From Phenylobacterium sp. CCH9-H3 (GTDB lineage Bacteria > Pseudomonadota > Alphaproteobacteria > Caulobacterales > Caulobacteraceae), in NCBI RefSeq assembly GCF_001557235.1, contig NZ_LSJI01000094.1, forward strand, positions 1 through 63,649: 63,649 bases of DNA, read 5' to 3'. Within the stretch, counting starts at the first letter, position 1. Each line of letters starts with the position of its first letter. The position numbers and the translations under genes were made by a program. This document shows positions 1 through 63,649 of the stretch, piece by piece. The notes beneath the pieces were generated by a model. It did no database searches, was not told where the DNA came from, and saw only the letters and a program-made list of their open reading frames with translations.

Positions 1-49
1 GGCGGCCCTGCTCAGGCCCGACGGCCTGCTGGCGGTGGTGACGCCGGCT

Positions 50-382
50 TCAGCCCAGGCTGGCCAGGGCTGAGTCCACGTCCGCCTCGATGGCGAAGAT
101 GCTGGAAAAGCCCGAGATGTCGAACACCTCGCGCACCGAGTCCGAGAGGCCGGACAGCACCAGCCGATGGCCCTTGCTCCGTGCCGCCTTGGCGCCGATT
201 AGCAGCACCCGCAGGCCGGCGGAGCTGACGTAGGGCGTCTCGACGAGGCTCAGGACGATCTTCTCGTTGTCCTGGACGCGGGCGGGCAGCACCGCCTCCA
301 GGTCGCCGGCCGTGCCGGAATCCAGCCGGCCGGACACCGAGAGCAGGAGCACGCCGCCGCGGTTTTCTTCCTTGATCTGCAT
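50..382 (-). CDS. STAS-domain protein (anti-sigma factor antagonist-like)
   Basis: Small cytosolic STAS-fold protein of 110 residues. It shows the family pattern of a short strand (VLLLSVSGRLDSG), a second strand (KIVLSLVE) and the phosphoacceptor loop YVSSAGLRVL, with Ser53/Ser54 where SpoIIAA-type antagonists are phosphorylated. Such proteins bind and are phosphorylated by RsbW/SpoIIAB-type kinases in partner-switching control of sigma factors. The RsbW-like ATPase gene starts about 110 bp away on the other strand, which makes a partner pair likely. The acidic residue usually found before the Ser-Ser pair is Thr-Pro-Tyr here. Family assignment is firm; the target is inferred. Confidence 0.88.
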   Translation of the reverse strand: MQIKEENRGGVLLLSVSGRLDSGTAGDLEAVLPARVQDNEKIVLSLVETPYVSSAGLRVLLIGAKAARSKGHRLVLSGLSDSVREVFDISGFSSIFAIEADVDSALASLG

Positions 383-489
383 CTGGGGCGCCTCGCGTTC
401 CCGCCGTCGCCGCGGCCGTTGAGATAATTCGCCGCGCGACTAGACTGGCAACCGTGAGTCCCCGCAAGGCCCCGGATCGGGCGAGCGAT

Positions 490-927
490 ATGGAAGCCGA
501 CTTCTCCTATTCGCTCCCGGATGGCGGCGCGGGCCTCTCCGCGCTCCTCGACGCGTTCGAGGCGGCGCTGGCGGCGCGGGACGTGCCGCCCGCGGTCGCC
601 AGTTCCATCCTGATCGCCGCCGACGAGATCGTCAGCAACGTGGTGGGCCATGGCGGCGCGTCCGCGGTGGAGGTCTCGGTCAGGATCGCCGGCGGCCAGG
701 TCAGCGTCAGCGTCGTCGACGACGGCCCGCCCTTCGATCCGCTGGCGGCCGAGGCGCCCGACACCACCCTGTCGATCGAGGCGCGCGAGATCGGGGGGCT
801 GGGGATTCACCTGGTTCGCAAGCTGATGGACCACGTCGACTATCGGCGCGACGGTAAGCACAATCGTTTGCGGTTTTCGAAGAGCTTTGCGCCACCCTCT
901 CGACAGAGCGCCGACGAGCCATCCTAG
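490..927 (+). CDS. RsbW-like anti-sigma factor serine kinase (HATPase_c_2)
   Basis: 145-residue GHKL-fold ATPase resembling RsbW/SpoIIAB. The N box is AADEIVSNVVGHGG, the G1 box is VVDDGPPFDP and the G2 box is GGLGIHLVRKLMD. These bind ATP-Mg for phosphorylating a STAS antagonist. An in-frame GTG at 454 would add 12 residues. I prefer ATG 490 because homologues begin just before the first strand (FSYSLP), although no clear Shine-Dalgarno sequence marks either start. It is divergent from the STAS gene and followed after 6 bp by the SET-domain gene, so it may be cotranscribed with it. No adjacent sigma factor gene is visible. Confidence 0.85.
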   Translation: MEADFSYSLPDGGAGLSALLDAFEAALAARDVPPAVASSILIAADEIVSNVVGHGGASAVEVSVRIAGGQVSVSVVDDGPPFDPLAAEAPDTTLSIEAREIGGLGIHLVRKLMDHVDYRRDGKHNRLRFSKSFAPPSRQSADEPS

Positions 928-933
928 GGCCCC

Positions 934-1395
934 ATGCCGACACCCGCTGAATCTTCCCACGCCGGCGTACAGCCGGACGACACGCTGCAGGTCTGCGACA
1001 CCGATTCCGAATACGGGCTCGGCGTGCGCACGCTGGTCCCGCGGCGCAAGGGCGAGGTGATCCACCGCTTCACCGGCGTGATCGGGCCCGAGCTCAAACA
1101 GCACAGCCTCCAGGTCAGCCCCGGACTGCACATCTACGACACTGAGATCATCGGCTTCCTGTCGCACAGCTGCGCGCCGGACTGCCGGCTGGACATGGCC
1201 GCCTCGCAGGTCGTGGCCCTGCGCGACATCCGCGCCGGAGACCTCCTGACCATCGACTACGCCGAGACCGAGGACGTGCTCTACCGCCAGTTCGCCTGCC
1301 ATTGCGGCGCGCCCACCTGCCGCCACTGGATCACCGGGCGGGCCGAGGCGCCCAACGCGGAAGGCCGCACCTATCTCGCCGCGTTGAAGCCATGA
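934..1395 (+). CDS. SET-domain protein (putative protein lysine methyltransferase)
   Basis: 153-residue compact SET-domain protein. The knot motif is SHSCAPDC at residues 77-84 (Ser77 replaces the usual Asn of NHSC), followed by LTIDYAETED near residue 108. A post-SET zinc signature C-x-C-x4-C is formed by Cys122, Cys124 and Cys129, which would pair with Cys80. Known SET enzymes transfer methyl groups from S-adenosylmethionine to lysine side chains. The stop overlaps the start of the next gene (ATGA), so translation is coupled to a PLP enzyme. The substrate is unknown; the coupled enzyme or a small molecule are both possible. Confidence 0.85.
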   Translation: MPTPAESSHAGVQPDDTLQVCDTDSEYGLGVRTLVPRRKGEVIHRFTGVIGPELKQHSLQVSPGLHIYDTEIIGFLSHSCAPDCRLDMAASQVVALRDIRAGDLLTIDYAETEDVLYRQFACHCGAPTCRHWITGRAEAPNAEGRTYLAALKP

Positions 1396-2624
1396 GCGCC
1401 GCGCCGGCCGTGGCGGCGTCCGGGTTCTGGTGGACGCGGGACGACCTGGCCTATCGCGACGGGCGGCTTCACCTGGCCGGACGCGACCTGGCCGCCCTGG
1501 CGGCGACCGCTTCGGGACCGCTGCATGTCTACAGTGAGGCGCGGGTGCATGCGAGCCTCGCCCGGCTCCAGGCCGCCCTGGCGCAGACCGGCCTGCCGAC
1601 CCGGATCTACTACGCCATGAAGGCCAACCGGTTCGAGCCGCTGCTGCAGAGCCTGGCCCGCGCCGGCCGCTGCGGCGTCGATGTCTGTTCGCCGGCCGAG
1701 ATGGAGCGCGCCCTGGCCTGCGGCTTTGCGGCGGCGGACATCAGCTTCACCGGCACGGCGGTGTCGAACCGCGACCTGGACCGCCTGCTGGCCCAGCCGG
1801 ACCTCACCATCAACTGCGACTCGGTGGGCCAGATCCGCCGCATCGGCGCGCGCGCGCCCGGCCGCGCCATCGGCGTGCGGGTGAATCCGGAGCGGGGGAC
1901 GGGCTACGCCGGCGCCGAGAAGCTGACCTACGCGGGCGAGGCGGCCACCAAGTTCGGGATCTACCGCCAGCAGTGGCCGGAGGCCCTGGCCATGGCGAAG
2001 GCGCACGGCCTTTCCATCACCAGCCTGCACTTCCACGTGGGCTGCGGCTACCTCACCCGCGAGCTCGACGCCTGGGACGCGGCGGTGGGGGCGGGCCTGG
2101 CCTTTCTGGACGATCTGCCCGACGTGCGCACGGTGAACGTGGGCGGTGGCCTGGGCCTCCCGCACCGCGCGGGCGATGCGCCGCTAGACCTGTCGCGATG
2201 GGCGGCGATCCTCGCGCGCCGCTTTGCGGGCCGGGGCGTCACCGTCGCGGTCGAGCCGGGGGACTACCTCGTCAAGGACGCGGGCGTCCTGCTGCTGGGC
2301 GTGGTGGAGGTGGAGCGCAAGCGCGACGTCACCTTCGTCAGCGTGGACGGCGGCTTCAACCTCGCCCCCGAGCCCGCCTACTACGGCCTGCCCTGCGAGC
2401 CGGTGGCCTGCGCGCCCCGCAGCTTCGACGTCTCGACCTGGCGGCCCGTCACCGTGGCCGGCAACATCAACGAGGCCCTCGACGTCTGGGCCGCCGACCA
2501 CCCCATGCCCGAGCTGCGCGAAGGCGACGCCATCGCCCTGATCAACGCCGGCGGCTATGGCGCGTCCATGAGCTCGAACCACTGCATGCGCGGCGACTTC
2601 ACCGAGATGCTGCTTCCGGCCTGA
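1392..2624 (+). CDS. Fold-type III PLP enzyme, ornithine/DAP decarboxylase family
   Basis: 410 residues with an N-terminal TIM-barrel and C-terminal beta domain of the LysA/Odc family. The PLP lysine lies in YYAMKAN (Lys77). HFHVGCG and VNVGGGLG form the phosphate region, and NAGGYGASMSSNHCMRG closes the C-terminal site. Two hallmark elements are altered: EPGR reads EPGD (Asp291), and the catalytic CESxD motif reads Asn360-Glu-Ala-Leu-Asp364, so the catalytic cysteine is absent. This points to a substrate or reaction other than plain diaminopimelate decarboxylation. It is translationally coupled to the upstream SET protein. Confidence 0.85.
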   Translation: MSAAPAVAASGFWWTRDDLAYRDGRLHLAGRDLAALAATASGPLHVYSEARVHASLARLQAALAQTGLPTRIYYAMKANRFEPLLQSLARAGRCGVDVCSPAEMERALACGFAAADISFTGTAVSNRDLDRLLAQPDLTINCDSVGQIRRIGARAPGRAIGVRVNPERGTGYAGAEKLTYAGEAATKFGIYRQQWPEALAMAKAHGLSITSLHFHVGCGYLTRELDAWDAAVGAGLAFLDDLPDVRTVNVGGGLGLPHRAGDAPLDLSRWAAILARRFAGRGVTVAVEPGDYLVKDAGVLLLGVVEVERKRDVTFVSVDGGFNLAPEPAYYGLPCEPVACAPRSFDVSTWRPVTVAGNINEALDVWAADHPMPELREGDAIALINAGGYGASMSSNHCMRGDFTEMLLPA

Positions 2625-2686
2625 CGCCAAGCTCCCGTTAAGTGAATCGCGTGCTCATTGGCGCCCGGATTTCCCAAGGATCAGGC

Positions 2687-3367
2687 ATGACCCTCCGCAC
2701 CGCGCTCTTCGCTGCCGCCGCGCTCGCCCTCGCCGGCCCCGCCGCAGCCCAGGCAGCGCCGAGCTTCGAGTTCAACCTCGGCGTCGCCAGCGACTATGTG
2801 TTCCGGGGCGTGAGCCAGACCGACGAGGATTCGCAGGTGTTCGGCGGCGCCGACGTCTCGGCCGGGCAATTCTACGCCGGCGTCTGGGCCTCCAACGTCG
2901 ACTTCGGCGACTCCACGGACCTGGAGTTCGACCTCTACGCCGGCTTCACCCCGACCCTGGGCGTGGTCTCGCTGGACCTGGGCGTCCTCTACTACGGCTA
3001 CACCGACCAGGGCCCGGGGGCGGACCTCGACTACGTCGAGTTCAAGGCCGCCGGCAGCGTGCCCCTCGGCCCGGCGACACTGGGCGCCCAGGCCTACTAT
3101 TCGCCGAACTATTACGGGGGCGTCGACCACGCCCTCTACTATGAGGTCAACGGCTCGTACTCGCCGACCATCAAGGTCTCGTTCAGCGCCGCCCTCGGCC
3201 GCCAGCAGGTGGACGGCGCCGGCGACTACACCACCTGGAACGTCGGCGTGGGCTATGCGCTCACCGATCACCTCGGCCTTGATCTGCGCTATCACGACAC
3301 CGACAAGCACCGCTTCGGCGACATCTACGGCAGCCGGGCCGTGGTCAGCCTGAAAGCTGTGTTCTAG
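2687..3367 (+). CDS. TorF-family putative porin
   Basis: 226-residue outer-membrane beta-barrel protein. It has a Sec signal peptide ending near AGPAAAQA, then EFNLGVASDYVFRGVSQTD, the typical opening of TorF/Gcw_chp proteins. Alternating amphipathic strands follow, ending in an aromatic residue (VVSLKAVF). ATG 2687 is chosen because AAGGA at 2676-2680 is correctly spaced; a GTG at 2642 would place extra residues before the signal peptide. It lies between the PLP enzyme and glutaminase on the same strand, so it may export or admit an amino-acid-type solute, but this is inference. Confidence 0.82.
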   Translation: MTLRTALFAAAALALAGPAAAQAAPSFEFNLGVASDYVFRGVSQTDEDSQVFGGADVSAGQFYAGVWASNVDFGDSTDLEFDLYAGFTPTLGVVSLDLGVLYYGYTDQGPGADLDYVEFKAAGSVPLGPATLGAQAYYSPNYYGGVDHALYYEVNGSYSPTIKVSFSAALGRQQVDGAGDYTTWNVGVGYALTDHLGLDLRYHDTDKHRFGDIYGSRAVVSLKAVF

Positions 3368-3385
3368 CGCCAAGGTCCAAACCCC

Positions 3386-4318
3386 ATGTCGACCGAGACC
3401 CTCGCCCAGATCGTCGCCACGGTCGGCAAGGAGATCGCCGACGCGCACCGGGGCGAGGGCAAGGTCGCCGACTACATCCCCGCTCTGGCCAGGGTGGACG
3501 CCAACCGCTTCGGCCTGGCGGTGATCACCTGCGACGGGGAGATGGCCGAATACGGCGACGCCTGGCTGCCGTTCTCCATCCAGAGCATCTCCAAGGTCTT
3601 CACCCTGACCATGGCGCTCCAGCGGATGGGCGAGAGCCTGTGGGTGCGGGTGGGGCGCGAGCCGTCGGGATCCCGCTTCAACTCCATCGTCCAGCTGGAG
3701 GCGGAGGGTGGCGTGCCCCGCAATCCCTTCATCAACGCCGGCGCCATCGTGGTGACCGACGCGGTGCTGGCCGGCCGCACCCTGGGCGAGGCGGTGGACG
3801 ACATCCGCGACACCCTGCGCCGCCTGGCCGGCGCCGACACCATCGATGTCGACAAGGAGGTGGCCACGTCCGAGGCCGCCACCGGCTATCGCAACTACAG
3901 CCTCGCCAACTTCATGAAGGGGTTCGACAACCTGCACAGTCCGGTGGAGGACGTGCTGCAGACCTACTTCCACCAATGCTCCCTGCGGATCACCTGCCGC
4001 CAGCTCGCCCGCGCAGGCCTGTTCCTGGCCAAGGAGGGCGTCGATCCCCTCACCGGCGAGGTGGTGATCAGCCCAGAGCATGCGCGGCGGATCAACGCCA
4101 TCATGATGACCTGCGGCCACTACGACGCCTCGGGCGAGTTCGCCTTCCAGGTGGGCCTGCCGGGCAAGAGCGGCGTCGGCGGCGGCATCCTCACCATCGT
4201 CCCCGACGTCGCCGCCGTGGCGGTCTGGTCGCCCGGCCTCAACGCCGTCGGCAACTCCCAGGTCGGAACCCTGGCCCTGGAGCGCCTCGCCGCCCGCATG
4301 CGCTGGTCGGTGTTCTGA
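3386..4318 (+). CDS. glsA: Glutaminase A
   Basis: 310 residues, the standard length for the bacterial serine-dependent glutaminase family (E. coli YbaS/YneH). It hydrolyses L-glutamine to glutamate and ammonia in the cytosol. The S-x-x-K catalytic pair is in [10 protein letters not shown] (Ser67, Lys70). Other family signatures are NPFINAGAI, the [10 protein letters not shown] loop, [13 protein letters not shown] and the glycine-rich [10 protein letters not shown] loop. It begins 18 bp after the porin gene. A dispersed inverted repeat follows and may serve as terminator. Confidence 0.95.
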
Positions 4319-4335
4319 AGGCGCCTCATCCTGAT

Positions 4336-4384
4336 CGTCATCCCGGGCGTAGCGCTCGCCAGAGCGCGGAGACCCGGGATGACG
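4336..4384. repeat. REP-like inverted repeat after glsA
   Basis: CGTCATCCCGGG (4336-4347) pairs perfectly with CCCGGGATGACG (4373-4384) around a loop that itself holds an AGCGCTC/GAGCGC-type stem. A degenerate partial copy (gtcgtcatcccgaagcg) occurs near 4587-4603. Such GTCATCCCGGG elements resemble bacterial REP repeats. Its position downstream of glsA would also let it act as a transcript end. Confidence 0.65.
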
Positions 4385-4515
4385 GAGGTGAGGTGCGAGG
4401 GTTGGCGTCCGCCGACGGTCGGTTTCGCCAGGTGGCTCTCGGCCTAGTAGCTGACATCCAACCTTGGACCCCGATGCGGACGTTCGCAACGTCGGGCCGG
4501 GGTGGACAGCGGGCC

Positions 4516-4857
4516 TTACGATATCCCGTTCACGTCTCTCGGGCTGACCCAACCGGGGCCGCAGCTACGTTGCGCTCGATTGAATGCTTCAAGGTCGTCA
4601 TCCCGAAGCGTAACGGCGCCGTCACTGAACACGAATGGGATCGGTTGTGGAAATCCAACCCCTCCAACTTCTTCCGCATAGCCGCAGACCACCCCGTCTG
4701 CTCCGCCTTGAACCAGTGTCCTGACGGCAAACGTTGAGGCAGACCGCTCGCTCAAGCGTGCCTCAATCTGTTGTGCAACGTCGCTCTGATGGCGCTCTTT
4801 GGGCGTGCAGCCGCCAAAGCAGAGCAGGGCCGCAGTTCCGAAGAGGACCATTCGCAT
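4516..4857 (-). CDS. Small putative lipoprotein, unknown function
   Basis: 113 residues. The N-terminus MRMVLFGTAALLCFGGC is a lipoprotein signal with candidate lipidated Cys17, although the lipobox (FGGC) lacks the usual Leu. The mature part has paired cysteines (VVCGYAEE and QRSCGPG) and no domain I recognise. It lies in a repeat-rich, lower-G+C patch without operon partners. A membrane-anchored periplasmic protein is the best description; function is unknown. Confidence 0.5.
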   Translation of the reverse strand: MRMVLFGTAALLCFGGCTPKERHQSDVAQQIEARLSERSASTFAVRTLVQGGADGVVCGYAEEVGGVGFPQPIPFVFSDGAVTLRDDDLEAFNRAQRSCGPGWVSPRDVNGIS

Positions 4858-5069
4858 AAGCCCAAGCTAGCAGCAAACAGCCTGCCGCCAAGGAGACCTT
4901 GCCAACGTCTTCGGAGGGTCGAAAGCACCCACTGGCAGGACGTCCCGAAGCGACGGACACTTGGCCGGAAATGGACCACGCCCCGGGCCCCGGATGACGA
5001 TTGCCGGGCCGCGCACACCTGAGCTCGCCCCCGCCCGCACCTGATCGTCCGACGGCCAGACTTCCAACG
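4858..5069. other. Intergenic segment with degenerate dispersed repeats
   Basis: No convincing gene. It contains GGGTCGAAAGCACCCACTGG near 4917-4936, whose core GGGTCGAAAGCAC recurs near 6436-6448, and a run resembling the REP element (ccccggatgacga) near 4990. The patch looks like accumulated repeat debris between small orphan genes. Confidence 0.45.
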
Positions 5070-5198
5070 ATGGTCGGGCAGGATGCCTTCATCGCGGTCT
5101 ACATCCTGGCGAGCCGCCGGAACGGAACGCTCTACACCCGCCCGCCAACCGAGGTTGTGAACGTCAGAGACGGATGGCTTATGGACTTCGCCGCTTAG
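5070..5198 (+). pseudogene. GIY-YIG endonuclease N-terminal remnant
   Basis: The 42-residue frame starts MVGQDAFIAVYILASRRNGTLYT. It matches the opening strand and loop of single-domain GIY-YIG endonucleases, in which VYILASxxNGTLYxG carries the catalytic tyrosines. Right after TLYT the match stops and an unrelated tail leads to a stop at 5198, so the catalytic Arg and Glu regions are gone. I read this as the 5' scrap of a deleted nuclease gene. The fragment is short, so chance similarity cannot be excluded. Confidence 0.45.
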
Positions 5199-5890
5199 GC
5201 GCTACGCAAATCGCGGCGCACCCAAACGATACAACGCGCGCGGACCGAGACGTCGGCGTGACCGTCGAGCTCAAACACCATGAGATCCCGCTCAGGCATA
5301 CCGGCTTCCCTCACCTGCTTGCCGACGATCGAACCCAATTCCGTCGCGCTGCGGTCTGCCGCGATAAACACAAATGAACCTGGCTGAGCGGGATAGTCAC
5401 CGCGTTCGCTAGCCCAGTGATCGTCAATCTCAATACGCAGATTGGCGCCCTCGGAGCTGACGCGAAGCACGGTTGCCTCACGCAACCTTCCATAGATACT
5501 GAGCCAAGTGTCGCTCGTGGGCACATAGCCAGACGCGCCATAGGCTTCGAGGGCGGCGCGCAGTTCCTCATGGGGGAATGGCGTATGGTCGTACTCATCG
5601 ACGAAGAGGCCAAACTCCTCTTCGAGAATCTGCGCGATCCGGGCCGCAGTTGTGGAGTCTTCCGCAACGACCCCATCAAGCAGGATGCCTTTTGAGCCAT
5701 CGTCGTAAGTGACAACCGACCACACCAACATGGCGGACGGCATTCCGAGCTCTTCAAGCTCCGCTGACGTCATCGGCAGCTCCAGACATCCGCCATCAGC
5801 AGGCAGCTCCGGAATGTCCACATCTCCGTTTGCACAGCCCCAAGCGTCACCGGGGGACGAAAATATCGGCATGTCGATGCGAACCCGCAT
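5195..5890 (-). CDS. Hypothetical protein, 231 residues
   Basis: Single-domain acidic protein with no signal peptide or membrane segment (MRVRIDMPIF...). It has a helix-rich middle (TTAARIAQILEEEFGLFVDEYDHTPFPHEELRAALEAYG) and a C-terminal beta-rich part with SFVFIAADRSATELGSIVG and CIVWVRRDL. I do not recognise the family. The codon pattern is less G+C-rich than the flanking metabolic genes, consistent with an accessory, possibly transferred gene. It overlaps the end of the GIY-YIG remnant on the opposite strand. Confidence 0.6.
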   Translation of the reverse strand: MRVRIDMPIFSSPGDAWGCANGDVDIPELPADGGCLELPMTSAELEELGMPSAMLVWSVVTYDDGSKGILLDGVVAEDSTTAARIAQILEEEFGLFVDEYDHTPFPHEELRAALEAYGASGYVPTSDTWLSIYGRLREATVLRVSSEGANLRIEIDDHWASERGDYPAQPGSFVFIAADRSATELGSIVGKQVREAGMPERDLMVFELDGHADVSVRARCIVWVRRDLRSA

Positions 5891-6062
5891 CCCAAGATGA
5901 TCCGGGCGCTGGGTGAACGGTCCGCTAAGGCTCGAGCTACGTCACCGGCGCCGCCCCCCGAACCGGACCTTCGGCAGGTTGCCTGAGAGCGGACATCATA
6001 GATGGCCTTGGAGGGTGGATTGCGGTCGCTCACTGCGCCACTCTCACGGCGCACGGGGGACC

Positions 6063-6407
6063 ATGATGAGCGAGATTTCCACGCCTTCCGGCGGTCGGTG
6101 GCGTTGGCAGAGTGCGGGCCTCAGCCTCCTTGGTGCTTGGGCTGGTGCTGGGCTGGCAGGTAAATGGTGCTACTGGCGAGGTCGTGCTTTGGACGGCCAA
6201 CTTCCCTACCGTCTTCAGGCATACGCACCTGAGAACGCCCCTTACTACTGGTTCCAGCTGGTTGTGGCGCTGGTTTGGCTCTTGCTATGGGCGCGGTTCG
6301 TCTACACTCAGAGCAATGCTCAGTGGATCGCGTCGGCGATCCCATTTGCTTTCTTCGGCTTCTTCCTCTGGCAGCAACTGGGCGCGGCCCATGCGTGCTC
6401 GTTCTGA
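6063..6407 (+). CDS. Small integral membrane protein, unknown function
   Basis: 114 residues with about three hydrophobic helices: SAGLSLLGAWAGAGLAG, FQLVVALVWLLLWARFV and ASAIPFAFFGFFLW. A soluble loop rich in Tyr and Pro follows the first helix. ATG 6063 (or ATG 6066) follows a GGGGGA stretch; a longer in-frame extension to 5913 is unlikely to be translated. There is no recognisable family and no operon partner. Confidence 0.5.
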   Translation: MMSEISTPSGGRWRWQSAGLSLLGAWAGAGLAGKWCYWRGRALDGQLPYRLQAYAPENAPYYWFQLVVALVWLLLWARFVYTQSNAQWIASAIPFAFFGFFLWQQLGAAHACSF

Positions 6408-6558
6408 CGACCGCTACCTTCTGAACGTCCGCTAAGGGTCGAAAGCACGTCTTGGCCCAGGCGCCGATCTCGGACGTTCAGGTCGCGACGGCGAGCCTTC
6501 GCCTCCGGACATCCGCCCTGGGATGACGAGCCCTACAAGCGCCTGGACGTGAACGCGC
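6408..6558. other. Intergenic repeat remnant
   Basis: Contains cgtccgctaagggtcgaaagcac (about 6426-6448), a degenerate dispersed element whose core also appears near 4917 and, in part, near 5920 (ggtccgctaaggctcgag). No gene is seen. Confidence 0.4.
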
Positions 6559-7380
6559 TCAGCGCCCCGTGAACACCGGCTCGCGTTTCTCGACGAAGGC
6601 CTTGGCCGCTTCCTTGTGGTCGGCGGTCTGGCCGCAGTGGACGTGGTGGGTGGCTTCCAGGTCCAGGCAGTCGTCCACGTCGCCGGCCATGGCGCGGTTC
6701 AGGTTCTCCTTCATGTAGCGGTAGGCGATGGTCGGCCCGTTTGCGAGCCGTCGGGCGATCTCCTGGGCGCGGGCCTGCAGCTCGTCGAACTCGCAGACCC
6801 AGTTGGTCAGCCCTAGCCGCAGGGCCTCGTCCGCCCCGATCCGGTCCGACAGGTAGTAGAGCTCCCGCGCCTTGGCCGAACCCACCAGCTGGGTCAGGAA
6901 ATAGGTCCCGCCGTAGTCGCCCGAGAAGCCGACCTTGGCGAAGGCGGTGGTCATGATCGCGCTGGAGGCCATGATCCGCAGGTCGCAGGCCAGGGCCAGG
7001 CTGAAGCCCGCGCCGGCCGCCGCGCCGGGCAGGGCTGCCAGGGTCGGCTTGGGCATCTTGAACAGCTTTCCCGCGGTGGCGCGCTGGTTCACCCGCTGGC
7101 GGTGGATGGCCGCGTCGATCCCACCCCCATCGCCGCCGCCCTCGTTGCGGCTGTTCATGCCTTTCACGTCACCGCCGGCGCAGAACCCCTTGCCGGCGCC
7201 CGTCAGCACGATGGCCTTCACCGCCCCGTCCAGCTCGGCCCAGGCCAGGGTCTTGGCCAGGGCGTCGTTCATCTCGCCGGACATGGCGTTCCGCGCATCC
7301 GGCCGGTTGAGCATCAGCGTCAGCACCCCGCCGTCCAGGGTGGCGAGCAGGTCGGTCGTGCCGGTGTCGATGTCGGCCAT
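6559..7380 (-). CDS. Enoyl-CoA hydratase/isomerase family protein
   Basis: 273-residue crotonase-fold enzyme acting on acyl-CoA thioesters. Oxyanion-hole loops are KGFCAGGDVKGM and GAAAGAGFSLALACD. The glutamates that define true enoyl-CoA hydratases are not conserved (GAGFSLAL and FAKVGFSGDYGG). An Asp in GFSGDYGGTYFL sits where PaaG-type delta-isomerases carry their catalytic Asp, so an isomerase-like role is more likely than hydration. The start is MADIDTG at 7380; upstream in-frame residues lack family similarity. It is divergent from the VOC gene, with a shared control region of about 107 bp. Confidence 0.87.
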   Translation of the reverse strand: MADIDTGTTDLLATLDGGVLTLMLNRPDARNAMSGEMNDALAKTLAWAELDGAVKAIVLTGAGKGFCAGGDVKGMNSRNEGGGDGGGIDAAIHRQRVNQRATAGKLFKMPKPTLAALPGAAAGAGFSLALACDLRIMASSAIMTTAFAKVGFSGDYGGTYFLTQLVGSAKARELYYLSDRIGADEALRLGLTNWVCEFDELQARAQEIARRLANGPTIAYRYMKENLNRAMAGDVDDCLDLEATHHVHCGQTADHKEAAKAFVEKREPVFTGR

Positions 7381-7487
7381 GGCGGGGTCCCTCCGTTGTT
7401 GGTTGGCGCAGACGATAGGGCCTGGCCGCTTGACCGTCATCCGGGCGGCGCCTCTAGTTCGCGCCAACGAAAAGCGGGAGGACGACG

Positions 7488-8231
7488 ATGCGGCTTCGGC
7501 AGATCGCCCTGGTGGGCCAGGACCTGGAGGCCGCGCGGGCGGAGATCGTGGACGTGCTGGGGCTGGGCGCCGCCTACGCCGATCCGGGCGTCGGCAAGTA
7601 CGGCCTGCACAACGCCGTCTGGCCGGTGGGCGACACCTTCCTGGAGGTGGTCTCCCCGACCCGTGAGGGCACGACCGCCGGCCGGCTGCTGGAAAAGCGC
7701 CAGGGCGACGGCGGCTACATGGTGATCCTGCAGACCGACGACCTAGCGGGCGCGCGGGCCCGCGTGGCGGAGAAGGGCGTCCGGATCGCCGACCAGTTCG
7801 ACGGCAAGGGGGTCTCCTTCACCCATCTGCATCCCAAGGACGTGGGCGGCGCCATCGTCTCGGTGGACTGGATGGAGCCGCGCGAGCGGTGGGAATGGGG
7901 CGGCCCCGACTGGCAGGCCAATGTGAACACCGACACCTCGCTGGAGATCGTCGGCGCCGAGGTCCAGGCGGACGATCCGCCCGCCATGGCCATGCGCTGG
8001 GGCGAGGTCCTGGGGCTGCCGGCGCGGCCGGACGGCCTCAGCCTTGCCCTCGACGGCGGCGAGATCCGCTTCGTGAAGGCTGAGGACGGCCGCGGCGAGG
8101 GCCTGCGCGCCTTCGACGTGAAGGTTCGCGACCCCGTGGCCGTCTTCGCCCGCGCCCAGGCCCGCGGCGCCGTGGACGCCGATGGCGAGGTGGTCCTCTG
8201 CGGGACCCGCGTGCGGCTCGTCGAGGGCTAG
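7488..8231 (+). CDS. VOC (glyoxalase/bleomycin-resistance superfamily) protein
   Basis: 247 residues forming a vicinal-oxygen-chelate module. It starts RLRQIALVGQDLEAARAEIVDVLGL, a typical first beta-alpha-beta unit, and includes FTHLHPKDVGGAIVSVDW. The two-module layout resembles the glyoxalase-like family often found next to acyl-CoA enzymes. The classical metal ligands are not all obvious, so a binding or isomerase role is possible. It is divergently arranged with the crotonase-fold gene, suggesting a shared promoter region and pathway. Confidence 0.75.
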   Translation: MRLRQIALVGQDLEAARAEIVDVLGLGAAYADPGVGKYGLHNAVWPVGDTFLEVVSPTREGTTAGRLLEKRQGDGGYMVILQTDDLAGARARVAEKGVRIADQFDGKGVSFTHLHPKDVGGAIVSVDWMEPRERWEWGGPDWQANVNTDTSLEIVGAEVQADDPPAMAMRWGEVLGLPARPDGLSLALDGGEIRFVKAEDGRGEGLRAFDVKVRDPVAVFARAQARGAVDADGEVVLCGTRVRLVEG

Positions 8232-8312
8232 CAGGCTAGAGGAAGCGCGTGGCAGCGCGGACCTGGGCATGATTCGCGCCTTCGCAGCTCTCCAGACGCT
8301 GCTCCCCCGCAT

Positions 8313-9347
8313 CTAGCGGGATGCCCGTGCGACCGAGCCCCTTTCCACGAGTTCGAAGTCGAGGGAAATATCCGTCGCCGCCTGAAATCCCGTAGGGTCC
8401 AGCAGCAGGGACACGGCAGCGGCGGCCATCTCGGCAATGGGCTGGCGCACCGTGGTCAGCCCCGGTCGCACGAGGGCGGCCGAGGGGCTGTCGTCGAAGC
8501 CCGCGACCGACAGGTCGGCGGGCACGCCCAGCCCAAGCTCGGCGGCGACGGCCATGACGCCCAGCGCCATGTCGTCGTTCGCTGCGAAGATCGCCGTCGG
8601 CGGTTCCTGCAGCGCCAGGAGCTGCGCGGCCGCCGCCTCACCGGACTGGAAGGTGAAGTCGCCCTCCGCCTCGAGCCGCGCGTCGCGCGCGACGCCGGCT
8701 GCTTGAAGCGCCTGCAAATGTCCCTCCCGCCGACGACGCGACGCCGGCCAATCGGGAGCGCCGACGAACCCGATCCTCCGATGGCCGAGCTCAAGAAGCC
8801 GTTGCGTCATCGCAAACGCCGCGCCGCGATCGTCCATGCGTACTGTCGCGCCCGGGGTGTCGCCCACTTCGGGCGAGATGAGGACGTAAGGGATGTCCTG
8901 TGCGGCCAGGGCAGCGATCGCCTGTGAACTGCGCGACAGGGGCGGCGGCAAGACGACCCCAGCGACACGCAGGGAGCGCAGCCGCAGCGCCACCTCTTCG
9001 CCGCGACCTTCCGGGATTTCGTCCACGATCAGGCTGTAGCCGGCCTCGCGGCAACGGCCCAGAGCGCCCTCCATGGCGGCCGCGATGTAGGCGTGCGACG
9101 TTCGCAGCTGTGGCGACGCGCGGACGGCGAAGCCCACCAGGAAGGTGCGTTGCCCGGAGAGCTGGCGCGCCATCAGGTTGGGGACGTAACCCACCATCTT
9201 CATCGCGCGATGGACCGCCTCGCGCTTCTCGGGTCGGACACCGCTCTCGCCGTTCACCACCCGCGCCACGGTCTTGAAGGAAACGCCCGCCAGCTTGGCC
9301 ACTTCGATGATCGTCGGTGGTCTGTCGCGACGGGCTCTCGATGGCAT
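8313..9347 (-). CDS. LacI-family transcriptional regulator
   Basis: 344 residues. The N-terminal LacI HTH is PTIIEVAKLAGVSFKTVARVVNG with the hinge helix YVPNLMARQLSGQRT, followed by a periplasmic-binding-protein-like ligand domain ending AATDISLDFELVERGSVAR. A 12-bp palindrome, GACAACGTTGTC, lies 95 bp upstream of its start and is repeated at the sulfatase promoter. It is therefore likely to repress itself and the sulfatase/FGE genes until a sugar-like inducer binds. The ligand is not predictable, but the context suggests a sulfated carbohydrate. Confidence 0.93.
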   Translation of the reverse strand: MPSRARRDRPPTIIEVAKLAGVSFKTVARVVNGESGVRPEKREAVHRAMKMVGYVPNLMARQLSGQRTFLVGFAVRASPQLRTSHAYIAAAMEGALGRCREAGYSLIVDEIPEGRGEEVALRLRSLRVAGVVLPPPLSRSSQAIAALAAQDIPYVLISPEVGDTPGATVRMDDRGAAFAMTQRLLELGHRRIGFVGAPDWPASRRRREGHLQALQAAGVARDARLEAEGDFTFQSGEAAAAQLLALQEPPTAIFAANDDMALGVMAVAAELGLGVPADLSVAGFDDSPSAALVRPGLTTVRQPIAEMAAAAVSLLLDPTGFQAATDISLDFELVERGSVARASR

Positions 9348-9441
9348 GCGTCGGCTCTCTCCAGCGGGTCGCGGCCTACCTAATGGTGGGTAGTACCACC
9401 GCTGTCATCTCGCAATGTCGCACTCTCGGCGCGACCCCGTT

Positions 9442-9453
9442 GACAACGTTGTC
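9442..9453. promoter_or_regulatory. LacI-type operator upstream of the regulator gene
   Basis: Perfect 12-bp palindrome GACAACGTTGTC, 95 bp upstream of the LacI-family start codon. The identical 12-mer occurs at 11349-11360. LacI-family operators are typically even palindromes with a central CG, as here. Confidence 0.75.
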
Positions 9454-9595
9454 TATTCGTTCGTACGCCGGCGGCCGCTACGAGGTGCGCCTGGCCCGCG
9501 ACGCGACCGATCCCGGCGCGACGGCTTCCCCGACGCTCAAGGGCCGGTTGATCCGCGATCCCGGCGTCGCCTCACGCCCACGCTAGCCCCGGCTG

Positions 9596-11272
9596 TCAGC
9601 GGTTGCGGCCGGAGTTTCGGAGCGGAAAGTAGCGCCGCCCCGCCTTTTCGGCTTCGACCTTCTCTCGCGTGTCCGGAAACAGCCCGTGCATGATGTCCGG
9701 CGCGTCGCCTTTGCGGAGCCATTCGGCCGGGAAGTCGGCGGCCTCGCGGCCCTGCAGGTTCCGGAACACCTGACCCTGGGCATACTTCTCGGTGTAGGGC
9801 ACCACGTGCTGGCCCTTGTTGTTCGCGAGGGCCGCGAACAGCCGCTTGCGCAGCTCCACCTTCTGCTCGAGGTAGGCCGGATCGTCGATGAGGTTGTTCA
9901 TCTCGAGCGGATCCTTCTCGAGGTCGTACAACTCCTCGATGTCCCAGATCCCGTGGTACTGGATGTACTTCACCCGCCCGCGCTCGATCGCGAAGGTCGT
10001 GGGCGTCATCGGGAACGTCCATTCCCAGTAGTACTCGTAGATGAAATCGTTTTCCTTCCAGTCGCCCGGCTTGACCTTGCCGGTCATGACCGGAGCGACG
10101 CTTTGGCCCTCGAACTGCGGCGGCCGCGGGGCGCCGGCGAGCTCCAGGAAGGTGGGCGCGAGATCCAGGTTGCTGACCCGAACCGGGTTGACCACGCCCT
10201 TGGGCACGAGCCCCGGCGCATAGGCCACCATCGGCACCTTGATCGACCCCTCGTAGGCGTTGCGCTTGTCGATCAGGCCGTGGTCGCCGAACAGGAAGCC
10301 GTTGTCGCTGTAGAAGACCACGATGGTGTTCTTCTCGAGTCCGCTCTTGCGCAGGAACGCAAGGATCCGGCCCATGCTGTCGTCGACGCCCGTGACCGTG
10401 CGGTAGTACTCGCGCAGATACTCCCTGAACGGCGTGTCGCGGTTGTAGGCGAAGTCGACACCGTGCCAGCTGTTGCGCTGGTTGCGCACCCACATCGGCT
10501 TGCCGCGGTTGTTCTCCGGCGTGTCGGCCGCGCTGGCCGGCAATCTGATGTCGAGGTCCTTGTAGAGTTCTGCGTTGCGGTCGGGCCCCCGCGTGTCCGA
10601 GTGGACCGCCTTGTGCGACAGGTAGAGGAAGAACGGTTTCGACCTGTCACGGCCGTTCTCCATCCAGTCGATGGCGTAGTCCGTCAGCTCATCGGTGATG
10701 TAGCCCTTTTGCGGGACCGGCTTGCCGTCGACGTTCAGCGTCTGCCGCACGCCCGCGGCGACCTCCTCCTTCGAAAGGCCATCCGTGGGCAGGTAGCTGC
10801 CCTGGCCGAGGAAGCTCACCCAACGGTCGAAGCCGGGCCGCGGCGCGTCGCTGGACTGGCCCATGTGCCACTTGCCCACGAAGGCCGTCTGGTAGTTCGT
10901 GCCCTGCAGGTGCTTCGGGAAGAAGGTCAGCGCGGCTTCGGACGAATTGTTGTTGTCCACGACGCCGTGGTTGCGCGTCGTCTGCCCGGTCAGGATGGTG
11001 GCGCGGCTGGGCGAGCACAGCGCCGAGGTCACCACCGCGTTCGGGAAGTACGTTCCGTTCTTCGCCATGAAGTCGATATTCGGCGTCTTCAGGCCAGGCG
11101 TCAGGAAGCCCAGTGCGTCGTAGCGTAGGTCGTCGACCAGCACGAAGATCATGTTTGGGGGCTTCGCCGGCGGCGTTTGGGCCTTTGCATCGCCCCACCC
11201 CAGCGCCAAGGCCATTGCGAGCGACGCCGCGCCCGCCATGCGCCGCCATCCGCACGTTCGCCCGTCTGTCAT
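9596..11272 (-). CDS. Exported sulfatase (type I, formylglycine-dependent)
   Basis: 558-residue alkaline-phosphatase-superfamily sulfatase. A Sec signal (AASLAMALALGWGDAKA) is followed by the metal-binding start NMIFVLVDDLRYD. The maturation site Cys86-Ser-Pro-Ser-Arg90 in ALCSPSRATILTGQ is the residue oxidised to formylglycine. Further conserved pieces are GKWHMG, FFLYLSHKAVH, VVFYSDNGFLFGDHG and ELYDLEKDPLEMNNL. It hydrolyses sulfate esters in the periplasm or outside. ATG 11272 is chosen for its GGAGGCGG ribosome-binding site. The LacI-type operator lies 77 bp upstream, and the maturation enzyme is divergent. Confidence 0.95.
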   Translation of the reverse strand: MTDGRTCGWRRMAGAASLAMALALGWGDAKAQTPPAKPPNMIFVLVDDLRYDALGFLTPGLKTPNIDFMAKNGTYFPNAVVTSALCSPSRATILTGQTTRNHGVVDNNNSSEAALTFFPKHLQGTNYQTAFVGKWHMGQSSDAPRPGFDRWVSFLGQGSYLPTDGLSKEEVAAGVRQTLNVDGKPVPQKGYITDELTDYAIDWMENGRDRSKPFFLYLSHKAVHSDTRGPDRNAELYKDLDIRLPASAADTPENNRGKPMWVRNQRNSWHGVDFAYNRDTPFREYLREYYRTVTGVDDSMGRILAFLRKSGLEKNTIVVFYSDNGFLFGDHGLIDKRNAYEGSIKVPMVAYAPGLVPKGVVNPVRVSNLDLAPTFLELAGAPRPPQFEGQSVAPVMTGKVKPGDWKENDFIYEYYWEWTFPMTPTTFAIERGRVKYIQYHGIWDIEELYDLEKDPLEMNNLIDDPAYLEQKVELRKRLFAALANNKGQHVVPYTEKYAQGQVFRNLQGREAADFPAEWLRKGDAPDIMHGLFPDTREKVEAEKAGRRYFPLRNSGRNR

Positions 11273-11348
11273 TCCGCCTCCAGAGTGGTCGCGCGCCCGA
11301 CGGAACCTGTTGTTCCCACCGCGACAGCCGCTCAGGAATACGAAATGA

Positions 11349-11360
11349 GACAACGTTGTC
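11349..11360. promoter_or_regulatory. LacI-type operator in the sulfatase/FGE divergent promoter
   Basis: Perfect copy of GACAACGTTGTC, identical to 9442-9453. It lies 77 bp from the sulfatase start and 105 bp from the FGE start, so one bound repressor could control both divergent genes. Confidence 0.78.
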
Positions 11361-11464
11361 AAATCAACTATATTCGCGCTGGCGGTGGCGGGCCGCTCAG
11401 GCCAGGCGCTTGCGCCGAACCGCGTCAGGCTCTTTTCTCCGGATCCCCATTCCACAAGGCCGCG

Positions 11465-12424
11465 ATGTCCCTGCTGTCCAGACCGAAGCCGCCCCGCCGC
11501 TCCAAGCTTGCGGGCATGAAGCTCCTCCGCGGCGGCGGCTTCACCATGGGGTCGGAAAGCCACTACCCTGAGGAGCGGCCGCGTCGACGCGCCGAGGTGG
11601 GCGATTTCTGGATCGACGAGCATCCGGTCACGAACCGCCAGTTTGCGGCCTTCGTCGCCGCCACCGGCTATCGCACCTTCGCCGAGATCGCGCCTGAGCC
11701 GCGCGACTATCCCGGCATGCCGCCCGAGATGGCGGTCGCCGGCTCGGCGGTCTTCATGCCCCCCGATCCGCCCACGGGGACCGACGATCCGTCACGCTGG
11801 TGGACCTTCGTCTTCGGCGCCGACTGGCGTCGCCCGCTGGGGCCGGACAGCGGCGTCGACGACATCCTCGACCATCCTGTGGTCCAGGTCGCCTATGGCG
11901 ATGCGCTGGCCTATGCCCGCTGGGCCGGCAAGACCCTGCCCACCGAAGCCGAATGGGAGTACGCCGCGCGCGGGGGACGCGAGGGCGAGGCATACGCCTG
12001 GGGCGACGTCTTCGAGCCGGATGGCCGGCCGCAGGCCAACTACTGGCAGGGCGGTTTCCCGAATGAGAACACGCTGGCCGACGGCTATCTCCGCACCTCG
12101 CCCGTCGGGGCCTTCCCACCCAACGGCTTCGGCCTCCACGACATGATCGGCAACGTCTGGGAGTGGACGAGGGACTGGTACTCGGACACCACCGCCGAGC
12201 CCGGACCCTCCTGTTGCGCGCCGGCCCGCGCCCGCACCGTCGCCGAGCACGAGAGCTACGACCCGGCCACGCCGCACGTGCGCATCCCGCGCAAGGTCCT
12301 GAAGGGCGGCTCGCACCTCTGCGCCGAAAACTACTGCCAGCGCTACCGGCCCGCCGCGCGCCATCCGCAGCCGATTGACAGTCCGACCTCGCACATCGGC
12401 TTCCGCTGCATCGTGCGGCGCTAG
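11465..12424 (+). CDS. Formylglycine-generating enzyme (sulfatase-modifying factor)
   Basis: 319-residue FGE-sulfatase fold (SUMF1-like) that oxidises the sulfatase CxPSR cysteine to C-alpha-formylglycine. Family landmarks are GGGFTMGSES, DEHPVTNRQFAAFVAATGY, RLPTEAEWEYAA-like LPTEAEWEYAARGG, GNVWEWTRDWY and GFRC near the end. Both active-site cysteines are present as C-x4-C (Cys286, Cys291 in SHLCAENYCQRY). No export signal is visible, consistent with modification in the cytosol before Sec export. It is divergent from the sulfatase across a shared LacI operator. Confidence 0.93.
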   Translation: MSLLSRPKPPRRSKLAGMKLLRGGGFTMGSESHYPEERPRRRAEVGDFWIDEHPVTNRQFAAFVAATGYRTFAEIAPEPRDYPGMPPEMAVAGSAVFMPPDPPTGTDDPSRWWTFVFGADWRRPLGPDSGVDDILDHPVVQVAYGDALAYARWAGKTLPTEAEWEYAARGGREGEAYAWGDVFEPDGRPQANYWQGGFPNENTLADGYLRTSPVGAFPPNGFGLHDMIGNVWEWTRDWYSDTTAEPGPSCCAPARARTVAEHESYDPATPHVRIPRKVLKGGSHLCAENYCQRYRPAARHPQPIDSPTSHIGFRCIVRR

Positions 12425-12830
12425 CCGCCTCCGTCCACCCGCATCGCCGGAACTTCGGGACCGGGCTTGGGCGTATCGCCGGCCCGGGCGCCCTTGGGCC
12501 CATAGGGCACGGACGTCGCGACACCCTCCGCGCGGTCGTAGTAGAGCGCGGCCCCCCCCGCGACTCGACCGTCTCACGCGGCAGCGGCGTCTTCAGCTCG
12601 GCCACGGTCCTCCTGTGGGCCGGGTCGTCGACAAGGTTGCGGCGCTCCTTGGGATCGGCTTCGAGGTCGATAAATGTCGAGCAGTTCGACCGGCGGCTTC
12701 ACCACCGCCCCGGCCTTGGCCTTGCCCAGCGCGCGGATGATCACCCGCGGGAGGCGCGCCGGTTCTGGGCATGCGAATTCCCCATCAAGGGCGCGGAGGC
12801 GCCGGCGACCGTCAGCCCGACGCGCCACGA
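12425..12830 (-). pseudogene. Remnant of a second sulfatase (iduronate-2-sulfatase-like)
   Basis: No intact frame, but minus-strand pieces are clearly sulfatase. IIRALGKAKAGAVVKPPVEL followed by LDIY matches the IDS-family segment before PTL. A different frame then continues FIDLEADPKERRNLVDDPAH and AELKTPLP, the family C-terminus. A third frame after a run of eight G (plus-strand C at about 12550-12557) reads YYDRAEGVATSVPYGPKG to a stop at the FGE end. The first junction joins regions normally more than 100 residues apart, so there is an internal deletion plus frameshifts. The N-terminal half with the CxPSR site is absent. Confidence 0.68.
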
Positions 12831-12989
12831 CTTGGCAACGCTGTCAGAAGGACGAAGCCCCGGCTCCGCTCGGCGCCGATCGGCTGATCAACTGTGCGCA
12901 GACCCATCCGGCGTCCGCGTCGTCGATCCTTCAGATCATCGGCCGACGACCTCGCGCCGACTATTCGGTCGACGAGCCTCCCGACCGCG
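12831..12989. other. Decayed sequence upstream of the sulfatase remnant
   Basis: No frame here shows a clear domain. It probably represents further degraded sulfatase-gene sequence or the 3' flank of the tandem-wHTH regulator. Confidence 0.3.
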
Positions 12990-14168
12990 TCACCAACTGA
13001 ACCTCAGCGCCTCCTGGCAGAGGTGGTGGGCGGCTGCGCTGCTCCCGCCACGTCCGACATGGATGTTGCCGACGATCTCGGCGCTGGCCTGCGCCAGCGT
13101 GCGGGCCTGGGCGTCGGTCAAGTCCGCCCGGGAGGTCCGCCACCGCACGACGTACGCGGCGAAGCACCTGGCGAGCAGGTGGAGCGGAGTATTGGCGGCG
13201 AGGTCGGAGATCGTTCGCTGGAGCGTAAACCATTGCATCCCCACCGCTGTGGCGTCCGCCGCGTCCCGCATGCGCCCCCAGGCCTCGTCGACTGGATCCG
13301 CCGGCGCGGCGGGCGTGTGAATGGCCCGGTCGATGAGCGCGATGTTCACGAGGCGCACCATGCGGTCGCACGCATCCACCGAGACGGCGCGCGATGCGAA
13401 GTAGGCGTGCGCCACCCGCACAGCCCCCGCCGAGCGGTCCGCGCTGGCGAGAATGCCGCCGCGGCGTCCTTTCCTGAGCCAGAGGACGCCGCCGTCCTCC
13501 AGAAGCCGAATGGCCTGGACGACTACGGGGAGGCTGGCGGCATAGTGCTCCGACATGGCGTCGAGAACGCCCGCGCCGCCGCCTTGCGCGCCGGAGAGCC
13601 ACGAGTCGAGGTCCGCCTCGATCCGGGCCGCGATGCTCTCGGCCCTCACGGCGCAGTGCGGCGCCGGGGGCGGGCGCTCGTCGGTCGCCAAGCGAACGAG
13701 GACGGCGCGTGCGAATGTGGCGGCCGTTCCGCGCTCGTGCTCGAGGCCGGGCGCCAGGGCTTCGAGCGCCTCGACGGCTTGGCGGCGCGCCTCGCCGCCG
13801 GGCAGGGCGCCCACGAACGCCTCGATAGCCCGCGCTTCGTCGCCCGGGGCCACGACGTAGCCCCCGGCCTTGCCCCGTCGAGCCTCGACCGCCCCGCGGG
13901 CCAGCAGTGTGCGGCTGGCCTGGCGCATGATTCGGCCGCTTGCCGCGAATTGCCGCGAAAGCTCCCGCTCGGTTCCCAGGCGATCCCCGCCGTTCAGGCG
14001 GGAGGCCGTGATGTAGGTCTCGATCTCATCGGCGAGCTCGATGCCTCGCGAGCGGGCGCGCCCGCCGTCGCCGACGATCTCCCCGAACAGCGTCCAGGAC
14101 CGCGCCTGGACGGCCTGCGGCCGAAGCGGCCGCGCCGCTTCCAGACCGCTTGCCTTTCCGTCGCTCAT
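12990..14168 (-). CDS. GntR/FadR-like regulator with two winged-helix domains
   Basis: 392 residues, much longer than the usual 230-250 of FadR-type regulators. The first GntR wHTH spans about residues 43-108 (LADEIETYI, LGTERELSRQFAASGRIMRQ, ARRGKAGGYVVAP). The second spans about 177-244 (SIAARIEADLDSWL, LDAMSEHYAASLPVVVQAIRLLEDGG, LRKGRRGGILA). Each is followed by a helical, FCD-like stretch, so the protein looks like an internal duplication. A 17-bp palindrome lies 15 bp upstream of its start and is probably its own operator. It is divergent from the TonB-dependent receptor, its likely target. Confidence 0.85.
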   Translation of the reverse strand: MSDGKASGLEAARPLRPQAVQARSWTLFGEIVGDGGRARSRGIELADEIETYITASRLNGGDRLGTERELSRQFAASGRIMRQASRTLLARGAVEARRGKAGGYVVAPGDEARAIEAFVGALPGGEARRQAVEALEALAPGLEHERGTAATFARAVLVRLATDERPPPAPHCAVRAESIAARIEADLDSWLSGAQGGGAGVLDAMSEHYAASLPVVVQAIRLLEDGGVLWLRKGRRGGILASADRSAGAVRVAHAYFASRAVSVDACDRMVRLVNIALIDRAIHTPAAPADPVDEAWGRMRDAADATAVGMQWFTLQRTISDLAANTPLHLLARCFAAYVVRWRTSRADLTDAQARTLAQASAEIVGNIHVGRGGSSAAAHHLCQEALRFSW

Positions 14169-14182
14169 CGCGCCGCCCCGTC

Positions 14183-14199
14183 TGTTATGTCACATAACA
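14183..14199. promoter_or_regulatory. Palindromic operator between regulator and TonB receptor
   Basis: TGTTATGT-C-ACATAACA, a perfect 8+1+8 inverted repeat. It lies 15 bp upstream of the tandem-wHTH regulator and 133 bp upstream of the receptor start. It fits autoregulation plus control of the receptor operon. Confidence 0.75.
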
Positions 14200-14331
14200 T
14201 ACTCTCGTCCGCATCGGGCGCCAAACCGCTCAAAAGCGATTCCTTTTTTCCCTTCCGCCCCGACCCCAGTCTCGCTGCCAGCAAGAGTCTCGGCCCGAGC
14301 CGAGCGAGCAGACCAAGAGGGGGAAGCCCAT

Positions 14332-16491
14332 ATGCGGCTCATGCTACTCGCCGGCGTGTCGTCGGCGGCGTTCGCCGTCGCGACGGCCGCAGCGGCCCAG
14401 GATCGGGCGCCGACCGAGCTGGGGGAGATCATCGTCACCGCCCAGAAGCGCGCCCAGAACCTGCAGGACGTGCCGATCGCCATCACGGCCCTGGAAGGCG
14501 ATGCGCTTGGCGGCCTGCAGATGGCCAGCGGCGCCGAGATCGCGCGGCAGTCGCCGAACCTGAACGTCTCGGTGCTGGGCAACGAGGACCAGCCGAAGTT
14601 CGCCATTCGCGGCGTGGCCCAGTCGCAGTTCCAGCTCAACGCCTCGTCGCCGACCGGCGTCTTCTACGATGAGGTGTTCGTGAGGTCGTCCTTCCTCGGC
14701 GGGGCGCAACTCTACGACATTCAGCGCGTCGAGGTGCTGCGCGGGCCGCAGGGAACCCTGTTCGGGAAGGAGACCGTCGGCGGCGCCGTCAGCTTCATCA
14801 CCAAGGCGCCGGTCTTCGGGAACGAGGGTTACGTCGCGGCCGAGTATGGCGACAACCAGGACTACCGCATCGATGGCGCGCTGAACGCAGAACTGGTCCC
14901 CGGAAAGCTGGCCGCGCGCGTCGCGTTCAATCTCGCGGAGAGCGATGGGTTCGTGAAGAACCGCTTTCCCGGCGGGCGCGACAAGTCGAGCATCGACAAG
15001 ACCGCGCTCCGGGCCTCGTTGCGCTACGACGACGGCGCTGGTTTCGACGCGACCCTTCGGCTCTTCCTGACCCGCAGCTCGCCGGACGCCGTAGGTCCCA
15101 TCACCTACGGCTTCGGGCCGGGCGGGACGAACGCCTTCGGCGCCGATCCGCGGATCGATCCCGCCACCGGCGCCCGGCTGTCGGCGCACGAGGGGGTCTA
15201 CGACCGGCAAGGCCGCATCCGGGTTCGCGGGGACGGCGCCTACCTGACGCTGAACAAGGATCTTGGCGCGGTCACCCTGACGTCAATCTCCTCATACCTG
15301 GACGGCCACTTCCTGAACGAGGTGGACGGCGACGGGACCGGCGCGCCGCTTCTGCACCTCGATTTCGTCGCCGATGCGAAGGAGTACAGCCAGGACCTGC
15401 GCCTGGCCACGAACCTCGCCGGCCCGTTCAATATGATCGCCGGCCTGTACTACTTCCGCGACGAGCTCGACAGCGTGTTCCGGATCCTGCAGTTCGGCGG
15501 CGGCTTCACGGCGAACCAGACCTTCCGCCAGGTGCGGGACAGCTATGCCGCCTATGCCGACGGCACGTTCGAGGCGACGTCGAAGCTCACGATCTACGGC
15601 GGTCTGCGCCTGACGAAGGAGAAGGGCCGGCTCGACGATTTCCAGTCGATCATCAACATCCCGGGCCTGGGAATCCCGTCCACCGACCTGCGCTACAGCG
15701 AAACCAAGCCCAGCGGGCGTCTCGGCCTGCGCTACCAGTTCAACCCCGACGTCATGGGGTACGCCCAGTATGCGCGAGGCTACCGCAGCAGCGGCTTCAA
15801 TGGCGGCGCAGTGGCCTTTCCGGGCGACCTGAACGTCGCCAAGCCCGAGTTCCTGGACGCGTGGGAGGCGGGGCTGAAGACCGAGCTTCTGGATCGCCGG
15901 GTCCTGCTGAACCTCGCCGCGTTCCACTACAAGTTCACAGACCAGCAGTTCATCAACTCGATCTCGCTGACCGAGACCCAGCTGGTGAACGCCGGCAGTG
16001 CGCGGCTGAACGGGCTCGAGGCCGAACTGACGGCCCGCATCACCGATCGCGTCAAAGTGAACGCCGGCGTCGGCTTGCTGGACACGAAGTACACGAAGCT
16101 GGTGCTGTCGGGCATCGACCTCTCCGGCAACCGGCTGATCGAGTCGCCGAAGCTCAGCCTCAACGTGTCCGCCGACTACACCGCGCCCGTGGGCGATGCC
16201 GGGGAGGTCCTTTTCCACGGCGACCTGGCGCACAAGTCGGGCCAGTACTTCAGCGCCTTCAACCGGGACACGTTTCCGGAGTCGTTGCAGTACGCCAAGG
16301 CGTTCACCGAGGTGAACGCGCGCATCGCCTATCGGGACCGCGCCGGCCGCTACGAGATCGGCGTCTGGGGCAAGAACCTCACCGAGAACGAGGTTCCCAC
16401 CGGGGCGGGGACCGACCAGGGGACGGCGACGTTCTTCACGACGGTCCCGTATCCGCGGCGCTTCGGCGTCGACGCCAGCCTGAAGTTCTGA
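14332..16491 (+). CDS. TonB-dependent outer-membrane receptor
   Basis: 719 residues. Signal peptide to about residue 22 (AVATAAAAQ), then LGEIIVTAQKRAQNLQDVPI, the TonB-box/plug start typical of caulobacterial and sphingomonad receptors. The plug contains RVEVLRGPQGTLFGKETVGGAVSFITK, and a long beta-barrel ends in VDASLKF with the C-terminal Phe recognised by the BAM complex. ATG 14332 is preceded by GAGGGGGAAG. It probably imports a bulky substrate such as a sulfated oligosaccharide or polyaromatic ester, inferred from the sulfatase and hydrolase neighbours. It runs directly into the hydrolase gene (2 bp gap). Confidence 0.93.
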   Translation: MRLMLLAGVSSAAFAVATAAAAQDRAPTELGEIIVTAQKRAQNLQDVPIAITALEGDALGGLQMASGAEIARQSPNLNVSVLGNEDQPKFAIRGVAQSQFQLNASSPTGVFYDEVFVRSSFLGGAQLYDIQRVEVLRGPQGTLFGKETVGGAVSFITKAPVFGNEGYVAAEYGDNQDYRIDGALNAELVPGKLAARVAFNLAESDGFVKNRFPGGRDKSSIDKTALRASLRYDDGAGFDATLRLFLTRSSPDAVGPITYGFGPGGTNAFGADPRIDPATGARLSAHEGVYDRQGRIRVRGDGAYLTLNKDLGAVTLTSISSYLDGHFLNEVDGDGTGAPLLHLDFVADAKEYSQDLRLATNLAGPFNMIAGLYYFRDELDSVFRILQFGGGFTANQTFRQVRDSYAAYADGTFEATSKLTIYGGLRLTKEKGRLDDFQSIINIPGLGIPSTDLRYSETKPSGRLGLRYQFNPDVMGYAQYARGYRSSGFNGGAVAFPGDLNVAKPEFLDAWEAGLKTELLDRRVLLNLAAFHYKFTDQQFINSISLTETQLVNAGSARLNGLEAELTARITDRVKVNAGVGLLDTKYTKLVLSGIDLSGNRLIESPKLSLNVSADYTAPVGDAGEVLFHGDLAHKSGQYFSAFNRDTFPESLQYAKAFTEVNARIAYRDRAGRYEIGVWGKNLTENEVPTGAGTDQGTATFFTTVPYPRRFGVDASLKF

Positions 16492-16493
16492 CG

Positions 16494-18218
16494 ATGACGG
16501 ATGGCCGGAGCGCGGGCGGCCTGCGTGGGTCGCTCGCGATGCTTGTGGCGGGCCTGATCTTCATGGCGGCAGCCCTGGCGGCGGCGGCGCGGCTGCAGGC
16601 GCCACAGGGGGTCAGCGTCGAGGCGGTGCGCTTCCAGGGCGCGTCCGGCGCGCGGATGCGCGCGCTTCTCTATCGCCCCGCCTCGGCGACGCCGGAGACG
16701 CCCGCGCCCGGCATCCTCGCGGTTCACGGCTACCTGAACTCCGCGGAAATCCAGTCGAACTTCGCCATCGAGTTCGCGCGGCGGGGATATGTCGTGCTGG
16801 CGCCGGACCAGCGGGGTCACGGGGGCAGCGACCCGGCCGCCTTCTCGGACGGCTTCGGCGGGCCGGACGCGCTCGCGTTCCTCCGGCGCCTGCCGTACGT
16901 CGACCGCGACAACATCGGCCTTGAAGGCCACAGCATGGGCGGCTGGACGGTGCTCGCCGCCGCGAAGGCCTATCCCGACGGCTATCGCGCGATGGTGCTG
17001 GAAGGCTCGAGCGTGGGGCCGCCCTTCGCGCCGCCCGGCGACACCCGGTTCCCGCGCAATCTAATGGTCGTGTTCGGCGCGTACGACGAGTTCGGCAGCT
17101 TCATGTGGGGGCCGGAAGCGCCGGTCCGCATCGGCGCAACCCGTAAGGCGATGGCCCTGTTCGGCGTGCAGGCGCCGGTGGCGCCCGGACGCGTGTACGG
17201 CGATATCGAAGCCGGAACGGCCCGCGTGCTGGAGACGCCGCAGGCGATCCACGCCGGGATGCATCAATCGCCGGCCGCGATCGGCTTCGCGCTCGCGTGG
17301 TTCGGCCGCACCCTGGAAGGGGAGCGGTCGTTGGCGTCTCGGGACCAGATCTGGCCCTACAAGGAGGCGGCCACCGCGCTCGCGCTCCTGGCGACCGCGC
17401 CGGTGCTGATCGGCCTCTTCGGCGTGCTGCTCCGCGTGGCCCCGTTCGCGCCTTTGGCGCGGGACGCCGCCGCGCCGCCGCCGCCGGCCGGCTCCGGCAA
17501 GCGATGGACCCAGTTGGCGGCGGTCGCGGCAGTTCCCGTCCTGGCGTATCTGCCGGTCATGCGCCTGGCCGAGCAATGGCTGGGCGAGAACGCGGTCTTC
17601 CGGCAGACCTTCAGCAATCAGATTGCGGTGTGGTCACTCTTCAACGCGCTGCTCGCGCTCCTGGCCCTGAAGCTGGGCGGACGCCTGGCCTCTTCCGATC
17701 TGAGAGGCTTCTGGCGCGCGTTAGGGCTGGCGATCCTGGTCGCCGGAGGTCTCTATGCCGTCATCGGCGTGGCCGATGCCGTCGGCCACGTGGATCCGCA
17801 GTTCTGGATCCTGAGCTGGCGCCCGTTGGAGCCGGGCCGGTGGCGCGACTTCCTCGTCTATCTTCCGGCCTTCCTGTTCTATGCGGTGATGACGTTGAGG
17901 ATGGTCGACGCGCTGCGCCCGCTGGCGTGGGGCCCCGCCTGGCGCGCCGTCGTCTTCACGGCAGGCGTCCTCGCAGCGCCGCTCGCCCTCTTCCTCGCCC
18001 TCCAGTACGGGACCTTGCTCGCCACAGGCGCGCTGCTCTCGCCGACAGAAGGCCTGCGGGTGATCGTCGCGATCCCACTGCTCGCGGCCATGGTCCTGGT
18101 TTCTATCCTGGCGGTCGCGACGACCCGCATGACGCGCGACACGCTGCCCGGCGCGCTCCTCTGCGGCGTTCTCCTCACCTGGTTCCTGACCGCGACCCAG
18201 GCCGTCGGCGGCGGCTGA
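16494..18218 (+). CDS. Alpha/beta hydrolase fused to a polytopic membrane domain
   Basis: 574 residues. An N-terminal membrane anchor (LAMLVAGLIFMAAALAAAA) is followed by an alpha/beta-hydrolase domain at about residues 35-280 with HGYLNS, DQRGHGGSD and nucleophile elbow GHSMGG (Ser147). The C-terminal 290 residues hold about eight hydrophobic helices (for example ALALLATAPVLIGLFGVLL and FLVYLPAFLFYAVMTLRMV). Hydrolysis of an ester or amide at the inner membrane is likely, perhaps of the compound imported by the receptor encoded 2 bp upstream. I do not know a characterised protein with this exact architecture. Confidence 0.83.
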   Translation: MTDGRSAGGLRGSLAMLVAGLIFMAAALAAAARLQAPQGVSVEAVRFQGASGARMRALLYRPASATPETPAPGILAVHGYLNSAEIQSNFAIEFARRGYVVLAPDQRGHGGSDPAAFSDGFGGPDALAFLRRLPYVDRDNIGLEGHSMGGWTVLAAAKAYPDGYRAMVLEGSSVGPPFAPPGDTRFPRNLMVVFGAYDEFGSFMWGPEAPVRIGATRKAMALFGVQAPVAPGRVYGDIEAGTARVLETPQAIHAGMHQSPAAIGFALAWFGRTLEGERSLASRDQIWPYKEAATALALLATAPVLIGLFGVLLRVAPFAPLARDAAAPPPPAGSGKRWTQLAAVAAVPVLAYLPVMRLAEQWLGENAVFRQTFSNQIAVWSLFNALLALLALKLGGRLASSDLRGFWRALGLAILVAGGLYAVIGVADAVGHVDPQFWILSWRPLEPGRWRDFLVYLPAFLFYAVMTLRMVDALRPLAWGPAWRAVVFTAGVLAAPLALFLALQYGTLLATGALLSPTEGLRVIVAIPLLAAMVLVSILAVATTRMTRDTLPGALLCGVLLTWFLTATQAVGGG

Positions 18219-18268
18219 GGCTTCAGACGTCATCCAGGAACGAGCTTTCGATCATGCGCGGGCCCGCC

Positions 18269-18856
18269 CTATCCCACCGGCGGCTCCAACCTCTTCGCCA
18301 GCTCGATCACCCGCGCCGCAAGCCCGCCCAAAAGCTGCGCCGGCAGGGCCTCCTTCAGCGCCCAGTTCTCGTCGAAGGTGCCGTGGGCGAACGGCACCAG
18401 CACCTGCTCCGTCGCCACCACCGTCTGGATGGTCCCCAGGATCTGGCGCATGTGGGTGATACCGCGCAGACCGCCGAACGGGCTGATCGAGGCGGCCATC
18501 AACCCCGCCACCTTGCCCCGGAAGGCGCTCAACGCCACCAGGGTCTCGCCGTCGGTCGGCCGCGACGCCCAGTCGATGGCGTTCTTCAGCACGCCGCTGA
18601 CCGAGCCGTTGTATTCCGGCGTGGCGATCAGGAAACCGTGGTGGGCGCGGAAGAGGGCCTTCAGCTCCCGCGCCGCAGGGGGAAAGTCGGACACCTCCAG
18701 GTCGCCGTCGTAGAGCGGCAGGGCGAAGTCCTTCAGCCTGATCTCGGTCACCTCCGCGCCGCGCGCACGCGCCTCCTTCACCGCCAGGGCGAGCAGGGCC
18801 TGGTTGAACGATCCGTTGCGGGTGCTGCCGGCAAAAGCGAGGAGCTTGACGGTCAT
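18269..18856 (-). CDS. NADPH-dependent FMN reductase family protein
   Basis: 195-residue flavodoxin-like fold. The FMN phosphate loop is FAGSTRNGSFNQALL and the ATPEYNGSVSGVLKNAIDWASRP signature defines the ChrR/ArsH/SsuE group, which reduces FMN or quinones with NAD(P)H. It ends close to the hydrolase operon on the opposite strand. The MarR gene lies 10 bp upstream on the same strand, so the two probably form a redox-stress operon (MarR first). Confidence 0.92.
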   Translation of the reverse strand: MTVKLLAFAGSTRNGSFNQALLALAVKEARARGAEVTEIRLKDFALPLYDGDLEVSDFPPAARELKALFRAHHGFLIATPEYNGSVSGVLKNAIDWASRPTDGETLVALSAFRGKVAGLMAASISPFGGLRGITHMRQILGTIQTVVATEQVLVPFAHGTFDENWALKEALPAQLLGGLAARVIELAKRLEPPVG

Positions 18857-18866
18857 GAGAGTTCCA

Positions 18867-19346
18867 TCACGCGGCGGAATCCGAGGGGACGTCTTCGCCG
18901 ACGTCGGCGGCGAGGTTGCGGCCGACTTGGGTGAGGGCCTTGCGCAGGACGTCGATCTCAGCCGGGGTCAGGCCGGCCAGGGCCAGGGCATTGACCTCGG
19001 CGACCGCGGGCAGCAGCACCGCCTCCAGGGCCTGGGCCTGCGAGGTCAGGAAGACATGGACCTTGCGCCGGTCCTCGACGCTCTTCTGGCGAGTGACGAA
19101 GCCCGAGCGCTCGAGGCTCTTGAGCGCGATCACGGTGGTGGGCTCGCGCATGCCGACGCGGCGGGAAAGCTCGCGCTGGGTGAGGCCATCCTCTCGCCAC
19201 AGCACCCGCAGGAACCGCCACTGGCCGCTGGAGACGCCATGCGGCGCCGTACGCACCTCCAGCGCCCGGGAGAAGGCCCGGAAGGCGATGCGGGTCAGAT
19301 AGCCGATGCTGTTGGTCGGGTCGGCGTAGAATTTGGTGTCGCTCAT
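18867..19346 (-). CDS. MarR-family transcriptional regulator
   Basis: 159 residues with the MarR winged helix: VSSGQWRFLRVLWREDGLTQRELSRRVGMREPTTVIALKSLERSGFV followed by the wing DRRKVHVFLT. Start MSDTKFYADPTNSIGY is chosen; upstream in-frame residues are arginine-rich and atypical. It probably represses itself and the flavin reductase, and perhaps the divergent methyltransferase. An imperfect inverted repeat GCAAT-N6-AATGC lies in the intergenic region near 19424-19440. Confidence 0.9.
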   Translation of the reverse strand: MSDTKFYADPTNSIGYLTRIAFRAFSRALEVRTAPHGVSSGQWRFLRVLWREDGLTQRELSRRVGMREPTTVIALKSLERSGFVTRQKSVEDRRKVHVFLTSQAQALEAVLLPAVAEVNALALAGLTPAEIDVLRKALTQVGRNLAADVGEDVPSDSAA

Positions 19347-19459
19347 ACCTCGACCATTCCACCGCGGCCCGGGCGCGGCAATCGCCACCCCGGCTTCATT
19401 GACAGGCTTGGAGCCTCTGCCTACGCAATAGATAGAATGCTAATCTTTTGGAACCCCTC

Positions 19460-20512
19460 ATGCTGCTTCCCGGCCTGCCGCTGCTGCCCACGACCATCGT
19501 CGGCAGCTATCCCCAGCCGGATTGGCTGATCGATCGGGAGGGTCTGAAAAGCCGGCTTCCGCCACGCGTGCGGGCGCAGGAGCTCTGGCGGATCAAGGAC
19601 CCGCGCGAACTGGCCGACGCGCAGGAGGCGGCGACTCTGGTGGCGATCAGCGACCAGAAGCTGGCGGGCATCGACATCGTGGGCGACGGCGAGATGCGGC
19701 GGGAGAGCTATTCGAACCGCCTGGCCACGGCCCTGGGCGGGATCGAGACGGACCCGCCGGGAATGGCCATGGATCGCACGGGCGCCATGAACCCAGTGCC
19801 GCGGGTGGCCGGGCCGATCCGGCGTCTCGGGCCCATCGAGGCTCAGGATGCGGCGTTCCTGAAGGCGCGGGCGGGCGGGCCGGTGAAGATCACCATCCCC
19901 GGCCCCTTCACCATGACCCAGCAGGCGCAGAACGATCACTATACGGACGCGCGCAGCCTGGCGCTCGACTATGCGGACGCGGTCAACGCCGAGATGCGCG
20001 ACCTGTTCGCCGCCGGCTGCGACATCGTCCAGCTTGACGAGCCCTATCTGCAGGCCAAGGCCGAAGAAGCGCGCAGCTTCGCCATCGAGGCGATCAACCG
20101 GGCGGTGAAGGGCGTAGGCGGGATCACCGCCCTGCACATCTGCTTCGGCTATGCGCACGTCCACCAGGGGGCGTCCAAGCCCGGCGGCTATGCCTTCCTC
20201 GAGGAGCTGGAAGCCTCGGACGTGGACATCATCTCCATCGAGGCCGCCCAGCCGAACCTGGATCCGCAGATCCTGCGCGAACTGCCGACCAAGCACATCA
20301 TGTATGGGGTCATCGACCTGAACGACCCCAACGTCGAGGGCGCCGAGACCGTGGCCCAGCGCATCCGCCGCGCGCTGCCGTATATCGACGCCGAGCGCCT
20401 GATCGTCGCCCCCGATTGCGGGATGAAGTACCAGAGCCGGGCGGTCGCGTTCGGCAAGCTGAAGGCGATGTCGGACGGCGCGGCGATAGTGCGGCGGGAG
20501 CTGGCGGGATAG
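19460..20512 (+). CDS. Cobalamin-independent methionine synthase-like methyltransferase
   Basis: 350 residues, equal to the C-terminal catalytic half of MetE only. It begins PTTIVGSYPQPDWL, the canonical MetE_C start. The zinc ligands are visible as His and Cys in LHICFGY and Cys in APDCGMKY, and VQLDEPYLQ is also conserved. Such stand-alone proteins transfer methyl groups from folate or other donors and often occur in catabolic clusters. ATG 19460 is preferred over a TTG at 19448. It is divergent from MarR. Confidence 0.88.
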   Translation: MLLPGLPLLPTTIVGSYPQPDWLIDREGLKSRLPPRVRAQELWRIKDPRELADAQEAATLVAISDQKLAGIDIVGDGEMRRESYSNRLATALGGIETDPPGMAMDRTGAMNPVPRVAGPIRRLGPIEAQDAAFLKARAGGPVKITIPGPFTMTQQAQNDHYTDARSLALDYADAVNAEMRDLFAAGCDIVQLDEPYLQAKAEEARSFAIEAINRAVKGVGGITALHICFGYAHVHQGASKPGGYAFLEELEASDVDIISIEAAQPNLDPQILRELPTKHIMYGVIDLNDPNVEGAETVAQRIRRALPYIDAERLIVAPDCGMKYQSRAVAFGKLKAMSDGAAIVRRELAG

Positions 20513-20591
20513 GCCGCGCCAAGCCGCCTCGTCCGAATCCACTGTTACGCCGTAAAAGGAGTTCCCACGCTTCACCGGAGAACACCTTCGA

Positions 20592-21113
20592 ATGCCCGCC
20601 TCGCGTTTCGTCCCCTTGCTGGCCCTGACGCTCGTCCTGCTGGGGCCGACGCCCGTCTTCGCCGAGACCACGGCCGATCAGATGCTGGCCACGGCCCAGA
20701 AAATTCGCGCCAGCGTCGAGCAGCTGAAGGACAAGCTGCCGGCCGAACAGCAGGCCCAGATGCTCAAGCAGGCCGACGAGATCGAGCAACAGGTGCGGGA
20801 AGGGGCCTATGCCGGCGCGACTGCGCCGCCGAGGGAGCCGAGCCTGTCGGAGCGCCTCATGGCCACGCACGGTCGCCTGGAATGGCTATCCGCCGAGGCC
20901 GCCTGCGCCGGCTATACACTGGAGAACTATTCGACCTTCCGCTTCTCCAGCGCCATCAACGAACGCGACACCCATTGCCGCAACGCCTACGGCCACTGGG
21001 CGACCTACCTTCGCGTGACCCGCAGTGGCGAGGGGGAGGAGGCGGCGGAACAGGCGCTATTCTACTACGACGCGGCGGCGCGGCGGGCGGTGACGTTCTA
21101 CGGGCGGAAGTGA
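20592..21113 (+). CDS. Periplasmic protein of unknown function
   Basis: 173 residues. A Sec signal (FVPLLALTLVLLGPTPVFAE) is followed by a helical, coiled-coil-like stretch (MLATAQKIRASVEQLKDKLPAEQQAQMLKQADEIEQQV). A C-terminal domain has two cysteines (AACAGYTLENYS and RDTHCRNAYGHW) that could form a disulfide. No family is recognised. It is followed after 1 bp by the ankyrin gene, so the two are cotranscribed. Confidence 0.75.
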   Translation: MPASRFVPLLALTLVLLGPTPVFAETTADQMLATAQKIRASVEQLKDKLPAEQQAQMLKQADEIEQQVREGAYAGATAPPREPSLSERLMATHGRLEWLSAEAACAGYTLENYSTFRFSSAINERDTHCRNAYGHWATYLRVTRSGEGEEAAEQALFYYDAAARRAVTFYGRK

Positions 21114-21114
21114 C

Positions 21115-21846
21115 ATGCACAAGACCTTGCTCGCCTCAGCGGCCCTGGCGTTGAGCCTCACGCTCGCCGCCCCTGCGACCGCGCAGACCGACGCAGCGCT
21201 GCGCGTGGCCATCTTGCAAGACGATCCGGGGGCCATCGCCGGGGCCATCCGGGCCGGCGCCGATCCGCGCGCCGTCGGGGAAAACGGCTCGCCGCTCGCG
21301 ATCGCAGCAATGTCGGGAAAGGCGCGCGCGGTGCGCGCGCTGCTCGACCTTGGCGCCGATCCCGCGGCCCCGGGCCCGAATGGCGGGAACGCCGTGAGCG
21401 CCGCATTCTTCGCCATGAACGGCGTGGCCTTGCTCGGGCGCGACGAGGCGCCGGAACCGGCCCGGAGGGCAGCGGCGCTGGACGTGTTGCGCGCGATCGC
21501 CGCCCGGGGCGTGGGGCTTGATGTCCTGATGCGGCTGGGGCCCACCAGCATGACGCCGCTGATGCAGGCGGCCGAGGCCGGCGCCGTGGACGTGGTGCAG
21601 ATCCTCCTGCAGGCCGGCGCCAATCCGAACGCCGTCAACGGCGGCCGCTATTCGGCGCTGGACTATGCCGTGGACCGGGCGCCGTCGTGGGCCGCACTGC
21701 CCCAAGATGGGCGCGCGGAGATCGTCCGCGCGCTGCTAGCGAAGGGCGCGCGCAGAGATCGGGCGGGCGCAGACGGGGTTACGCCCCTGGCCCGGGCGCG
21801 CCGGACCGGGAATGCGGAGGTGATCGCCGCGCTCGAGGGTGGTTGA
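21115..21846 (+). CDS. Exported ankyrin-repeat protein
   Basis: 243 residues. A signal peptide (LASAALALSLTLAAPATAQ) is followed by about five ankyrin-type repeats: GAIAGAIRAGADPRAVGENG, SGKARAVRALLDLGADPAA, EAGAVDVVQILLQAGANPNAV, RAEIVRALLAKGARRD and GVTPLARARRTGNAEVIAAL. It is probably a periplasmic protein-binding scaffold. It is coupled to the preceding periplasmic protein, its likely partner. Its ligand is unknown. Confidence 0.88.
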   Translation: MHKTLLASAALALSLTLAAPATAQTDAALRVAILQDDPGAIAGAIRAGADPRAVGENGSPLAIAAMSGKARAVRALLDLGADPAAPGPNGGNAVSAAFFAMNGVALLGRDEAPEPARRAAALDVLRAIAARGVGLDVLMRLGPTSMTPLMQAAEAGAVDVVQILLQAGANPNAVNGGRYSALDYAVDRAPSWAALPQDGRAEIVRALLAKGARRDRAGADGVTPLARARRTGNAEVIAALEGG

Positions 21847-21863
21847 GCCTCAGGCCTCTTCCA

Positions 21864-22073
21864 TCAGCCAGGCCGCGAGCAGGCCCGGTCGGAAATCTCC
21901 TGGCCGCGGGCCTGCGGGACGTCCCGCTCGTTCAAGGCCGCCAGGGCGCGCCAGCGGGCGGCCGACAGCTCGTGCTTCTCGCGCACATTGTCCAGGACGC
22001 AGGTTTCGGCGAGCGCGGTCGCTTCGGCGGCGCGCGTGTTGTAGGCGGCCGATTTCATGTCGCGGGTAAGCAT
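21864..22073 (-). CDS. Small conserved-type protein, unknown function
   Basis: 69 residues (or 64 from the internal ATG at 22058, MKSAAYNTRAAEATALAE). The helical pattern with RAAEATALAETCVLDNVREKH then SAARWRALAALNE resembles short alphaproteobacterial proteins annotated as hypothetical, which share the LDNVRE...AAxxWRxMA pattern. It is probably a small cytosolic helical-hairpin protein. No partner gene is evident. Confidence 0.5.
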   Translation of the reverse strand: MLTRDMKSAAYNTRAAEATALAETCVLDNVREKHELSAARWRALAALNERDVPQARGQEISDRACSRPG

Positions 22074-22281
22074 CGCGTCAGCGCCCTCCGACGGGGGCCA
22101 TCCGCGCAGCAGCGCGGAGTTTTGAGGCAGGTGGGCTCATGAGACCTCGCAGCGGCGCCGCGCCGAGAGGGATCGACCGCTTGGCTGGCGGCACGCGCCC
22201 GGCGGCGCTTGTCGTAGATGGGGTGTCGCGGCCCCGGTAGCCAGGGCGCCACCAACAGCTTCGCCATGCGTTTGCAGGGGA

Positions 22282-23157
22282 ATGGACGCCTCGCCAGCCC
22301 CCGAACGTTACGAGGCCGTCGTCGTGGGCGCGGGCCCGGGCGGGCTCACGGCCGCAACCTACCTCGGTCGGTTCCGCCGCCGCGTGCTGGTGTTGGACGG
22401 CGGCCCCTCGCGCGCCACCTGGATCCCAGAAAGCCACAACACCCCTGGCTTCCCGCGAGGCATCGGCGGGGACGAGCTGCTGGCCCGGCTGCGGGACCAG
22501 GCGGAGGAGTATGGCGCCGTCATCCGCCCCGGCCGCGTGGAACGGCTCCAGCCCATCCCCGAGGGATTTCAGCTGGAGGTCGGCGGCGTGTGGTTCGAGG
22601 CGCCCACGGCCCTGCTCGCGACGGGCGTGGTCGATCGTCTGCCCGACGTGCCGGGTCTGGAGGCTGCGATCAAAAGGGGTCAAGTCCGCATGTGTCCCAT
22701 CTGCGACGCCTATGAGGCCACGGGCGCGAAGATCGCAGTACTGGGCGCCGGGCCGCTGGCCCAGAGGGAGGCGGACTTCCTGCGCACCTACAGCCCGAAC
22801 GTTACGGTCCTGATCGTGGGCGAGGCCGAGGAGGCGCCTTCCGACGCAGCGCGCATCTCCCTTTCCGACCTGCAGTTCGAGGGCGACCAGGTGCGGCTAT
22901 CGGACGCCGGCGGTGAAACGCGCTTCGACCACCTGTACCTGGCCCTCGGCTGTGCGAGTCAGACTGCCCTCGCCCTCGCGCTCGGCGCCGGCCAGGACGA
23001 CAGGGGCGACCTTGTGGTGGACTCGCACCAGATGACGAGCGTCGACGGCCTCTATGCTGTCGGCGATGTCGTGCGGGGCCTGAACCAGATCGCGGTGGCC
23101 GCCGGCGAGGCGGCGATCGCGGCGACGGCCATGCACAACCGCCTGCGCAAGGCCTGA
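22282..23157 (+). CDS. Thioredoxin-reductase-like FAD/NAD(P) oxidoreductase
   Basis: 291 residues of the pyridine nucleotide-disulfide oxidoreductase class II type. The FAD dinucleotide motif is VVVGAGPGGLTAATYLGRF, the redox-active pair is CPIC in VRMCPICDAY, the second Rossmann motif is VLGAGPLAQREADFL, and the FAD closure is VDGLYAVGDVVRGLNQIAVAAGEAAIAA. Unlike TrxB, the first glycine-rich motif is followed by VLVLDGGPSRA, as in the TrxR-like family outside core thioredoxin systems. It transfers electrons from NAD(P)H to a disulfide partner that is not encoded nearby. Confidence 0.9.
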   Translation: MDASPAPERYEAVVVGAGPGGLTAATYLGRFRRRVLVLDGGPSRATWIPESHNTPGFPRGIGGDELLARLRDQAEEYGAVIRPGRVERLQPIPEGFQLEVGGVWFEAPTALLATGVVDRLPDVPGLEAAIKRGQVRMCPICDAYEATGAKIAVLGAGPLAQREADFLRTYSPNVTVLIVGEAEEAPSDAARISLSDLQFEGDQVRLSDAGGETRFDHLYLALGCASQTALALALGAGQDDRGDLVVDSHQMTSVDGLYAVGDVVRGLNQIAVAAGEAAIAATAMHNRLRKA

Positions 23158-23170
23158 CCGCCGCGGCCAT

Positions 23171-23875
23171 TCAGCCCCGTTCGGCCAGCCAGGCGGCAAG
23201 CAGGCGGTTGGTGGTCTGGGGCTTTTCCAGGGTGGGCAGGTGGCCGCAGTCGGGGACCTCCTCGAAGCGGGCATTTGGAATTTCGCCGACGATTTCGTCC
23301 ACGTGGGCTGGGGTGGTGATCCCGTCCTGGGCGCCGCGGATGACCAGGGTCGGGACGCGGATCGCGCTCAGCGAGGGGCGGCTGTCCGGACGGGTCATGA
23401 TCGCGCGCTGCTGGCGCAGGAAGGTCTCGGCGCCGGTGTCGGCGGCCATCCGGCGCACCACGGTCAACAGCGGCGCGTCTTCGCGGCGCGCGGGGTGGAC
23501 CAGGATGGGGATACGCTCTTCCACCACCTCGACGAACCGGCCGTCCTCCACCAGGCGGATATAGCCCTGGCGACGCTCCGTCTGGGCCGGGCCGTCGTTG
23601 GGGGCCAGGGTGGCGATGAGCGTGAGGCTGATCACCCGCTCCGGCGCCCGGCGCAGGACCTCGAAGGCGGTGAAGCCGCCCATGGCGTGGGCGACCAGGT
23701 GAAAGCGGTCCGGCGCTTCATCCAGCAAGCGGGCCCCCATGCCTGCGATGGTCTCGTCCCGGGTGTGGTCGGCGAAACGCAGATCGTAGTCGTCGGCCAG
23801 GGCCACCGCCTGGGGCGCCCAGCAATCGACGGTGAGCAGCTGGCCGGAGGCGAAGACGGCGGTGGGACGGGGCAT
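23171..23875 (-). CDS. Alpha/beta-hydrolase-fold protein lacking the nucleophile serine
   Basis: 234 residues with an alpha/beta-hydrolase fold. The acid (AQDGITTP) and the histidine (PDCGHLPTLEKP) remain, but the nucleophile elbow reads VAHAMGGF, so the usual Ser of GHSMGG is Ala64. Ordinary ester hydrolysis is therefore unlikely; a lyase, a cofactor-free reaction or a binding role is possible. It is the last gene of a four-gene operon (3 bp after the dehydrogenase) with a kinase and an enolase paralogue. Confidence 0.85.
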   Translation of the reverse strand: MPRPTAVFASGQLLTVDCWAPQAVALADDYDLRFADHTRDETIAGMGARLLDEAPDRFHLVAHAMGGFTAFEVLRRAPERVISLTLIATLAPNDGPAQTERRQGYIRLVEDGRFVEVVEERIPILVHPARREDAPLLTVVRRMAADTGAETFLRQQRAIMTRPDSRPSLSAIRVPTLVIRGAQDGITTPAHVDEIVGEIPNARFEEVPDCGHLPTLEKPQTTNRLLAAWLAERG

Positions 23876-23878
23876 CGT

Positions 23879-24826
23879 TCAGACCACTTGGTTCAGGAGC
23901 GGCTCGCCGGCCTGCAGGCGGCGGATGTTCTCGAACGCGGCGGCCAGGCTGCGGTCGAGGGTCTCGGGCGTCAGCCAGGCTTGGTGCGGGGCCAACACCA
24001 CATTGGGCAGGCCGAGCAGCGGGTTGTCCGGGTCCACCGGTTCGCGATCGAAGACGTCCAGCCCCGCGCCGCGGAGGTGACCCGAGACCAAGGCCGAGAT
24101 CAGGGCTGGCTCGTCCACCAGCCCGCCGCGAGCGGTATTGATCAGGATCGCGCCGGGCTTCATGGCGGCCAGGGCGCCTGTGTCGATCATCCGCTCGGTC
24201 TGCGGCGTCAGGGGCAGGTGCAGGGAGACGATGTCGGCTGTCTCCAGCAGCTTTTCCAGGGGCACGAAGCGGCCGGGCAGATCCGGCTTGGCGCTGCGGG
24301 CGGTGTAGATCACCGAGGCGCCCAGGGCCTCCAGCGCCGCCCCAAGCCGCGAGGCCGAGCCGCCGTAGCCCACGAAACCCACCGTGCGGCCGCAGAGCTC
24401 GCCGACGCCGTCGATGAGATCGGGGTCCGGGGTCCAGCCGTGCCCCCGGCGGGTGAGCGGGTCGAGGTAGGACAGCCGGCGCAGCACCGACAGCATCAGA
24501 GCCAGCGCCATCTCGGCCACAGCCTGGCTGTTGGTCCCGGGCATGTTGGAGACGGCGACGCCCGCGGCGCGGCAGGCCTCCAGGTCGATGGTGTTGACCC
24601 CGACCCCCAACTTCTGGACCAGCCGCAGCCCTGGCGCGCCGGCGATCATCGCGGCGGTGACCGGCTTCAGCACATGCAGCAGGACCTCGGCGTCCGCGAT
24701 TTCCCGGGCGAAGGCCGCGTCGTCGAACTCGTCGGCCACCACCGCCTCGACCCCCGCGGCGCGGGCATGGTCGGCCAGGGCCGCACGGAAGCCGGCGCTG
24801 GCGCGATAGTGCAGGACCGCCTTCAT
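23879..24826 (-). CDS. D-isomer-specific 2-hydroxyacid dehydrogenase
   Basis: 315 residues of the D-2-hydroxyacid dehydrogenase family (hydroxypyruvate/glyoxylate reductase group). The catalytic Arg-Glu-His are in [25 protein letters not shown] and VLAPHQAWLTPE. The nucleotide motif is TVGFVGYGGSASRLG. Arginine in YTARSAKP after the second strand could favour NADP(H), which is inference. Its start overlaps the enolase stop (ATGA), so translation is coupled. It probably interconverts a 2-keto acid and a D-2-hydroxy acid in the pathway of this operon. Confidence 0.92.
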   Translation of the reverse strand: MKAVLHYRASAGFRAALADHARAAGVEAVVADEFDDAAFAREIADAEVLLHVLKPVTAAMIAGAPGLRLVQKLGVGVNTIDLEACRAAGVAVSNMPGTNSQAVAEMALALMLSVLRRLSYLDPLTRRGHGWTPDPDLIDGVGELCGRTVGFVGYGGSASRLGAALEALGASVIYTARSAKPDLPGRFVPLEKLLETADIVSLHLPLTPQTERMIDTGALAAMKPGAILINTARGGLVDEPALISALVSGHLRGAGLDVFDREPVDPDNPLLGLPNVVLAPHQAWLTPETLDRSLAAAFENIRRLQAGEPLLNQVV

Positions 24827-26124
24827 TCGAGCCCCGCCGCGACGCTTGCCGAAAATGCCGAAGGGCCGGCGAAGGCCGCGTCCGCGCCCATGGCCTCCTC
24901 GATCCGCAGCAGCTCGTTCCACTTGGCCATCCGCTCCGAGCGCGAGAAGCTGCCGACCTTGATCTGGCCCGCGTCCCAGCCGGTGGCGAGGTGGGCGATG
25001 GAGAGGTCCTCGGTCTCGCCGGACCGCGCTGAGACGATGGCACCCCAGCCGAGGTCCTTCGCCGCGTCCAGGGCGGCCTTGGCGCGGGTGACCGTCCCGG
25101 CCTGGTTCACCTTCACCAGCACCGCATTGCCGGCCTGGGCGGCGGCGGCCTTGCGGACCCGGTCGGCGTTGGTGACCAGGATATCGTCGCCGATGAGCTG
25201 CACCCGCTCCCCGTAGGCGCGGGTGGCGAGGGCGAAGCCTTCGAGGTCGTCCTGGCTGACCGGATCCTCGATGGACAGGATCGGATAGCGGCGCACCCAG
25301 TCGGCCACCCGCTCGACCATGGCCTCGCGGGCGAACTCGGCGCCGTCCAGGCCCAGGCGGTAGCGCCCGTCACCGCCGTCCAACTCGTTGGCGGCCACAT
25401 CCAGGGAGATGAAGACGTCCTCGCCAGGGCGGTGACCAGACATCTCGATGGAACGCACCAGGACGCCGAGGGCGTCCTCGTTGGAGTCGAACATCGGCCA
25501 CCAGCCGCCCTCGTCGGCGGCGCCGGCCAGGCGGCCAGTGTCCTCCATCAGCCGGCCCGCGGCGCGGAAGACGTCGGCGGTGATCTCGAACGCCTCGCGG
25601 ATCGTGGCGGCGCGCGGCGTCATGATCATGAAGTCCTGGACGTCCGTCCGCCGGCCGGCGTGAGCGCCGCCGCCGAAGATCTGGATTTCGGGCAGCGGGA
25701 TCCGCACGCGCCGGCCCTGCGCCAGGTGCGCCCAGAGCGGCAGGCCCTCCGCGGCCGCGGCGGCGTGCAGGGCGGCCAGGGAGACCGCCACCGTAGCGTT
25801 GCCGCCCAGCCGGGCGAGGTTCGGCGTGCCGTCGGCGGCGATCATGGCTTCGTCCAGCCCCGCCTGCTCCGCGGCGTCCCGGCCAGTCAGCAGTCGGGCG
25901 ATCTCGCCGTTCACCGCCGCCACGGCCCGCTCGACGCCCAGGCCGCCGAAACGCTCGCCCCCGTCGCGCAGGTCGATGGCCTCGTGCGCGCCGCGCGAGG
26001 CGCCGGCGGGGGCCATGGCCCGGCCTGTCGCGCCGCCGGCCAGGGTCACCTCGGCTTCGACGGTCGGACGGCCGCGGCTGTCCCAGATCTGGCGGCCGCG
26101 GATCGCGGCGATGGTCGTCTTCAT
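24823..26124 (-). CDS. Divergent enolase paralogue
   Basis: 433 residues aligning end to end with enolase. Kept residues: Ser43 (loop 1), His155, Glu205, metal ligands Asp242, Glu286 and Asp313, Lys338 and Lys389. Changed residues: the phosphate-contacting His of SHRSGETED is Ala366 (VSARSGETED), the Glu of DIQEFM is Asp164, and loop PSGAST is PAGASR. A housekeeping phosphopyruvate hydratase would not tolerate these changes. It probably catalyses a related Mg-dependent elimination on another (phospho)hydroxyacid. It is coupled by ATGA overlaps to the kinase upstream and the dehydrogenase downstream. Confidence 0.9.
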   Translation of the reverse strand: MKTTIAAIRGRQIWDSRGRPTVEAEVTLAGGATGRAMAPAGASRGAHEAIDLRDGGERFGGLGVERAVAAVNGEIARLLTGRDAAEQAGLDEAMIAADGTPNLARLGGNATVAVSLAALHAAAAAEGLPLWAHLAQGRRVRIPLPEIQIFGGGAHAGRRTDVQDFMIMTPRAATIREAFEITADVFRAAGRLMEDTGRLAGAADEGGWWPMFDSNEDALGVLVRSIEMSGHRPGEDVFISLDVAANELDGGDGRYRLGLDGAEFAREAMVERVADWVRRYPILSIEDPVSQDDLEGFALATRAYGERVQLIGDDILVTNADRVRKAAAAQAGNAVLVKVNQAGTVTRAKAALDAAKDLGWGAIVSARSGETEDLSIAHLATGWDAGQIKVGSFSRSERMAKWNELLRIEEAMGADAAFAGPSAFSASVAAGLE

Positions 26125-27125
26125 CTCGTCCCCAAAGCTTCCTTCCAGACGGCGGCCAGGGCCGCCATGGCCGGCGAGCCTTCCGCCAGCAGGCGCTTGG
26201 CCACGTCGCGGACGAACCCCTTGTCCTCCGGGGTCCGTACGTAGTCGGCGGGCGATTTGCCGTCCACGCGGGCCAGCAGGATCGCGGCGGTCAGCGGCGC
26301 GGCGCGGCCGTCGAGGTCGGCGGGGCTCTCCCAGTCGACCCCGGGCAGGTAGGCGCGCTGCAGGGCGTAGAAGGCGTCCAGGTAGGCCGGCGCGTGCTCG
26401 GGCTTCCATACGCACTTCAGCAGCAGGTGCGCCGAGCAGAAGGCGAGGTCGAAGGCCGGGTCGCCGTACCAGGCGCACTCGGCGTCCAGCAGCACCGGGC
26501 CATCGGGGCCGTGCAGGATGTTCTTGGGGCTGACGTCGCCGTGGACCAGGGCGATCCGCGCCGCCGCCGTCCGGTCCGCCAGCGGGATCAGGCGATGCGC
26601 GAGGGCAGGGTGGACCTCGGCGCAGCGGCGCAGGAAGGGGGCGAGCCGCAGGTCCTCGAACAGGGCCGTCGTTTCGAACCGCGCCGCGATCTCGGAGGAG
26701 CCCGCCGTGCCGGCGTGGATCGTGGCCAGCATCCGGCCCACCTGGCCGGCGAACCCGGCGTCGACCCGGCCGGCGGCCAGTTCCGACTTCCAGACGGGGT
26801 GGGCCTGCGGGTCGTAGAAGCTCATGACGAACAGGTTCCGGGACCTGTCTTCGAACAGGATTTCGGGAACCGCGGCCCCGGCGAACCGGCGGGCGGTGCG
26901 GAGCCATTCCACCTCATACTGCGAGCGTATGACCGGGGCGCGCCAGTCGGCGGCGACGCGGAGCTTGGCCAAGGCGCGCTTGACGCAGACGGGGCCGGCC
27001 GGGGTGTCCAGGCGGTAGACGTCGCTGGAGACGCCGCCGGTCAGGCACTCCAGGCGCGGCCGGGCGTCCGGCGGCAGATAGCCCGCCGCCTTCAGGGCCT
27101 CGACGATTTCGGTTTCCGATGGCAC
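26121..27125 (-). CDS. APH/choline-kinase-fold phosphotransferase
   Basis: 334 residues from GTG 27125 (VPSETEIVEALKAAGY); a longer frame to 27182 would run through a palindromic operator. Kinase landmarks: LTGGVSSDVYRL (nucleotide loop), Lys49 in VCVKRA, the catalytic loop His195-Gly-Asp197...Asn202 in VHGDVSPKNIL, and the metal motif Asp214-Ala-Glu in LLDAECAWYGDPAFDLAF. It transfers ATP phosphate to a hydroxyl of a small metabolite. It is the first gene of the kinase-enolase-dehydrogenase-hydrolase operon, so the phosphorylated product may feed the enolase paralogue. Confidence 0.9.
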   Translation of the reverse strand: MPSETEIVEALKAAGYLPPDARPRLECLTGGVSSDVYRLDTPAGPVCVKRALAKLRVAADWRAPVIRSQYEVEWLRTARRFAGAAVPEILFEDRSRNLFVMSFYDPQAHPVWKSELAAGRVDAGFAGQVGRMLATIHAGTAGSSEIAARFETTALFEDLRLAPFLRRCAEVHPALAHRLIPLADRTAAARIALVHGDVSPKNILHGPDGPVLLDAECAWYGDPAFDLAFCSAHLLLKCVWKPEHAPAYLDAFYALQRAYLPGVDWESPADLDGRAAPLTAAILLARVDGKSPADYVRTPEDKGFVRDVAKRLLAEGSPAMAALAAVWKEALGTR

Positions 27126-27175
27126 GGTATAGATAGTTAGAACCCTAAGCGAAATTGGTCCAGCGGCGCCGGGAA

Positions 27176-27194
27176 GCGTCAATCAAATTGACGC
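27176..27194. promoter_or_regulatory. Operator A (GTCAA-N5-TTGAC) with overlapping promoter
   Basis: GCGTCAATCAAATTGACGC is a perfect 8+3+8 inverted repeat. Its right arm supplies a -35 box TTGACG (27188-27193) with TTTACT at 27211-27216 after 17 bp, directed at the VOC gene. It also sits about 50 bp upstream of the divergent kinase start. Similar sites occur at 28131 and 32197. Confidence 0.75.
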
Positions 27195-27259
27195 CCCACC
27201 TCGCCAGGCGTTTACTGGAGCCAACGAAGATCGGGCTTGCGCCCGACAGGAGGACGTTC

Positions 27260-27889
27260 ATGGCCACCCCGACCAACCGCGAGTTCGACATCCGCGGCGT
27301 GAACCATCTGGCCCTGGTCTGCAAGGACATGGCGCGCACGGTGGAGTTCTACCGCGACGTCCTGGGGATGCCCCTGATCAAGACGCTGGACCTGCCGGGC
27401 GGGCGCGGCCAGCACTTCTTCTTCGATATCGGCAACGGCGACTCGCTGGCGTTCTTCTGGTTCCCGAACGCGCCGGAGGCGGTCCCCGGGATCTCGGCGC
27501 CGGCCGACCTGCCCGGCGGCGGCGACATCCGCTCGGCCCACGGCTCGATGAACCACATCGCCTTCAACATCCCCGCCGAAAAGTTCGACGCGTACGTGGA
27601 GAAGCTGAAGGCCAAGGGCGTGAAGCTGGGCGTGGTGCTGAACCACGACAATTCCGAGAGCCAGGTGTCCGCCGAGGTCACCGACGACGTCTTCGTGCGT
27701 TCGGTCTACTTCTGGGACCCGGACGGTGTGATGCTGGAGTTCGCCTCCTGGACGCACACTGGCTTCACCGAGAAGGACGTGGCGCACGAGGCGGTCGACG
27801 CCGAGGGACGGAAATCGCGCCCGGTGGTCCTCAAGGCCGAACAGGCTCTGGCCGCGAACGACGCCAAGGCGCTCGAAACCGCGAAATAG
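27260..27889 (+). CDS. VOC-family metalloenzyme (dioxygenase/glyoxalase type)
   Basis: 209 residues with a paired beta-alpha-beta-beta-beta fold. Probable metal ligands are His16 (VNHLALV), His99 (SMNHIAF) and Glu160 (GVMLEFA), the 2-His-1-Glu triad of extradiol dioxygenases and related isomerases. ATG 27260 follows AGGAGG at 27248-27253. It is expressed from operator A, divergent from the kinase/enolase operon, so it probably works in the same pathway. Ring cleavage or isomerisation cannot be told apart from sequence. Confidence 0.87.
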   Translation: MATPTNREFDIRGVNHLALVCKDMARTVEFYRDVLGMPLIKTLDLPGGRGQHFFFDIGNGDSLAFFWFPNAPEAVPGISAPADLPGGGDIRSAHGSMNHIAFNIPAEKFDAYVEKLKAKGVKLGVVLNHDNSESQVSAEVTDDVFVRSVYFWDPDGVMLEFASWTHTGFTEKDVAHEAVDAEGRKSRPVVLKAEQALAANDAKALETAK

Positions 27890-28228
27890 GCCGCCCCCGC
27901 AGACCCGCTCCCGTAGCGGAACCCACCGCGCGGGAGCCGATTGACAACAACCCTTAGCAATCTAATGATACGGGCATCGCCCATGCGGGAGGCGCGGACG
28001 TGTCCCTTCGCCGCCGATCTCATCATCCCGAGCTCCGCCGCGCCCCGCATCCGTCTGAAACCCGCAACTACCGAGGCGCGAACGACGCGTCCGCACGACC
28101 GTACCTAGAAGCCGCGCCTCGGGCTCAAAACGTCAAGTAAATTGACACTTGACGCCACTCGGCGCAGATATTCGCGACAACGTTCGACCAACAGAACGCC
28201 AAGAACCATTCCAGAGGGGGAAGCGGCG
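27890..28228. promoter_or_regulatory. Intergenic control region upstream of the TonB receptor
   Basis: No gene is seen. It holds operator B (28131-28148) and, further upstream, a second possible promoter TTGACA (27941-27946) with TAATGA (27963-27968) at 16 bp spacing. The long AT-richer leader suggests regulated transcription of the receptor. Confidence 0.45.
28131..28148. promoter_or_regulatory. Operator B (GTCAA-N5-TTGAC) before the TonB receptor
   Basis: CGTCAAGTAAATTGACAC, same arms and spacing as operator A. It contains -35 TTGACA (28142-28147), with AGATAT 18 bp further on as a plausible -10. It lies about 80 bp upstream of the receptor start. Confidence 0.72.
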
Positions 28229-30457
28229 ATGATCGCCCGTATTCTGCTATCCACGACGATGCTGGTGAGCCTGTGCGCGGGCCAGGCGATGGCCGCCGAG
28301 GCCGACGAAGCGCAGCCGACCCTGGGCGAGGTGGTCGTCACCGCCCAGAAGCGGACCGAGAAGCTGCAGGACGTGCCGATCTCGATGGAGGTCGTGTCGG
28401 GCGAAAAGCTCTCGGACTTCGCCACCAACGACTTCAAGCAGATGGTGAAGTTCACGCCGAACGTGTCGGTGGAGACCACCGCGGGCAACGACACCATCTA
28501 CATCCGCGGCTTCGGCTCGCCGCCGGCCAACTTCTCGTTCGACCAGGCGGTCAGCCTCTACATGGACGGCGTCTACGCCGGCCGTAACCGCCAGGCCCAG
28601 GCGCCGTTCTTCGATCTGCAGCGGGTGGAAGTGCTGCGCGGCCCGCAAGGCGCCCTGTTCGGCAAGAACACGCCGGCCGGCGCGGTCAGCATCGTCTCGG
28701 CCGGCCCCACCTCGTCGTTCGAGGGCGGCGTGACCGCGCTCTACAACTTCGACCTCGAGGGGCCAGAAGTGTCCGGCTACGTCTCGGGCCCGATCACCGA
28801 CACCCTGGGCGCGCGCCTGGCGGTGAAGCTCGTCGACCAGGACGGCTACATCAAGAACCTGGCGACGGGTAAGCACGACCCGGCCAACAAGATGGCCCTG
28901 GCGCGCCTGACCCTGCGCTATGCGCCGACCGAGACCTTTGACTACACCCTGAAGACCGAGTTCTCGGATCGCGAGGTGCGCGGCGGCCTGACGGTGTCGA
29001 GCCCGCTGACCACGGGCCAGCAGCCGCACAAGACCCGTTACCTGCAGCAGTCGGCCCTGGGGCCGGAGGGCACGAAGGCGACCTCCTGGCTGGTGTCGGG
29101 CACCGGCAACCTGTCGCTGGGCGACTTCACCCTGACCTCGGTCACCGGCTATTCGTTCTTCCGCTCGAACATCATCAACGGCTTCGACCAGACGATCCCG
29201 GGCGCGGGCGGGGCGGTCACGCCCAACAGCGTCTACAACAGCTATCCCGAGCACTTCCGGCAGTGGTCGCAGGAGATCCGCCTGCTGTCGCCCACGGGGC
29301 GGACGTTCGAGTACGTGGTCGGCGCGTACTACGACACCGCGCTCTACCAGCTGACCCAGCTGGGCGGGTTCAACATCGCCTCGCTGAACTACTTCGGCCT
29401 GCTCAACACCGAGTTCCGCCAGCGCAGCGAGACGATTTCCGCCTTCGCCCAGGGCACGTTCAACGTCACCGACGACCTGAGGGTGATGGGCAGCCTGCGC
29501 TACACCACCGTCGACAAGCGCGGCCACTTCTACGGCAAGCTGCTGTACGGGCCCTTCGCCCTGCGGCCGGTGAACACCGTGGCCAACGGCAAGATCAACA
29601 ACGAGGACAACTGGGACCCCTCGGTCACCCTCCAGTACGACATCGCCCCGCAGATCATGGTCTACGCCACCTATGGGCGCGGCTCGAAGTCGGGCGGCTT
29701 CGTCTCGAACACCTACGGCACGACCAGCGCGACCTTCGCCTACAAGCCGGAGAAGTCCGAGAACATCGAGGCCGGCGTCAAGTCGACGCTGGCGGACGGG
29801 CGCGTGGTGCTGAACGTGTCGGTCTACGACACCAGCTTCAAGGACCTGCAGGTCTCGGTCTACAACCCGGTGATCTCGGCCTACCAGACGGGCAACGCCG
29901 CCAGCGCGAGTTCGAAGGGCATCGAGGGCTCGGCGGCGTTCTACCCGTTCCGCGGCTTCGACTTCACCTTCGCGGCCGCCTACCAGGACGCCAAGTACGA
30001 CGACTATCCGGGCGCGGCGTGCCTGGCGACGCAGCCGATCACCGAATGCAACCCGGCGGTCCCGGCCAGCATCGCGGCCAACAACATCAAGGGCGCGCCG
30101 CTGCCCTACACGTCGAAGTTCAGCTTCAGCGCCCAGGGCCACTACCGGTTCGAGTTCGCCAACGAGATGGCGCTGGACACCACCATCGCGCTGCACGGCC
30201 GCTCGAAGTACTTCGACAGCGACAACCAGAGCCCGCTGTACGGCCGCCAGAAGGGCTACGCCAAGCTGGACGCCCGCATCCAGTACGGTCCGATGGACGA
30301 GCGCTGGCACGTGGCCGTGGTCGGCAAGAACCTGAACGACGAGCTGACCACCGGCAGCGCCTTCAACCTGCCCGCACCGATCACCGCCGCCCCCCGGGCG
30401 ATCCTCTACCTGGAGGAAGGCCGCAGCATCGCGGTCGAGGCGGGGCTGAAGTTCTAG
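28229..30457 (+). CDS. TonB-dependent outer-membrane receptor
   Basis: 742 residues. A signal peptide (TTMLVSLCAGQAMAA) is followed by LGEVVVTAQKRTEKLQDVPI, the plug motif RVEVLRGPQGALFGKNTPAGAVSIVS, and a barrel ending SIAVEAGLKF with the terminal Phe. ATG 28229 is preceded by GAGGGGGAAG, the same ribosome-binding site as the 14.3 kb receptor. Operator B places it in the regulon of the kinase/enolase operon and MFS transporter. It probably imports the substrate of this island across the outer membrane with TonB-ExbBD energy. Confidence 0.93.
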   Translation: MIARILLSTTMLVSLCAGQAMAAEADEAQPTLGEVVVTAQKRTEKLQDVPISMEVVSGEKLSDFATNDFKQMVKFTPNVSVETTAGNDTIYIRGFGSPPANFSFDQAVSLYMDGVYAGRNRQAQAPFFDLQRVEVLRGPQGALFGKNTPAGAVSIVSAGPTSSFEGGVTALYNFDLEGPEVSGYVSGPITDTLGARLAVKLVDQDGYIKNLATGKHDPANKMALARLTLRYAPTETFDYTLKTEFSDREVRGGLTVSSPLTTGQQPHKTRYLQQSALGPEGTKATSWLVSGTGNLSLGDFTLTSVTGYSFFRSNIINGFDQTIPGAGGAVTPNSVYNSYPEHFRQWSQEIRLLSPTGRTFEYVVGAYYDTALYQLTQLGGFNIASLNYFGLLNTEFRQRSETISAFAQGTFNVTDDLRVMGSLRYTTVDKRGHFYGKLLYGPFALRPVNTVANGKINNEDNWDPSVTLQYDIAPQIMVYATYGRGSKSGGFVSNTYGTTSATFAYKPEKSENIEAGVKSTLADGRVVLNVSVYDTSFKDLQVSVYNPVISAYQTGNAASASSKGIEGSAAFYPFRGFDFTFAAAYQDAKYDDYPGAACLATQPITECNPAVPASIAANNIKGAPLPYTSKFSFSAQGHYRFEFANEMALDTTIALHGRSKYFDSDNQSPLYGRQKGYAKLDARIQYGPMDERWHVAVVGKNLNDELTTGSAFNLPAPITAAPRAILYLEEGRSIAVEAGLKF

Positions 30458-30524
30458 TCCAGACCAAGGCGGCGTGCGGTCCCTCCGGGCCGCCGCCGCC
30501 CGTCGCGTGTGCGCGGGGAAGCCG

Positions 30525-31238
30525 ATGATCGACGTCCACTTCGTGCCGACGCCGAATGGGCACAAGGTCAGCATCATGCTGGCTGAGACCGGCCTGCCGC
30601 ACCGCCTGATCCCGTACGACATGCTGGCCGGCGATCACCTGAAGCCCGAGTACCGGCGGGTGAACCCCAACCATCGCCTGCCCGCGATCCTGGACCACGA
30701 CCCCATCGGCGGCGGCCCGCCGTTCGCCGTCATGGAGTCCGGCGCCATCCTGCTCTACCTGTCGGAGAAAGCCGGCGGCGCCTTCGTGCCCGCCGACCCG
30801 CGCGGCCGTTCGCTCTGCCTGCAGTGGCTGATGTGGCAGATGTCGGGGCTGGGTCCGTCCCACGGCCAGGCGCACCACTTCGTCCGCTACGCCCCCGAGG
30901 GCCAGGACTATGGCGTCGCCCGCTACACCAACGAGGCCAAGCGCCTGCTGGCGGTCCTGGACCGGCGCCTGGGCGAGGCGGAGTACCTGGCCGGAGAATA
31001 TTCGGTGGCCGACATGGCGGCCTGGCCCTGGATCCGCGCCACGCGCGCCATCGCCCTCGGCCTGGAGCCCTATCCGAACATCGGCCGCTGGTTCGCCGCG
31101 GTCGGCGCGCGGCCCGCCGTGATCCAGGGCACCGAGGTCAAGAACGCGCCGAACCTGTCGAGCTTGCGGCCGGCCCTCACCCCAGAGCAGTGGTCCAACC
31201 TGTTCGGCGAGAACATGCTGAAGAGCAGCGAGGCGTGA
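30525..31238 (+). CDS. Glutathione S-transferase, nu class (YghU/YfcG-like)
   Basis: 237 residues. The N-terminal thioredoxin-like domain starts MIDVHFVPTPNGHKVSIML; the Thr-Pro-Asn stretch replaces the Ser/Tyr of classical GSTs, as in YfcG/YghU disulfide-bond oxidoreductases. The glutathione-binding VMESGAILLYL follows, then a helical domain with MWQMSGLGPSHGQAHHF. A close paralogue lies at 34477, so the cluster carries two copies. It probably conjugates or reduces glutathione adducts of an imported aromatic or halogenated compound. Confidence 0.9.
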   Translation: MIDVHFVPTPNGHKVSIMLAETGLPHRLIPYDMLAGDHLKPEYRRVNPNHRLPAILDHDPIGGGPPFAVMESGAILLYLSEKAGGAFVPADPRGRSLCLQWLMWQMSGLGPSHGQAHHFVRYAPEGQDYGVARYTNEAKRLLAVLDRRLGEAEYLAGEYSVADMAAWPWIRATRAIALGLEPYPNIGRWFAAVGARPAVIQGTEVKNAPNLSSLRPALTPEQWSNLFGENMLKSSEA

Positions 31239-31307
31239 GGCTCGTGCCCTGCTCCACGTCGCATCGCGGCGCGCGCCGCAGGCGCAACAGGTTCGAAACA
31301 CCAAGAC

Positions 31308-31377
31308 CACGAAGATCACAAAGGGCGCGAAGGGGCGGAGCCTCTTGGTGGCCTTCGTGTCCTTTGTGGTCTTCGTG
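31308..31377. repeat. Dispersed inverted repeat (GACCACAAAGG type)
   Basis: Two 26-nt arms at 31308-31333 and 31352-31377 match at 23 of 26 positions around an 18-nt loop. The core words are CACGAAGA and CACAAAGG. A related single arm (22 of 26) is at 36276-36301. It lies between converging genes, so it may also end transcripts. Confidence 0.7.
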
Positions 31378-31411
31378 TCTCATGGGCGCTGACGCGCCAA
31401 AGGACTCCGCC

Positions 31412-32141
31412 TCACCCGCCCTCGTCGTGGCCCCACTGGCGTTCGATCCGGCCATCCACATGGCGCACGGCCACCCAGTCGCCGCCGGGAAGGCTGTCAT
31501 CCTCGACCATGTCGATCACCGCGGCGGCGATGTCCTCCGGCATGCACATGGCGTTGCTGGCCAGGATCGGGGCCATCCAGGGCGCGTAATCGCCATCCGC
31601 CCCCGTCTTCTTCAGGATCGGCGTCTTGGTCAGGCCCGGCAGGACGCCGCAGACGCGGACGTTCCAGCTCTCCTTCAGCCCGGCGCAGCAGCGGGTGAAC
31701 ATCATCACGCCGGCCTTGGTGGTGGCGTACATGGCGTCGGAGAAGCCCTTGCCCAGGGCGACCGTGGAGACGGTGTTCACGATGACGCCGCCGCCGCGGT
31801 CCGATGATCCATTGGAGGCGCTCGATCGGCGCCTCGGGGAACTGCGGCGCGCCCATCACGACCCCGGCGTTGTTGTAGAGCACGTCATAGCCGCCGGCCT
31901 CGGCCAGGGCGGCCATCCAGGCCTGAACGGCCTGGAGGTCGGCGAGGTCAACCGTCCAGGCGCGGACGCGGGTCTGATAGCCGAGCTCGTCGATGAGGCG
32001 CGCGGTCTCGCCCATGCCCGAGGCGTCCACGTCGGCGATGTGGATCACGCAGGCCCGCCGCTGGGCGAAGGCCAGGGCCGCGGCCCGGCCGATCCCCGCC
32101 GCCGCCCCCGTGACGACGCACGTACTGCCCTCGATATCCAT
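31412..32141 (-). pseudogene. Short-chain dehydrogenase/reductase, broken by deletion/frameshift
   Basis: The N-terminal half reads MDIEGSTCVVTGAAAGIGRA (cofactor motif) through YDVLYNNAGVVMG to ERLQWIIG. The frame then shifts near 31796-31803 into GGGVIVNTVSTVALGKGFS, MYATTKAG (catalytic Tyr and Lys) and the C-terminus. Intact SDRs have about 20-25 residues between these points, so a small deletion changed the frame. Both halves are otherwise well preserved, suggesting recent inactivation. It is divergent from the MFS gene across operator C. Confidence 0.8.
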
Positions 32142-32196
32142 GGCGTTCCATCCCTCCGTTCGTTTGGTCGCCAGCCTAGTCCGAGCAGAGCCGAAA

Positions 32197-32214
32197 CGTA
32201 AACTTGATTGACAC
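32197..32214. promoter_or_regulatory. Operator C (GTAAA-N5-TTGAC) before the MFS operon
   Basis: CGTAAACTTGATTGACAC matches operators A and B with one arm mismatch. It includes -35 TTGACA (32208-32213) and a weak -10 TAGGGT (32230-32235) with 16 bp spacing. It lies between the broken SDR and the MFS gene. Confidence 0.62.
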
Positions 32215-32273
32215 TACGGGACCCCGCCATAGGGTTGCCGGCAAGGCGCGAAACAGCGCCGAGAGGGAGCGAC

Positions 32274-33590
32274 ATGGACCAGGCCGCGACTGCCGCGATG
32301 AGCCCGCCCGCCGCGGCGCGGCCGGGCCGGAGAGTGGCGCTGCTGCTGCTGACCGCGGTGGGCACGGTCAATTTCGTGGACCGGCAGATCCTGTCGGTGC
32401 TGGCCGAGCCGATCCGCCAGGAGCTCCACCTCAACGACACCCAACTCGGCCTGCTGACCGGCCTGTCCTTCGCCCTGTTCTACGCGGTCATGGGCGTGCC
32501 GGCGGCGATGCTGGCCGACCGGGTGAACCGCGTGCGGCTGGTGGCGGCGGCCTGCCTGATCTGGAGCGGCTTCACAGGCGCCTGCGCGTTCGCCGGCTCG
32601 TTCTGGCAGCTTGCCCTGGCGCGGTTCGGCGTGGGGACGGGCGAGGCCGGCGGGACCGCCCCCTCGCTCTCGATCCTGGCCGACTACTATCCGCCGGAGA
32701 AGCGGGCGGCGGTCATTGGCCTGTTCACCGTCAACGGCCCGCTGGGCGTGTTCGTCGGCGCCAGCCTCGGCGGCTGGGCCGCCGAGCAGTTCGGCTGGCG
32801 CGGAGCGTTCATCCTCGTGGCCGGCATCGGCGTGGTCGCCGCCCTGCTGCTGGCGCTCCTGGTGCGCGAGCCGGTGCGCGGCGGGCTCGACCCCGGGCAC
32901 GGCGCGGCCGAACGTCCGAAGGCGGCGAGTTTGCCGGCCACCCTGAAGGTCTTTCTCTCGCGTCCGACGCTTCGCCTTCTGCTGCTGGCCAGCGGCCTGT
33001 CGGCCTTCGTCAGCTACGGCATGCTGAACTGGATCCCGGCCTATCTGATGCGGGTGCAGGGGATGCCGCTCGGCGAGATCGCGCGCTGGTTCGGACCTGC
33101 CGCAGGGCTCTGCATGGGCCTGGGCATCTGGGGCGGTGGGGCGCTGGTGAACTGGCTCGGCAAGCGGGACCTGCGCGCCTACGCCTATGTGCCCGGGCTC
33201 GCGGTGCTGGTGACCGCGCCGACCTTGGCGCTGGCGGTGATGGCCTCGTCCTGGCAGACCTCGCTGCTGCTGATGCTGGTCCCGATGGTGTGCTGCACCA
33301 TGTTCACGGCCCCGGCCCTGGCGCTGGTGCAGAACCTGTCGCCCGTGGGCGCCCGGGCCACGGCCACGGCGCTGGTTCTCCTGGCGTTCAACATCGTGGG
33401 GCTGGGGGGCGGCCCGCTGGCCATCGGCATGATGAGCGATGGGCTGTCCGCCGCCGGGCAGGACGCGCCGCTCAGGACCGCCTTGCTGTGCGCGACGCCC
33501 GTCGCCGTGCTGGCCGCGTGCGTGTACTTCGCCCTCTCGCGGGTGGTGGGCCGCGACGCCGAGGCCGTTCAGAGGGAGGCCGCCGCGTGA
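32274..33590 (+). CDS. MFS transporter
   Basis: 438 residues, about 12 transmembrane helices. Helix 1 carries NFVDRQILSVLAEPI and loop 2-3 carries GVPAAMLADRVNRVRL, the family pattern of anion/aromatic-acid or spinster-type MFS carriers (FVDRQIL...GxPxxxLAD). Inner-membrane proton symport of an organic acid is likely. The start at 32274 follows GAGAGGGAG. Its stop overlaps the next SDR start (GTGA), giving an operon MFS-SDR-GST-SnoaL-CMD under operator C. Confidence 0.9.
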   Translation: MDQAATAAMSPPAAARPGRRVALLLLTAVGTVNFVDRQILSVLAEPIRQELHLNDTQLGLLTGLSFALFYAVMGVPAAMLADRVNRVRLVAAACLIWSGFTGACAFAGSFWQLALARFGVGTGEAGGTAPSLSILADYYPPEKRAAVIGLFTVNGPLGVFVGASLGGWAAEQFGWRGAFILVAGIGVVAALLLALLVREPVRGGLDPGHGAAERPKAASLPATLKVFLSRPTLRLLLLASGLSAFVSYGMLNWIPAYLMRVQGMPLGEIARWFGPAAGLCMGLGIWGGGALVNWLGKRDLRAYAYVPGLAVLVTAPTLALAVMASSWQTSLLLMLVPMVCCTMFTAPALALVQNLSPVGARATATALVLLAFNIVGLGGGPLAIGMMSDGLSAAGQDAPLRTALLCATPVAVLAACVYFALSRVVGRDAEAVQREAAA

Positions 33591-34480
33591 ACGACCTGAA
33601 GGACAAGACCGCCTTCGTTACCGGAGGCGCCAGCGGGATCGGGCTGGAGACGGCCCGGGCCCTGGCCCGCCGCGGGGCCCGCCCCATCCTAGCCGACATC
33701 GACGGCGCCGCCGCCGAGGCCGCCGCCGCGGAGCTGCGGGCGGAGGGCGCCGACGCCATGGGCCTTTCCCTGAACGTCGCCGAGGAAGCGGATTGGGCGC
33801 GGGCGGGCGAGGCCGCCACCCGGTTCGGCCAGGTGCTCATCCTGTTCTCGAACGCCGGCGTCGGGGGCGGCTCTGGCGCGTTCGAGACCTATGACACCGA
33901 GGTGTGGCGGTGGGCCTATGCCGTCAACGCCCACGCCCACCTCTATGCCTGCCGCACCTTCCTGGGCGCGATGAAGGCGGCGGGGGAGCCGGCGCATCTG
34001 GCCGTCACCGCCTCGATGGTGGCCATCGTGCCGCCGCCGATCTCGGTGGCCTACATCTCGTCGAAGTTCGCGACCCTGGGCATCGCCATGGCCCTGCGCA
34101 ACGAGCTGGCAGACACCCAGGTGGGCATCTCGGTGCTGTGCCCGGGCATGTCGGCCACCAACATCGTCGCCACCACCGCCAGGCTGCGGCCCGGCGCCGG
34201 CGAACAGGGCGCCGCGGCCCAGACCGCGCAGAACATGTCGGGCGTCCTTGCCTCCGGCATGTCCCCCGCCCGGATCGGCGAGCGGATGGCGCGCGCCATC
34301 CAGGCCGGCGAGTTCTTCGTCTTCACCCATCCGGAATGGAAACCCATGGCGGAGGCCGGCTTCGCCGAGATGCTGGCCGCGTTCGGCGAGTCCGCCGACC
34401 CGGCCTACGCCGGCGACGACATTGCCGGACTGGTGGCGGCCAACGGCGCCCGGCGCATGAACGTGGCGGTGAACCGATGA
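33587..34480 (+). CDS. Short-chain dehydrogenase/reductase
   Basis: 297-residue classical SDR. Cofactor motif TGGASGIG, ADIDGAA after the second strand (Asp favours NAD), NAG in LFSNAGVGG, and the catalytic Ser-Tyr-Lys in TASMVAIVPPPISVAYISSKFA. GTG start 33587 overlaps the MFS stop; no ATG is nearby with similar context. It oxidises or reduces an alcohol/ketone intermediate. It may compensate for the broken SDR on the opposite strand, though the two are not close copies. Confidence 0.92.
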   Translation: MNDLKDKTAFVTGGASGIGLETARALARRGARPILADIDGAAAEAAAAELRAEGADAMGLSLNVAEEADWARAGEAATRFGQVLILFSNAGVGGGSGAFETYDTEVWRWAYAVNAHAHLYACRTFLGAMKAAGEPAHLAVTASMVAIVPPPISVAYISSKFATLGIAMALRNELADTQVGISVLCPGMSATNIVATTARLRPGAGEQGAAAQTAQNMSGVLASGMSPARIGERMARAIQAGEFFVFTHPEWKPMAEAGFAEMLAAFGESADPAYAGDDIAGLVAANGARRMNVAVNR

Positions 34481-35211
34481 TCGACCTGCACTTCGTCCCG
34501 ACGCCCAACGGCCACAAGCTGTCGATCATGCTGCTGGAGACCGGCCTGCCCCACCGGATCATCCGCTACAACCTGCTGGCGGGGGAGCTGAAGACGCCGC
34601 AGTTCCTGGCGATCAGCCCGAACGGCAAGGCGCCCGCCATTGTCGACCACGACCCCATCGGGGGCGGCGCGGCCTATCCGATGTTCGAGACGGGCGCGAT
34701 CCTAATCTACCTCGCCAAAAAGTCCGGCCAATTCCTGCCCAGGGAGCCGCGCGCCCGCTATCGGGCGCACCAGTGGCTGATGTGGCAGATGGCGGGCCTG
34801 GGCCCCATGCACGGCCAGGCGCACCACTTCATCCGCTACTGCCCCGACCCGCCGGCCTATGCCGTCAACCGCTACCTGACCGAGGCCAAGCGGCTATTGG
34901 CCGTGATGGACGGGCGGCTGGCCAAGGCGCCGTACCTGGCTGGCGACGAGTATTCCATCGCGGACATCGCCTGCTGGTCGTGGGTCCGCGCGGCCCGGGC
35001 CATCGACATCGAGATCGCCGACTATCCCGCCCTGGCCGACTGGTTCGCCCGCGTGGGCGAGCGTCCGGCGGTGCAGGAGGGCGCCTATGTGCCGCCCGAC
35101 AACCACCAGCTCCAGTCCGGCTCGAAGAAGATGCCGGTGACGCCCGAGCAGTGGGCGCAGCTGTTCCAGCACGACATGCAGGGCCGGCCGTACGCCGCGC
35201 CCGACGCCTAG
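34477..35211 (+). CDS. Glutathione S-transferase, nu class, second copy
   Basis: 244 residues. MIDLHFVPTPNGHKLSIMLLETGLPHRII is nearly the same as the start of the 30.5 kb GST. Both share HDPIGGG, MWQMxGLGPxHGQAHHFxRY and the C-terminal TPEQWxxLF. It is coupled to the SDR by ATGA overlap. Two paralogues in one catabolic island suggest successive glutathione-dependent steps or different substrates. The redox (disulfide) activity known for YghU/YfcG is the alternative to transferase activity. Confidence 0.9.
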   Translation: MIDLHFVPTPNGHKLSIMLLETGLPHRIIRYNLLAGELKTPQFLAISPNGKAPAIVDHDPIGGGAAYPMFETGAILIYLAKKSGQFLPREPRARYRAHQWLMWQMAGLGPMHGQAHHFIRYCPDPPAYAVNRYLTEAKRLLAVMDGRLAKAPYLAGDEYSIADIACWSWVRAARAIDIEIADYPALADWFARVGERPAVQEGAYVPPDNHQLQSGSKKMPVTPEQWAQLFQHDMQGRPYAAPDA

Positions 35212-35224
35212 AGAGGAGACCGTC

Positions 35225-35614
35225 ATGTCCGACGACGATGCGATGCGGGCTCTGGCCAAGCGCTTCTTCGACTGCGTGGAGGCGGGGGACATCGAGGGCC
35301 TGGTGGCCTGCTACGCCCCCGACGCCGAGATCTGGCACAACACGGACGAGCAGATCCAGGGGCCGGAGGACAACCGCAAGACCCTGGCCGGCATGGTCAC
35401 GCGCATCCTGGACCGGGTGTACGACGATCGGCGCGTCGAGGTGTTCCCCGGCGGCTTCGTCCAGCAGCACGTGCTGCGCGGGACCCGCAAGCACGACGGC
35501 GAGCGGCTGGCGCTGCCGGCCTGTATCGTCTGCGCCGTGAAGGACGGGAAGATCACCCGTCTCGACGAGTATTTCGACTCCGCCCGCGTGGCCGAGTTCC
35601 GCAAGTTCGCCTGA
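35225..35614 (+). CDS. SnoaL-like / NTF2-fold protein
   Basis: 129-residue cone-shaped NTF2-like fold: LAKRFFDCVEAGDIEGLVACYAPDAEIWHN at the start and VKDGKITRLDEYFDSARVAEF at the end. Relatives include polyketide cyclases, ketosteroid isomerases and ring-fission-product isomerases. Candidate acid/base residues are Asp and His in the pocket segments PDAEIWHNTD. ATG 35228 or 35225 follows GAGAGGAG. It belongs to the MFS operon and probably isomerises or hydrates an intermediate. Confidence 0.82.
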   Translation: MSDDDAMRALAKRFFDCVEAGDIEGLVACYAPDAEIWHNTDEQIQGPEDNRKTLAGMVTRILDRVYDDRRVEVFPGGFVQQHVLRGTRKHDGERLALPACIVCAVKDGKITRLDEYFDSARVAEFRKFA

Positions 35615-35622
35615 GGAAGCCC

Positions 35623-36261
35623 ATGCCCGTCCTGCGCCAGGTCCCGCGTTACGAAGTCACCTCCGAGGTCGTGAAGGCCTATTACGACCGCCTGTTCGGC
35701 CCCGACCGCGACCCGGTGGCGAGCCCCGGCACCGCCACCGGCACGCCCGGCGACTGGTGGACCGTGTTCGCCATCGCCCCGGACATCTTCAAGCACGCCG
35801 TGGACGGGTTCGCCGTCTATCGCCACCCGGATCGCAAGCTGGACCCGGTGCTGCGCGAGCTGGGCCAGACCCGCGCCGGCTGGGTGCAGGGCAGCCAGTT
35901 CGTCTTCTCCCAGCACTGCAAGTCGCTGCGGGGCCTGGGCGTCTCGGACGAGAAGATCGCGGCCATCCCGCACTGGGCCGTCTCGGACGTGTTCGACGAG
36001 AAGGAGCGGGCGGTGCTGGCCTATGCCGACTGCCTGACCTCGGGCGCCGGGCGCACGCCGCTGGCGGTGTTCGAGAAGCTGCGCACGTTCTGGGGCGACG
36101 AGGAGATCTTCGAGTTCACCTACATCACGACGCTCTACGCCATGCACGCCGTCATCACCCGGGCCCTGCGCATGGAGTACGACAACCGCGAGGACCCCAT
36201 CGTCGAGGTGGCGGCGCCCGAGGGCTTCAACGCTTCGGACTTCCTGAGCCCGAACCGGTAG
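35623..36261 (+). CDS. Carboxymuconolactone decarboxylase-family protein
   Basis: 212 residues with an AhpD-like helical fold. The family core is present as GWVQGSQFVFSQHCKSLRGLGVSDEKI. The CxxC redox pair of AhpD is absent (Ser and Val at those positions) while the following His is kept, as in non-redox CMD proteins. It therefore probably acts as a decarboxylase/lactone enzyme or binding protein and not as a peroxidase partner. It is the last gene of the MFS operon, 8 bp after SnoaL. Confidence 0.82.
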   Translation: MPVLRQVPRYEVTSEVVKAYYDRLFGPDRDPVASPGTATGTPGDWWTVFAIAPDIFKHAVDGFAVYRHPDRKLDPVLRELGQTRAGWVQGSQFVFSQHCKSLRGLGVSDEKIAAIPHWAVSDVFDEKERAVLAYADCLTSGAGRTPLAVFEKLRTFWGDEEIFEFTYITTLYAMHAVITRALRMEYDNREDPIVEVAAPEGFNASDFLSPNR

Positions 36262-36275
36262 ATCCGATCCCGGCG

Positions 36276-36331
36276 CCTTCGCGATCTTTGGGGTCTTCGT
36301 GCCTTGAACACAGCGCCTGCGGCGCTGTTCA
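36276..36331. repeat. Repeat arm plus hairpin between converging genes
   Basis: 36276-36301 is a single copy of the repeat arm described at 31308-31377. It is followed by a GC-rich hairpin, AACACAGCGCC/TGC/GGCGCTGTT (about 36307-36330), between the converging CMD and TonB-receptor genes, which may terminate both. Confidence 0.5.
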
Positions 36332-38500
36332 CATCTTCCAGGCCAGGGTCACGCCGTAGGTGCGCGGCGGGGCGTAGGGGACGACCACCTGGCCGTAGGG
36401 CGGAAAGCCGTTGGCATAGGTGGCGACCAGCTCGTCGGTCAGGTTCTTGGCCCACAGCGAGACCTCCCAGCGCCCGTCCGGCGAGGTGGCGGCGAGGCGG
36501 GCGTCGACATTGATGAACCCGGCCTGCTTCTGCCCGGCGACGTTCGAGGCGTCGAAGAACATGTGCGACTGGTTGGTGTAGTCGACGCGGCCCAGCACGC
36601 CCCAGCCCGCCACGTCGCGGCCGTACTGCACGCCCAGGTGCAGCTTGTGGCGCGGCGCGCGCGGCAGGTCGTTGCCGGTGTAGTCGGCCAGGACGCCGGC
36701 GGCGAAGCTCTCGAAGACGGCGTCGAGGTAGCCGAAGCTGCCGTCGATCTGCAGGCCCGGCGTCGGCCGCAGGATCCACTCCAGCTCGACGCCCTCGATC
36801 TCGGCGGTGGCGGCGTTGCCGACCGCCACGCAGCACAGCGGCACCAGCTGCGAGACCTGCAGGTCCTTGTAGTCGGTGTGGAAGACCGCCGCGTTGAGGA
36901 CGAGGCGCCCATCCAGCCATTCGGTCTTGGCGCCGGCCTCGTAGCTCCAGGCGTATTCGGGATCGTAAGGCGTCGCCTGGCTGGCGGCCGAACCGCCGAC
37001 CCCCTGGAAGCCGCCGCTCTTGAAGCCGCGGGTCGCCGAGACGTAGACGAGCGCGTCCGGAGTCGCCTGCCAGTCGAGGGCGAAGCGGGGCGTCAGCGCC
37101 TTCCAGCTCTCGCGGGCCCGCACGTCGTAGTCGGCGGCCAGGGGCGGCGGCTGGCCGGGCCCGGCGACCTTGCGCCCGATGAAACGGCCACGCTTGCGCT
37201 CCCAGGTCTGGCGCAGGCCGACGGTGGCCTCCAGCGTTTCGGTGACCCCGTAGGTCGCCTGCCCGAAGATCGCCCAGCTGCGCCCGTCGACCGCCTGCGG
37301 ATAGGTGGCCAGGCCCCGCTGGGCGGGCGAGGGAAGGTCCTGCTGCGCGTCCTGGATGCGGTTGTTGTCTTCGTCCAGGAAGTAGACGCCCACCTGGCCC
37401 TTCAGCCGGCCCTGCAGGAGGCCGAACGCCAGGCGCGCCTCCTGGCTGAACTGGCGGTTCTTCTCGTGGTCGGTCTGGGTGTACTCGATCTGGTTGGGCG
37501 GGTTCACCGGGTTGGAGAAGAAGGGCGTTCGGAAGTTCAAGGTGCTGGCGCGCCAGGCGGTGATCGAGGTCAGCACTCCGACCGGCGTCGTATAGGTCAC
37601 CTCGCCGCGGTAGGTCTGGAGCCAGCGGCGCAGGTAGCCGTCGATATAGGCGTTGGTGACGCGGGGATCGGGGTCGATCCCTGCGCAGTGGACGCCGCCC
37701 CGGATCGTCGCATCGCAGATGTTGTCGCGGGGAACGCCCCGCTGGTCCTGCTGGGTGAGGTCGGCGGCCAGGACGATGTCGAGGTCCGCGCCGGGCTGCA
37801 GGCGCAGGGCGGCGGCGGCGGTGCGCAGGTCCTGGTCGTCCACGCGGCGTCCGGTGGGCGCGTTGAACGCATAGCCGTCCCGCAGCTTGAGCGAGCCGCC
37901 GAGCGACAGGAACACGGTGTCGGAGAGCGGGACATTGCCGCGGGCGTTCAGGGTGCGCCGGTCAGGGTTGCCGTACCCGCCCGCGATGCGCAGGGACGGC
38001 TCGGCCGACGGCTTGCGGCTGACGAACTGGACGAGACCGCCCACGGCGTTCCGGCCGAACAGCACGCCCTGCGGGCCGCGCAGCACCTCCACCCGCTCCA
38101 GGTCCAGGGCGTCGATGTCGGGCGTGCCGCCGCGGCCGGCATACACCCCGTCCACGAAGACCACCACCGAGGGATCGCCCCCGGCGTTCTGGCTGATGCC
38201 GAAGGGCGAGCCGATGCCGCGGATCGCAGGGTTGGTCTGGATCGGGTCCACCGCCCCGACGGTGAAGCCGGGCGCCCGCAGCGCGATGTCCTGCAAACTC
38301 TCGATCGACTGGCGGCGCAGGGCGGAGGCCGGGAACGCGCTGACCGCCACCGGCGCCCGCTGGACGTTCTCCTCCACCCGCTGGGCGGTGACCACCAGTT
38401 CGGAGACGGCCTCGTGGGCCCGTTCCGCCGTGGCCGGTCCGGCCGCCAGGGCGGCGACGCCGAACGCCACCCACGAGACACCGTACGCCAGAGACTTCAT
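36329..38500 (-). CDS. TonB-dependent outer-membrane receptor
   Basis: 723 residues. Signal peptide (WVAFGVAALAAGPATAE), then SELVVTAQRVEENVQRAPVAVSAF, plug motifs NPAIRGIGSPFGISQNAGGDPSV and RVEVLRGPQGVLFGRNAVGGLVQFVSRKP, and barrel end TYGVTLAWKM. The last residue is Met, not Phe, which is less common for BAM substrates. It is oriented against the rest of the island and divergent from the TetR gene, its likely regulator. The substrate is unknown. Confidence 0.92.
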   Translation of the reverse strand: MKSLAYGVSWVAFGVAALAAGPATAERAHEAVSELVVTAQRVEENVQRAPVAVSAFPASALRRQSIESLQDIALRAPGFTVGAVDPIQTNPAIRGIGSPFGISQNAGGDPSVVVFVDGVYAGRGGTPDIDALDLERVEVLRGPQGVLFGRNAVGGLVQFVSRKPSAEPSLRIAGGYGNPDRRTLNARGNVPLSDTVFLSLGGSLKLRDGYAFNAPTGRRVDDQDLRTAAAALRLQPGADLDIVLAADLTQQDQRGVPRDNICDATIRGGVHCAGIDPDPRVTNAYIDGYLRRWLQTYRGEVTYTTPVGVLTSITAWRASTLNFRTPFFSNPVNPPNQIEYTQTDHEKNRQFSQEARLAFGLLQGRLKGQVGVYFLDEDNNRIQDAQQDLPSPAQRGLATYPQAVDGRSWAIFGQATYGVTETLEATVGLRQTWERKRGRFIGRKVAGPGQPPPLAADYDVRARESWKALTPRFALDWQATPDALVYVSATRGFKSGGFQGVGGSAASQATPYDPEYAWSYEAGAKTEWLDGRLVLNAAVFHTDYKDLQVSQLVPLCCVAVGNAATAEIEGVELEWILRPTPGLQIDGSFGYLDAVFESFAAGVLADYTGNDLPRAPRHKLHLGVQYGRDVAGWGVLGRVDYTNQSHMFFDASNVAGQKQAGFINVDARLAATSPDGRWEVSLWAKNLTDELVATYANGFPPYGQVVVPYAPPRTYGVTLAWKM

Positions 38501-38674
38501 CGCAACGCACTCCCCGCCGTGACCCTCGACCCGGCAAGGTCACCGAGGAGCCGCCGACCCCGACCCTGGAAGGCAACCCGGCAGGCGCCCCCTCCCGCGG
38601 ATCGTCCGATCCATAGCCGACGCGGCATGGCTGCGAAACCGCCAGCGGCCCCGGAGGGATGACGCTTGCGTTTA

Positions 38675-38707
38675 TGACCAATTCGTTCAATAGTGACGAT
38701 ATGGTCA
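38675..38707. promoter_or_regulatory. Possible TetR operator
   Basis: TGACCA (38675-38680) and TGGTCA (38702-38707) are inverted arms 21 bp apart, immediately upstream of and overlapping the preferred TetR start. This is weak evidence but the expected place for autoregulation and control of the divergent receptor. Confidence 0.35.
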
Positions 38708-39339
38708 GAAACGTGGAAACCCTCGACCGGCGCCGTGTGCGCACCCGCGCCGCCCTGTTGCGCGCCGGACAGAGCCTGTTTGCGGAACGGTCGGTGGACG
38801 GGGTTAGCATCGACGACATCGTGGCCGCCGCGGACGTGGCCAAGGGCAGCTTCTACAACCACTTCCCCGACAAGGACGCCCTGGCCCAGGCCCTGGCCGA
38901 CCAGGCGCGCGCGTCGGTGGAGGCGATGGTCGCCCACGTGGGGGCCGGCGTGGCCGACCCGGCCGAGCGGGTGGCCCGCGCCCTCTGCGCCTTCGCGCGC
39001 CAGGCGGTCGAGCATCCCGAGGGGGTGCGCATGATGCTGCGCCTGTTCCACGGCGCGGCGATCCCCGATGCGCCGATGAACGCGGGCGTCCGCGCCGACA
39101 TCCAGGCGGGGCTGGCGGCGGGCCGGTTCTCGGGCCTGTCGCTGGAGGCGGCGGTGCTGATGGCCGTCGGGACGGTCCAGATCACCGTGGCCCGCGTGCT
39201 GGATCACGACGCACCCGCCCAGGCCGCGGCCCTGGCGCGGGAGATGGCCGCCGCCCTGCTGCGCGCCCTGGCGGTCGATCCGGCCGAGGGATGGACCATC
39301 GCCGACCGCGCCGCCACCGACCTCTTCGCCCCCGCCTGA
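38701..39339 (+). CDS. TetR-family transcriptional regulator
   Basis: 212 residues from ATG 38701 (MVRNVETLDRRRVRTRAALL); an earlier in-frame ATG at 38659 would add 14 residues through the putative operator. The TetR HTH is GVSIDDIVAAADVAKGSFYNHFPDK. The C-terminal ligand/dimer domain is helical. It is divergent from the 36.3 kb receptor and 14 bp upstream of the MBL fusion gene, so both are candidate targets. It could also be the repressor of operators A-C, but its own promoter lacks that motif. Confidence 0.9.
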   Translation: MVRNVETLDRRRVRTRAALLRAGQSLFAERSVDGVSIDDIVAAADVAKGSFYNHFPDKDALAQALADQARASVEAMVAHVGAGVADPAERVARALCAFARQAVEHPEGVRMMLRLFHGAAIPDAPMNAGVRADIQAGLAAGRFSGLSLEAAVLMAVGTVQITVARVLDHDAPAQAAALAREMAAALLRALAVDPAEGWTIADRAATDLFAPA

Positions 39340-39353
39340 AACGGAGCCTCGCC

Positions 39354-40823
39354 ATGCCTATCCTCCGCGCCCTGGTGGCCCTCTATGGCCTGCTGTTCGC
39401 CGGGCTCGGCCTCGGCTTCTGGATCGCGCCGCAGAGGCTGGCGCAGGGCTTCCACCTGGAAGCGGTGAACGTTCCGGGGCTGGCGACCCTGCGCGCGGAT
39501 TTCGGCGGCCTGTTCCTGACGCTCGCGGTCCTCTGCTTCGCGGCCGCCTGGACCCAGCGCCGGTTGCCCGCCATCGCGGCGGCCCTGATGCTGGGCGCGG
39601 CGGCGGCGGGCCGGCTGATCGGCTGGGGCGTGACCGGCGACCTCGGGGGCCAGGCGGCGTCGCTGGGCGTCGAGGTGGTGGCGATCGTCCTCTTGGCGCT
39701 CTACGCCCGCGCCCTGGCTGCCGATCCCGCGGCGCGGCGCGGCGGAGGCCTCTGGTTCGCCGGAGCCGTGGTGGGCCTCGTCGCCCTGGCCAGCGGCGCG
39801 CTGCTGGTTCCGGGCGTGCAGCAGGGCCTGTTCCTGCAGGCCGCGACGGCGGGCGTCGGGCACAACAACAACGCGCTCATGAAGGACGACGCGCTGCGGG
39901 TGGTGCTGTGCGGCACCTCCGCTCCCCTGCCGAGCGACCGCCGGGCCAAGGCCTGCGTCGGGGTGATTGCGGGCGGCAAGCTCTACGTCGTGGACAGCGG
40001 GCCGGAGTCCACCGAGAACCTGCTGAAGTGGGGCCTGCCGCTGGACCGAGTGGGCGGGGTGCTGCTGACCCACTTCCATTCGGACCACATCGGCGACCTG
40101 GGCGAGTTGAACCTGCAGACCTGGGTCCAGGGGCGGCCCGGGCCGCTGGCGGTCTACGGCGGCCCCGGGGTGGAGCGGGTGGTCGCCGGGTTCAACGAGG
40201 CCTACGCCCAGGACCAGGGCTATCGCACCGCCCACCACACGCCGGCGATGATGCCGCCCGCCACCTGGCCGATGGTCGCCCGGCCCGTGCCGGTGGCGGC
40301 CAACGGCCCGCTGCCCCACACGGGCGTGCTGCTGGATGACGGCAAGCTCCGGATCACGGCGATCGAGACCAACCACGCGCCGGTCCACCCGGCCTACGCC
40401 TACCGCTTCGACTACAAGGGCCGCTCGGTGGTGATCACCGGCGACACGGCCAACTACCTGCCCCTGGCCGCCGCCTCGCGCGGCGCCGACATCCTGCTGT
40501 CCGAGGCGCTGAACCGCGAGATGATCGCCGACATGGAGCGGATCGCGCGCAAGGCCGACCGGCCGCGGGTCGCCCACATCATGGCGGACATCCAGAGCTA
40601 TCACATCTCGCCCACCGAGGCGGGCGGCCTGGCCGACACGGCGGGGGTGAAGCTGCTGGTGCTGTACCACCTGCTGCCGGCGCCGGATAACTTCATCCTG
40701 CGCAGGCTGTTCACCCGCGGCCTCGGCGACGCGCGGCGGGGCGAGTGGGACCTGGCCGACGACGGCAGCCTCTACACCCTGCCGGTGGGCTCCACCGACG
40801 TCCGCATCGGCCGCATCCGCTAG
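39354..40823 (+). CDS. DUF4345-like membrane domain fused to metallo-beta-lactamase fold hydrolase
   Basis: 489 residues. The first ~165 hold four to five hydrophobic helices and start LVALYGLLFAGLGLGFWIAPQRLAQGF, like DUF4345. The rest is an MBL-fold domain with LLTHFHSDHIGDL (HxHxDH zinc motif), ITGDTANYL (Asp ligand) and MADIQSYHISP. It is probably a membrane-anchored hydrolase facing one side of the inner membrane. DUF4345 normally occurs alone, so the fusion is unusual. The start follows GGAGCC; cotranscription with TetR is likely. Confidence 0.85.
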   Translation: MPILRALVALYGLLFAGLGLGFWIAPQRLAQGFHLEAVNVPGLATLRADFGGLFLTLAVLCFAAAWTQRRLPAIAAALMLGAAAAGRLIGWGVTGDLGGQAASLGVEVVAIVLLALYARALAADPAARRGGGLWFAGAVVGLVALASGALLVPGVQQGLFLQAATAGVGHNNNALMKDDALRVVLCGTSAPLPSDRRAKACVGVIAGGKLYVVDSGPESTENLLKWGLPLDRVGGVLLTHFHSDHIGDLGELNLQTWVQGRPGPLAVYGGPGVERVVAGFNEAYAQDQGYRTAHHTPAMMPPATWPMVARPVPVAANGPLPHTGVLLDDGKLRITAIETNHAPVHPAYAYRFDYKGRSVVITGDTANYLPLAAASRGADILLSEALNREMIADMERIARKADRPRVAHIMADIQSYHISPTEAGGLADTAGVKLLVLYHLLPAPDNFILRRLFTRGLGDARRGEWDLADDGSLYTLPVGSTDVRIGRIR

Positions 40824-40879
40824 CCCGGCGCGGGCCGCGCCTTGACCGCCCCGGCCGCGTCGGGGCAATCATCGGCCGT

Positions 40880-41047
40880 GGCGCCCGTGAGGGCTCAAAA
40901 GGGAATGCGGTGCGTGCGCTCGCGCACAAGGCCGCGGCTGCCCCCGCAACTGTAAGCGGCGAGCCGAAGACCAACACAGCCACTGGGGCCGAAAGGTCCT
41001 GGGAAGGCCGGTCCGAGGCGACGACCCGCGAGCCAGGAGACCTGCCA
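40880..41047 (+). ncRNA. Cobalamin (AdoCbl) riboswitch
   Basis: All landmarks of the B12 riboswitch occur in order: GGGAATGCGGTG (40901-40912), GGCTGCCCCCGCAACTGTAA (core, about 40936-40955), GCGGCGAG, CACTGGGGCC...CTGGGAAGGCC (about 40981-41009), ACCCGCGAGCC and the B12 box AGCCAGGAGACCTGCC (41031-41046). Adenosylcobalamin binding is known to shut off expression downstream. It precedes a membrane protein and a BtuF-like protein by 129 nt. Confidence 0.95.
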
Positions 41048-41175
41048 CAAGCCGTGGTCACGCGCGACCGCGTCGGACGGGGTGCGCCGATGTGGATGGA
41101 CCGGCTCCGGGGCTCCTCCGGGGGCGCCCATGTTCGTCGCGGTGACGTGTCACGTTCGCCGCGAGGTTTCGGCCC

Positions 41176-41718
41176 ATGTCTTCCATCGTCTCACCCTCCG
41201 CCCGCGCCGGCCTGTGGTCCGCGGGTCTCGTCGCCCTGGTCGTGGGCGGCTCCTTCCTGGCCGGCTGTCTCGAGCCCCTGGTCGCCGTGGCGGTGATCGC
41301 CGCCGGCGCCCTGCCGCTCGGACGGGCGCTCCTGCTGACCGCCGCCGTCTGGCTGGCAGGCCAGGCCGTCGGCTTCGGCCTGCACGACTACCCGCGCGAC
41401 GCCCAGACGATGTCCTGGGGCGTGGGACTGGGCCTCGCCGCCCTGGCCGCGACGCTCGCCGCCGCGCCGGCGTTGCGGGCCTTCGCCGGCCAGCCCGTAT
41501 GGCTGCGGGGGGGCGCGGCCTTCGTGGCGGCCTTCGTGGCCAACCAGGTGGCGATCCTGGGCGTGGAGCAGGTGGTCACCGGCGCCTGCGAGGTGCGGCC
41601 CGGGGTCATCAGCCTCGTGGGCCTGGTGAACGGCGTCTGGCTGGCGGTCCTCCTCCTGATCGACGCCGCCGTGCGCCGCGCCGGTCCGAAGCTCCCGGCG
41701 TTCGGGCGCGCGGCGTGA
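41176..41718 (+). CDS. B12-regulated integral membrane protein (putative corrinoid/cobalt uptake)
   Basis: 180 residues with about five to six transmembrane helices (AGLWSAGLVALVVGGSFLAG, LVAVAVIAAGALPLGRALLL, GVGLGLAALAATLAAAPAL, VAAFVANQVAILGVEQVV, GLVNGVWLAVLLLIDAAV). I do not recognise the family with certainty. The cobalamin riboswitch in front and the overlapping BtuF-like gene behind imply a role in cobalamin or cobalt transport. It could be a solitary transporter comparable to BtuM, but no sequence identity is claimed. Confidence 0.72.
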   Translation: MSSIVSPSARAGLWSAGLVALVVGGSFLAGCLEPLVAVAVIAAGALPLGRALLLTAAVWLAGQAVGFGLHDYPRDAQTMSWGVGLGLAALAATLAAAPALRAFAGQPVWLRGGAAFVAAFVANQVAILGVEQVVTGACEVRPGVISLVGLVNGVWLAVLLLIDAAVRRAGPKLPAFGRAA

Positions 41719-42635
41719 GCGCGCTCCGGATCGTCTCGCTGCTGCCCAGCGCCACCGAGATCGTCGCCGCCGTCGGGATGGCCGAGCAGCTCGTGGGCCG
41801 CTCGCACCAGTGCGACTTTCCTCCGCAGGTACGCCACCTGCCGGCGCTGAGCGAAACCAAGGTCCGCCTCGACGGCACGTCCCGCGACATCGACCGCCGG
41901 GTGAACGAGATCATCGCCCAGGGCGTCTCGGTCTACCGCGTCGACGCCGAGCGCCTGCGGGCGCTGAGGCCGGACGTGATCGTGACCCAGACCCAGTGCG
42001 CCATCTGCGCCGTCACGCCGGGCGACCTGGAGGACGCGCTCTGCGAATGGACCGGCATGGCGCCGGCCCTGGTCTCGCTGGAGCCCAACGACCTCTCCGA
42101 CGTCTGGGGCGACATGCGCAGGGTGGGACAGGCGCTCGGCGCGGACGCGGCGGCGGAGCGGGCCATCGCGGCGCTGCAGAGCCGCTTGGCCGCGATCCGG
42201 GAAACCGCCGGCCGCGCGGCCTACAGGCCGACCGTCGCCGCCATCGAATGGATCGACCCGCTGATGGCCGGCGGCAACTGGATGCCGGAGCTGATCGAGG
42301 CGGCGGGCGGGGAGAGCCTGTTCGCCACGCCGGGCCAGCACTCGCCCTGGCTGGACTGGCGGGCGCTGGCGGCGGCCGACCCCGACGTGATCCTTCTGCT
42401 GCCCTGCGGCTTCACCCTCGAACAGAGCCTGGCGGACGTGCCGCTGCTGCAGGCGCGGCCCGAGTGGGCGGCGCTCTCCGCCGTGCGCCGGGGGCAGGTC
42501 TATGTGATCGACGGCCACCACTACTTCAACCGCCCGGGCCCGCGGCTGGTGGAGTCCGCCGAGATGATCGCCGAGATCCTCCACCCCGACCGGTTCGCCT
42601 TCGGGCACGAGGGCCGAGGCTGGGTCAGGCTGTAG
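41715..42635 (+). CDS. Cobalamin-binding protein, BtuF-like (no signal peptide)
   Basis: 306 residues of the periplasmic-binding-protein cluster A-II fold. RIVSLLPSATEIVAAVGMAEQLVGRSHQCDFP is the typical start, and RPEWAALSAVRRGQVYVIDGHHYFNRPGPRLV the typical end. Notable: there is no N-terminal export signal, and a Cys-x2-Cys pair lies in TQCAICAVTPGDLE. GTG 41715 overlaps the membrane-protein stop (GTGA), so the two are coupled under the B12 riboswitch. It probably captures corrinoids or supports salvage; no ABC ATPase or permease is encoded next to it. Confidence 0.85.
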   Translation: MSALRIVSLLPSATEIVAAVGMAEQLVGRSHQCDFPPQVRHLPALSETKVRLDGTSRDIDRRVNEIIAQGVSVYRVDAERLRALRPDVIVTQTQCAICAVTPGDLEDALCEWTGMAPALVSLEPNDLSDVWGDMRRVGQALGADAAAERAIAALQSRLAAIRETAGRAAYRPTVAAIEWIDPLMAGGNWMPELIEAAGGESLFATPGQHSPWLDWRALAAADPDVILLLPCGFTLEQSLADVPLLQARPEWAALSAVRRGQVYVIDGHHYFNRPGPRLVESAEMIAEILHPDRFAFGHEGRGWVRL

Positions 42636-42637
42636 CC

Positions 42638-43453
42638 TTACGGCCGCAGCAGGGCCTTCAGCTCCGCGCCCGTCGCTGCCTCGCCCAGGCGGTCGAAGCG
42701 GCCCTCGGCGGCGATCTCGCGCGCGGCGCTGAGGAATCCGGCCCAGGCGGCCCGGGCGAGGGCGCCGCCGACGCTGATCCGGCGCACGCCCAGGTCGGCC
42801 AGCTCGGCGACGGTCAGGCCTCGGGTCCACATCAGGACGTTCAGCGGCTTCGGCGCCACGGCGCCGACCGCGGCGGCCACGTCGTCCGCGGTCCGCAGGC
42901 CGGGGGCATAGAGGCAGTCCGCGCCGGCCTCGGCCAGCCGGACGAGCCGGTCTAGCGTCTGGCGCAGGTCCATCTGTCCGATCAGCAGCCCCTCCGCCCG
43001 CGCCACCAGGACAGCGCCCGAGCCCTCGGCGTCCACGGCGGCCCGCGCCGCCTTTACGCGCTCCACCGCAAGCGCCGTCTCGTAGAGGGGCTTGCCGCTG
43101 TCGTGGCTCATGTCCTCGATGGACAGGCCCGCCACGCCCGCCTCCAGCGCCAGGCGCACGTTCGCCGCCACCGCCTCGGGCGCGTCGGCATAGCCGTTCT
43201 CGAAGTCGGCGTTCAGCGGCAGGTCGGTGGCGGCGGCCAGGGCCGCGAGGTGCGCCAGCATGTCGGCCAGCGGGACCTCGTTGTCGAGCCGGCCGGTCGA
43301 CCAGGCGAATCCGGAACTGGTTGAAGCGAGGGCCTGGAAGCCCAGCGCCTGCAGCATCCGGGCGCTGCCCACGTCCCAGGGGTTGGGGATCACGAAGCAG
43401 CCGCCTTCGTGCAGCTTCCGGAATCGCGCGCGCTTCTCGGACGGAGTCGTCAT
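42638..43453 (-). CDS. Isocitrate lyase/PEP mutase-family protein
   Basis: 271 residues with a TIM-barrel of the PEP mutase/methylisocitrate lyase superfamily: FVIPNPWDVGSARMLQALGF, STSSGFAWSTG, ADFENGYAD and LSIEDMSHDSGKPLY (metal-binding Asp/Glu). The KKCGH catalytic loop of isocitrate lyase is not present, so it is not glyoxylate-cycle isocitrate lyase. The likely reaction is C-C or P-C bond cleavage of a 2-oxo- or oxalacetate-type acid. Start MTTPSEKRARF at 43453. It is convergent with the BtuF-like gene. Confidence 0.88.
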   Translation of the reverse strand: MTTPSEKRARFRKLHEGGCFVIPNPWDVGSARMLQALGFQALASTSSGFAWSTGRLDNEVPLADMLAHLAALAAATDLPLNADFENGYADAPEAVAANVRLALEAGVAGLSIEDMSHDSGKPLYETALAVERVKAARAAVDAEGSGAVLVARAEGLLIGQMDLRQTLDRLVRLAEAGADCLYAPGLRTADDVAAAVGAVAPKPLNVLMWTRGLTVAELADLGVRRISVGGALARAAWAGFLSAAREIAAEGRFDRLGEAATGAELKALLRP

Positions 43454-43496
43454 CGGACCCTCCCATGGCAAGGCTTAACGCTGGAAGCTGAAGCAG

Positions 43497-43581
43497 GGAA
43501 CGGGCGCGAAACGAATCGCGACCGAATCACTGACTCGCAGCGATTCAGCTTTCGTTCCCTACGACATATTGTATCTGAATC
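43497..43581. promoter_or_regulatory. Long imperfect hairpin with five GANTC sites upstream of rpmB
   Basis: GGGAACG (43497-43503) pairs with CGTTCCC (43553-43559), and GAATCGC (43513-43519) with GCGATTC (43540-43546), giving a long imperfect stem. GANTC sites for the cell-cycle methylase CcrM occur at 43513, 43524, 43532, 43542 and 43577, five within 69 bp. At this base composition roughly one per 300-350 bp is expected. Confidence 0.55.
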
Positions 43582-43644
43582 GCTTCGGCCCACAACGAAG
43601 CTTCATCTTCGGGCGCGACCGATTGGACTTCTTTGCGCCTCGCC

Positions 43645-43674
43645 TTGACGCGGAAGGGGGCCTTCCTCTATATC
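43645..43674 (+). promoter_or_regulatory. Probable rpmB promoter
   Basis: TTGACG (43645-43650), 18 bp, TATATC (43669-43674): a good housekeeping sigma match placing the transcription start about 50 nt before rpmB. Confidence 0.6.
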
Positions 43675-43734
43675 GCCCGCTCCCTGCGCGGACCTGGTCC
43701 GTCGCACATCCATTTCCACGCGAAGGTATTCGCT

Positions 43735-44031
43735 ATGTCGCGCCGCTGCGAAATCACGGGTGTCGGGCCGATGGTCGGCCACAACGTGAGCCACTCGAAC
43801 ATCAAGACCAAGCGCCGGTTCATGCCGAACCTGGTGGCCACCACCGTTCAGTCGGAAGCGCTGGGTCAGTCGTTCAACCTGCGCATCACCAACGCGGCGC
43901 TGCGCACCCTGGACTTCCGCGGCGGCCTCGACGCCGTCCTGCTGAAGGCCAAGGACGAGGTCCTCTCGGCCAAGGCGCTGAAGATCAAGCGCCAGGTGAA
44001 GGCGAAGTTGGCCGAGCAAGCCGCGGCCTAA
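43735..44031 (+). CDS. rpmB: 50S ribosomal protein L28
   Basis: 98 residues of ribosomal protein L28. It starts [29 protein letters not shown], the universal bacterial L28 N-terminus, and has [27 protein letters not shown]. It belongs to the large subunit near the E site. The short zinc-free form (single Cys) is usual for alphaproteobacteria. It is monocistronic, with its own promoter and a strong terminator. Confidence 0.98.
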
Positions 44032-44058
44032 AGCCGTCACGCTCTGCGAATTCGAAGA

Positions 44059-44086
44059 GGCCGCCCCTCGCCGGGCGGCCTTTTTG
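44059..44086 (+). terminator. Rho-independent terminator of rpmB
   Basis: GGCCGCCC (44059-44066), loop CTCGCC, GGGCGGCC (44073-44080), then TTTTTG. Confidence 0.9.
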
Positions 44087-44122
44087 TTTGGGTCGGCTGC
44101 CCGTGGGAATCGCGGCGGCGCC

Positions 44123-45106
44123 TTACGGACGCGTCCAGTCGAAGGCCAGCAGCAGGGTCCGCTGGCCGGTAGGCCGGCCGTCGTAGAACCCGAAGTTGTC
44201 GTCCGAGACGAGGTAGAACCGCACGCGGCCGTCTGGCTGCGGCGCGGCGGCGAGGCCTTCCAGGTTGTCGACGGTGAGCGGCCGGGTGATCTCCAGGCTG
44301 TCCACCAGCCGGCCGGCGCCGTCCAGGATCCGGAGCTGGACCACATTGCCGCGCAAGGGCGAGTAGCTCCGCAGCAGGTAGGCCAGCCCGCCGCCGGGCA
44401 GGTTGTCCATCGCCACCAGTTCCGAGCCGGCAAGATCGAGATCGCGGTCGCGGACACAGGTCGTCGAGATGCGGCAGACGAAGGTCCAGCCGCGGTCTTC
44501 CAGCCCCACGCGATAGGCGTCGGCGGCCACGTCCGGGGCGGCGACCAACGCCTCCATCCCCTTGTTGTCGGTGAACTTCACGTCGGGCTGCGGAACCCGG
44601 CGGGGCAGGGCGCCGCCCTTGGCGAACAGCAGGATGCGGTCGTGCTGCTCGAAGCTGACCAGGATGTCGCCGTTCGCGAGCCGGGCGATCCCTTCGGAAT
44701 CGTACTCGCGCTGGCCGCCGAGGTAGAGGTCGGCGCCGGTCGTCTCCTTCAGGGCGATCATCGTGGCGTCCGCGAGGCCCGCCAGCCGGCCGCGGGCGTC
44801 CAGCACCACGCGGGCTTCCAGAAGGTCGGACTGGTCGCCCACCGCCAGCAGCCGCCCGTCCGGCGAGACCTTGAGGTCCGAAAGCCCGTGCAGGCGGCTC
44901 GTCTGGCGTGACGTCAGCACCAGGCCGCCGGCGTAGGTGAAATTCCCGATCCGCTCACGACCCGGATCCGTTGGATCCATGGGCACGGCCTCGGCGTCCA
45001 CCTGGATCGCCGCGCCAACGGCCACGGGGTGCAGAGGCAACGGCGCCATCGGCGCCGCGCACGATCCCAGCGCCAGCGCAAGCGCCAGGCCGGCGATCCG
45101 CCTCAA
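44123..45106 (-). CDS. Lipoprotein, esterase-like activity of phytase family
   Basis: 327 residues. Lipoprotein signal with Cys16 ([13 protein letters not shown]). The mature beta-propeller-like part has [55 protein letters not shown] and [30 protein letters not shown], typical of PF13449-type proteins (phytase-like esterases). It is envelope-attached and possibly binds Ca2+ or phosphoesters. Its start overlaps the cobT stop by 4 bp, so it is coupled to CobT although no functional link is known. Confidence 0.85.
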
Positions 45107-47052
45107 GCGGTGGCCCTCCGCACTTCCTTGAAGGTCGAGCGCCGCGCCGGCCCTTGCGGGCCCTGGGTGTTGGGCGGCGGCGCCAGCAGGTTGGCGTTCT
45201 TGCGCGTGACCCGCCGCACCTCCTCGTCGAACAGGTCGGCCAGCTGTTCGACCATGGCGCCGGCGAGCTGCTCCACGTCCACGATGGTGACCGCGTTCTT
45301 GTAGTAGCGGGTGACGTCGTGGCCGATGCCGATGGCGATGAGCTGGACCGGGCTCTTGGCCTCGATCTCACCGATCACCTCGCGCAGGTGGCGCTCCAGG
45401 TAGTGGCCCGAGTTCACCGACAGGGTGGAGTCGTCGACCGGCGCCCCGTCCGAGATGACGAGCAGAATCCGGCGGGCCTCGGGCCGGCCGATCAGCCGCT
45501 GGTGCGCCCACATCAGGGCCTCGCCGTCGATGTTCTCCTTCAGGAGGCCCTCGCGCATCATCAGGCCCAGGTTGCGCCGGGCGCGGCGCCAGGGCGCGTC
45601 GGCGGCCTTGTAGATGATGTGGCGCAGGTCGTTCAGGCGGCCGGGCTGGGCGGGTTTGCCGGCCTTCAGCCAGTCCTCGCGCGAGGAGCCGCCCTTCCAG
45701 GCCCGGGTCGTGAAGCCCAGGATCTCGGTCTTGACCCCGCACCGCTCCAGGGTGCGCGCCAGGATGTCGGCGCAGACGGCCGCCACCATGATCGGGCGGC
45801 CCCGCATCGAGCCCGAGTTGTCGATCAGGATGGTGACGACCGTGTCCCGGAACTCGGTGTCCTCCTCCTCCTTGAAGGCGAGGGAGGCGGTGGGGTCGGT
45901 GATCACCCGGGTCAGCCGCGCGGTGTCGAGCAGGCCTTCTTCCAGGTCGAAGGACCAGGAACGGTTCTGCTGCGCCAGCAGCTTGCGCTGCAGGCGGTTG
46001 GCCAGGCGCGAGACCACGTTGGACACGCTGGCCAGCTGCTGGTCGAGGTAGGCCCGCAGGCGGGTCAGCTCCTCAGGGTCGCACAGCTCCTCGGCGGCCA
46101 CGATCTCGTCGTGGGCGGTGGTGAAGACCTTGTAGGTGATCGCCCGGTTGTCGCCCGACGGGTCCGGACGCGCGGGCTGGTCGCCGTCGCCCATGTCCGG
46201 CGGCTCGTCGGTGTCCTCGGCGTCGGGGTCTTCCTCGGACTGCATCATCTGGCTGTCGGCGTCCTCGGCCTCGCGGGCCGTGGTCTCGTCGTCGTCCATC
46301 GCCGTCTGCTGCGGCGACTGGCTCTCGCCCTCGCCGTCGTCGTTGTCCTCGGAGGCCTCGGGATCGCCCTCGTCCTTGCCTTCGCTGTCGTCGTCGGGCT
46401 GTTCCGGCGCGTCCGACAGGTCGTCGCCCATCTCCAGGTCGCGGATGATCGCCCGGGCGATCCGGGCGAAGGCCTTCTGGTCGTGCAGCGTGCCTTCCAG
46501 CTTCGCGAGGTCTTCGCCGGCCTTGGCTTCGATGTCGCCGCGGAACATGTCCACCAGCGCCCGGGCGGTCGGGGGCGGCGGCTCGCCGGTCAGGCGCTCG
46601 CGGACCATCAGCGAGACGATCTCGGCCAGGGGCGGGTTCGCCATGGCCTCGACCTCGTTGTAGACCTTGCGCGCCCAGGCGTGATCCATCACGGCCTTCA
46701 GGTTGCCCCGGACCCCACCCATGGCGTTCGCGCCGATCGCCTCGATGCGAGCCTGCTCCAGGGCGTCGTAGATCGGCTGGCCGGCGCCCGACCGCGGCCG
46801 GGTCTTCGCATGGGCGGCCGGGTCGTGGTGGGCGATGCGCAAGGCCATCTGGTCGGCCAGGCCGCGGATGCGGGCGGCGTCCTCGGGCGTCAGGTCCCGC
46901 GGCGGGTGCGGCAGCACGGCCCGGTTGCCGGAAAGCTGCGGCCCCTCGCCCGAGTAGACGATCTCCAGGTCCGGGGTCTCGGCCAGCGAGCGCGCGGCAT
47001 GGGCCAGCGCGCGCTTGAAGGGCTCCAGGGGGCTTTCCGGGTTCTTCGCCAT
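45103..47052 (-). CDS. cobT: Aerobic cobaltochelatase subunit CobT
   Basis: 649 residues, the usual size of CobT. A helical N-terminal region ([29 protein letters not shown]) is followed by a long acidic linker (about residues 200-290, rich in Asp, Glu and Ser) and a C-terminal von Willebrand A domain with the MIDAS motif [15 protein letters not shown]. With CobS it forms the AAA+ activator that drives CobN to insert cobalt into hydrogenobyrinate diamide in aerobic B12 synthesis. cobS lies 5 kb away and not adjacent; cobN is not in the window. Confidence 0.95.
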
Positions 47053-47167
47053 ATCAGTCGGTCATAGATCAGGCGTGACCCGGGGTGAAACAAGGAATCG
47101 TGTGTCGAGGAACAGTGAAGGTCCGCCCGCGTTTCCAGGCCGAGTTTTCGGACCGAGGAGAAACCTG

Positions 47168-47347
47168 ATGCTCAAGTGGGCCCTGATCTTCGCGATCGTC
47201 GCCATCGTGGCCGGCGCGCTCGGCTTCGGCGGCATCGCCGGCGCTGCGGCCGGTATCGCCAAGCTGCTGTTCTTCGTCGCCGTGGTCGGCTTCCTGCTGT
47301 TCCTGGCGCTAGGCGTCTTCGCCGGCCGCAAGCTGACCGGACGCTAA
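47168..47347 (+). CDS. DUF1328 small membrane protein (YtjA-like)
   Basis: 59 residues and two hydrophobic helices: [48 protein letters not shown], the canonical DUF1328 sequence pattern. These inner-membrane peptides are often stress-induced. A GAGGAG ribosome-binding site precedes ATG 47168. It is followed by a perfect 16-bp hairpin. Confidence 0.92.
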
Positions 47348-47352
47348 GGGGT

Positions 47353-47387
47353 CAGGCCTCACCTCCCGCACCGGGAGGTGAGGCCTG
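47353..47387. terminator. Perfect hairpin between converging genes
   Basis: CAGGCCTCACCTCCCG (47353-47368), 3-nt loop, CGGGAGGTGAGGCCTG (47372-47387): a perfect 16-bp stem separating the DUF1328 and DUF3089 genes. No U-tract follows, but the position suits a bidirectional terminator. Confidence 0.7.
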
Positions 47388-47390
47388 CGC

Positions 47391-48569
47391 CTACTTCTTC
47401 GCCGCGTAGGCCTTGGCCTGGCGGCCCACCACCTCGACCAGGTCGCCCATGGCGATGTTGGCGTCGATGAGGTGCAGACCCCAGTCCTGGGCGACCACGC
47501 CGCCGGGGCCGGTCACGTCGCCGGCGATAACGTCCGTCCGCGGATCCGCGGGATCGGCGTTCACGCGCGCCTCAAGATAGTTGAAGCCGTTCTTCGAGAC
47601 GCAGCCGCCGGTGATCAGGCCGGGGACGGACACGAACGGCGTCGTCGGATTCGGCTTGTCCTTCACCCAGGTCGGCGTCGCCGCCGAGGCGCTGGCGATT
47701 TCCATCCCGTTCGACAGGTACGCGTGCAGCTCCTTGCGCCCCAGCAGCGCGGCCGGGTTGACGCACGCCGCCTCCATGTCGGGGTTCGCCACCTTGCCGA
47801 AGCGGGTGTTGGCGGGGGGCGGGATGGTGTCGCGGAAGGTGACGTAGCTGATCGCGCAGCCGGTCTGGTCGGCGGACTTGCACAGCGGGATCGACTTGAA
47901 CTGGCCGGTGTCCCCGCCCTTGGTCACCGGCAGGTTCGAGCCCAGGATCAGGGCCGACACCAGCTGCTTCTGGATGGGCTTGCCGTCGATCTCGGCCGGG
48001 ATCAGCCGCTGGAGGAGGCCCGAGCCCTGGCTGTGGCCGATCAGGACCACGCCGCGGCCCTTGTTCTGCGTGGCCAGGTAGTGGTTCCAGGCATCGAGGA
48101 CGTCGTTGTAGCCCACCTGACGCACGGCGGGGTCGGCGGCGCCGGGGATCGGCTTGCCCTCCACCATGGCCCGCAGGGCGGTCAGGGTGAACTGGCGGTA
48201 GATCGGCGCGAAGATCCGGCATTTCGAGCCGAAGCGGGCCAGCTGCTGCTTCACTACGTTCAGCTCTTCGGCGTTGGCGGTCATGTCCGAGACGACGCCG
48301 GGGTCGTTCGAGACCGTGGGGTAGACGTAGAAGCAGTCGATCGGCGCCTTGGGGTCGGCCTTGAAAGCTTCGATGCTGGAGGATCCGTCGGCCTTGACCA
48401 CCGTGGTCGACAGGTCGATGGCGCAGGCGTCGCCGGACTTGCCAGGCCAGCACAGCCAGGCCTCGGGCTTGGCGTAGTCGTTCTTGGGATAGGTGGTCTG
48501 GGCCGCGGCGGGCAGGGCGGTCAGCCCCGTGGCGGCAAGGGCCAGAATGGCGAGCGATCGTAGCGTCAT
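47391..48569 (-). CDS. Exported DUF3089 alpha/beta-hydrolase
   Basis: 392 residues. A signal peptide (SLAILALAATGLTALPAAAQ) is followed by WLCWPGKSGDACAIDL, CFYVYPTVSNDPG (DUF3089 hallmark) and the nucleophile elbow VVLIGHSQGSGLL. About seven cysteines suggest disulfides in the periplasm. It is probably a lipase or esterase of unknown substrate. It is divergent from the glucose dehydrogenase gene. Confidence 0.88.
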   Translation of the reverse strand: MTLRSLAILALAATGLTALPAAAQTTYPKNDYAKPEAWLCWPGKSGDACAIDLSTTVVKADGSSSIEAFKADPKAPIDCFYVYPTVSNDPGVVSDMTANAEELNVVKQQLARFGSKCRIFAPIYRQFTLTALRAMVEGKPIPGAADPAVRQVGYNDVLDAWNHYLATQNKGRGVVLIGHSQGSGLLQRLIPAEIDGKPIQKQLVSALILGSNLPVTKGGDTGQFKSIPLCKSADQTGCAISYVTFRDTIPPPANTRFGKVANPDMEAACVNPAALLGRKELHAYLSNGMEIASASAATPTWVKDKPNPTTPFVSVPGLITGGCVSKNGFNYLEARVNADPADPRTDVIAGDVTGPGGVVAQDWGLHLIDANIAMGDLVEVVGRQAKAYAAKK

Positions 48570-48702
48570 GGTCTCCCCCGGAAGGCTTCTGATTTTCGAA
48601 TAAGCCGTATGATCATCGCCTGTCGGTTGCGCCAGGTCCAGCGCCCTTCATGCGCGCGGCGATTCGGGCCAAAGTCCCGCCCAGAGTTCGGGGATAGACA
48701 AG

Positions 48703-51123
48703 ATGGCGTCCGATAAACCGGCCGGCTGGCCGGCCAGGATCTGGGCCGCGATCGGCGGTGGGCTGGTGGCGCTGGTGGGGATCCTGCTCCTCGTGGGCGG
48801 GGGCTGGCTGATCTTCCTCGACGGCTCGCCCTACTACATGCTGGCGGGCGCGGCGGTCGTCGCCACGGGCGTGATGCTGGCGCGCCGGCACCCCGCGGCG
48901 GGCCTCCTCTATGCGGCGGTGCTGGGCGCCACCCTGGCCTGGGGCGTGTGGGAGGCCGGCCTCGCGTTCTGGCCGCTTGTGCCGCGCCTCTTCGCCCCGG
49001 CGGTGCTGGGCCTGTTCATCCTGCTGGTGATCCCCACGGCGCCGAAGGCGGCCCTGCGCCATCAGTCGGGCCTGGCGGTGGGGCTGCTGTCCCTGGCCTG
49101 CCTGGGCGTGCTGGGCGCCGTGGTCCCCGCGACCTTCACCTGGGGCCAGGCCACCATTCCGGCCCAGGTCACCGGCGCCGCGCGCCCTGCCGAGACGGTG
49201 TCGGACTGGCGCTACTACGGACGCGATCCGGGCGGCTCGCGCTATGCGCCCGTCGACCAGATCAACCGCGAGAACGTCGACGACCTGAAGGTCGCCTGGA
49301 CCTACCGCACCGGCGAGGCGCGCCACCGCGGCAGCCAGGACCAGAACACCCCCGTCCAGGTGGGCGACACGCTCTACGTCTGCACGCCCACCAATGTGGT
49401 CATCGCCCTCGACGCCGACACGGGCCGCGAGAAATGGCGGCACGATCCCAAGGTGAAGCCGCTGTTCTGGAACCGCTGCCGCGGCGTCGGCTACTGGGAC
49501 GGGACCCAACCGAAGGTGGCGCTGTCCGGCCCGCCCGCGTCGCCCGCGCCCAAGGCTGCCGCGGTGGCGGCCAAGGCCGCGGTCCCGCCCGAGGCGCCGC
49601 TCTGCAGCCGCCGGATCATCTCCTCGACCATCAACGCCCAGCTCTTCGCGCTGGACGCGGCGACGGGCCAGCGCTGCCCGGGCTTCGGCAAGGACGGCAT
49701 GGTCGACCTCACCGCGGGGGTCGGGCCGGTCAAGCCGGGCTTCTACTTCCAGACCTCCACGCCCACGGTGATCGGCGATCGCGTGCTGATCGGCGGCTGG
49801 GTGGTCGACAACCAGGAACTGGCCGAGCCCTCCGGCGTCGTTCGCGCCTTCGACGTGGTCACGGGCGAACTGGCCTGGGCGTGGGACCTGGGCGACCCGT
49901 CCATCGACAAGCTGCCGCCCGAGGGGAAGACCTATACCCGCGGCACGCCCAACGTCTGGTCGACGCCCGCCTTCGACCCGGACCTCGGCCTCGTCTACCT
50001 CCCGGTGGGCAACGCCACGCCGGACTATTGGGGCTCGCACCGCTCCATGGCGGCGGAGGGGTATTCCTCCTCGGTGGTCGCGGTGGACGTGGCGACCGGC
50101 AAGATGCGCTGGACCTTCCAGACGGTGCACCACGACCTCTGGGACTACGATGTCCCGTCCCAGCCGATGCTGATCGACTTCCCGGTCAAGGGCGGCACGG
50201 CGCCGGCCCTGGTCCAGCTGACCAAGCGCGGGCAGATCTTCGTGCTCGACCGCCGCGACGGCAAGCCGCTGACCCGGGTGGTGGAGGTGCGGGTGCCCGG
50301 CGGGGCCCAGCCCGGCGAGTGGGTCTTCCCGACCCAGCCCTATTCGGTGGAGATGCCCACCATCGGGGTCGAGCGGCTGACCGAGCAGATGATGTGGGGC
50401 GCGACGCCCCTGGACCAGCTGGCGTGCCGGATCATGTTCCAGTCGGTGCGGTACGAGGGCGACTTCACGCCGCCCGGCAGCGCCAAGCAGCCGTCGCTGC
50501 AGTACCCGGGCAATGCGGGCGGGATGAACTGGGGCTCGGGCGCCTTCGACGCCCGCCGCGGCCTGCTGATCGTCAGCGACGTGCGGATGCCCCAGATCGT
50601 GGCCCTGACCAAGAGCGACGAGCCCGGCGTGGCCCTGAGCCGGGCCGTGAAGGACCGTCCGCCGCCCAGCCTGAAGGCCATCCCTTACAAGGTGCGCAAC
50701 CAGTGGTTCCTGAGCCCGGTGTTCGCGCCCTGCATCCAGCCCCCGCACGGGATGCTGACCGCGATCGACGTGCGGACACGCCAGGTGGTCTGGCAGGTGC
50801 CGGCCGGCACGGCCGAGGCCCAGGCGCCCTTCGGCCTGAAGTCGAACCTGCCGATCCCCATCGGCACGATCGGCATCGGCGGCCCCATCACCACGGCCGG
50901 GGGGGTCACCTTCCGCGCCGCTACCACCGACGCCTACCTGCGGGCCTACGACAACGCCACGGGCAAGGTGCTGTGGCAGGCGCCATTGCCCGTCGCGGCG
51001 GCGGGGACGCCGATGACCTACGTCTCGCCCAGGACCGGCCGGCAGTATGTGGTGGTCAGCGCGGGCGGCGCGGCCATGAGCCCGGCCAGCGGGGACTATG
51101 TCGTCGCCTACGCCCTGAAGTAG
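48703..51123 (+). CDS. gcd: Membrane-bound PQQ-dependent glucose dehydrogenase
   Basis: 806 residues, matching mGDH length. About five N-terminal transmembrane helices (to residue ~150) anchor the protein. The periplasmic eight-bladed propeller starts WRYYGRDPGGSRYAPVDQIN and has ATPDYWGSHR, HHDLWDYDVPSQPML, GGMNWGSGAFDARRGLL and the final GRQYVVVSAGG. It oxidises glucose or related aldoses to lactones and passes electrons to ubiquinone. Specificity for glucose is family-based inference. No PQQ-synthesis genes are nearby. Confidence 0.92.
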   Translation: MASDKPAGWPARIWAAIGGGLVALVGILLLVGGGWLIFLDGSPYYMLAGAAVVATGVMLARRHPAAGLLYAAVLGATLAWGVWEAGLAFWPLVPRLFAPAVLGLFILLVIPTAPKAALRHQSGLAVGLLSLACLGVLGAVVPATFTWGQATIPAQVTGAARPAETVSDWRYYGRDPGGSRYAPVDQINRENVDDLKVAWTYRTGEARHRGSQDQNTPVQVGDTLYVCTPTNVVIALDADTGREKWRHDPKVKPLFWNRCRGVGYWDGTQPKVALSGPPASPAPKAAAVAAKAAVPPEAPLCSRRIISSTINAQLFALDAATGQRCPGFGKDGMVDLTAGVGPVKPGFYFQTSTPTVIGDRVLIGGWVVDNQELAEPSGVVRAFDVVTGELAWAWDLGDPSIDKLPPEGKTYTRGTPNVWSTPAFDPDLGLVYLPVGNATPDYWGSHRSMAAEGYSSSVVAVDVATGKMRWTFQTVHHDLWDYDVPSQPMLIDFPVKGGTAPALVQLTKRGQIFVLDRRDGKPLTRVVEVRVPGGAQPGEWVFPTQPYSVEMPTIGVERLTEQMMWGATPLDQLACRIMFQSVRYEGDFTPPGSAKQPSLQYPGNAGGMNWGSGAFDARRGLLIVSDVRMPQIVALTKSDEPGVALSRAVKDRPPPSLKAIPYKVRNQWFLSPVFAPCIQPPHGMLTAIDVRTRQVVWQVPAGTAEAQAPFGLKSNLPIPIGTIGIGGPITTAGGVTFRAATTDAYLRAYDNATGKVLWQAPLPVAAAGTPMTYVSPRTGRQYVVVSAGGAAMSPASGDYVVAYALK

Positions 51124-51126
51124 CCC

Positions 51127-52002
51127 TCAGCCCTCCAGGCTGCGCCGCAGGAACGCGAAGGTCTCCTGCAGGATCTCCAGCGTGCGCGGGGTCGGCCCGG
51201 TGACGTCGAAGCTGTGCGGCGCGCCGGGATTGTTGGCGACCGTCAGGGGGTAGTCCCGGCGCAGGGCCTCGGCCACGAACCGGTCCACGCCGGGCAGCAG
51301 CTCGGGGATCTCGTCGGCGCCGGCCCGGGCCAGGTACAGCGGCGCCTTGCGGCCCGGCTCGGCGAGCTGGCGCAGGGGCGACTGGGCGGCCAGGATCCCG
51401 GCCCCGTTGCTGGCGCGGTGCTGCGCCGAGCCTTCCAGGTCCATCATGGGGTAGTAGGCCACGAGGCAGCGCAGCCACGGCGGCGCATCCTTCACATAGG
51501 GCGCCAGCATCGCGCCGCCGGCCGAATAGGCGGCCAGGCAGATGCGGTCGGGGTCGATGTTCAGCTCGGCCGCATGGGCCCGCACGTAGGCCACGGCTGC
51601 GGCCACGTCGCTCGCGCCTTCGGCGACGCCCTGCGGGAAGCCCAGCCGGTGAGTGAAGGTCACGCCCACGAGGCCCTGAGCCGCCGTCAGCCGGCCGTAT
51701 GAGGTGAAGGCCCCGATCTCCTTCATCGGCGCGCCGGGCGGGCCGCCGCCGTGGATGAAGATGACCGCGCCGCGCCGCTCGCCGGGCTTCAGCCCCTCCG
51801 GCCGATAGACGTCCATGGCGATGCGGGGATCGCTCCCGCCGGCGTAGGGCAGGTTCCTGGTCACCGCCACCCGGTCCATGCCGGGCACGGTCATGACCAC
51901 GGTCCGCCGCGCCGCTGCGATCACCTCGGGCGGGATGGACGGGGGCTGGGCCACGGCCGAGCCTGCCGCCAGCGTGAGAGCCAGGGCCGCCAGCAAGCGC
52001 AT
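51127..52002 (-). CDS. Exported alpha/beta hydrolase (esterase, HGGG type)
   Basis: 291 residues with a signal peptide (LAALALTLAAGSAVAQ). The oxyanion motif is VIFIHGGGPPGAP and the nucleophile Ser is in LAAYSAGGAMLAPY (A-x-S-x-G). The C-terminal His is in NNPGAPHSFDV. It belongs to the hormone-sensitive-lipase/BD-FAE-like group and hydrolyses short esters or peptides in the periplasm. It is convergent with gcd. Confidence 0.88.
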   Translation of the reverse strand: MRLLAALALTLAAGSAVAQPPSIPPEVIAAARRTVVMTVPGMDRVAVTRNLPYAGGSDPRIAMDVYRPEGLKPGERRGAVIFIHGGGPPGAPMKEIGAFTSYGRLTAAQGLVGVTFTHRLGFPQGVAEGASDVAAAVAYVRAHAAELNIDPDRICLAAYSAGGAMLAPYVKDAPPWLRCLVAYYPMMDLEGSAQHRASNGAGILAAQSPLRQLAEPGRKAPLYLARAGADEIPELLPGVDRFVAEALRRDYPLTVANNPGAPHSFDVTGPTPRTLEILQETFAFLRRSLEG

Positions 52003-52093
52003 CGCAAGAGGTCTCCGGTGAAGGTGGGCGGAGAGCTTATCCGCGCCCCGCGTCCTTCGCCCAGCCGGAGCCGACCAACAGGCGTTGCCGCTC

Positions 52094-53095
52094 CTACGCG
52101 ACGCGGACCCGCGCGGTGCTCTCGGGCAGGTCCTGGCCGAAGGCGCGCTGGTAGAACTCGGCCACCGTGCCGCGCTCCAGCTCGTCGCACTTGTTCAGGA
52201 AGGTCATCCGGAACGCGAGCCCGATGTCGCCGCCGAAGATCTCGGCGTTCTGGGCCCAGGTGATCACCGTCCGCGGGCTCATGACCGTGGAGATGTCGCC
52301 GTTCATGAACGCATTCCGGGTCATGTCGGCGACCCGCACCATGGCGTTGATGGTCCGCTTGCCCTCGGCGCTCTGATAGCCGGGGGCCTTGGCCAGGACG
52401 ATCTCGGCCTCCACGTCGTGGCTGAGGTAGTTCAGCGTGGTGACGATGGACCAGCGGTCCATCTGCGCCTGATTGATCTGCTGGGTGCCGTGGTAGAGGC
52501 CGGTCGTGTCGCCCAGGCCGATGGTGTTGGTGGTCGAGAACAGGCGGAAATAGGGGTTCGCCCGGATCACCCGGTTCTGGTCCAGCAGGGTCAGCTTGCC
52601 CGAGGCTTCCAGCACGCGCTGGATCACGAACATCACGTCGGGCCGGCCGGCGTCGTACTCGTCGAACACCAGCGCGATGGGCCGCTGCAGCGCCCAGGGC
52701 AGCATGCCCTCGCGGAATTCGGTGACCTGCTTGCCGTCCTTCAGGACGATGGCGTCCTTGCCGACCAAGTCGATGCGGCTGATGTGGCTGTCCAGGTTGA
52801 CCCGGATCATCGGCCAGTTCAGGCGCGCGGCCACCTGTTCGATGTGGGTCGACTTGCCGGTGCCGTGATAGCCCTGGACCATCACCCGACGGTCGAAGGC
52901 GAAGCCCGCGCAGATCGCCCGCGTGGTCTCGAGGTCGAACTTGTAGGCGGGATCCACGTCCGGCACGTGGGGGTCGCGCTCGCTGAAGGCCGGGACCTTC
53001 ATGTCGATATCCACGCCAAAGGTCTCGCGTACGTCGACCTCCCGGTCCGGCGTGAGCGTGATCAGCTTGTCTTCGGTGGTGTCGAAAGCGGCCAT
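52094..53095 (-). CDS. cobS: Aerobic cobaltochelatase subunit CobS
   Basis: 333 residues of a MoxR-like AAA+ ATPase. Walker A is [13 protein letters not shown], Walker B is [11 protein letters not shown], sensor region [15 protein letters not shown]. The N-terminus ([14 protein letters not shown]) and length match CobS. It forms hexamers that partner CobT rings to activate CobN. It is separated from cobT by five unrelated genes. It is divergent from the TauD-family gene across 74 bp. Confidence 0.95.
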
Positions 53096-53169
53096 GACGG
53101 GCTTCGATTACAAGCTTGCCGTCGCGTACGCAAACAGGTGTTTTGTCCAGAGGCTGAGGAGGAACGGCC

Positions 53170-54042
53170 ATGCTGATGGAAGCGCACAGCGCCTATCGCA
53201 CGATCAGGGTCCAGCCGCGCGAAACTGGCTTCGGCGCCGAAGTGACCGGCGTCGACCTGTCCCGGCCGCTCCCGCCCGAGGTGCTGGCCGAGGTGAAGGC
53301 CGCCTGGGCGCGCCACGCGGTGCTGGCCTTTCCCGACCAGCCGCTCAGCCTGGACGCGCTGGAGGCGTTCACGCTGCAGATGGGCCCGTTCGGGGAAGAT
53401 CCGTTCATCAAGCCCATGCCCGGCCGGCCCAACGTGCTGGAGCTGCGGCGCGAGCCCGACGAGAAGGCCCCGAACTTCGGCGGCGGCTGGCATTCGGACT
53501 GGAGCTTCCAGCCGGCGCCGCCGTCGGCGACCATCCTGCGCTCGGAGGTGACGCCGCCGGTTGGTGGGGACACCCTGTTCGTGGACGCGGCCCGCGCCTA
53601 CGACGACCTGTCCGCCACCATGAAGGCCATGCTGGCGCCCTTGCGCGCGATCCATTCCGCCGGCCGGCCCTATGGCGCCAACGGCCTCTTCGCGCGCGAG
53701 ACGCAGAAGCGGACGATGGAGATCATCTCCTCGCCCGAGGCGGACAAGACCCACCCGCATCCGCTGGTGCGCACCCATCCGGTGAGCGGACGCAAGGCGC
53801 TGTTCGTCAGCCCGACCTACACGGTCGGGGTCGAGGGGCTGAGCGACATGGAGGCCGATGCGGTGCTGGGCTTCCTCTACAAGCACCTGCTGCAGGAGAC
53901 CTATCGCCTGCGCCACACCTGGAAGCCGGGGATGGTGCTGATGTGGGACAACCGCTGCACCATGCACTTCGCCGAGGGCGGCTATGACGGCCACCTCCGC
54001 GTCATGCACCGCACGACCGTGGCGGGCGAGGTTCCGGTCTGA
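53170..54042 (+). CDS. TauD/TfdA-family Fe(II)/2-oxoglutarate dioxygenase
   Basis: 290 residues. The iron ligands are visible as His-x-Asp in GGGWHSDWSF and the distal His in HLRVMHRTTV. The 2-oxoglutarate Arg is in this same RVMHRT segment. GFGAEVTGVDLSRPL is the standard TauD start. It hydroxylates a sulfonate, phenoxyacid or carnitine-like substrate with O2; the actual substrate is not predictable. ATG 53170 follows GAGGAACGGCC. Confidence 0.92.
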   Translation: MLMEAHSAYRTIRVQPRETGFGAEVTGVDLSRPLPPEVLAEVKAAWARHAVLAFPDQPLSLDALEAFTLQMGPFGEDPFIKPMPGRPNVLELRREPDEKAPNFGGGWHSDWSFQPAPPSATILRSEVTPPVGGDTLFVDAARAYDDLSATMKAMLAPLRAIHSAGRPYGANGLFARETQKRTMEIISSPEADKTHPHPLVRTHPVSGRKALFVSPTYTVGVEGLSDMEADAVLGFLYKHLLQETYRLRHTWKPGMVLMWDNRCTMHFAEGGYDGHLRVMHRTTVAGEVPV

Positions 54043-54045
54043 GGC

Positions 54046-54657
54046 CTACCAGAGGGTCTTCGCCGCGCGGGCGGGCCACGCCTCGTCATAGGCCTTGCCG
54101 CCGACCTCGCCGGCGCTGAGCGCGGCCAGGATCTCGCCGGGCGTGGGGAGCGACGCGGGATCGACGTGGGCCGCGGGGTCCCAGATCCTGGAGCGCACCA
54201 CGGCCCGGGCGCACTGAAAGTAGGCGCGCTCGACGGTGATGACGATGGCGGTCCGCGGCGCCTGGCCCTGCACGGCGAGGGAAGCCAGCAGGTCGGGGGC
54301 CGCGGAGATGACGGCTCGCCCGTTCACCCGGAACGTCGTGCCGGAGCCCGGGATCAGGAACAGCAGCGCCACGCGCGGGTCGCGGACGATGTTGGACAGG
54401 CTGTCGATCCGGTTGTTGCCGCGCCGGTCCGGCATCACCAGGGTCCGCGGCCCGTCGATCCGGACCGCCGCGCCCGCATCGCCGCGAGGACTGCAGTCCA
54501 GTCCCTCCGGCCCGACGGTGGCCAGGGCGACGAAGGGGGAGGCCTCGATCAGCGCCCGGTAGTGCGGGGTGATGTGGTCGGTCTCCTTGACCGTGGAAGC
54601 CGGCACGGGCGCGAGGTCGTAGATCGTGGCGAGCTGTTCGGGCGTCTCGATAAGCAT
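54046..54657 (-). CDS. FMN-binding pyridoxamine 5'-phosphate oxidase-family protein
   Basis: 203 residues from MLIETPEQLATIYDLAPVP (an ATG 12 bp upstream is equally possible). The split-barrel flavin-binding fold is shown by FVALATVGPEGLDCSPRGDAG, LVMPDRRGNNRIDSLSNIVRDPRVALLFLIPG and FRVNGRAVIS, a pattern of the MSMEG_1061-type PPOX subfamily. It probably oxidises or reduces an F420/FMN-type or heme substrate; function is not established. It lies on the opposite strand to the TauD gene, ends converging. Confidence 0.88.
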   Translation of the reverse strand: MLIETPEQLATIYDLAPVPASTVKETDHITPHYRALIEASPFVALATVGPEGLDCSPRGDAGAAVRIDGPRTLVMPDRRGNNRIDSLSNIVRDPRVALLFLIPGSGTTFRVNGRAVISAAPDLLASLAVQGQAPRTAIVITVERAYFQCARAVVRSRIWDPAAHVDPASLPTPGEILAALSAGEVGGKAYDEAWPARAAKTLW

Positions 54658-54681
54658 GGCCGCGATCATGCCGCGGGCGCG

Positions 54682-55962
54682 CTACTCCGCATAGCGCGGC
54701 TTCAGCGCGATCAGGCCCACGAAGCTCAGCAGGGCGGCGGCGGCGAGGTAGAGGCCCACGGGGGCCAGCCCGCCGCGGTCGGCCAGCAGCTGCGCCGCCA
54801 TGGGCGCGAGGCCCCCGCCGATGATGCCGCCCACGTTGAAGGCGATCGACGCGCCCGTGTAGCGCACCCGGGGCGGGAACAGGCTGGGCAGGAAGGCGCC
54901 GAGCGGGCCGTAGACGAAGCCCATCATCAGCAGGGCCAGGGAGAGCCACAGCCAGATCAGCGGCAGCGAGCCGGCGCCCATCATGGCGCCCATGACCGCG
55001 CCGACGACCACCGTGCCGACGCATCCCGCCATCAGCACCCGGCGGGGATTGGCCACATCCGACCACCAGCCGGCGGCCAGGATGCCCACCGCCAGGAACA
55101 GGATCGCGCCGAGCTGGACGGCCAGGAAGGTCTCGCGGCTGTAGCCCAGGGTCGTCGTGCCGTAGCCGAGGGCGAAGGCGGTGGAGAGGTAGAAGATGGC
55201 GAAGCAGGCCACCACTGCGAAGGTCCCGCCCAGCAGGGCGCCGCCGTGCCGGCGGATCACCTCGGCCATCGGCACGTGGCTGGGTTCGGCCTCTTCCAGC
55301 GCCTTCTGGAAGGCGGGCGTCTCCCCGATGCGCAGCCGCACCCAGAGGCCCAGGCCCACCAGGATCGCGCTGGCCAGGAACGGCAGCCGCCATCCCCAGG
55401 CCAGGAAGTCGTCGGCCGGCATGGCCGCGCCCAGGATCAGGAACAGCCCGTTCGCCGCGATGAACCCGACCGGCGCCCCCAGCTGCGGGAACATGCCGAA
55501 CCGGGCCCGCCAGCCCGGCGGGGCGTTCTCCACGGCCAGCAACGCCGCGCCGCCCCATTCGCCGCCCAGGCCAAACCCCTGGCCGAACCGCAGCAGGCAG
55601 AGCAGGGCCGGCGCCACCCAGCCCACCATGGCGTACGTGGGCAGGAAGGCGATCAGCAGCGTCGAGGCGCCCATCATCATCAGCGAGGCCACAAGGGTCG
55701 ACTTGCGCCCGATCCGGTCGCCGAAGTGCCCGAAGAACGCCGCCCCCACCGGCCGCGCGAAGAAGGCCACGGCGAAGGTCGCATAGCTCTGCAGCAGCTG
55801 GGCCGAATCCGACGACTTGGGGAAGAAGAGGTGCGGGAACACCAGCGAGGCGGCGGTGGCGTAGATGTAGAAGTCGTAGAACTCGACCGCCGTGCCCACC
55901 AGGCTGGCCGCCAGGACGCGGCGGTTGGAGGCGCTGCCGGCGCCGGTCTGCGATGAAGCCAC
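54682..55962 (-). CDS. MFS transporter, metabolite:H+ symporter (MHS) family
   Basis: 426 residues from GTG 55962 (VASSQTGAGSASNRRVLAASL); a longer frame to 56022 is Arg-rich and unlikely. About 12 transmembrane helices. MHS signatures: GTAVEFYDFYIYATAASLVFP, FGHFGDRIGRKSTL and RFGQGFGLGGEWGGAALLAVENAP, as in ProP, ShiA and KgtP. It probably imports an organic acid or betaine with protons. It may be cotranscribed with the PPOX gene downstream (about 24 bp gap). Confidence 0.92.
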   Translation of the reverse strand: MASSQTGAGSASNRRVLAASLVGTAVEFYDFYIYATAASLVFPHLFFPKSSDSAQLLQSYATFAVAFFARPVGAAFFGHFGDRIGRKSTLVASLMMMGASTLLIAFLPTYAMVGWVAPALLCLLRFGQGFGLGGEWGGAALLAVENAPPGWRARFGMFPQLGAPVGFIAANGLFLILGAAMPADDFLAWGWRLPFLASAILVGLGLWVRLRIGETPAFQKALEEAEPSHVPMAEVIRRHGGALLGGTFAVVACFAIFYLSTAFALGYGTTTLGYSRETFLAVQLGAILFLAVGILAAGWWSDVANPRRVLMAGCVGTVVVGAVMGAMMGAGSLPLIWLWLSLALLMMGFVYGPLGAFLPSLFPPRVRYTGASIAFNVGGIIGGGLAPMAAQLLADRGGLAPVGLYLAAAALLSFVGLIALKPRYAE

Positions 55963-56056
55963 TGGAGATCCCCCTCGACGCAGGAGGCCTTCGCGCCCGC
56001 AGCGCCGGCGGTCAAGCCGCATGGCGTTTTGGCCGGCTTCGCACTACCTCTGCGGC

Positions 56057-57202
56057 ATGAGCGCCGAGATCGATCCCTTCTACGCCATCTCCGTCAGCGG
56101 CCTGGCCCATCGGCTGAAGGCCGAGGGCCGTTCGATCATCCACATGGAGTTCGGGCAGCCGTCGACCGGCGCCCCGAAGGCCGCGATCGCGGCCGCGCAC
56201 GCCGTGCTGGACGCCGAGGCCATGGGCTACTGGGAGAGCGCGCCGCTGAAGGCCCGCATCTGCCGCCACTATGCCGAGACCTACGGGGTGACGGTGGAGC
56301 CGTCGCAGATCACGCTCACCTGCGGCGCCTCGCCGGCCCTGGTGCTGGCCCTGTCGGCCACCTTCAAGCCGGGCGACGTGATCGCCATGGCGCGGCCGGG
56401 CTACGTCGCCTACCGCAACAACGTCAAAGCCCTGCACATGGTCCCGCTGGAGATCCCCTGCGGGCCTGAGACCCGCTACCAGCTCACCGCCGACCTCCTC
56501 GCCCGGATCGAGCCTGCGCCCGCCGGCGTCATCCTGGCCAGCCCGGCCAATCCCACCGGCACTGTGATCCCGGGCGACGAGCTCGCCGCCATCGCGCAGG
56601 TGTGCCGCGACCGCGGCATCCGCATCATCTCGGACGAGATCTATCACGGCCTCAGCTACGCCGAGCCGACGCACTCGATGCTGGAGTACGAACCCCAGGC
56701 CATCGTCGTGAACAGCTTCTCCAAATACTTCAGCATGGCCGGCTGGCGGCTGGGCTGGCTGATCGTGCCCAAGGCCGAGGCCTCGCGGGCGGTGGCCTAC
56801 ATGGGCGCCCTGTTCCTCACCGCGCCGTCGCTGGCCCAGCACGCGGCCCTGGTGGCCATGGACAGCCGCGACGAGCTGGAGGGCCACCTGGCCACCTATC
56901 GCCGAAACCGCGAACTGCTGCTGGAGGCGTTGCCGGCGCTGGGCCTGGAGAAGATCGCGCCGCCGGATGGCGCCTTCTACATCTGGGCCGACGTGGGGCG
57001 GCTGACCGACGACAGTCTCGCCTTCTGCAAGCAGCTCCTGCAGGACACCGGCGTGGCCACGGCGCCGGGCATCGACTTCGATCCCGTGGACGGGCGCCGC
57101 TACATCCGCGTGAGCTTCGCGGTCTCGACGCCTGAGATCGAGGAGGCGATCCGTCGGCTCGTCCCCTGGTTCGAGCAGGCGCGGGCAAGGGTCGCGGCCT
57201 AG
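56057..57202 (+). CDS. Aminotransferase class I/II (aspartate aminotransferase fold)
   Basis: 381 residues of fold-type I. PLP lysine is in VNSFSKYFSMAGWRLGW, and ASPANPTGT, SDEIYHGLSY and the C-terminal Arg in YIRVSFAVS complete the pocket. An in-frame ATG at 56021 (MAFWPASHYLCG) could add 12 residues; 56057 fits family starts better. It transfers an amino group between an amino acid and a 2-keto acid; substrate specificity is not resolved. It is divergent from the MHS transporter. Confidence 0.92.
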   Translation: MSAEIDPFYAISVSGLAHRLKAEGRSIIHMEFGQPSTGAPKAAIAAAHAVLDAEAMGYWESAPLKARICRHYAETYGVTVEPSQITLTCGASPALVLALSATFKPGDVIAMARPGYVAYRNNVKALHMVPLEIPCGPETRYQLTADLLARIEPAPAGVILASPANPTGTVIPGDELAAIAQVCRDRGIRIISDEIYHGLSYAEPTHSMLEYEPQAIVVNSFSKYFSMAGWRLGWLIVPKAEASRAVAYMGALFLTAPSLAQHAALVAMDSRDELEGHLATYRRNRELLLEALPALGLEKIAPPDGAFYIWADVGRLTDDSLAFCKQLLQDTGVATAPGIDFDPVDGRRYIRVSFAVSTPEIEEAIRRLVPWFEQARARVAA

Positions 57203-57212
57203 GCGTGGCCGG

Positions 57213-57569
57213 ATGAGCCTCCTCCCGGTCCGTGGCGTGCCCGTTTGGACTTGTGCGCCGGACGGTCCGAAGCTGGACAGCGAACGGGCCGCGACGGACA
57301 TCATCGGCGAGGCCTTGGGCGTCGACGCCAAGGTGATCGCGATCCCGGTCGAGCGGCTGGGTGAGGAGTTCCTCAGGCTTCGGACGCGGATCGCCGGCGA
57401 GGTCATCCAGAAGTTCGTGAACTATGGCTTCCAGGTCGCTTTCGTCGGCGACGTGTCGACGGCCATCGCCGAGAGCGCCGCCCTTCGCGACTTCGTGCGC
57501 GAGTCGAACCGCGGCCGCCACGTCTGGTTCGTGGCCGATTTCGCCGAGCTGGAATCCAAGCTGGGTTGA
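57213..57569 (+). CDS. DUF4180-domain protein
   Basis: 118 residues with the DUF4180 pattern: ATDIIGEALGVDAKVIAIPVERLGEEFLRLRTRIAGEVIQKFVNYGFQVAFVGD, then SAALRDFVRESNRGRHVWFV. These cytosolic alpha/beta proteins have no known activity; some are encoded near regulators. It follows the aminotransferase by 10 bp. Confidence 0.9.
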   Translation: MSLLPVRGVPVWTCAPDGPKLDSERAATDIIGEALGVDAKVIAIPVERLGEEFLRLRTRIAGEVIQKFVNYGFQVAFVGDVSTAIAESAALRDFVRESNRGRHVWFVADFAELESKLG

Positions 57570-57622
57570 CCTACGTACGACGGGCGGCCTCTTTCGCCCG
57601 CAACCCTCAAGGAGATCGCCTC

Positions 57623-58624
57623 ATGCAGACCCGCAAGCTCGGTCCGTTCGACGTCTCGGCCATCGGACTGGGGTGCATGAGCCTCTCCCACGCCTACGGC
57701 TCGCCGCCGCCGAGGGCCCAGGCCGAGGAGGTGCTGCTGGGCGCGCTGGACGCGGGCTACACCTTCTTCGACACCGCGGTCGTCTATGGCCTGGGCCACA
57801 ACGAGACCCTGGTGGGGGAGGTGCTGGGCCCACATCGGCAGCGGTTCACCCTCGCCTCCAAGTGCGGCCTGACCGACGCCACCGGCGCGCAGCGCGGCAT
57901 CGACGGGCGCCCCGAGACGATCAAGGCGCTGTGCGACGTCAGCCTTCGCCGCCTGCAGACCGACGTGATCGACCTCTACTACCTGCATCGCTACGACAAA
58001 CGCGTGCCCATCGAGGAGAGCGTCGGCGCCCTGGCCGAGCTGGTGCAGGCGGGAAAGATCCGCGCCATCGGGCTGTCGGAAGTCTCGGCCGAGACCCTGC
58101 GCCGCGCCCACGCCGTCCACCCGATCACGGCCCTTCAGACCGAGTATTCGCCGTGGACCCGCAATCCGGAGGTCGCCGTCCTGGAGGCTTGCCGCGAACT
58201 CGGCGTGGCGTTCGTGGCCTTCTCGCCGGTCGCCCGGGGATTTCTGGCCGGCGGGGCGCCGGATCCGTCGCAGTTCGAGGACGCCGACTTCCGCAAGGCC
58301 ATGCCCCGCTTCCAGGGCGAGGCCTACCAGGCGAACCTGAAGCTGCTGGACGCCTTCAAGGCGATCGCGGCCCAGGCGGGCTGCACGCCGGCCCAGCTGT
58401 GCCTGGCCTGGCTGCTGCAGAGGGCCGAGCACATCATTCCGATTCCGGGCACCTCCCGGCCGGACCACATGCGCGAGAACGCCGCCGCGGCGGGGATCGT
58501 CCTTGCGCCGGAAATCGTCGCCAAGGTGGAGGCTGCCGTGAACGCCGAGACGGTGGCGGGGGCTCGCTACTCGGCGGCGATGCAGGCCTCGATCGACACC
58601 GAGAAGCTGCCCGGCGAAGCCTAG
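57623..58624 (+). CDS. Aldo/keto reductase
   Basis: 333-residue TIM-barrel AKR. Catalytic tetrad: Asp in YTFFDTAVVYG (with Tyr), Lys in LASKCGL and His in YYLHRYD. NADPH loop IPIPGTSRPDHMRENAAA. Near YghZ/Tas-like AKRs that reduce methylglyoxal and other carbonyls. ATG 57623 follows AAGGAG at 57609-57614. Its stop overlaps the stop of the convergent acyl-CoA ligase gene. Confidence 0.93.
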   Translation: MQTRKLGPFDVSAIGLGCMSLSHAYGSPPPRAQAEEVLLGALDAGYTFFDTAVVYGLGHNETLVGEVLGPHRQRFTLASKCGLTDATGAQRGIDGRPETIKALCDVSLRRLQTDVIDLYYLHRYDKRVPIEESVGALAELVQAGKIRAIGLSEVSAETLRRAHAVHPITALQTEYSPWTRNPEVAVLEACRELGVAFVAFSPVARGFLAGGAPDPSQFEDADFRKAMPRFQGEAYQANLKLLDAFKAIAAQAGCTPAQLCLAWLLQRAEHIIPIPGTSRPDHMRENAAAAGIVLAPEIVAKVEAAVNAETVAGARYSAAMQASIDTEKLPGEA

Positions 58625-60156
58625 ATCCGCCGCTCCAGCCCGGCCCAGAACGGCTCGCGCAGCTTGCGCTTGAAGATCTTGCCGGAATCCTCGCGGGGCA
58701 GCTCGGCCGCCAGATCGACGCGGCGGGGCATCTTGTAGCCGGCCACGTGCTCGCGCAGGTACGCCTTCACCGAGGCTTCGGTGACATCGGCCCCCTCGCT
58801 GGGCTGGACGACCGCATAGACGCCCTCGCCGAACTCCTCGTCGGGGATGCCGAACACGGCGCAGTCGGCGACGCCGGGCATCTTCAGCAGCTCGGCCTCG
58901 ATCTCGGCCGGATAGATGTTCACCCCGCCGGAGATGATCATGTCCTTGGCGCGGTCGCAGAGGTAGAGGAACCCGTCCTTGTCGAAGTAGCCGATGTCGC
59001 CGGGCGCGATCAGGCCGGCCTTCTCGCTGTCGGCCCGCTTCTGGTCGTCGCCGTGATAGGTGAAGTCGGCCATGCCGCGGGTCCGGGCCACCACCTCGCC
59101 GACCTCGCCGGGCGGCAGGCTCTCACCGTCCAACCCGATCACCCGCACGTCCGTCTCCGGCCACGGCCGGCCCACCGTGCCGGGGTGACTGAGCCAGTCC
59201 TCGGAGGTGCAGAAGGTGACGGCCGAGACTTCGGTGGAGCCGTAGTACTCGTTGATCACCGGCCCCCACCACTCGATCATCGCCCGCTTGATCGGGGGCG
59301 GGCAGGGCGCCGCGGCGTGGACCACGAACCTCAGCGACGAGAGATCGTAGCGGGCTTTCACCTCATCCGGCAGCTTCAGCAGCCGGTGGAACATGATCGG
59401 CACCATGTGCAGGTGCGTGACTCGGTGGCGCTCGATCAGCTGCAGCAGCTCCTCGGGATCGAAGCGGGGCTGGAGGATGACCGTGGCGCCGAGCCGGGCT
59501 GCAGCCAGGCCATAGGCGTTGGGGGCCGAGTGGTACATCGGTCCCGTCACCACGGTGACGATCTCCTCCGGCGGGCCGAAGCCCATGAAGCCGAAGGCCC
59601 GGCCGATGATTAGGCCGGTGAGGGCCGCCTGCTCCGCGCTTGGCGGGCGGCGGCGCACGCCTTTCGGCCGGCCGGTGGTGCCCGAGGTGTAGATGATCGT
59701 CCCCGGCGCCTCCGTGGGCGGCCCGGCGTAGGGCGGGAAGCCCTCCAGCCACGACGACCAGTCCAGGAACCCGGGCGGCGCCGGCGAGGGATCGATCCCA
59801 TAGGCCTCCGCGATCTCGGGCGGCGTGGGGACCACCAGCACCGGCACGCCCGGCGGCAGGGCCTCGCGGATGGCCGGGATCAGATCGGCGTGGATGACGA
59901 TGGCCTTGGCGCCGGAGTTCTCGAACAGATAGGCCGCCTCGTCCGGCGTGTAGTGCCAGTTCACCGGCGTCGGATAGGCGCCGATGAGGCCGGCCCCGGC
60001 GCTGGCCTCGAAGAACGGGAAGTCGTTGCGCAGATAGAGCGCCACGAGATCGCCCGCGCCGATCCCCAGGCTGGCCAGCCCCGCCGCCGCCCGGGCGGCC
60101 CGCTCCGCCAGCATCTCGGGCGAAAGGCTCCGCGCCCCGCTGATCAGTCCGCCCAT
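58621..60156 (-). CDS. Acyl-CoA synthetase (AMP-dependent ligase)
   Basis: 511 residues of the ANL superfamily. P-loop TIIYTSGTTGRPKGV, A5 motif YYGSTEVSAV, A7 hinge DIGYFDKDGFLYLCDRAKDMIISGGVNIYP and catalytic Lys in REDSGKIFKRKLRE. It adenylates a carboxylate and forms its CoA thioester; the closest described relatives act on fatty and aromatic acids. It begins 10 bp after the lactonase-like gene on the same strand, so both are probably one operon: lactone opening, then activation of the acid. Confidence 0.93.
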   Translation of the reverse strand: MGGLISGARSLSPEMLAERAARAAAGLASLGIGAGDLVALYLRNDFPFFEASAGAGLIGAYPTPVNWHYTPDEAAYLFENSGAKAIVIHADLIPAIREALPPGVPVLVVPTPPEIAEAYGIDPSPAPPGFLDWSSWLEGFPPYAGPPTEAPGTIIYTSGTTGRPKGVRRRPPSAEQAALTGLIIGRAFGFMGFGPPEEIVTVVTGPMYHSAPNAYGLAAARLGATVILQPRFDPEELLQLIERHRVTHLHMVPIMFHRLLKLPDEVKARYDLSSLRFVVHAAAPCPPPIKRAMIEWWGPVINEYYGSTEVSAVTFCTSEDWLSHPGTVGRPWPETDVRVIGLDGESLPPGEVGEVVARTRGMADFTYHGDDQKRADSEKAGLIAPGDIGYFDKDGFLYLCDRAKDMIISGGVNIYPAEIEAELLKMPGVADCAVFGIPDEEFGEGVYAVVQPSEGADVTEASVKAYLREHVAGYKMPRRVDLAAELPREDSGKIFKRKLREPFWAGLERRI

Positions 60157-60166
60157 GGCAGGCCCC

Positions 60167-60970
60167 CTACTTCAGCGCCGCCGGGAACTTGGGCAGGGCT
60201 TCGAAGTCCTCCATCACATGCTCGCGCACGACCCGGGCCTTGGTCTTGGCGGCGAGCGCCTCGGTGGCCTCGTAGCTCTTCAGCGTCTCGGCCCGGTTGA
60301 AGTTGAAGCGTGGCACCCGCTTGGCCTCGCGGCTCTCGGCGAGGTGCCAGAGGTCGCCGGTGAGCAGCACGACCCCGGCGTCCTGCAGCTTCAACTCCAG
60401 GATGGTGTGCCCGGGGGTGTGGCCGGGCGTCTGGTGGATCACCACCGTCTTGTCGCCGAACAGGTCGAGCGTCGGTCCCTCGATCAGCCTGGTCTTCGAC
60501 GCCTCAAGCGCGGAGTAGGCCGCGAACTGCCCCGCGTTCTTCCGCGCCGCCTCGCTGAACGCGGTCGCCTTCTCGTCCGGATCCACGACCCAGGTGGAGC
60601 CGGCGAACAGGCCGGCGTTGCCGATGTGGTCGAAGTGGCTGTGCGAGACCGACACGAATTCGATGTCCGCCGGCGTCAGGTCGAGCTGCTTCAGCGCGTC
60701 GAGCAGGATTTGCTTGGATTGCGGGATGCCCGTGTCCCAGATCAAATCGCCCTTGGGATGGCGGACCAGGTAGCAGGGCACGATCAGCGTCCGTTGCACG
60801 CCCTTATAGGCCCCGTCGTCCGCGAACATGTCGGCGTCGGGCACCGGGAACTTGCCACAGTCGATGGCGTACAGTTCCAGGCCCTTAGGCGGCGCCTTCG
60901 CGGCGGAAGCCGCCCCCGCACCAAACAGAAGGGCGGCCGCCGTCGCGGCGGCCAACAAACGGGGCGTCAT
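60167..60970 (-). CDS. Exported MBL-fold hydrolase, N-acyl-homoserine-lactonase-like
   Basis: 267 residues. A signal peptide (LLAAATAAALLFGAGAASAA) is followed by the MBL zinc motif VSHSHFDHIGN, HQTPGHTPGH and TGDLWH. The CYLVRHPKGDLIWDTGIP and LELYAIDCG segments match AHL lactonase/AttM-like proteins. It would hydrolyse a lactone or ester in the periplasm. A quorum-quenching role is inferred only from the family. It is divergent from the GntR-slipin operon. Confidence 0.88.
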   Translation of the reverse strand: MTPRLLAAATAAALLFGAGAASAAKAPPKGLELYAIDCGKFPVPDADMFADDGAYKGVQRTLIVPCYLVRHPKGDLIWDTGIPQSKQILLDALKQLDLTPADIEFVSVSHSHFDHIGNAGLFAGSTWVVDPDEKATAFSEAARKNAGQFAAYSALEASKTRLIEGPTLDLFGDKTVVIHQTPGHTPGHTILELKLQDAGVVLLTGDLWHLAESREAKRVPRFNFNRAETLKSYEATEALAAKTKARVVREHVMEDFEALPKFPAALK

Positions 60971-61080
60971 CAGGGTTTCCTCGAATTTGGTTTCGTTTGA
61001 CCAGAGCGTGGCCTGGGACCGCCGCGGAGTCACGCATTCGGATCCCGATTGACCAAACGCGGCTCCGATGATTGTATGAG

Positions 61081-61092
61081 TGTATGCATACA
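61081..61092. promoter_or_regulatory. Palindrome over the GntR start codon
   Basis: TGTATGCATACA is a perfect 12-bp palindrome that includes the ATG (61084) of the regulator, with a half-site TGTATGAG just upstream. This suits negative autoregulation. Confidence 0.6.
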
Positions 61093-61491
61093 CAGGAGCA
61101 ATTGCTGGGCCGCATCCGGATCGAGGACACTGGAGTCCCGATCTATGTGCAGCTCCGCGAACAGTTCCTGCAGGCCATGGGCGCCGGCGCGCTGAAGCCG
61201 GGCGACCAGATGCCGACCATGCGCCAGGTGGCGGTGGCCTTCCGGATCGACCTGAACACCGTACGGCACGCCTATGACGAGCTGGAGCGCGCGGGCGCGC
61301 TGGTGCTGGTCCGCGGCCGGGGCAGTTTCGTCGCCGAGCCGGCCGCTGCCCTGAAGGGCCCCGATCACGCCGCCGAGGTCGAGCGGCTCGCCCGCCAGGC
61401 CCTGGCCACCGCCGCCGCCGCCGGGGTCGACCCCCTGGCGCTGGCCGAGAAGATCACGGCGCTCGCCGCCGCGAAGGAGGAAGTCCGATGA
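61084..61491 (+). CDS. GntR-family regulator, YtrA subfamily
   Basis: 135 residues. GntR wHTH: VPIYVQLREQFLQAMGAGALKPGDQMPTMRQVAVAFRIDLNTVRHAYDELERAGALVLVRGRGSFVA, with the short helical tail typical of YtrA (no ligand domain). ATG 61084 is preferred over a TTG at 61072. YtrA regulators usually control ABC transporters; here the coupled gene is a slipin (ATGA overlap at 61488). Confidence 0.9.
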   Translation: MHTQEQLLGRIRIEDTGVPIYVQLREQFLQAMGAGALKPGDQMPTMRQVAVAFRIDLNTVRHAYDELERAGALVLVRGRGSFVAEPAAALKGPDHAAEVERLARQALATAAAAGVDPLALAEKITALAAAKEEVR

Positions 61492-62414
61492 TGAACGCCG
61501 CCAGCCCCAACCTCAGGCTCGAGTTCGGGGGCATCTCCAAGCTGCGGGGCGCCAACCCGCTCGCGATCGTACTCTCCAGCCTGGCCATCACCGGTGGCGT
61601 GATCCTGGCTGTGGCCGTGACGGGGCCGACCGCCAGGTGGGTCGGGGCTATCCTGATCATTCTCGGCGCGCTCATTCCGCTCACCCTGATGCTGGCGAAC
61701 CAGTGGGAGCGGGCGGTGGTCCTGCGCCTGGGCCGGCTGGACCGCATCGCTGGGCCCGGCCTCTTCTTCATCATCCCGGTGGTGGACCAGGTCGCCTACT
61801 GGATCGATCAGCGCATCCAGACCACCGAGTTCAACGCCCAGCAGGCGCTCTCCAAGGATACGGTGCCGGTCAATATCGACGCCGTGGTGTTCTGGCAGGT
61901 GCACGACACCGAACGCGCAGCGTTGGAGATCCAGGACTACCGGCGCGCCATCGCCCAGGTGTCCGAGACCTCGCTGCGCGAGATCGTGGGCTCGTCGCTG
62001 CTGGCGACGCTGCTGGCGGAACGCACCAAGGGCGACGAGATCCTTCGCGATGTGATCGGACGGAAGACCGCCGACTGGGGCATCTCGGTGATCTCGGTGG
62101 AGATCCGCGACATCGGCGTACCCTCCGGGCTTCAGGACGCCATGAGCCGCCAGGCCCAGGCCGAACGCGAGCGGCTGGCGCGGGTGGCCCTGGCCCAGGC
62201 CGAGCAGGAGGTCGCCGCCCGGTTCGTGGAGGCGGCCGAGATCTATGGCCGATCGCCCGCCGCGCTTCAGCTGCGCGCCATGAACATCATCTACGAGACC
62301 ACCAAGGAGGGCGGCGCCACCATTCTGCTGCCCACCGCCATGGTCGACTCCCTGAATCCCGGCGGCGTTCTCGGCCTGGCCCAGGCGGGCCTCGCCGCGC
62401 AGGCGAAGACGTGA
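61488..62414 (+). CDS. Slipin-family SPFH/band-7 membrane protein
   Basis: 308 residues. Two hydrophobic segments (AIVLSSLAITGGVILAVAV and WVGAILIILGALIPLTLMLA) are followed by the SPFH domain: NQWERAVVLRLGRLDRIAGPGLFFIIPVVDQVAYWIDQRIQTTEFNAQQALSKDTVPVNIDAVVFWQV. Then a charged, coiled-coil-prone helix (SRQAQAERERLARVALAQAEQEVAARFVEAAEIYG). It forms oligomeric membrane microdomains. Slipins are often paired with NfeD, which is not seen here. It is translationally coupled to the YtrA regulator. Confidence 0.93.
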   Translation: MMNAASPNLRLEFGGISKLRGANPLAIVLSSLAITGGVILAVAVTGPTARWVGAILIILGALIPLTLMLANQWERAVVLRLGRLDRIAGPGLFFIIPVVDQVAYWIDQRIQTTEFNAQQALSKDTVPVNIDAVVFWQVHDTERAALEIQDYRRAIAQVSETSLREIVGSSLLATLLAERTKGDEILRDVIGRKTADWGISVISVEIRDIGVPSGLQDAMSRQAQAERERLARVALAQAEQEVAARFVEAAEIYGRSPAALQLRAMNIIYETTKEGGATILLPTAMVDSLNPGGVLGLAQAGLAAQAKT

Positions 62415-62463
62415 GGCGCACCTGTCGGCGCCGTTTCCGCGTCATTTCGGGTCGCCGTTAGCC

Positions 62464-62557
62464 TAACGCAGGTCTCCGACATCCGGCGGTTGGAGGCTAA
62501 AGGCAGAGCTTCGCCAATTCGTCGCAGGGGCGGGAGGCGTTCCGCAAACCTGCGTTA
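62464..62557. repeat. Inverted repeat upstream of the chemoreceptor gene
   Basis: TAACGCAGGT (62464-62473) and ACCTGCGTTA (62548-62557) are perfect 10-bp inverted copies 74 bp apart in the slipin/chemoreceptor gap. A protein-mediated loop or an old element edge are both possible. Confidence 0.4.
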
Positions 62558-62598
62558 ACCAATGGCTTGGCTAGTGCGGAGGACGAAAGGACCTCCCC

Positions 62599-63649
62599 GT
62601 GACCGACACCTACGCCGTCAAGGAACGCCTGGATTTCATCGGACTGGACAGCAAGGCGCGGGAGACGCTGCGATCGCTGCAGCCGTTCATCGCGGCGGAG
62701 ATCCAACCGGCGCTGAGCCTCTTCTACGCCAAGATCGCCCAGACGCCGCAGGTCAGCCGGTTCTTCAAGGACCCCGGCCACATGGCCGCGGCCCAGAACG
62801 CCCAGGGCCGCCACTGGACCACCATCGCCGAGGGGCGGTTCGACGACACCTATGTCACCGGCGTCCGCACCATCGGCCAGACCCACGCGCGGATCGGCCT
62901 GGAGCCCCGCTGGTACATCGCCGGCTATGCGCTGATCATCGAGAACCTGCTGCGGCGCCTGGTGGAAACCCGCTGGCCGAAGGGCTTCGGCGGGCGCGCC
63001 AAGGGCGCAGAAGAAACCGCCGACGCCACCGCGACCCTGGTCAAGGCCGTGTTCCTGGACATGGACTTCGCGATCTCGATCTACCTCGAGAGCCTGCAGG
63101 CGGAGCGGGAGCGCCTCCACGCCGAACAGGTGGCGGTCAAGCGTGCTCAGGACGCGGCCATGGCGGCCCTCGGCGCGGCCCTGTCGCGCCTGTCGCAAGG
63201 CGATCTGCGGGCCCGGGTGGACGCCGATCTCGCGCCGGAATTCATGGGCGTGAAGGACGACTTCAACGCCGCAGTCAGCGCCCTGGAACAGGCCATGGGC
63301 TCGGCCGTCGACGTGACGCACGTGGTCACCCAAGGCGTGGCGCAGATCGGCTCGGCGGCCGACAACCTCTCGCGGCGGACGGAGCAGCAGGCCGCCAGCC
63401 TCGAAGAGACCGCGGCCGCTCTGGAGGAGATCACAGCGGCCGTCCGCAAGAGCGCGGAGAGCGCCCAGGACGCGAGCCGGATCGTCCAGGCGGCGAAGTC
63501 CGACGCCGAGCGCTCCGGCGACGTGGTCGCCCAGGCGATCGGCGCCATGGATCAGATCAACGGGTCCTCAAGCCAGATCGGCCAGATCATCGGGGTGATC
63601 GACGAGATCGCGTTCCAGACCAACCTGCTGGCCCTGAACGCCGGGGTCG
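62599..63649 (+). CDS. Globin-coupled methyl-accepting chemotaxis protein (partial)
   Basis: The first 350 residues; the gene continues past the window end. GTG 62599 opens MTDTYAVKERLDFIGLD. Residues ~1-165 form a protoglobin heme domain (SLFYAKIAQTPQVSRFF; probable proximal His in TIGQTHARIGLEPRWYIAGY). A short HAMP-like region follows (ALSRLSQGDLRARVD), then the signalling domain (ADNLSRRTEQQAASLEETAAALEEI) up to IDEIAFQTNLLALNAGV of the hairpin tip. No transmembrane helix, so a soluble aerotaxis receptor like HemAT/McpB-type proteins. It would sense O2 and control CheA. Confidence 0.92.
   Translation, partial: MTDTYAVKERLDFIGLDSKARETLRSLQPFIAAEIQPALSLFYAKIAQTPQVSRFFKDPGHMAAAQNAQGRHWTTIAEGRFDDTYVTGVRTIGQTHARIGLEPRWYIAGYALIIENLLRRLVETRWPKGFGGRAKGAEETADATATLVKAVFLDMDFAISIYLESLQAERERLHAEQVAVKRAQDAAMAALGAALSRLSQGDLRARVDADLAPEFMGVKDDFNAAVSALEQAMGSAVDVTHVVTQGVAQIGSAADNLSRRTEQQAASLEETAAALEEITAAVRKSAESAQDASRIVQAAKSDAERSGDVVAQAIGAMDQINGSSSQIGQIIGVIDEIAFQTNLLALNAGV

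Follow-up and report, generated by a model that had tools for sequence, protein, structure and literature searches.

A conserved kinase–enolase gene pair with an altered enolase signature: a candidate phosphorylate-then-eliminate module in Phenylobacterium and other prokaryotes

Enolase is generally seen as catalyzing a single reaction. One described setting is the serine-cycle segment, which runs through hydroxypyruvate reductase, glycerate 2-kinase, enolase, and PEP carboxylase. LxmKY-type systems join a kinase to a lyase dehydratase; this lyase uses peptide Ser/Thr phosphate as the substrate and is not an enolase, and the module described here differs from these systems for that reason. We analyzed a stretch of 63,649 nucleotides from Phenylobacterium sp. 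CCH9-H3 (hereafter, the window), in which a sequence-only reading had proposed that a kinase, a divergent enolase, a dehydrogenase, and an alpha/beta-fold protein form a catabolic unit. Compared with the serine-cycle segment, rhizobial clusters related to this unit contain a matching set of enzyme types; however, the kinase comes from a family other than that of the classical serine-cycle kinase, an enolase contact is changed, and no PEP carboxylase match was found in the window. A description of the module was not found in the open-licence literature, although the scope of that literature and the many-term queries make this absence weak evidence.

The coordinates, open frames, and Pfam families bore out a tight unit, in which each gene overlaps the next or lies within 3 bp of it (Table 1). 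Transcription runs on the minus strand in the order kinase, enolase paralogue, dehydrogenase, and alpha/beta protein (27125–23171), and all four reading frames are open, each closing with a stop codon. The kinase and enolase genes overlap by 4 bp, as do the enolase and dehydrogenase genes, and a 3-bp gap precedes the alpha/beta protein gene. Overlaps of 4 bp also occur in L082, L083, L084, L085, L150, L151, L153, and L154.

Table 1. Features of the four-gene unit and its wider neighbourhood in the window.
Feature	Coordinates	Strand	Description
Kinase	26121..27125	-	GTG start; 334 aa; methylthioribose-kinase-like branch of the APH fold, PF01636
Enolase paralogue, D/A/A clade	24823..26124	-	433 aa; Asp164, Ala203, Ala366; Enolase_N/C, TIGR01060
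D-2-hydroxyacid dehydrogenase	23879..24826	-	315 aa; PF02826/PF00389 (2-Hacid_dh)
Alpha/beta-hydrolase-fold protein	23171..23875	-	234 aa; Abhydrolase; HAMGG, without serine nucleophile
VOC-family protein	27257..27889	+	Next to the kinase, in divergent orientation; PF00903; relatives (50% identity or more) in 32/226 loci
MetE-like catalytic-domain protein	19448..20512	+	PF01717; conserved nearby, with relatives (50% identity or more) in 32/226 loci
Probable NADPH-dependent FMN reductase	18269..18856	-	Relatives in 29/226 loci; itself not profile-scanned
Probable MarR-type regulator	18867..19388	-	Relatives in 31/226 loci; family taken from the protein at the corresponding position in L013, not from the window protein
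Carboxymuconolactone-decarboxylase-like protein	35623..36261	+	Outer cluster; relatives in 21/226 loci; not profile-scanned

The window enolase scored 463.1 bits against TIGR01060 and thus passed the curated cut-off of 300; that it is still above the enolase cut-off is evidence against the main reading presented below. The sequence-only reading had singled out D164, E205, K338, K389, A366, and the loop 1 motif PAGASR, all of which were correct. We compared rows with an enolase match of at least 360 residues, leaving out L139 and other cut copies. Asp164/Ala203/Ala366 was present in 182/182 rows of the D/A/A clade, and Glu/Gly/His took its place in 23/23 other enolases, both sets including repeated places (e.g., L078 and L108). 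The metal ligands, the acid/base pair E205/K338, and the phosphate residues R367/S368 are present in the window enolase and invariant over the 182 rows; the residues found in every row were S43, E205, D242, E286, D313, K338, R367, S368, and K389. Arg159 (165/182) and Trp209 (168/182) characterized most clade rows and neither occurred in the 23 other enolases. Loop 1 retained Ser43 in 182/182 rows; Ala40 (166/182) and residue 44 (Arg in 119/182, Thr in 55/182) vary, and PAGASR is therefore only in part a feature of the clade.

The best-matching solved enolase was 4yws/4z17/4z1y, entries that we take to be the C. aurantiacus enolase. In the C. aurantiacus enzyme, Glu165, Glu206, Lys338, Arg367, and Ser368 are reported to bind 2-phosphoglycerate and PEP (PMC4450660). 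These contacts align to D164, E205, K338, R367, and S368 of the window enolase; therefore, one direct contact is changed (Glu165 to Asp164). The His adjoining Arg367 is also replaced, by Ala366. The clade thus shares with enolase (EC 4.2.1.11) the family score, the Mg ligands, Lys338, Glu205, Arg367/Ser368, and Ser43, whereas it carries Asp for Glu165, Ala for His366, and Ala for the Gly before DEGG. Unlike that enzyme, the clade enolase is accessory, lies across a tree branch, and has its own kinase at nearly every locus.

A single branch separated the D/A/A clade from the housekeeping-type enolases (SH-aLRT 100, 76 vs 17 rows) in a quick tree built without bootstrap and without archaeal or eukaryotic housekeeping enolases. 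This placed the enolase outside the housekeeping-type rows, and another enolase was present in 20/20 related genomes checked; neither result refutes the sequence-only reading. The housekeeping-type row L086 was plasmid-borne, as were three more (L222, L223, and L225).

The homologue search was limited to 7,999 scored candidates and gave at least 120 matches; from 537 confirmed places, the top 80 were carried forward. A kinase was present in the stretch around 151 distinct enolases, and in 134 of these loci the two genes lay less than 1 kb apart on the same strand, in the order kinase–enolase in 127 and reversed in 7; the remaining 17 showed distances of 1.0–7.8 kb. Before repeats were removed, the corresponding count of close pairs was 150/167. 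For enolase loci lacking a kinase in the stretch, the kinase was present elsewhere in 6/7 genomes. Among 70 kinase places found independently of the enolase in Hyphomicrobiales and Burkholderiales, an enolase was located within 510 bp at 65 and within 8 kb at 3; the two places without an adjoining enolase were L167 (contig end) and L212 (interrupted second copy). Sixty-four of these places were newly read, in 63 stretches, and the other six (L024, L044, L057, L139, L140, and L141) had the enolase within 510 bp in three and at 2.6–7.8 kb in three. A signature motif search over the 63 stretches returned all three letters in 53, two letters in 4, in which the first motif escaped the search pattern, cut-off or partial copies in 5, and no enolase in 1. 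The linkage spans phyla and reaches haloarchaea. These conservation and linkage counts put the module pattern far beyond chance, and the expectation that the gene pair is conserved elsewhere was confirmed from both the kinase and the enolase side.

The closest fold to the window kinase was methylthioribose kinase. It shares the fold and the kinase motifs with 5-methylthioribose kinase (MtnK, TIGR01767), whereas its identity was only 13–18%, its score was 55.2 bits against a cut-off of 275, and it is paired with an enolase. The kinase was found in 42/300 Burkholderiales and 26/297 Hyphomicrobiales genomes sampled; seed genomes are counted in, as in all four genome tallies. Actinobacterial kinase matches in L137 and L138 (E values of 1e-45 and 1e-35) were placed outside the family, and no enolase match was found there.

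Partner genes were counted over the 140 distinct enolases whose loci spanned 10 kb or more, with mechanical gene calls in which some genes were merged or missed. A 2-hydroxyacid dehydrogenase was detected in 78/140 loci, and 52/140 contained the kinase and enolase without the dehydrogenase, FAH, or alpha/beta protein; therefore, the dehydrogenase is an optional rather than an obligatory partner. The sequence-only reading was supported in part: the kinase–enolase core is conserved in many lineages and separate from the housekeeping enolase, and a 2-hydroxyacid dehydrogenase accompanies it in the former share of loci. R233, E262, and H281, presumably the catalytic residues of the dehydrogenase, were each conserved in at least 95% of 67 aligned rows. 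Its nearest structures were 5tx7 and 2cuk (glycerate dehydrogenase/glyoxylate reductase), and none of 21 listed NCBIfam equivalogs (hydroxypyruvate/glyoxylate reductase, PGDH, and others) reached its cut-off, the best score being 199.9 vs 448 bits. In the alpha/beta-fold protein, Ala64 replaces the nucleophile Ser of GxSxG in 43/43 aligned rows, and Asp184 and His212 are kept; the nearest named models were PcaD types, at 81 and 96 bits, far under the cut-offs.

FAH was present in 34/140 loci and the alpha/beta protein in 38/140, with both in 0; this mutual exclusion is suggestive only, because the counted loci include relatives. No FAH match was found in the window, where the alpha/beta-fold protein occupies that place. 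In L082, L083, and L122, FAH and SDR genes lie downstream of the kinase–enolase pair, a likeness to the L-rhamnonate-type route with an FAH hydrolase; however, the L082 FAH, which gave an end-to-end alignment to 2,4-didehydro-3-deoxy-L-rhamnonate hydrolase, scored 352 bits against a cut-off of 500. Relatives of acid-sugar dehydratases occurred in L136, L168, and L199, all under curated cut-offs, and an L084 gene is annotated dgoD. A sugar-binding protein gene was expected in L136, and the ORF there matched no model. Overall, the partners ranged over acid-sugar-type genes, an aromatic-type dioxygenase, and LeuC/LeuD types, and a single common substrate is therefore not evident from such diversity.

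Judging from sequence, we somewhat favor a dedicated phosphorylate-then-eliminate module, in which the enolase step would end in PEP or an enol phosphate resembling it. In favor of this reading are the kinase linkage, the invariant catalytic residues, the fixed changes at the substrate site, the other enolase in related genomes, and, for a PEP-like product, the PEP carboxylase of the rhizobial clusters; the restriction of that carboxylase to rhizobia, the many loci without a dehydrogenase, the two kinase places lacking an enolase, and the diversity of partners weigh against it. The dehydrogenase would interconvert a 3-substituted pyruvate and a D-3-substituted lactate, and the methylthioribose-kinase-like enzyme would use ATP to phosphorylate the 2-hydroxyl of the 3-substituted lactate-type acid. 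The D/A/A enolase would then hold the carboxylate and phosphate in the enolase manner, with Lys338 taking the C2 proton and Glu205, as the acid, expelling the C3 substituent, and the product would be PEP or a 3-substituted enol phosphate. A hydrolase-type partner (the alpha/beta-fold protein here, FAH in other lineages) would probably process the carbon skeleton before or after the elimination. The natural substrate is probably other than 2-phosphoglycerate, with a larger or different C3 group that may leave or be retained. More tentatively, and with slightly less than even confidence, the D/A/A clade may be an enolase subfamily with a non-2-phosphoglycerate substrate, performing an ATP-paid beta-elimination on 2-phospho-3-X acids in catabolism across several phyla (Pseudomonadota, Actinomycetota, and Bacteroidota) and haloarchaea. 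Such an elimination would perhaps cleave a C3 ether, amine, or thioether to give PEP. Aryl-ether cleavage was considered as a possibility, given a P450 plus dioxygenase in L081.

The same genes could form a plain, serine-cycle-like entry from hydroxypyruvate through D-glycerate and 2-phosphoglycerate to PEP, in which the kinase would be of unusual descent and the enolase would still use 2-phosphoglycerate; upstream FAH proteins would split 2,4-dioxo-3-deoxy acids into pyruvate and glycerate. The sequence-only reading had offered a hydroxypyruvate–glycerate–PEP version, and the rhizobial clusters speak for this part of it. There, a PEP carboxylase that scored 1134 bits against a cut-off of 815 adjoins the dehydrogenase and kinase, and it was the only one found in 3/3 rhizobial genomes. 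The rhizobial loci with a PEP carboxylase were L078, L081, L117, L139, and L140. It was seen in rhizobia only, in 4/140 distinct loci plus L139, which is uncounted because its enolase is cut. The plain entry also accords with the glycerate dehydrogenase/glyoxylate reductase as the nearest functionally named solved dehydrogenase, with the rhamnonate-hydrolase likeness of the L082 FAH, with the sub-cut-off dehydratase relatives and the dgoD annotation, and with the 4/5 direct ligand contacts kept in the clade. However, the direct 2-phosphoglycerate contact and the adjoining His are altered in 182/182 rows, and these fixed replacements point to a different substrate. Moreover, an accessory enolase looks needless for such an entry because the 20 related genomes checked already have an enolase. 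We regard the plain entry as rather unlikely.

Less likely again is a different enolase reaction on a phosphorylated acid, such as loss of the phosphate itself or an enolisation in which nothing is eliminated; the kinase would then serve just to create a leaving group. Against it, Arg367/Ser368, the Mg-binding Ser43, and Glu205 are invariant in the 182 clade rows, as would be expected of a reaction that retains the phosphate at the C2 oxygen and releases the C3 group. A redundant housekeeping-type enolase placed beside a kinase by chance would agree with the equivalog score (463 vs 300 bits) and with the annotation of clade relatives as enolase or phosphopyruvate hydratase in the public records viewed; however, the one-branch clade, the fixed signature, and kinase linkage across phyla into haloarchaea tell against it, and the linkage counts contradict it, leaving it very improbable. 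Two variant substrates were set aside. Inverted stereochemistry (2-phospho-L-glycerate) was disfavored by reasoning only, because Lys338 is retained and no new base appears in the aligned motifs. Sulfite elimination from 2-phospho-3-sulfolactate was considered alongside a UxaA-family gene in L199, yet no sulfite genes were noted in the annotated stretches.

Overall, the altered enolase with its own kinase is carried by many bacteria associated with soil or plants and by a few halophilic archaea, and it probably serves an undescribed breakdown of some hydroxy acid that databases label as glycolysis. If true, this would be a new function within a textbook enzyme family and an undescribed catabolic step. 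The sequence rule of Asp/Ala/Ala with a kinase nearby could be used to correct annotation and metabolic models.

Beyond the four genes, the VOC-family protein is possibly a member of a wider cluster. The product of 18269..18856 was 34% identical to an NAD(P)H-dependent oxidoreductase of the rhizobial cluster, and that of 35623..36261 was 27% identical to the rhizobial CMD gene.

The kinase, enolase paralogue, dehydrogenase and alpha/beta-fold genes form a single four-gene unit (27125-23171, minus strand). The sequence-only reading had each gene overlapping or lying within 3 bp of the next, and the coordinates agreed, with overlaps of 4 bp at both the kinase/enolase and enolase/dehydrogenase junctions and a 3 bp gap between the dehydrogenase and alpha/beta genes. 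Against the curated enolase model, whose cut-off is 300 bits, the window enolase scored 463; automatic annotation would therefore name it phosphopyruvate hydratase. The window kinase scored 55 bits against the methylthioribose kinase model, below the cut-off of 275.

Genes of the four-gene unit in the window
Feature	Coordinates	Strand
Kinase	27125-26121	minus
Enolase paralogue	26124-24823	minus
D-2-hydroxyacid dehydrogenase	24826-23879	minus
Alpha/beta-fold protein	23875-23171	minus

We matched residues to a solved enolase by alignment to the best PDB match, which we take to be the Chloroflexus aurantiacus enzyme; the altered positions presumably correspond to E168 and H373 of yeast enolase. 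In the C. aurantiacus enzyme, five residues, Glu165 among them, contact 2-phosphoglycerate and PEP (PMC4450660). Four of these (E205, K338, R367 and S368) are retained in the window enolase and the fifth, Glu165, is Asp164, while the His366 position is Ala. All 182 clade rows share D164, A203, A366, S43, H155, E205, D242, E286, D313, K338, R367, S368 and K389; the three marker positions, D/A/A (Asp164/Ala203/Ala366) in the clade, are E, G and H in 23 other enolases. Thus, the earlier residue reading (catalytic residues kept, yeast Glu168 replaced by Asp164 and His by Ala366) holds and is fixed across the clade. Arg159 (165/182 rows) and Trp209 (168/182) were found in none of the 23 other enolases, and the deep clade branches L084, L085, L135 and L136 lack both. 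Judged from these residues, the catalytic machinery of the D/A/A enolase is predicted to be intact and part of its substrate site rebuilt. In known enolase structures, this part of the site faces the C3 hydroxyl.

In a maximum-likelihood tree from a quick search, a single branch (SH-aLRT 100) split 76 D/A/A rows from 17 E/G/H rows, and a second enolase was found in 20 of 20 tested genomes behind the loci (in broken pieces in G003 and G015). The enolase thus lies outside the housekeeping-type rows of the tree and related genomes carry another enolase, as anticipated. The kinase/enolase pair was also expected to be conserved elsewhere, and it is: 151 distinct enolase loci also included a kinase, and in 134 of them the two genes lie on the same strand within 1 kb (kinase-enolase order 127, reverse order 7); in the other 17, including Paraburkholderia, Streptomyces and rhizobial clusters, they are 1.0-7.8 kb apart. 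The kinase alone, used as the query in genomes of Hyphomicrobiales and Burkholderiales, returned 70 places; the enolase was ≤510 bp away in 65, within 8 kb in 3, and absent beside the kinase in 2, L167 (a contig end) and L212. The L212 kinase (6848-7843) is an interrupted second copy ~7.5 kb from an intact pair. Among seven genomes whose enolase stretch showed no kinase, six carried one elsewhere, and the seventh is a bin with its enolase at a contig end.

With seed genomes included, the kinase occurred in 5/296 Actinomycetota (two matches weak and without enolase) and 7/299 Pseudomonadota genomes at E 1e-30, and in 26/297 Hyphomicrobiales and 42/300 Burkholderiales genomes at E 1e-50; because related genomes are included, neither genome nor locus counts represent independent events. 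Plasmid-borne pairs also occurred in the haloarchaea Halomarina and Haladaptatus and in Persicobacter (Bacteroidota). In the haloarchaeal plasmid islands (L084, L151), the pair lies among genes for multiple enzymes of the mandelate-racemase family and for an IlvC paralogue. The Streptomyces enolase row adjoins the Paraburkholderia row in the tree (support 91), suggesting horizontal transfer.

Partner genes were counted in 140 distinct loci spanning 10 kb or more: kinase 134, 2-hydroxyacid dehydrogenase 78, alpha/beta protein 38 and FAH 34. FAH and the alpha/beta protein occurred together in none of the 140, and in 52 the kinase and enolase were accompanied by neither of them and by no dehydrogenase. 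Two dehydrogenase types, that of the window and a CtBP type (33% identity to it), accompany the pair in different lineages. Window-like clusters (type a; Caulobacteraceae and Sphingomonadaceae) carry MarR, FMN reductase, MetE-like, VOC and CMD genes, with LeuC/LeuD-like aconitases and AMP-binding enzymes added in Sphingopyxis or Sphingomonas relatives, and CoA-transferase III and an HMGL-like lyase in L041. The window neighbourhood (18269-36261), in which FMN reductase, MarR, MetE-like domain, VOC, SnoaL-like and CMD-like genes flank the module, is common to Phenylobacterium and Sphingopyxis, which belong to different orders, suggesting that the module is part of a larger exchanged catabolic island. 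Type b (Paraburkholderia, Streptomyces, Rhizobium, Rhodococcus, Sphingobium) draws variably on LacI, cupin, two-domain VOC dioxygenase, CMD, alcohol dehydrogenase and FAH genes, and its locus L081 has a P450 with ferredoxin and reductase. Type c (Paracoccus, Roseibium, one Rhizobium) comprises kinase-enolase-FAH-SDR and transporters. Type d has acid-sugar dehydratase relatives (L136, L168, L199), every score below cut-off; in L199, one shares an operon with relatives of maltose-type ABC permeases. Immediately upstream of the pair in this carbohydrate ABC-transporter operon, L199:5992-9000 contains, in this order, an RraA-family relative, a 99-aa ORF, an ORF without family assignment and a UxaA-family dehydratase-like gene. 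In type e, many Burkholderiales loci, no dehydrogenase, FAH or alpha/beta gene was detected.

The GxSxG serine of the alpha/beta protein is Ala in all 43 aligned rows, in agreement with a 10-row alignment, and no fewer than 95% of rows retain Asp184 and His212. Because the serine is Ala throughout, the window protein and its relatives are probably not classical serine hydrolases. It is a candidate non-hydrolytic enzyme.

A PEP carboxylase gene lies beside the dehydrogenase and kinase in five rhizobial loci (L078, L081, L117, L139, L140), scoring 1134 bits in L081 against a model cut-off of 815. It was the only PEP carboxylase found in 3/3 rhizobial genomes, which are drafts and may be incomplete; in one, it was read over part of its length. 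Because the pathway brings its own PEP carboxylase, its product should be PEP or something close. This enzyme and the glycerate-dehydrogenase-like partner both favour a substrate near 2-phosphoglycerate, as in a plain glycerate bypass; however, the rebuilt substrate site disfavours 2-phosphoglycerate itself, and we consider this bypass rather unlikely. The reading we judged most likely, with moderate confidence, is that a 3-substituted lactate-type acid is phosphorylated and then undergoes elimination. If the enolase acted on a larger 3-X-2-phospholactate and freed PEP from it, this would fit both the rebuilt site and the PEP carboxylase/glycerate-dehydrogenase-like partner; some other chemistry seems improbable. 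The open-licence literature searched held no description of the kinase-enolase module.

A highly divergent relative of enolase, labelled "hypothetical", is encoded on an Enterobacter chuandaensis plasmid (L152:6271-7542, minus), with a phosphotransferase (kinase) gene adjoining it divergently (7941-8996). It reads CEKGG where GDEGG is expected, so that the acid Glu205 is Lys, and the Ala366 position is Gly. With aminotransferase, oxidoreductase, MFS and iron-containing redox enzyme genes nearby, the neighbourhood looks like a biosynthetic cluster.
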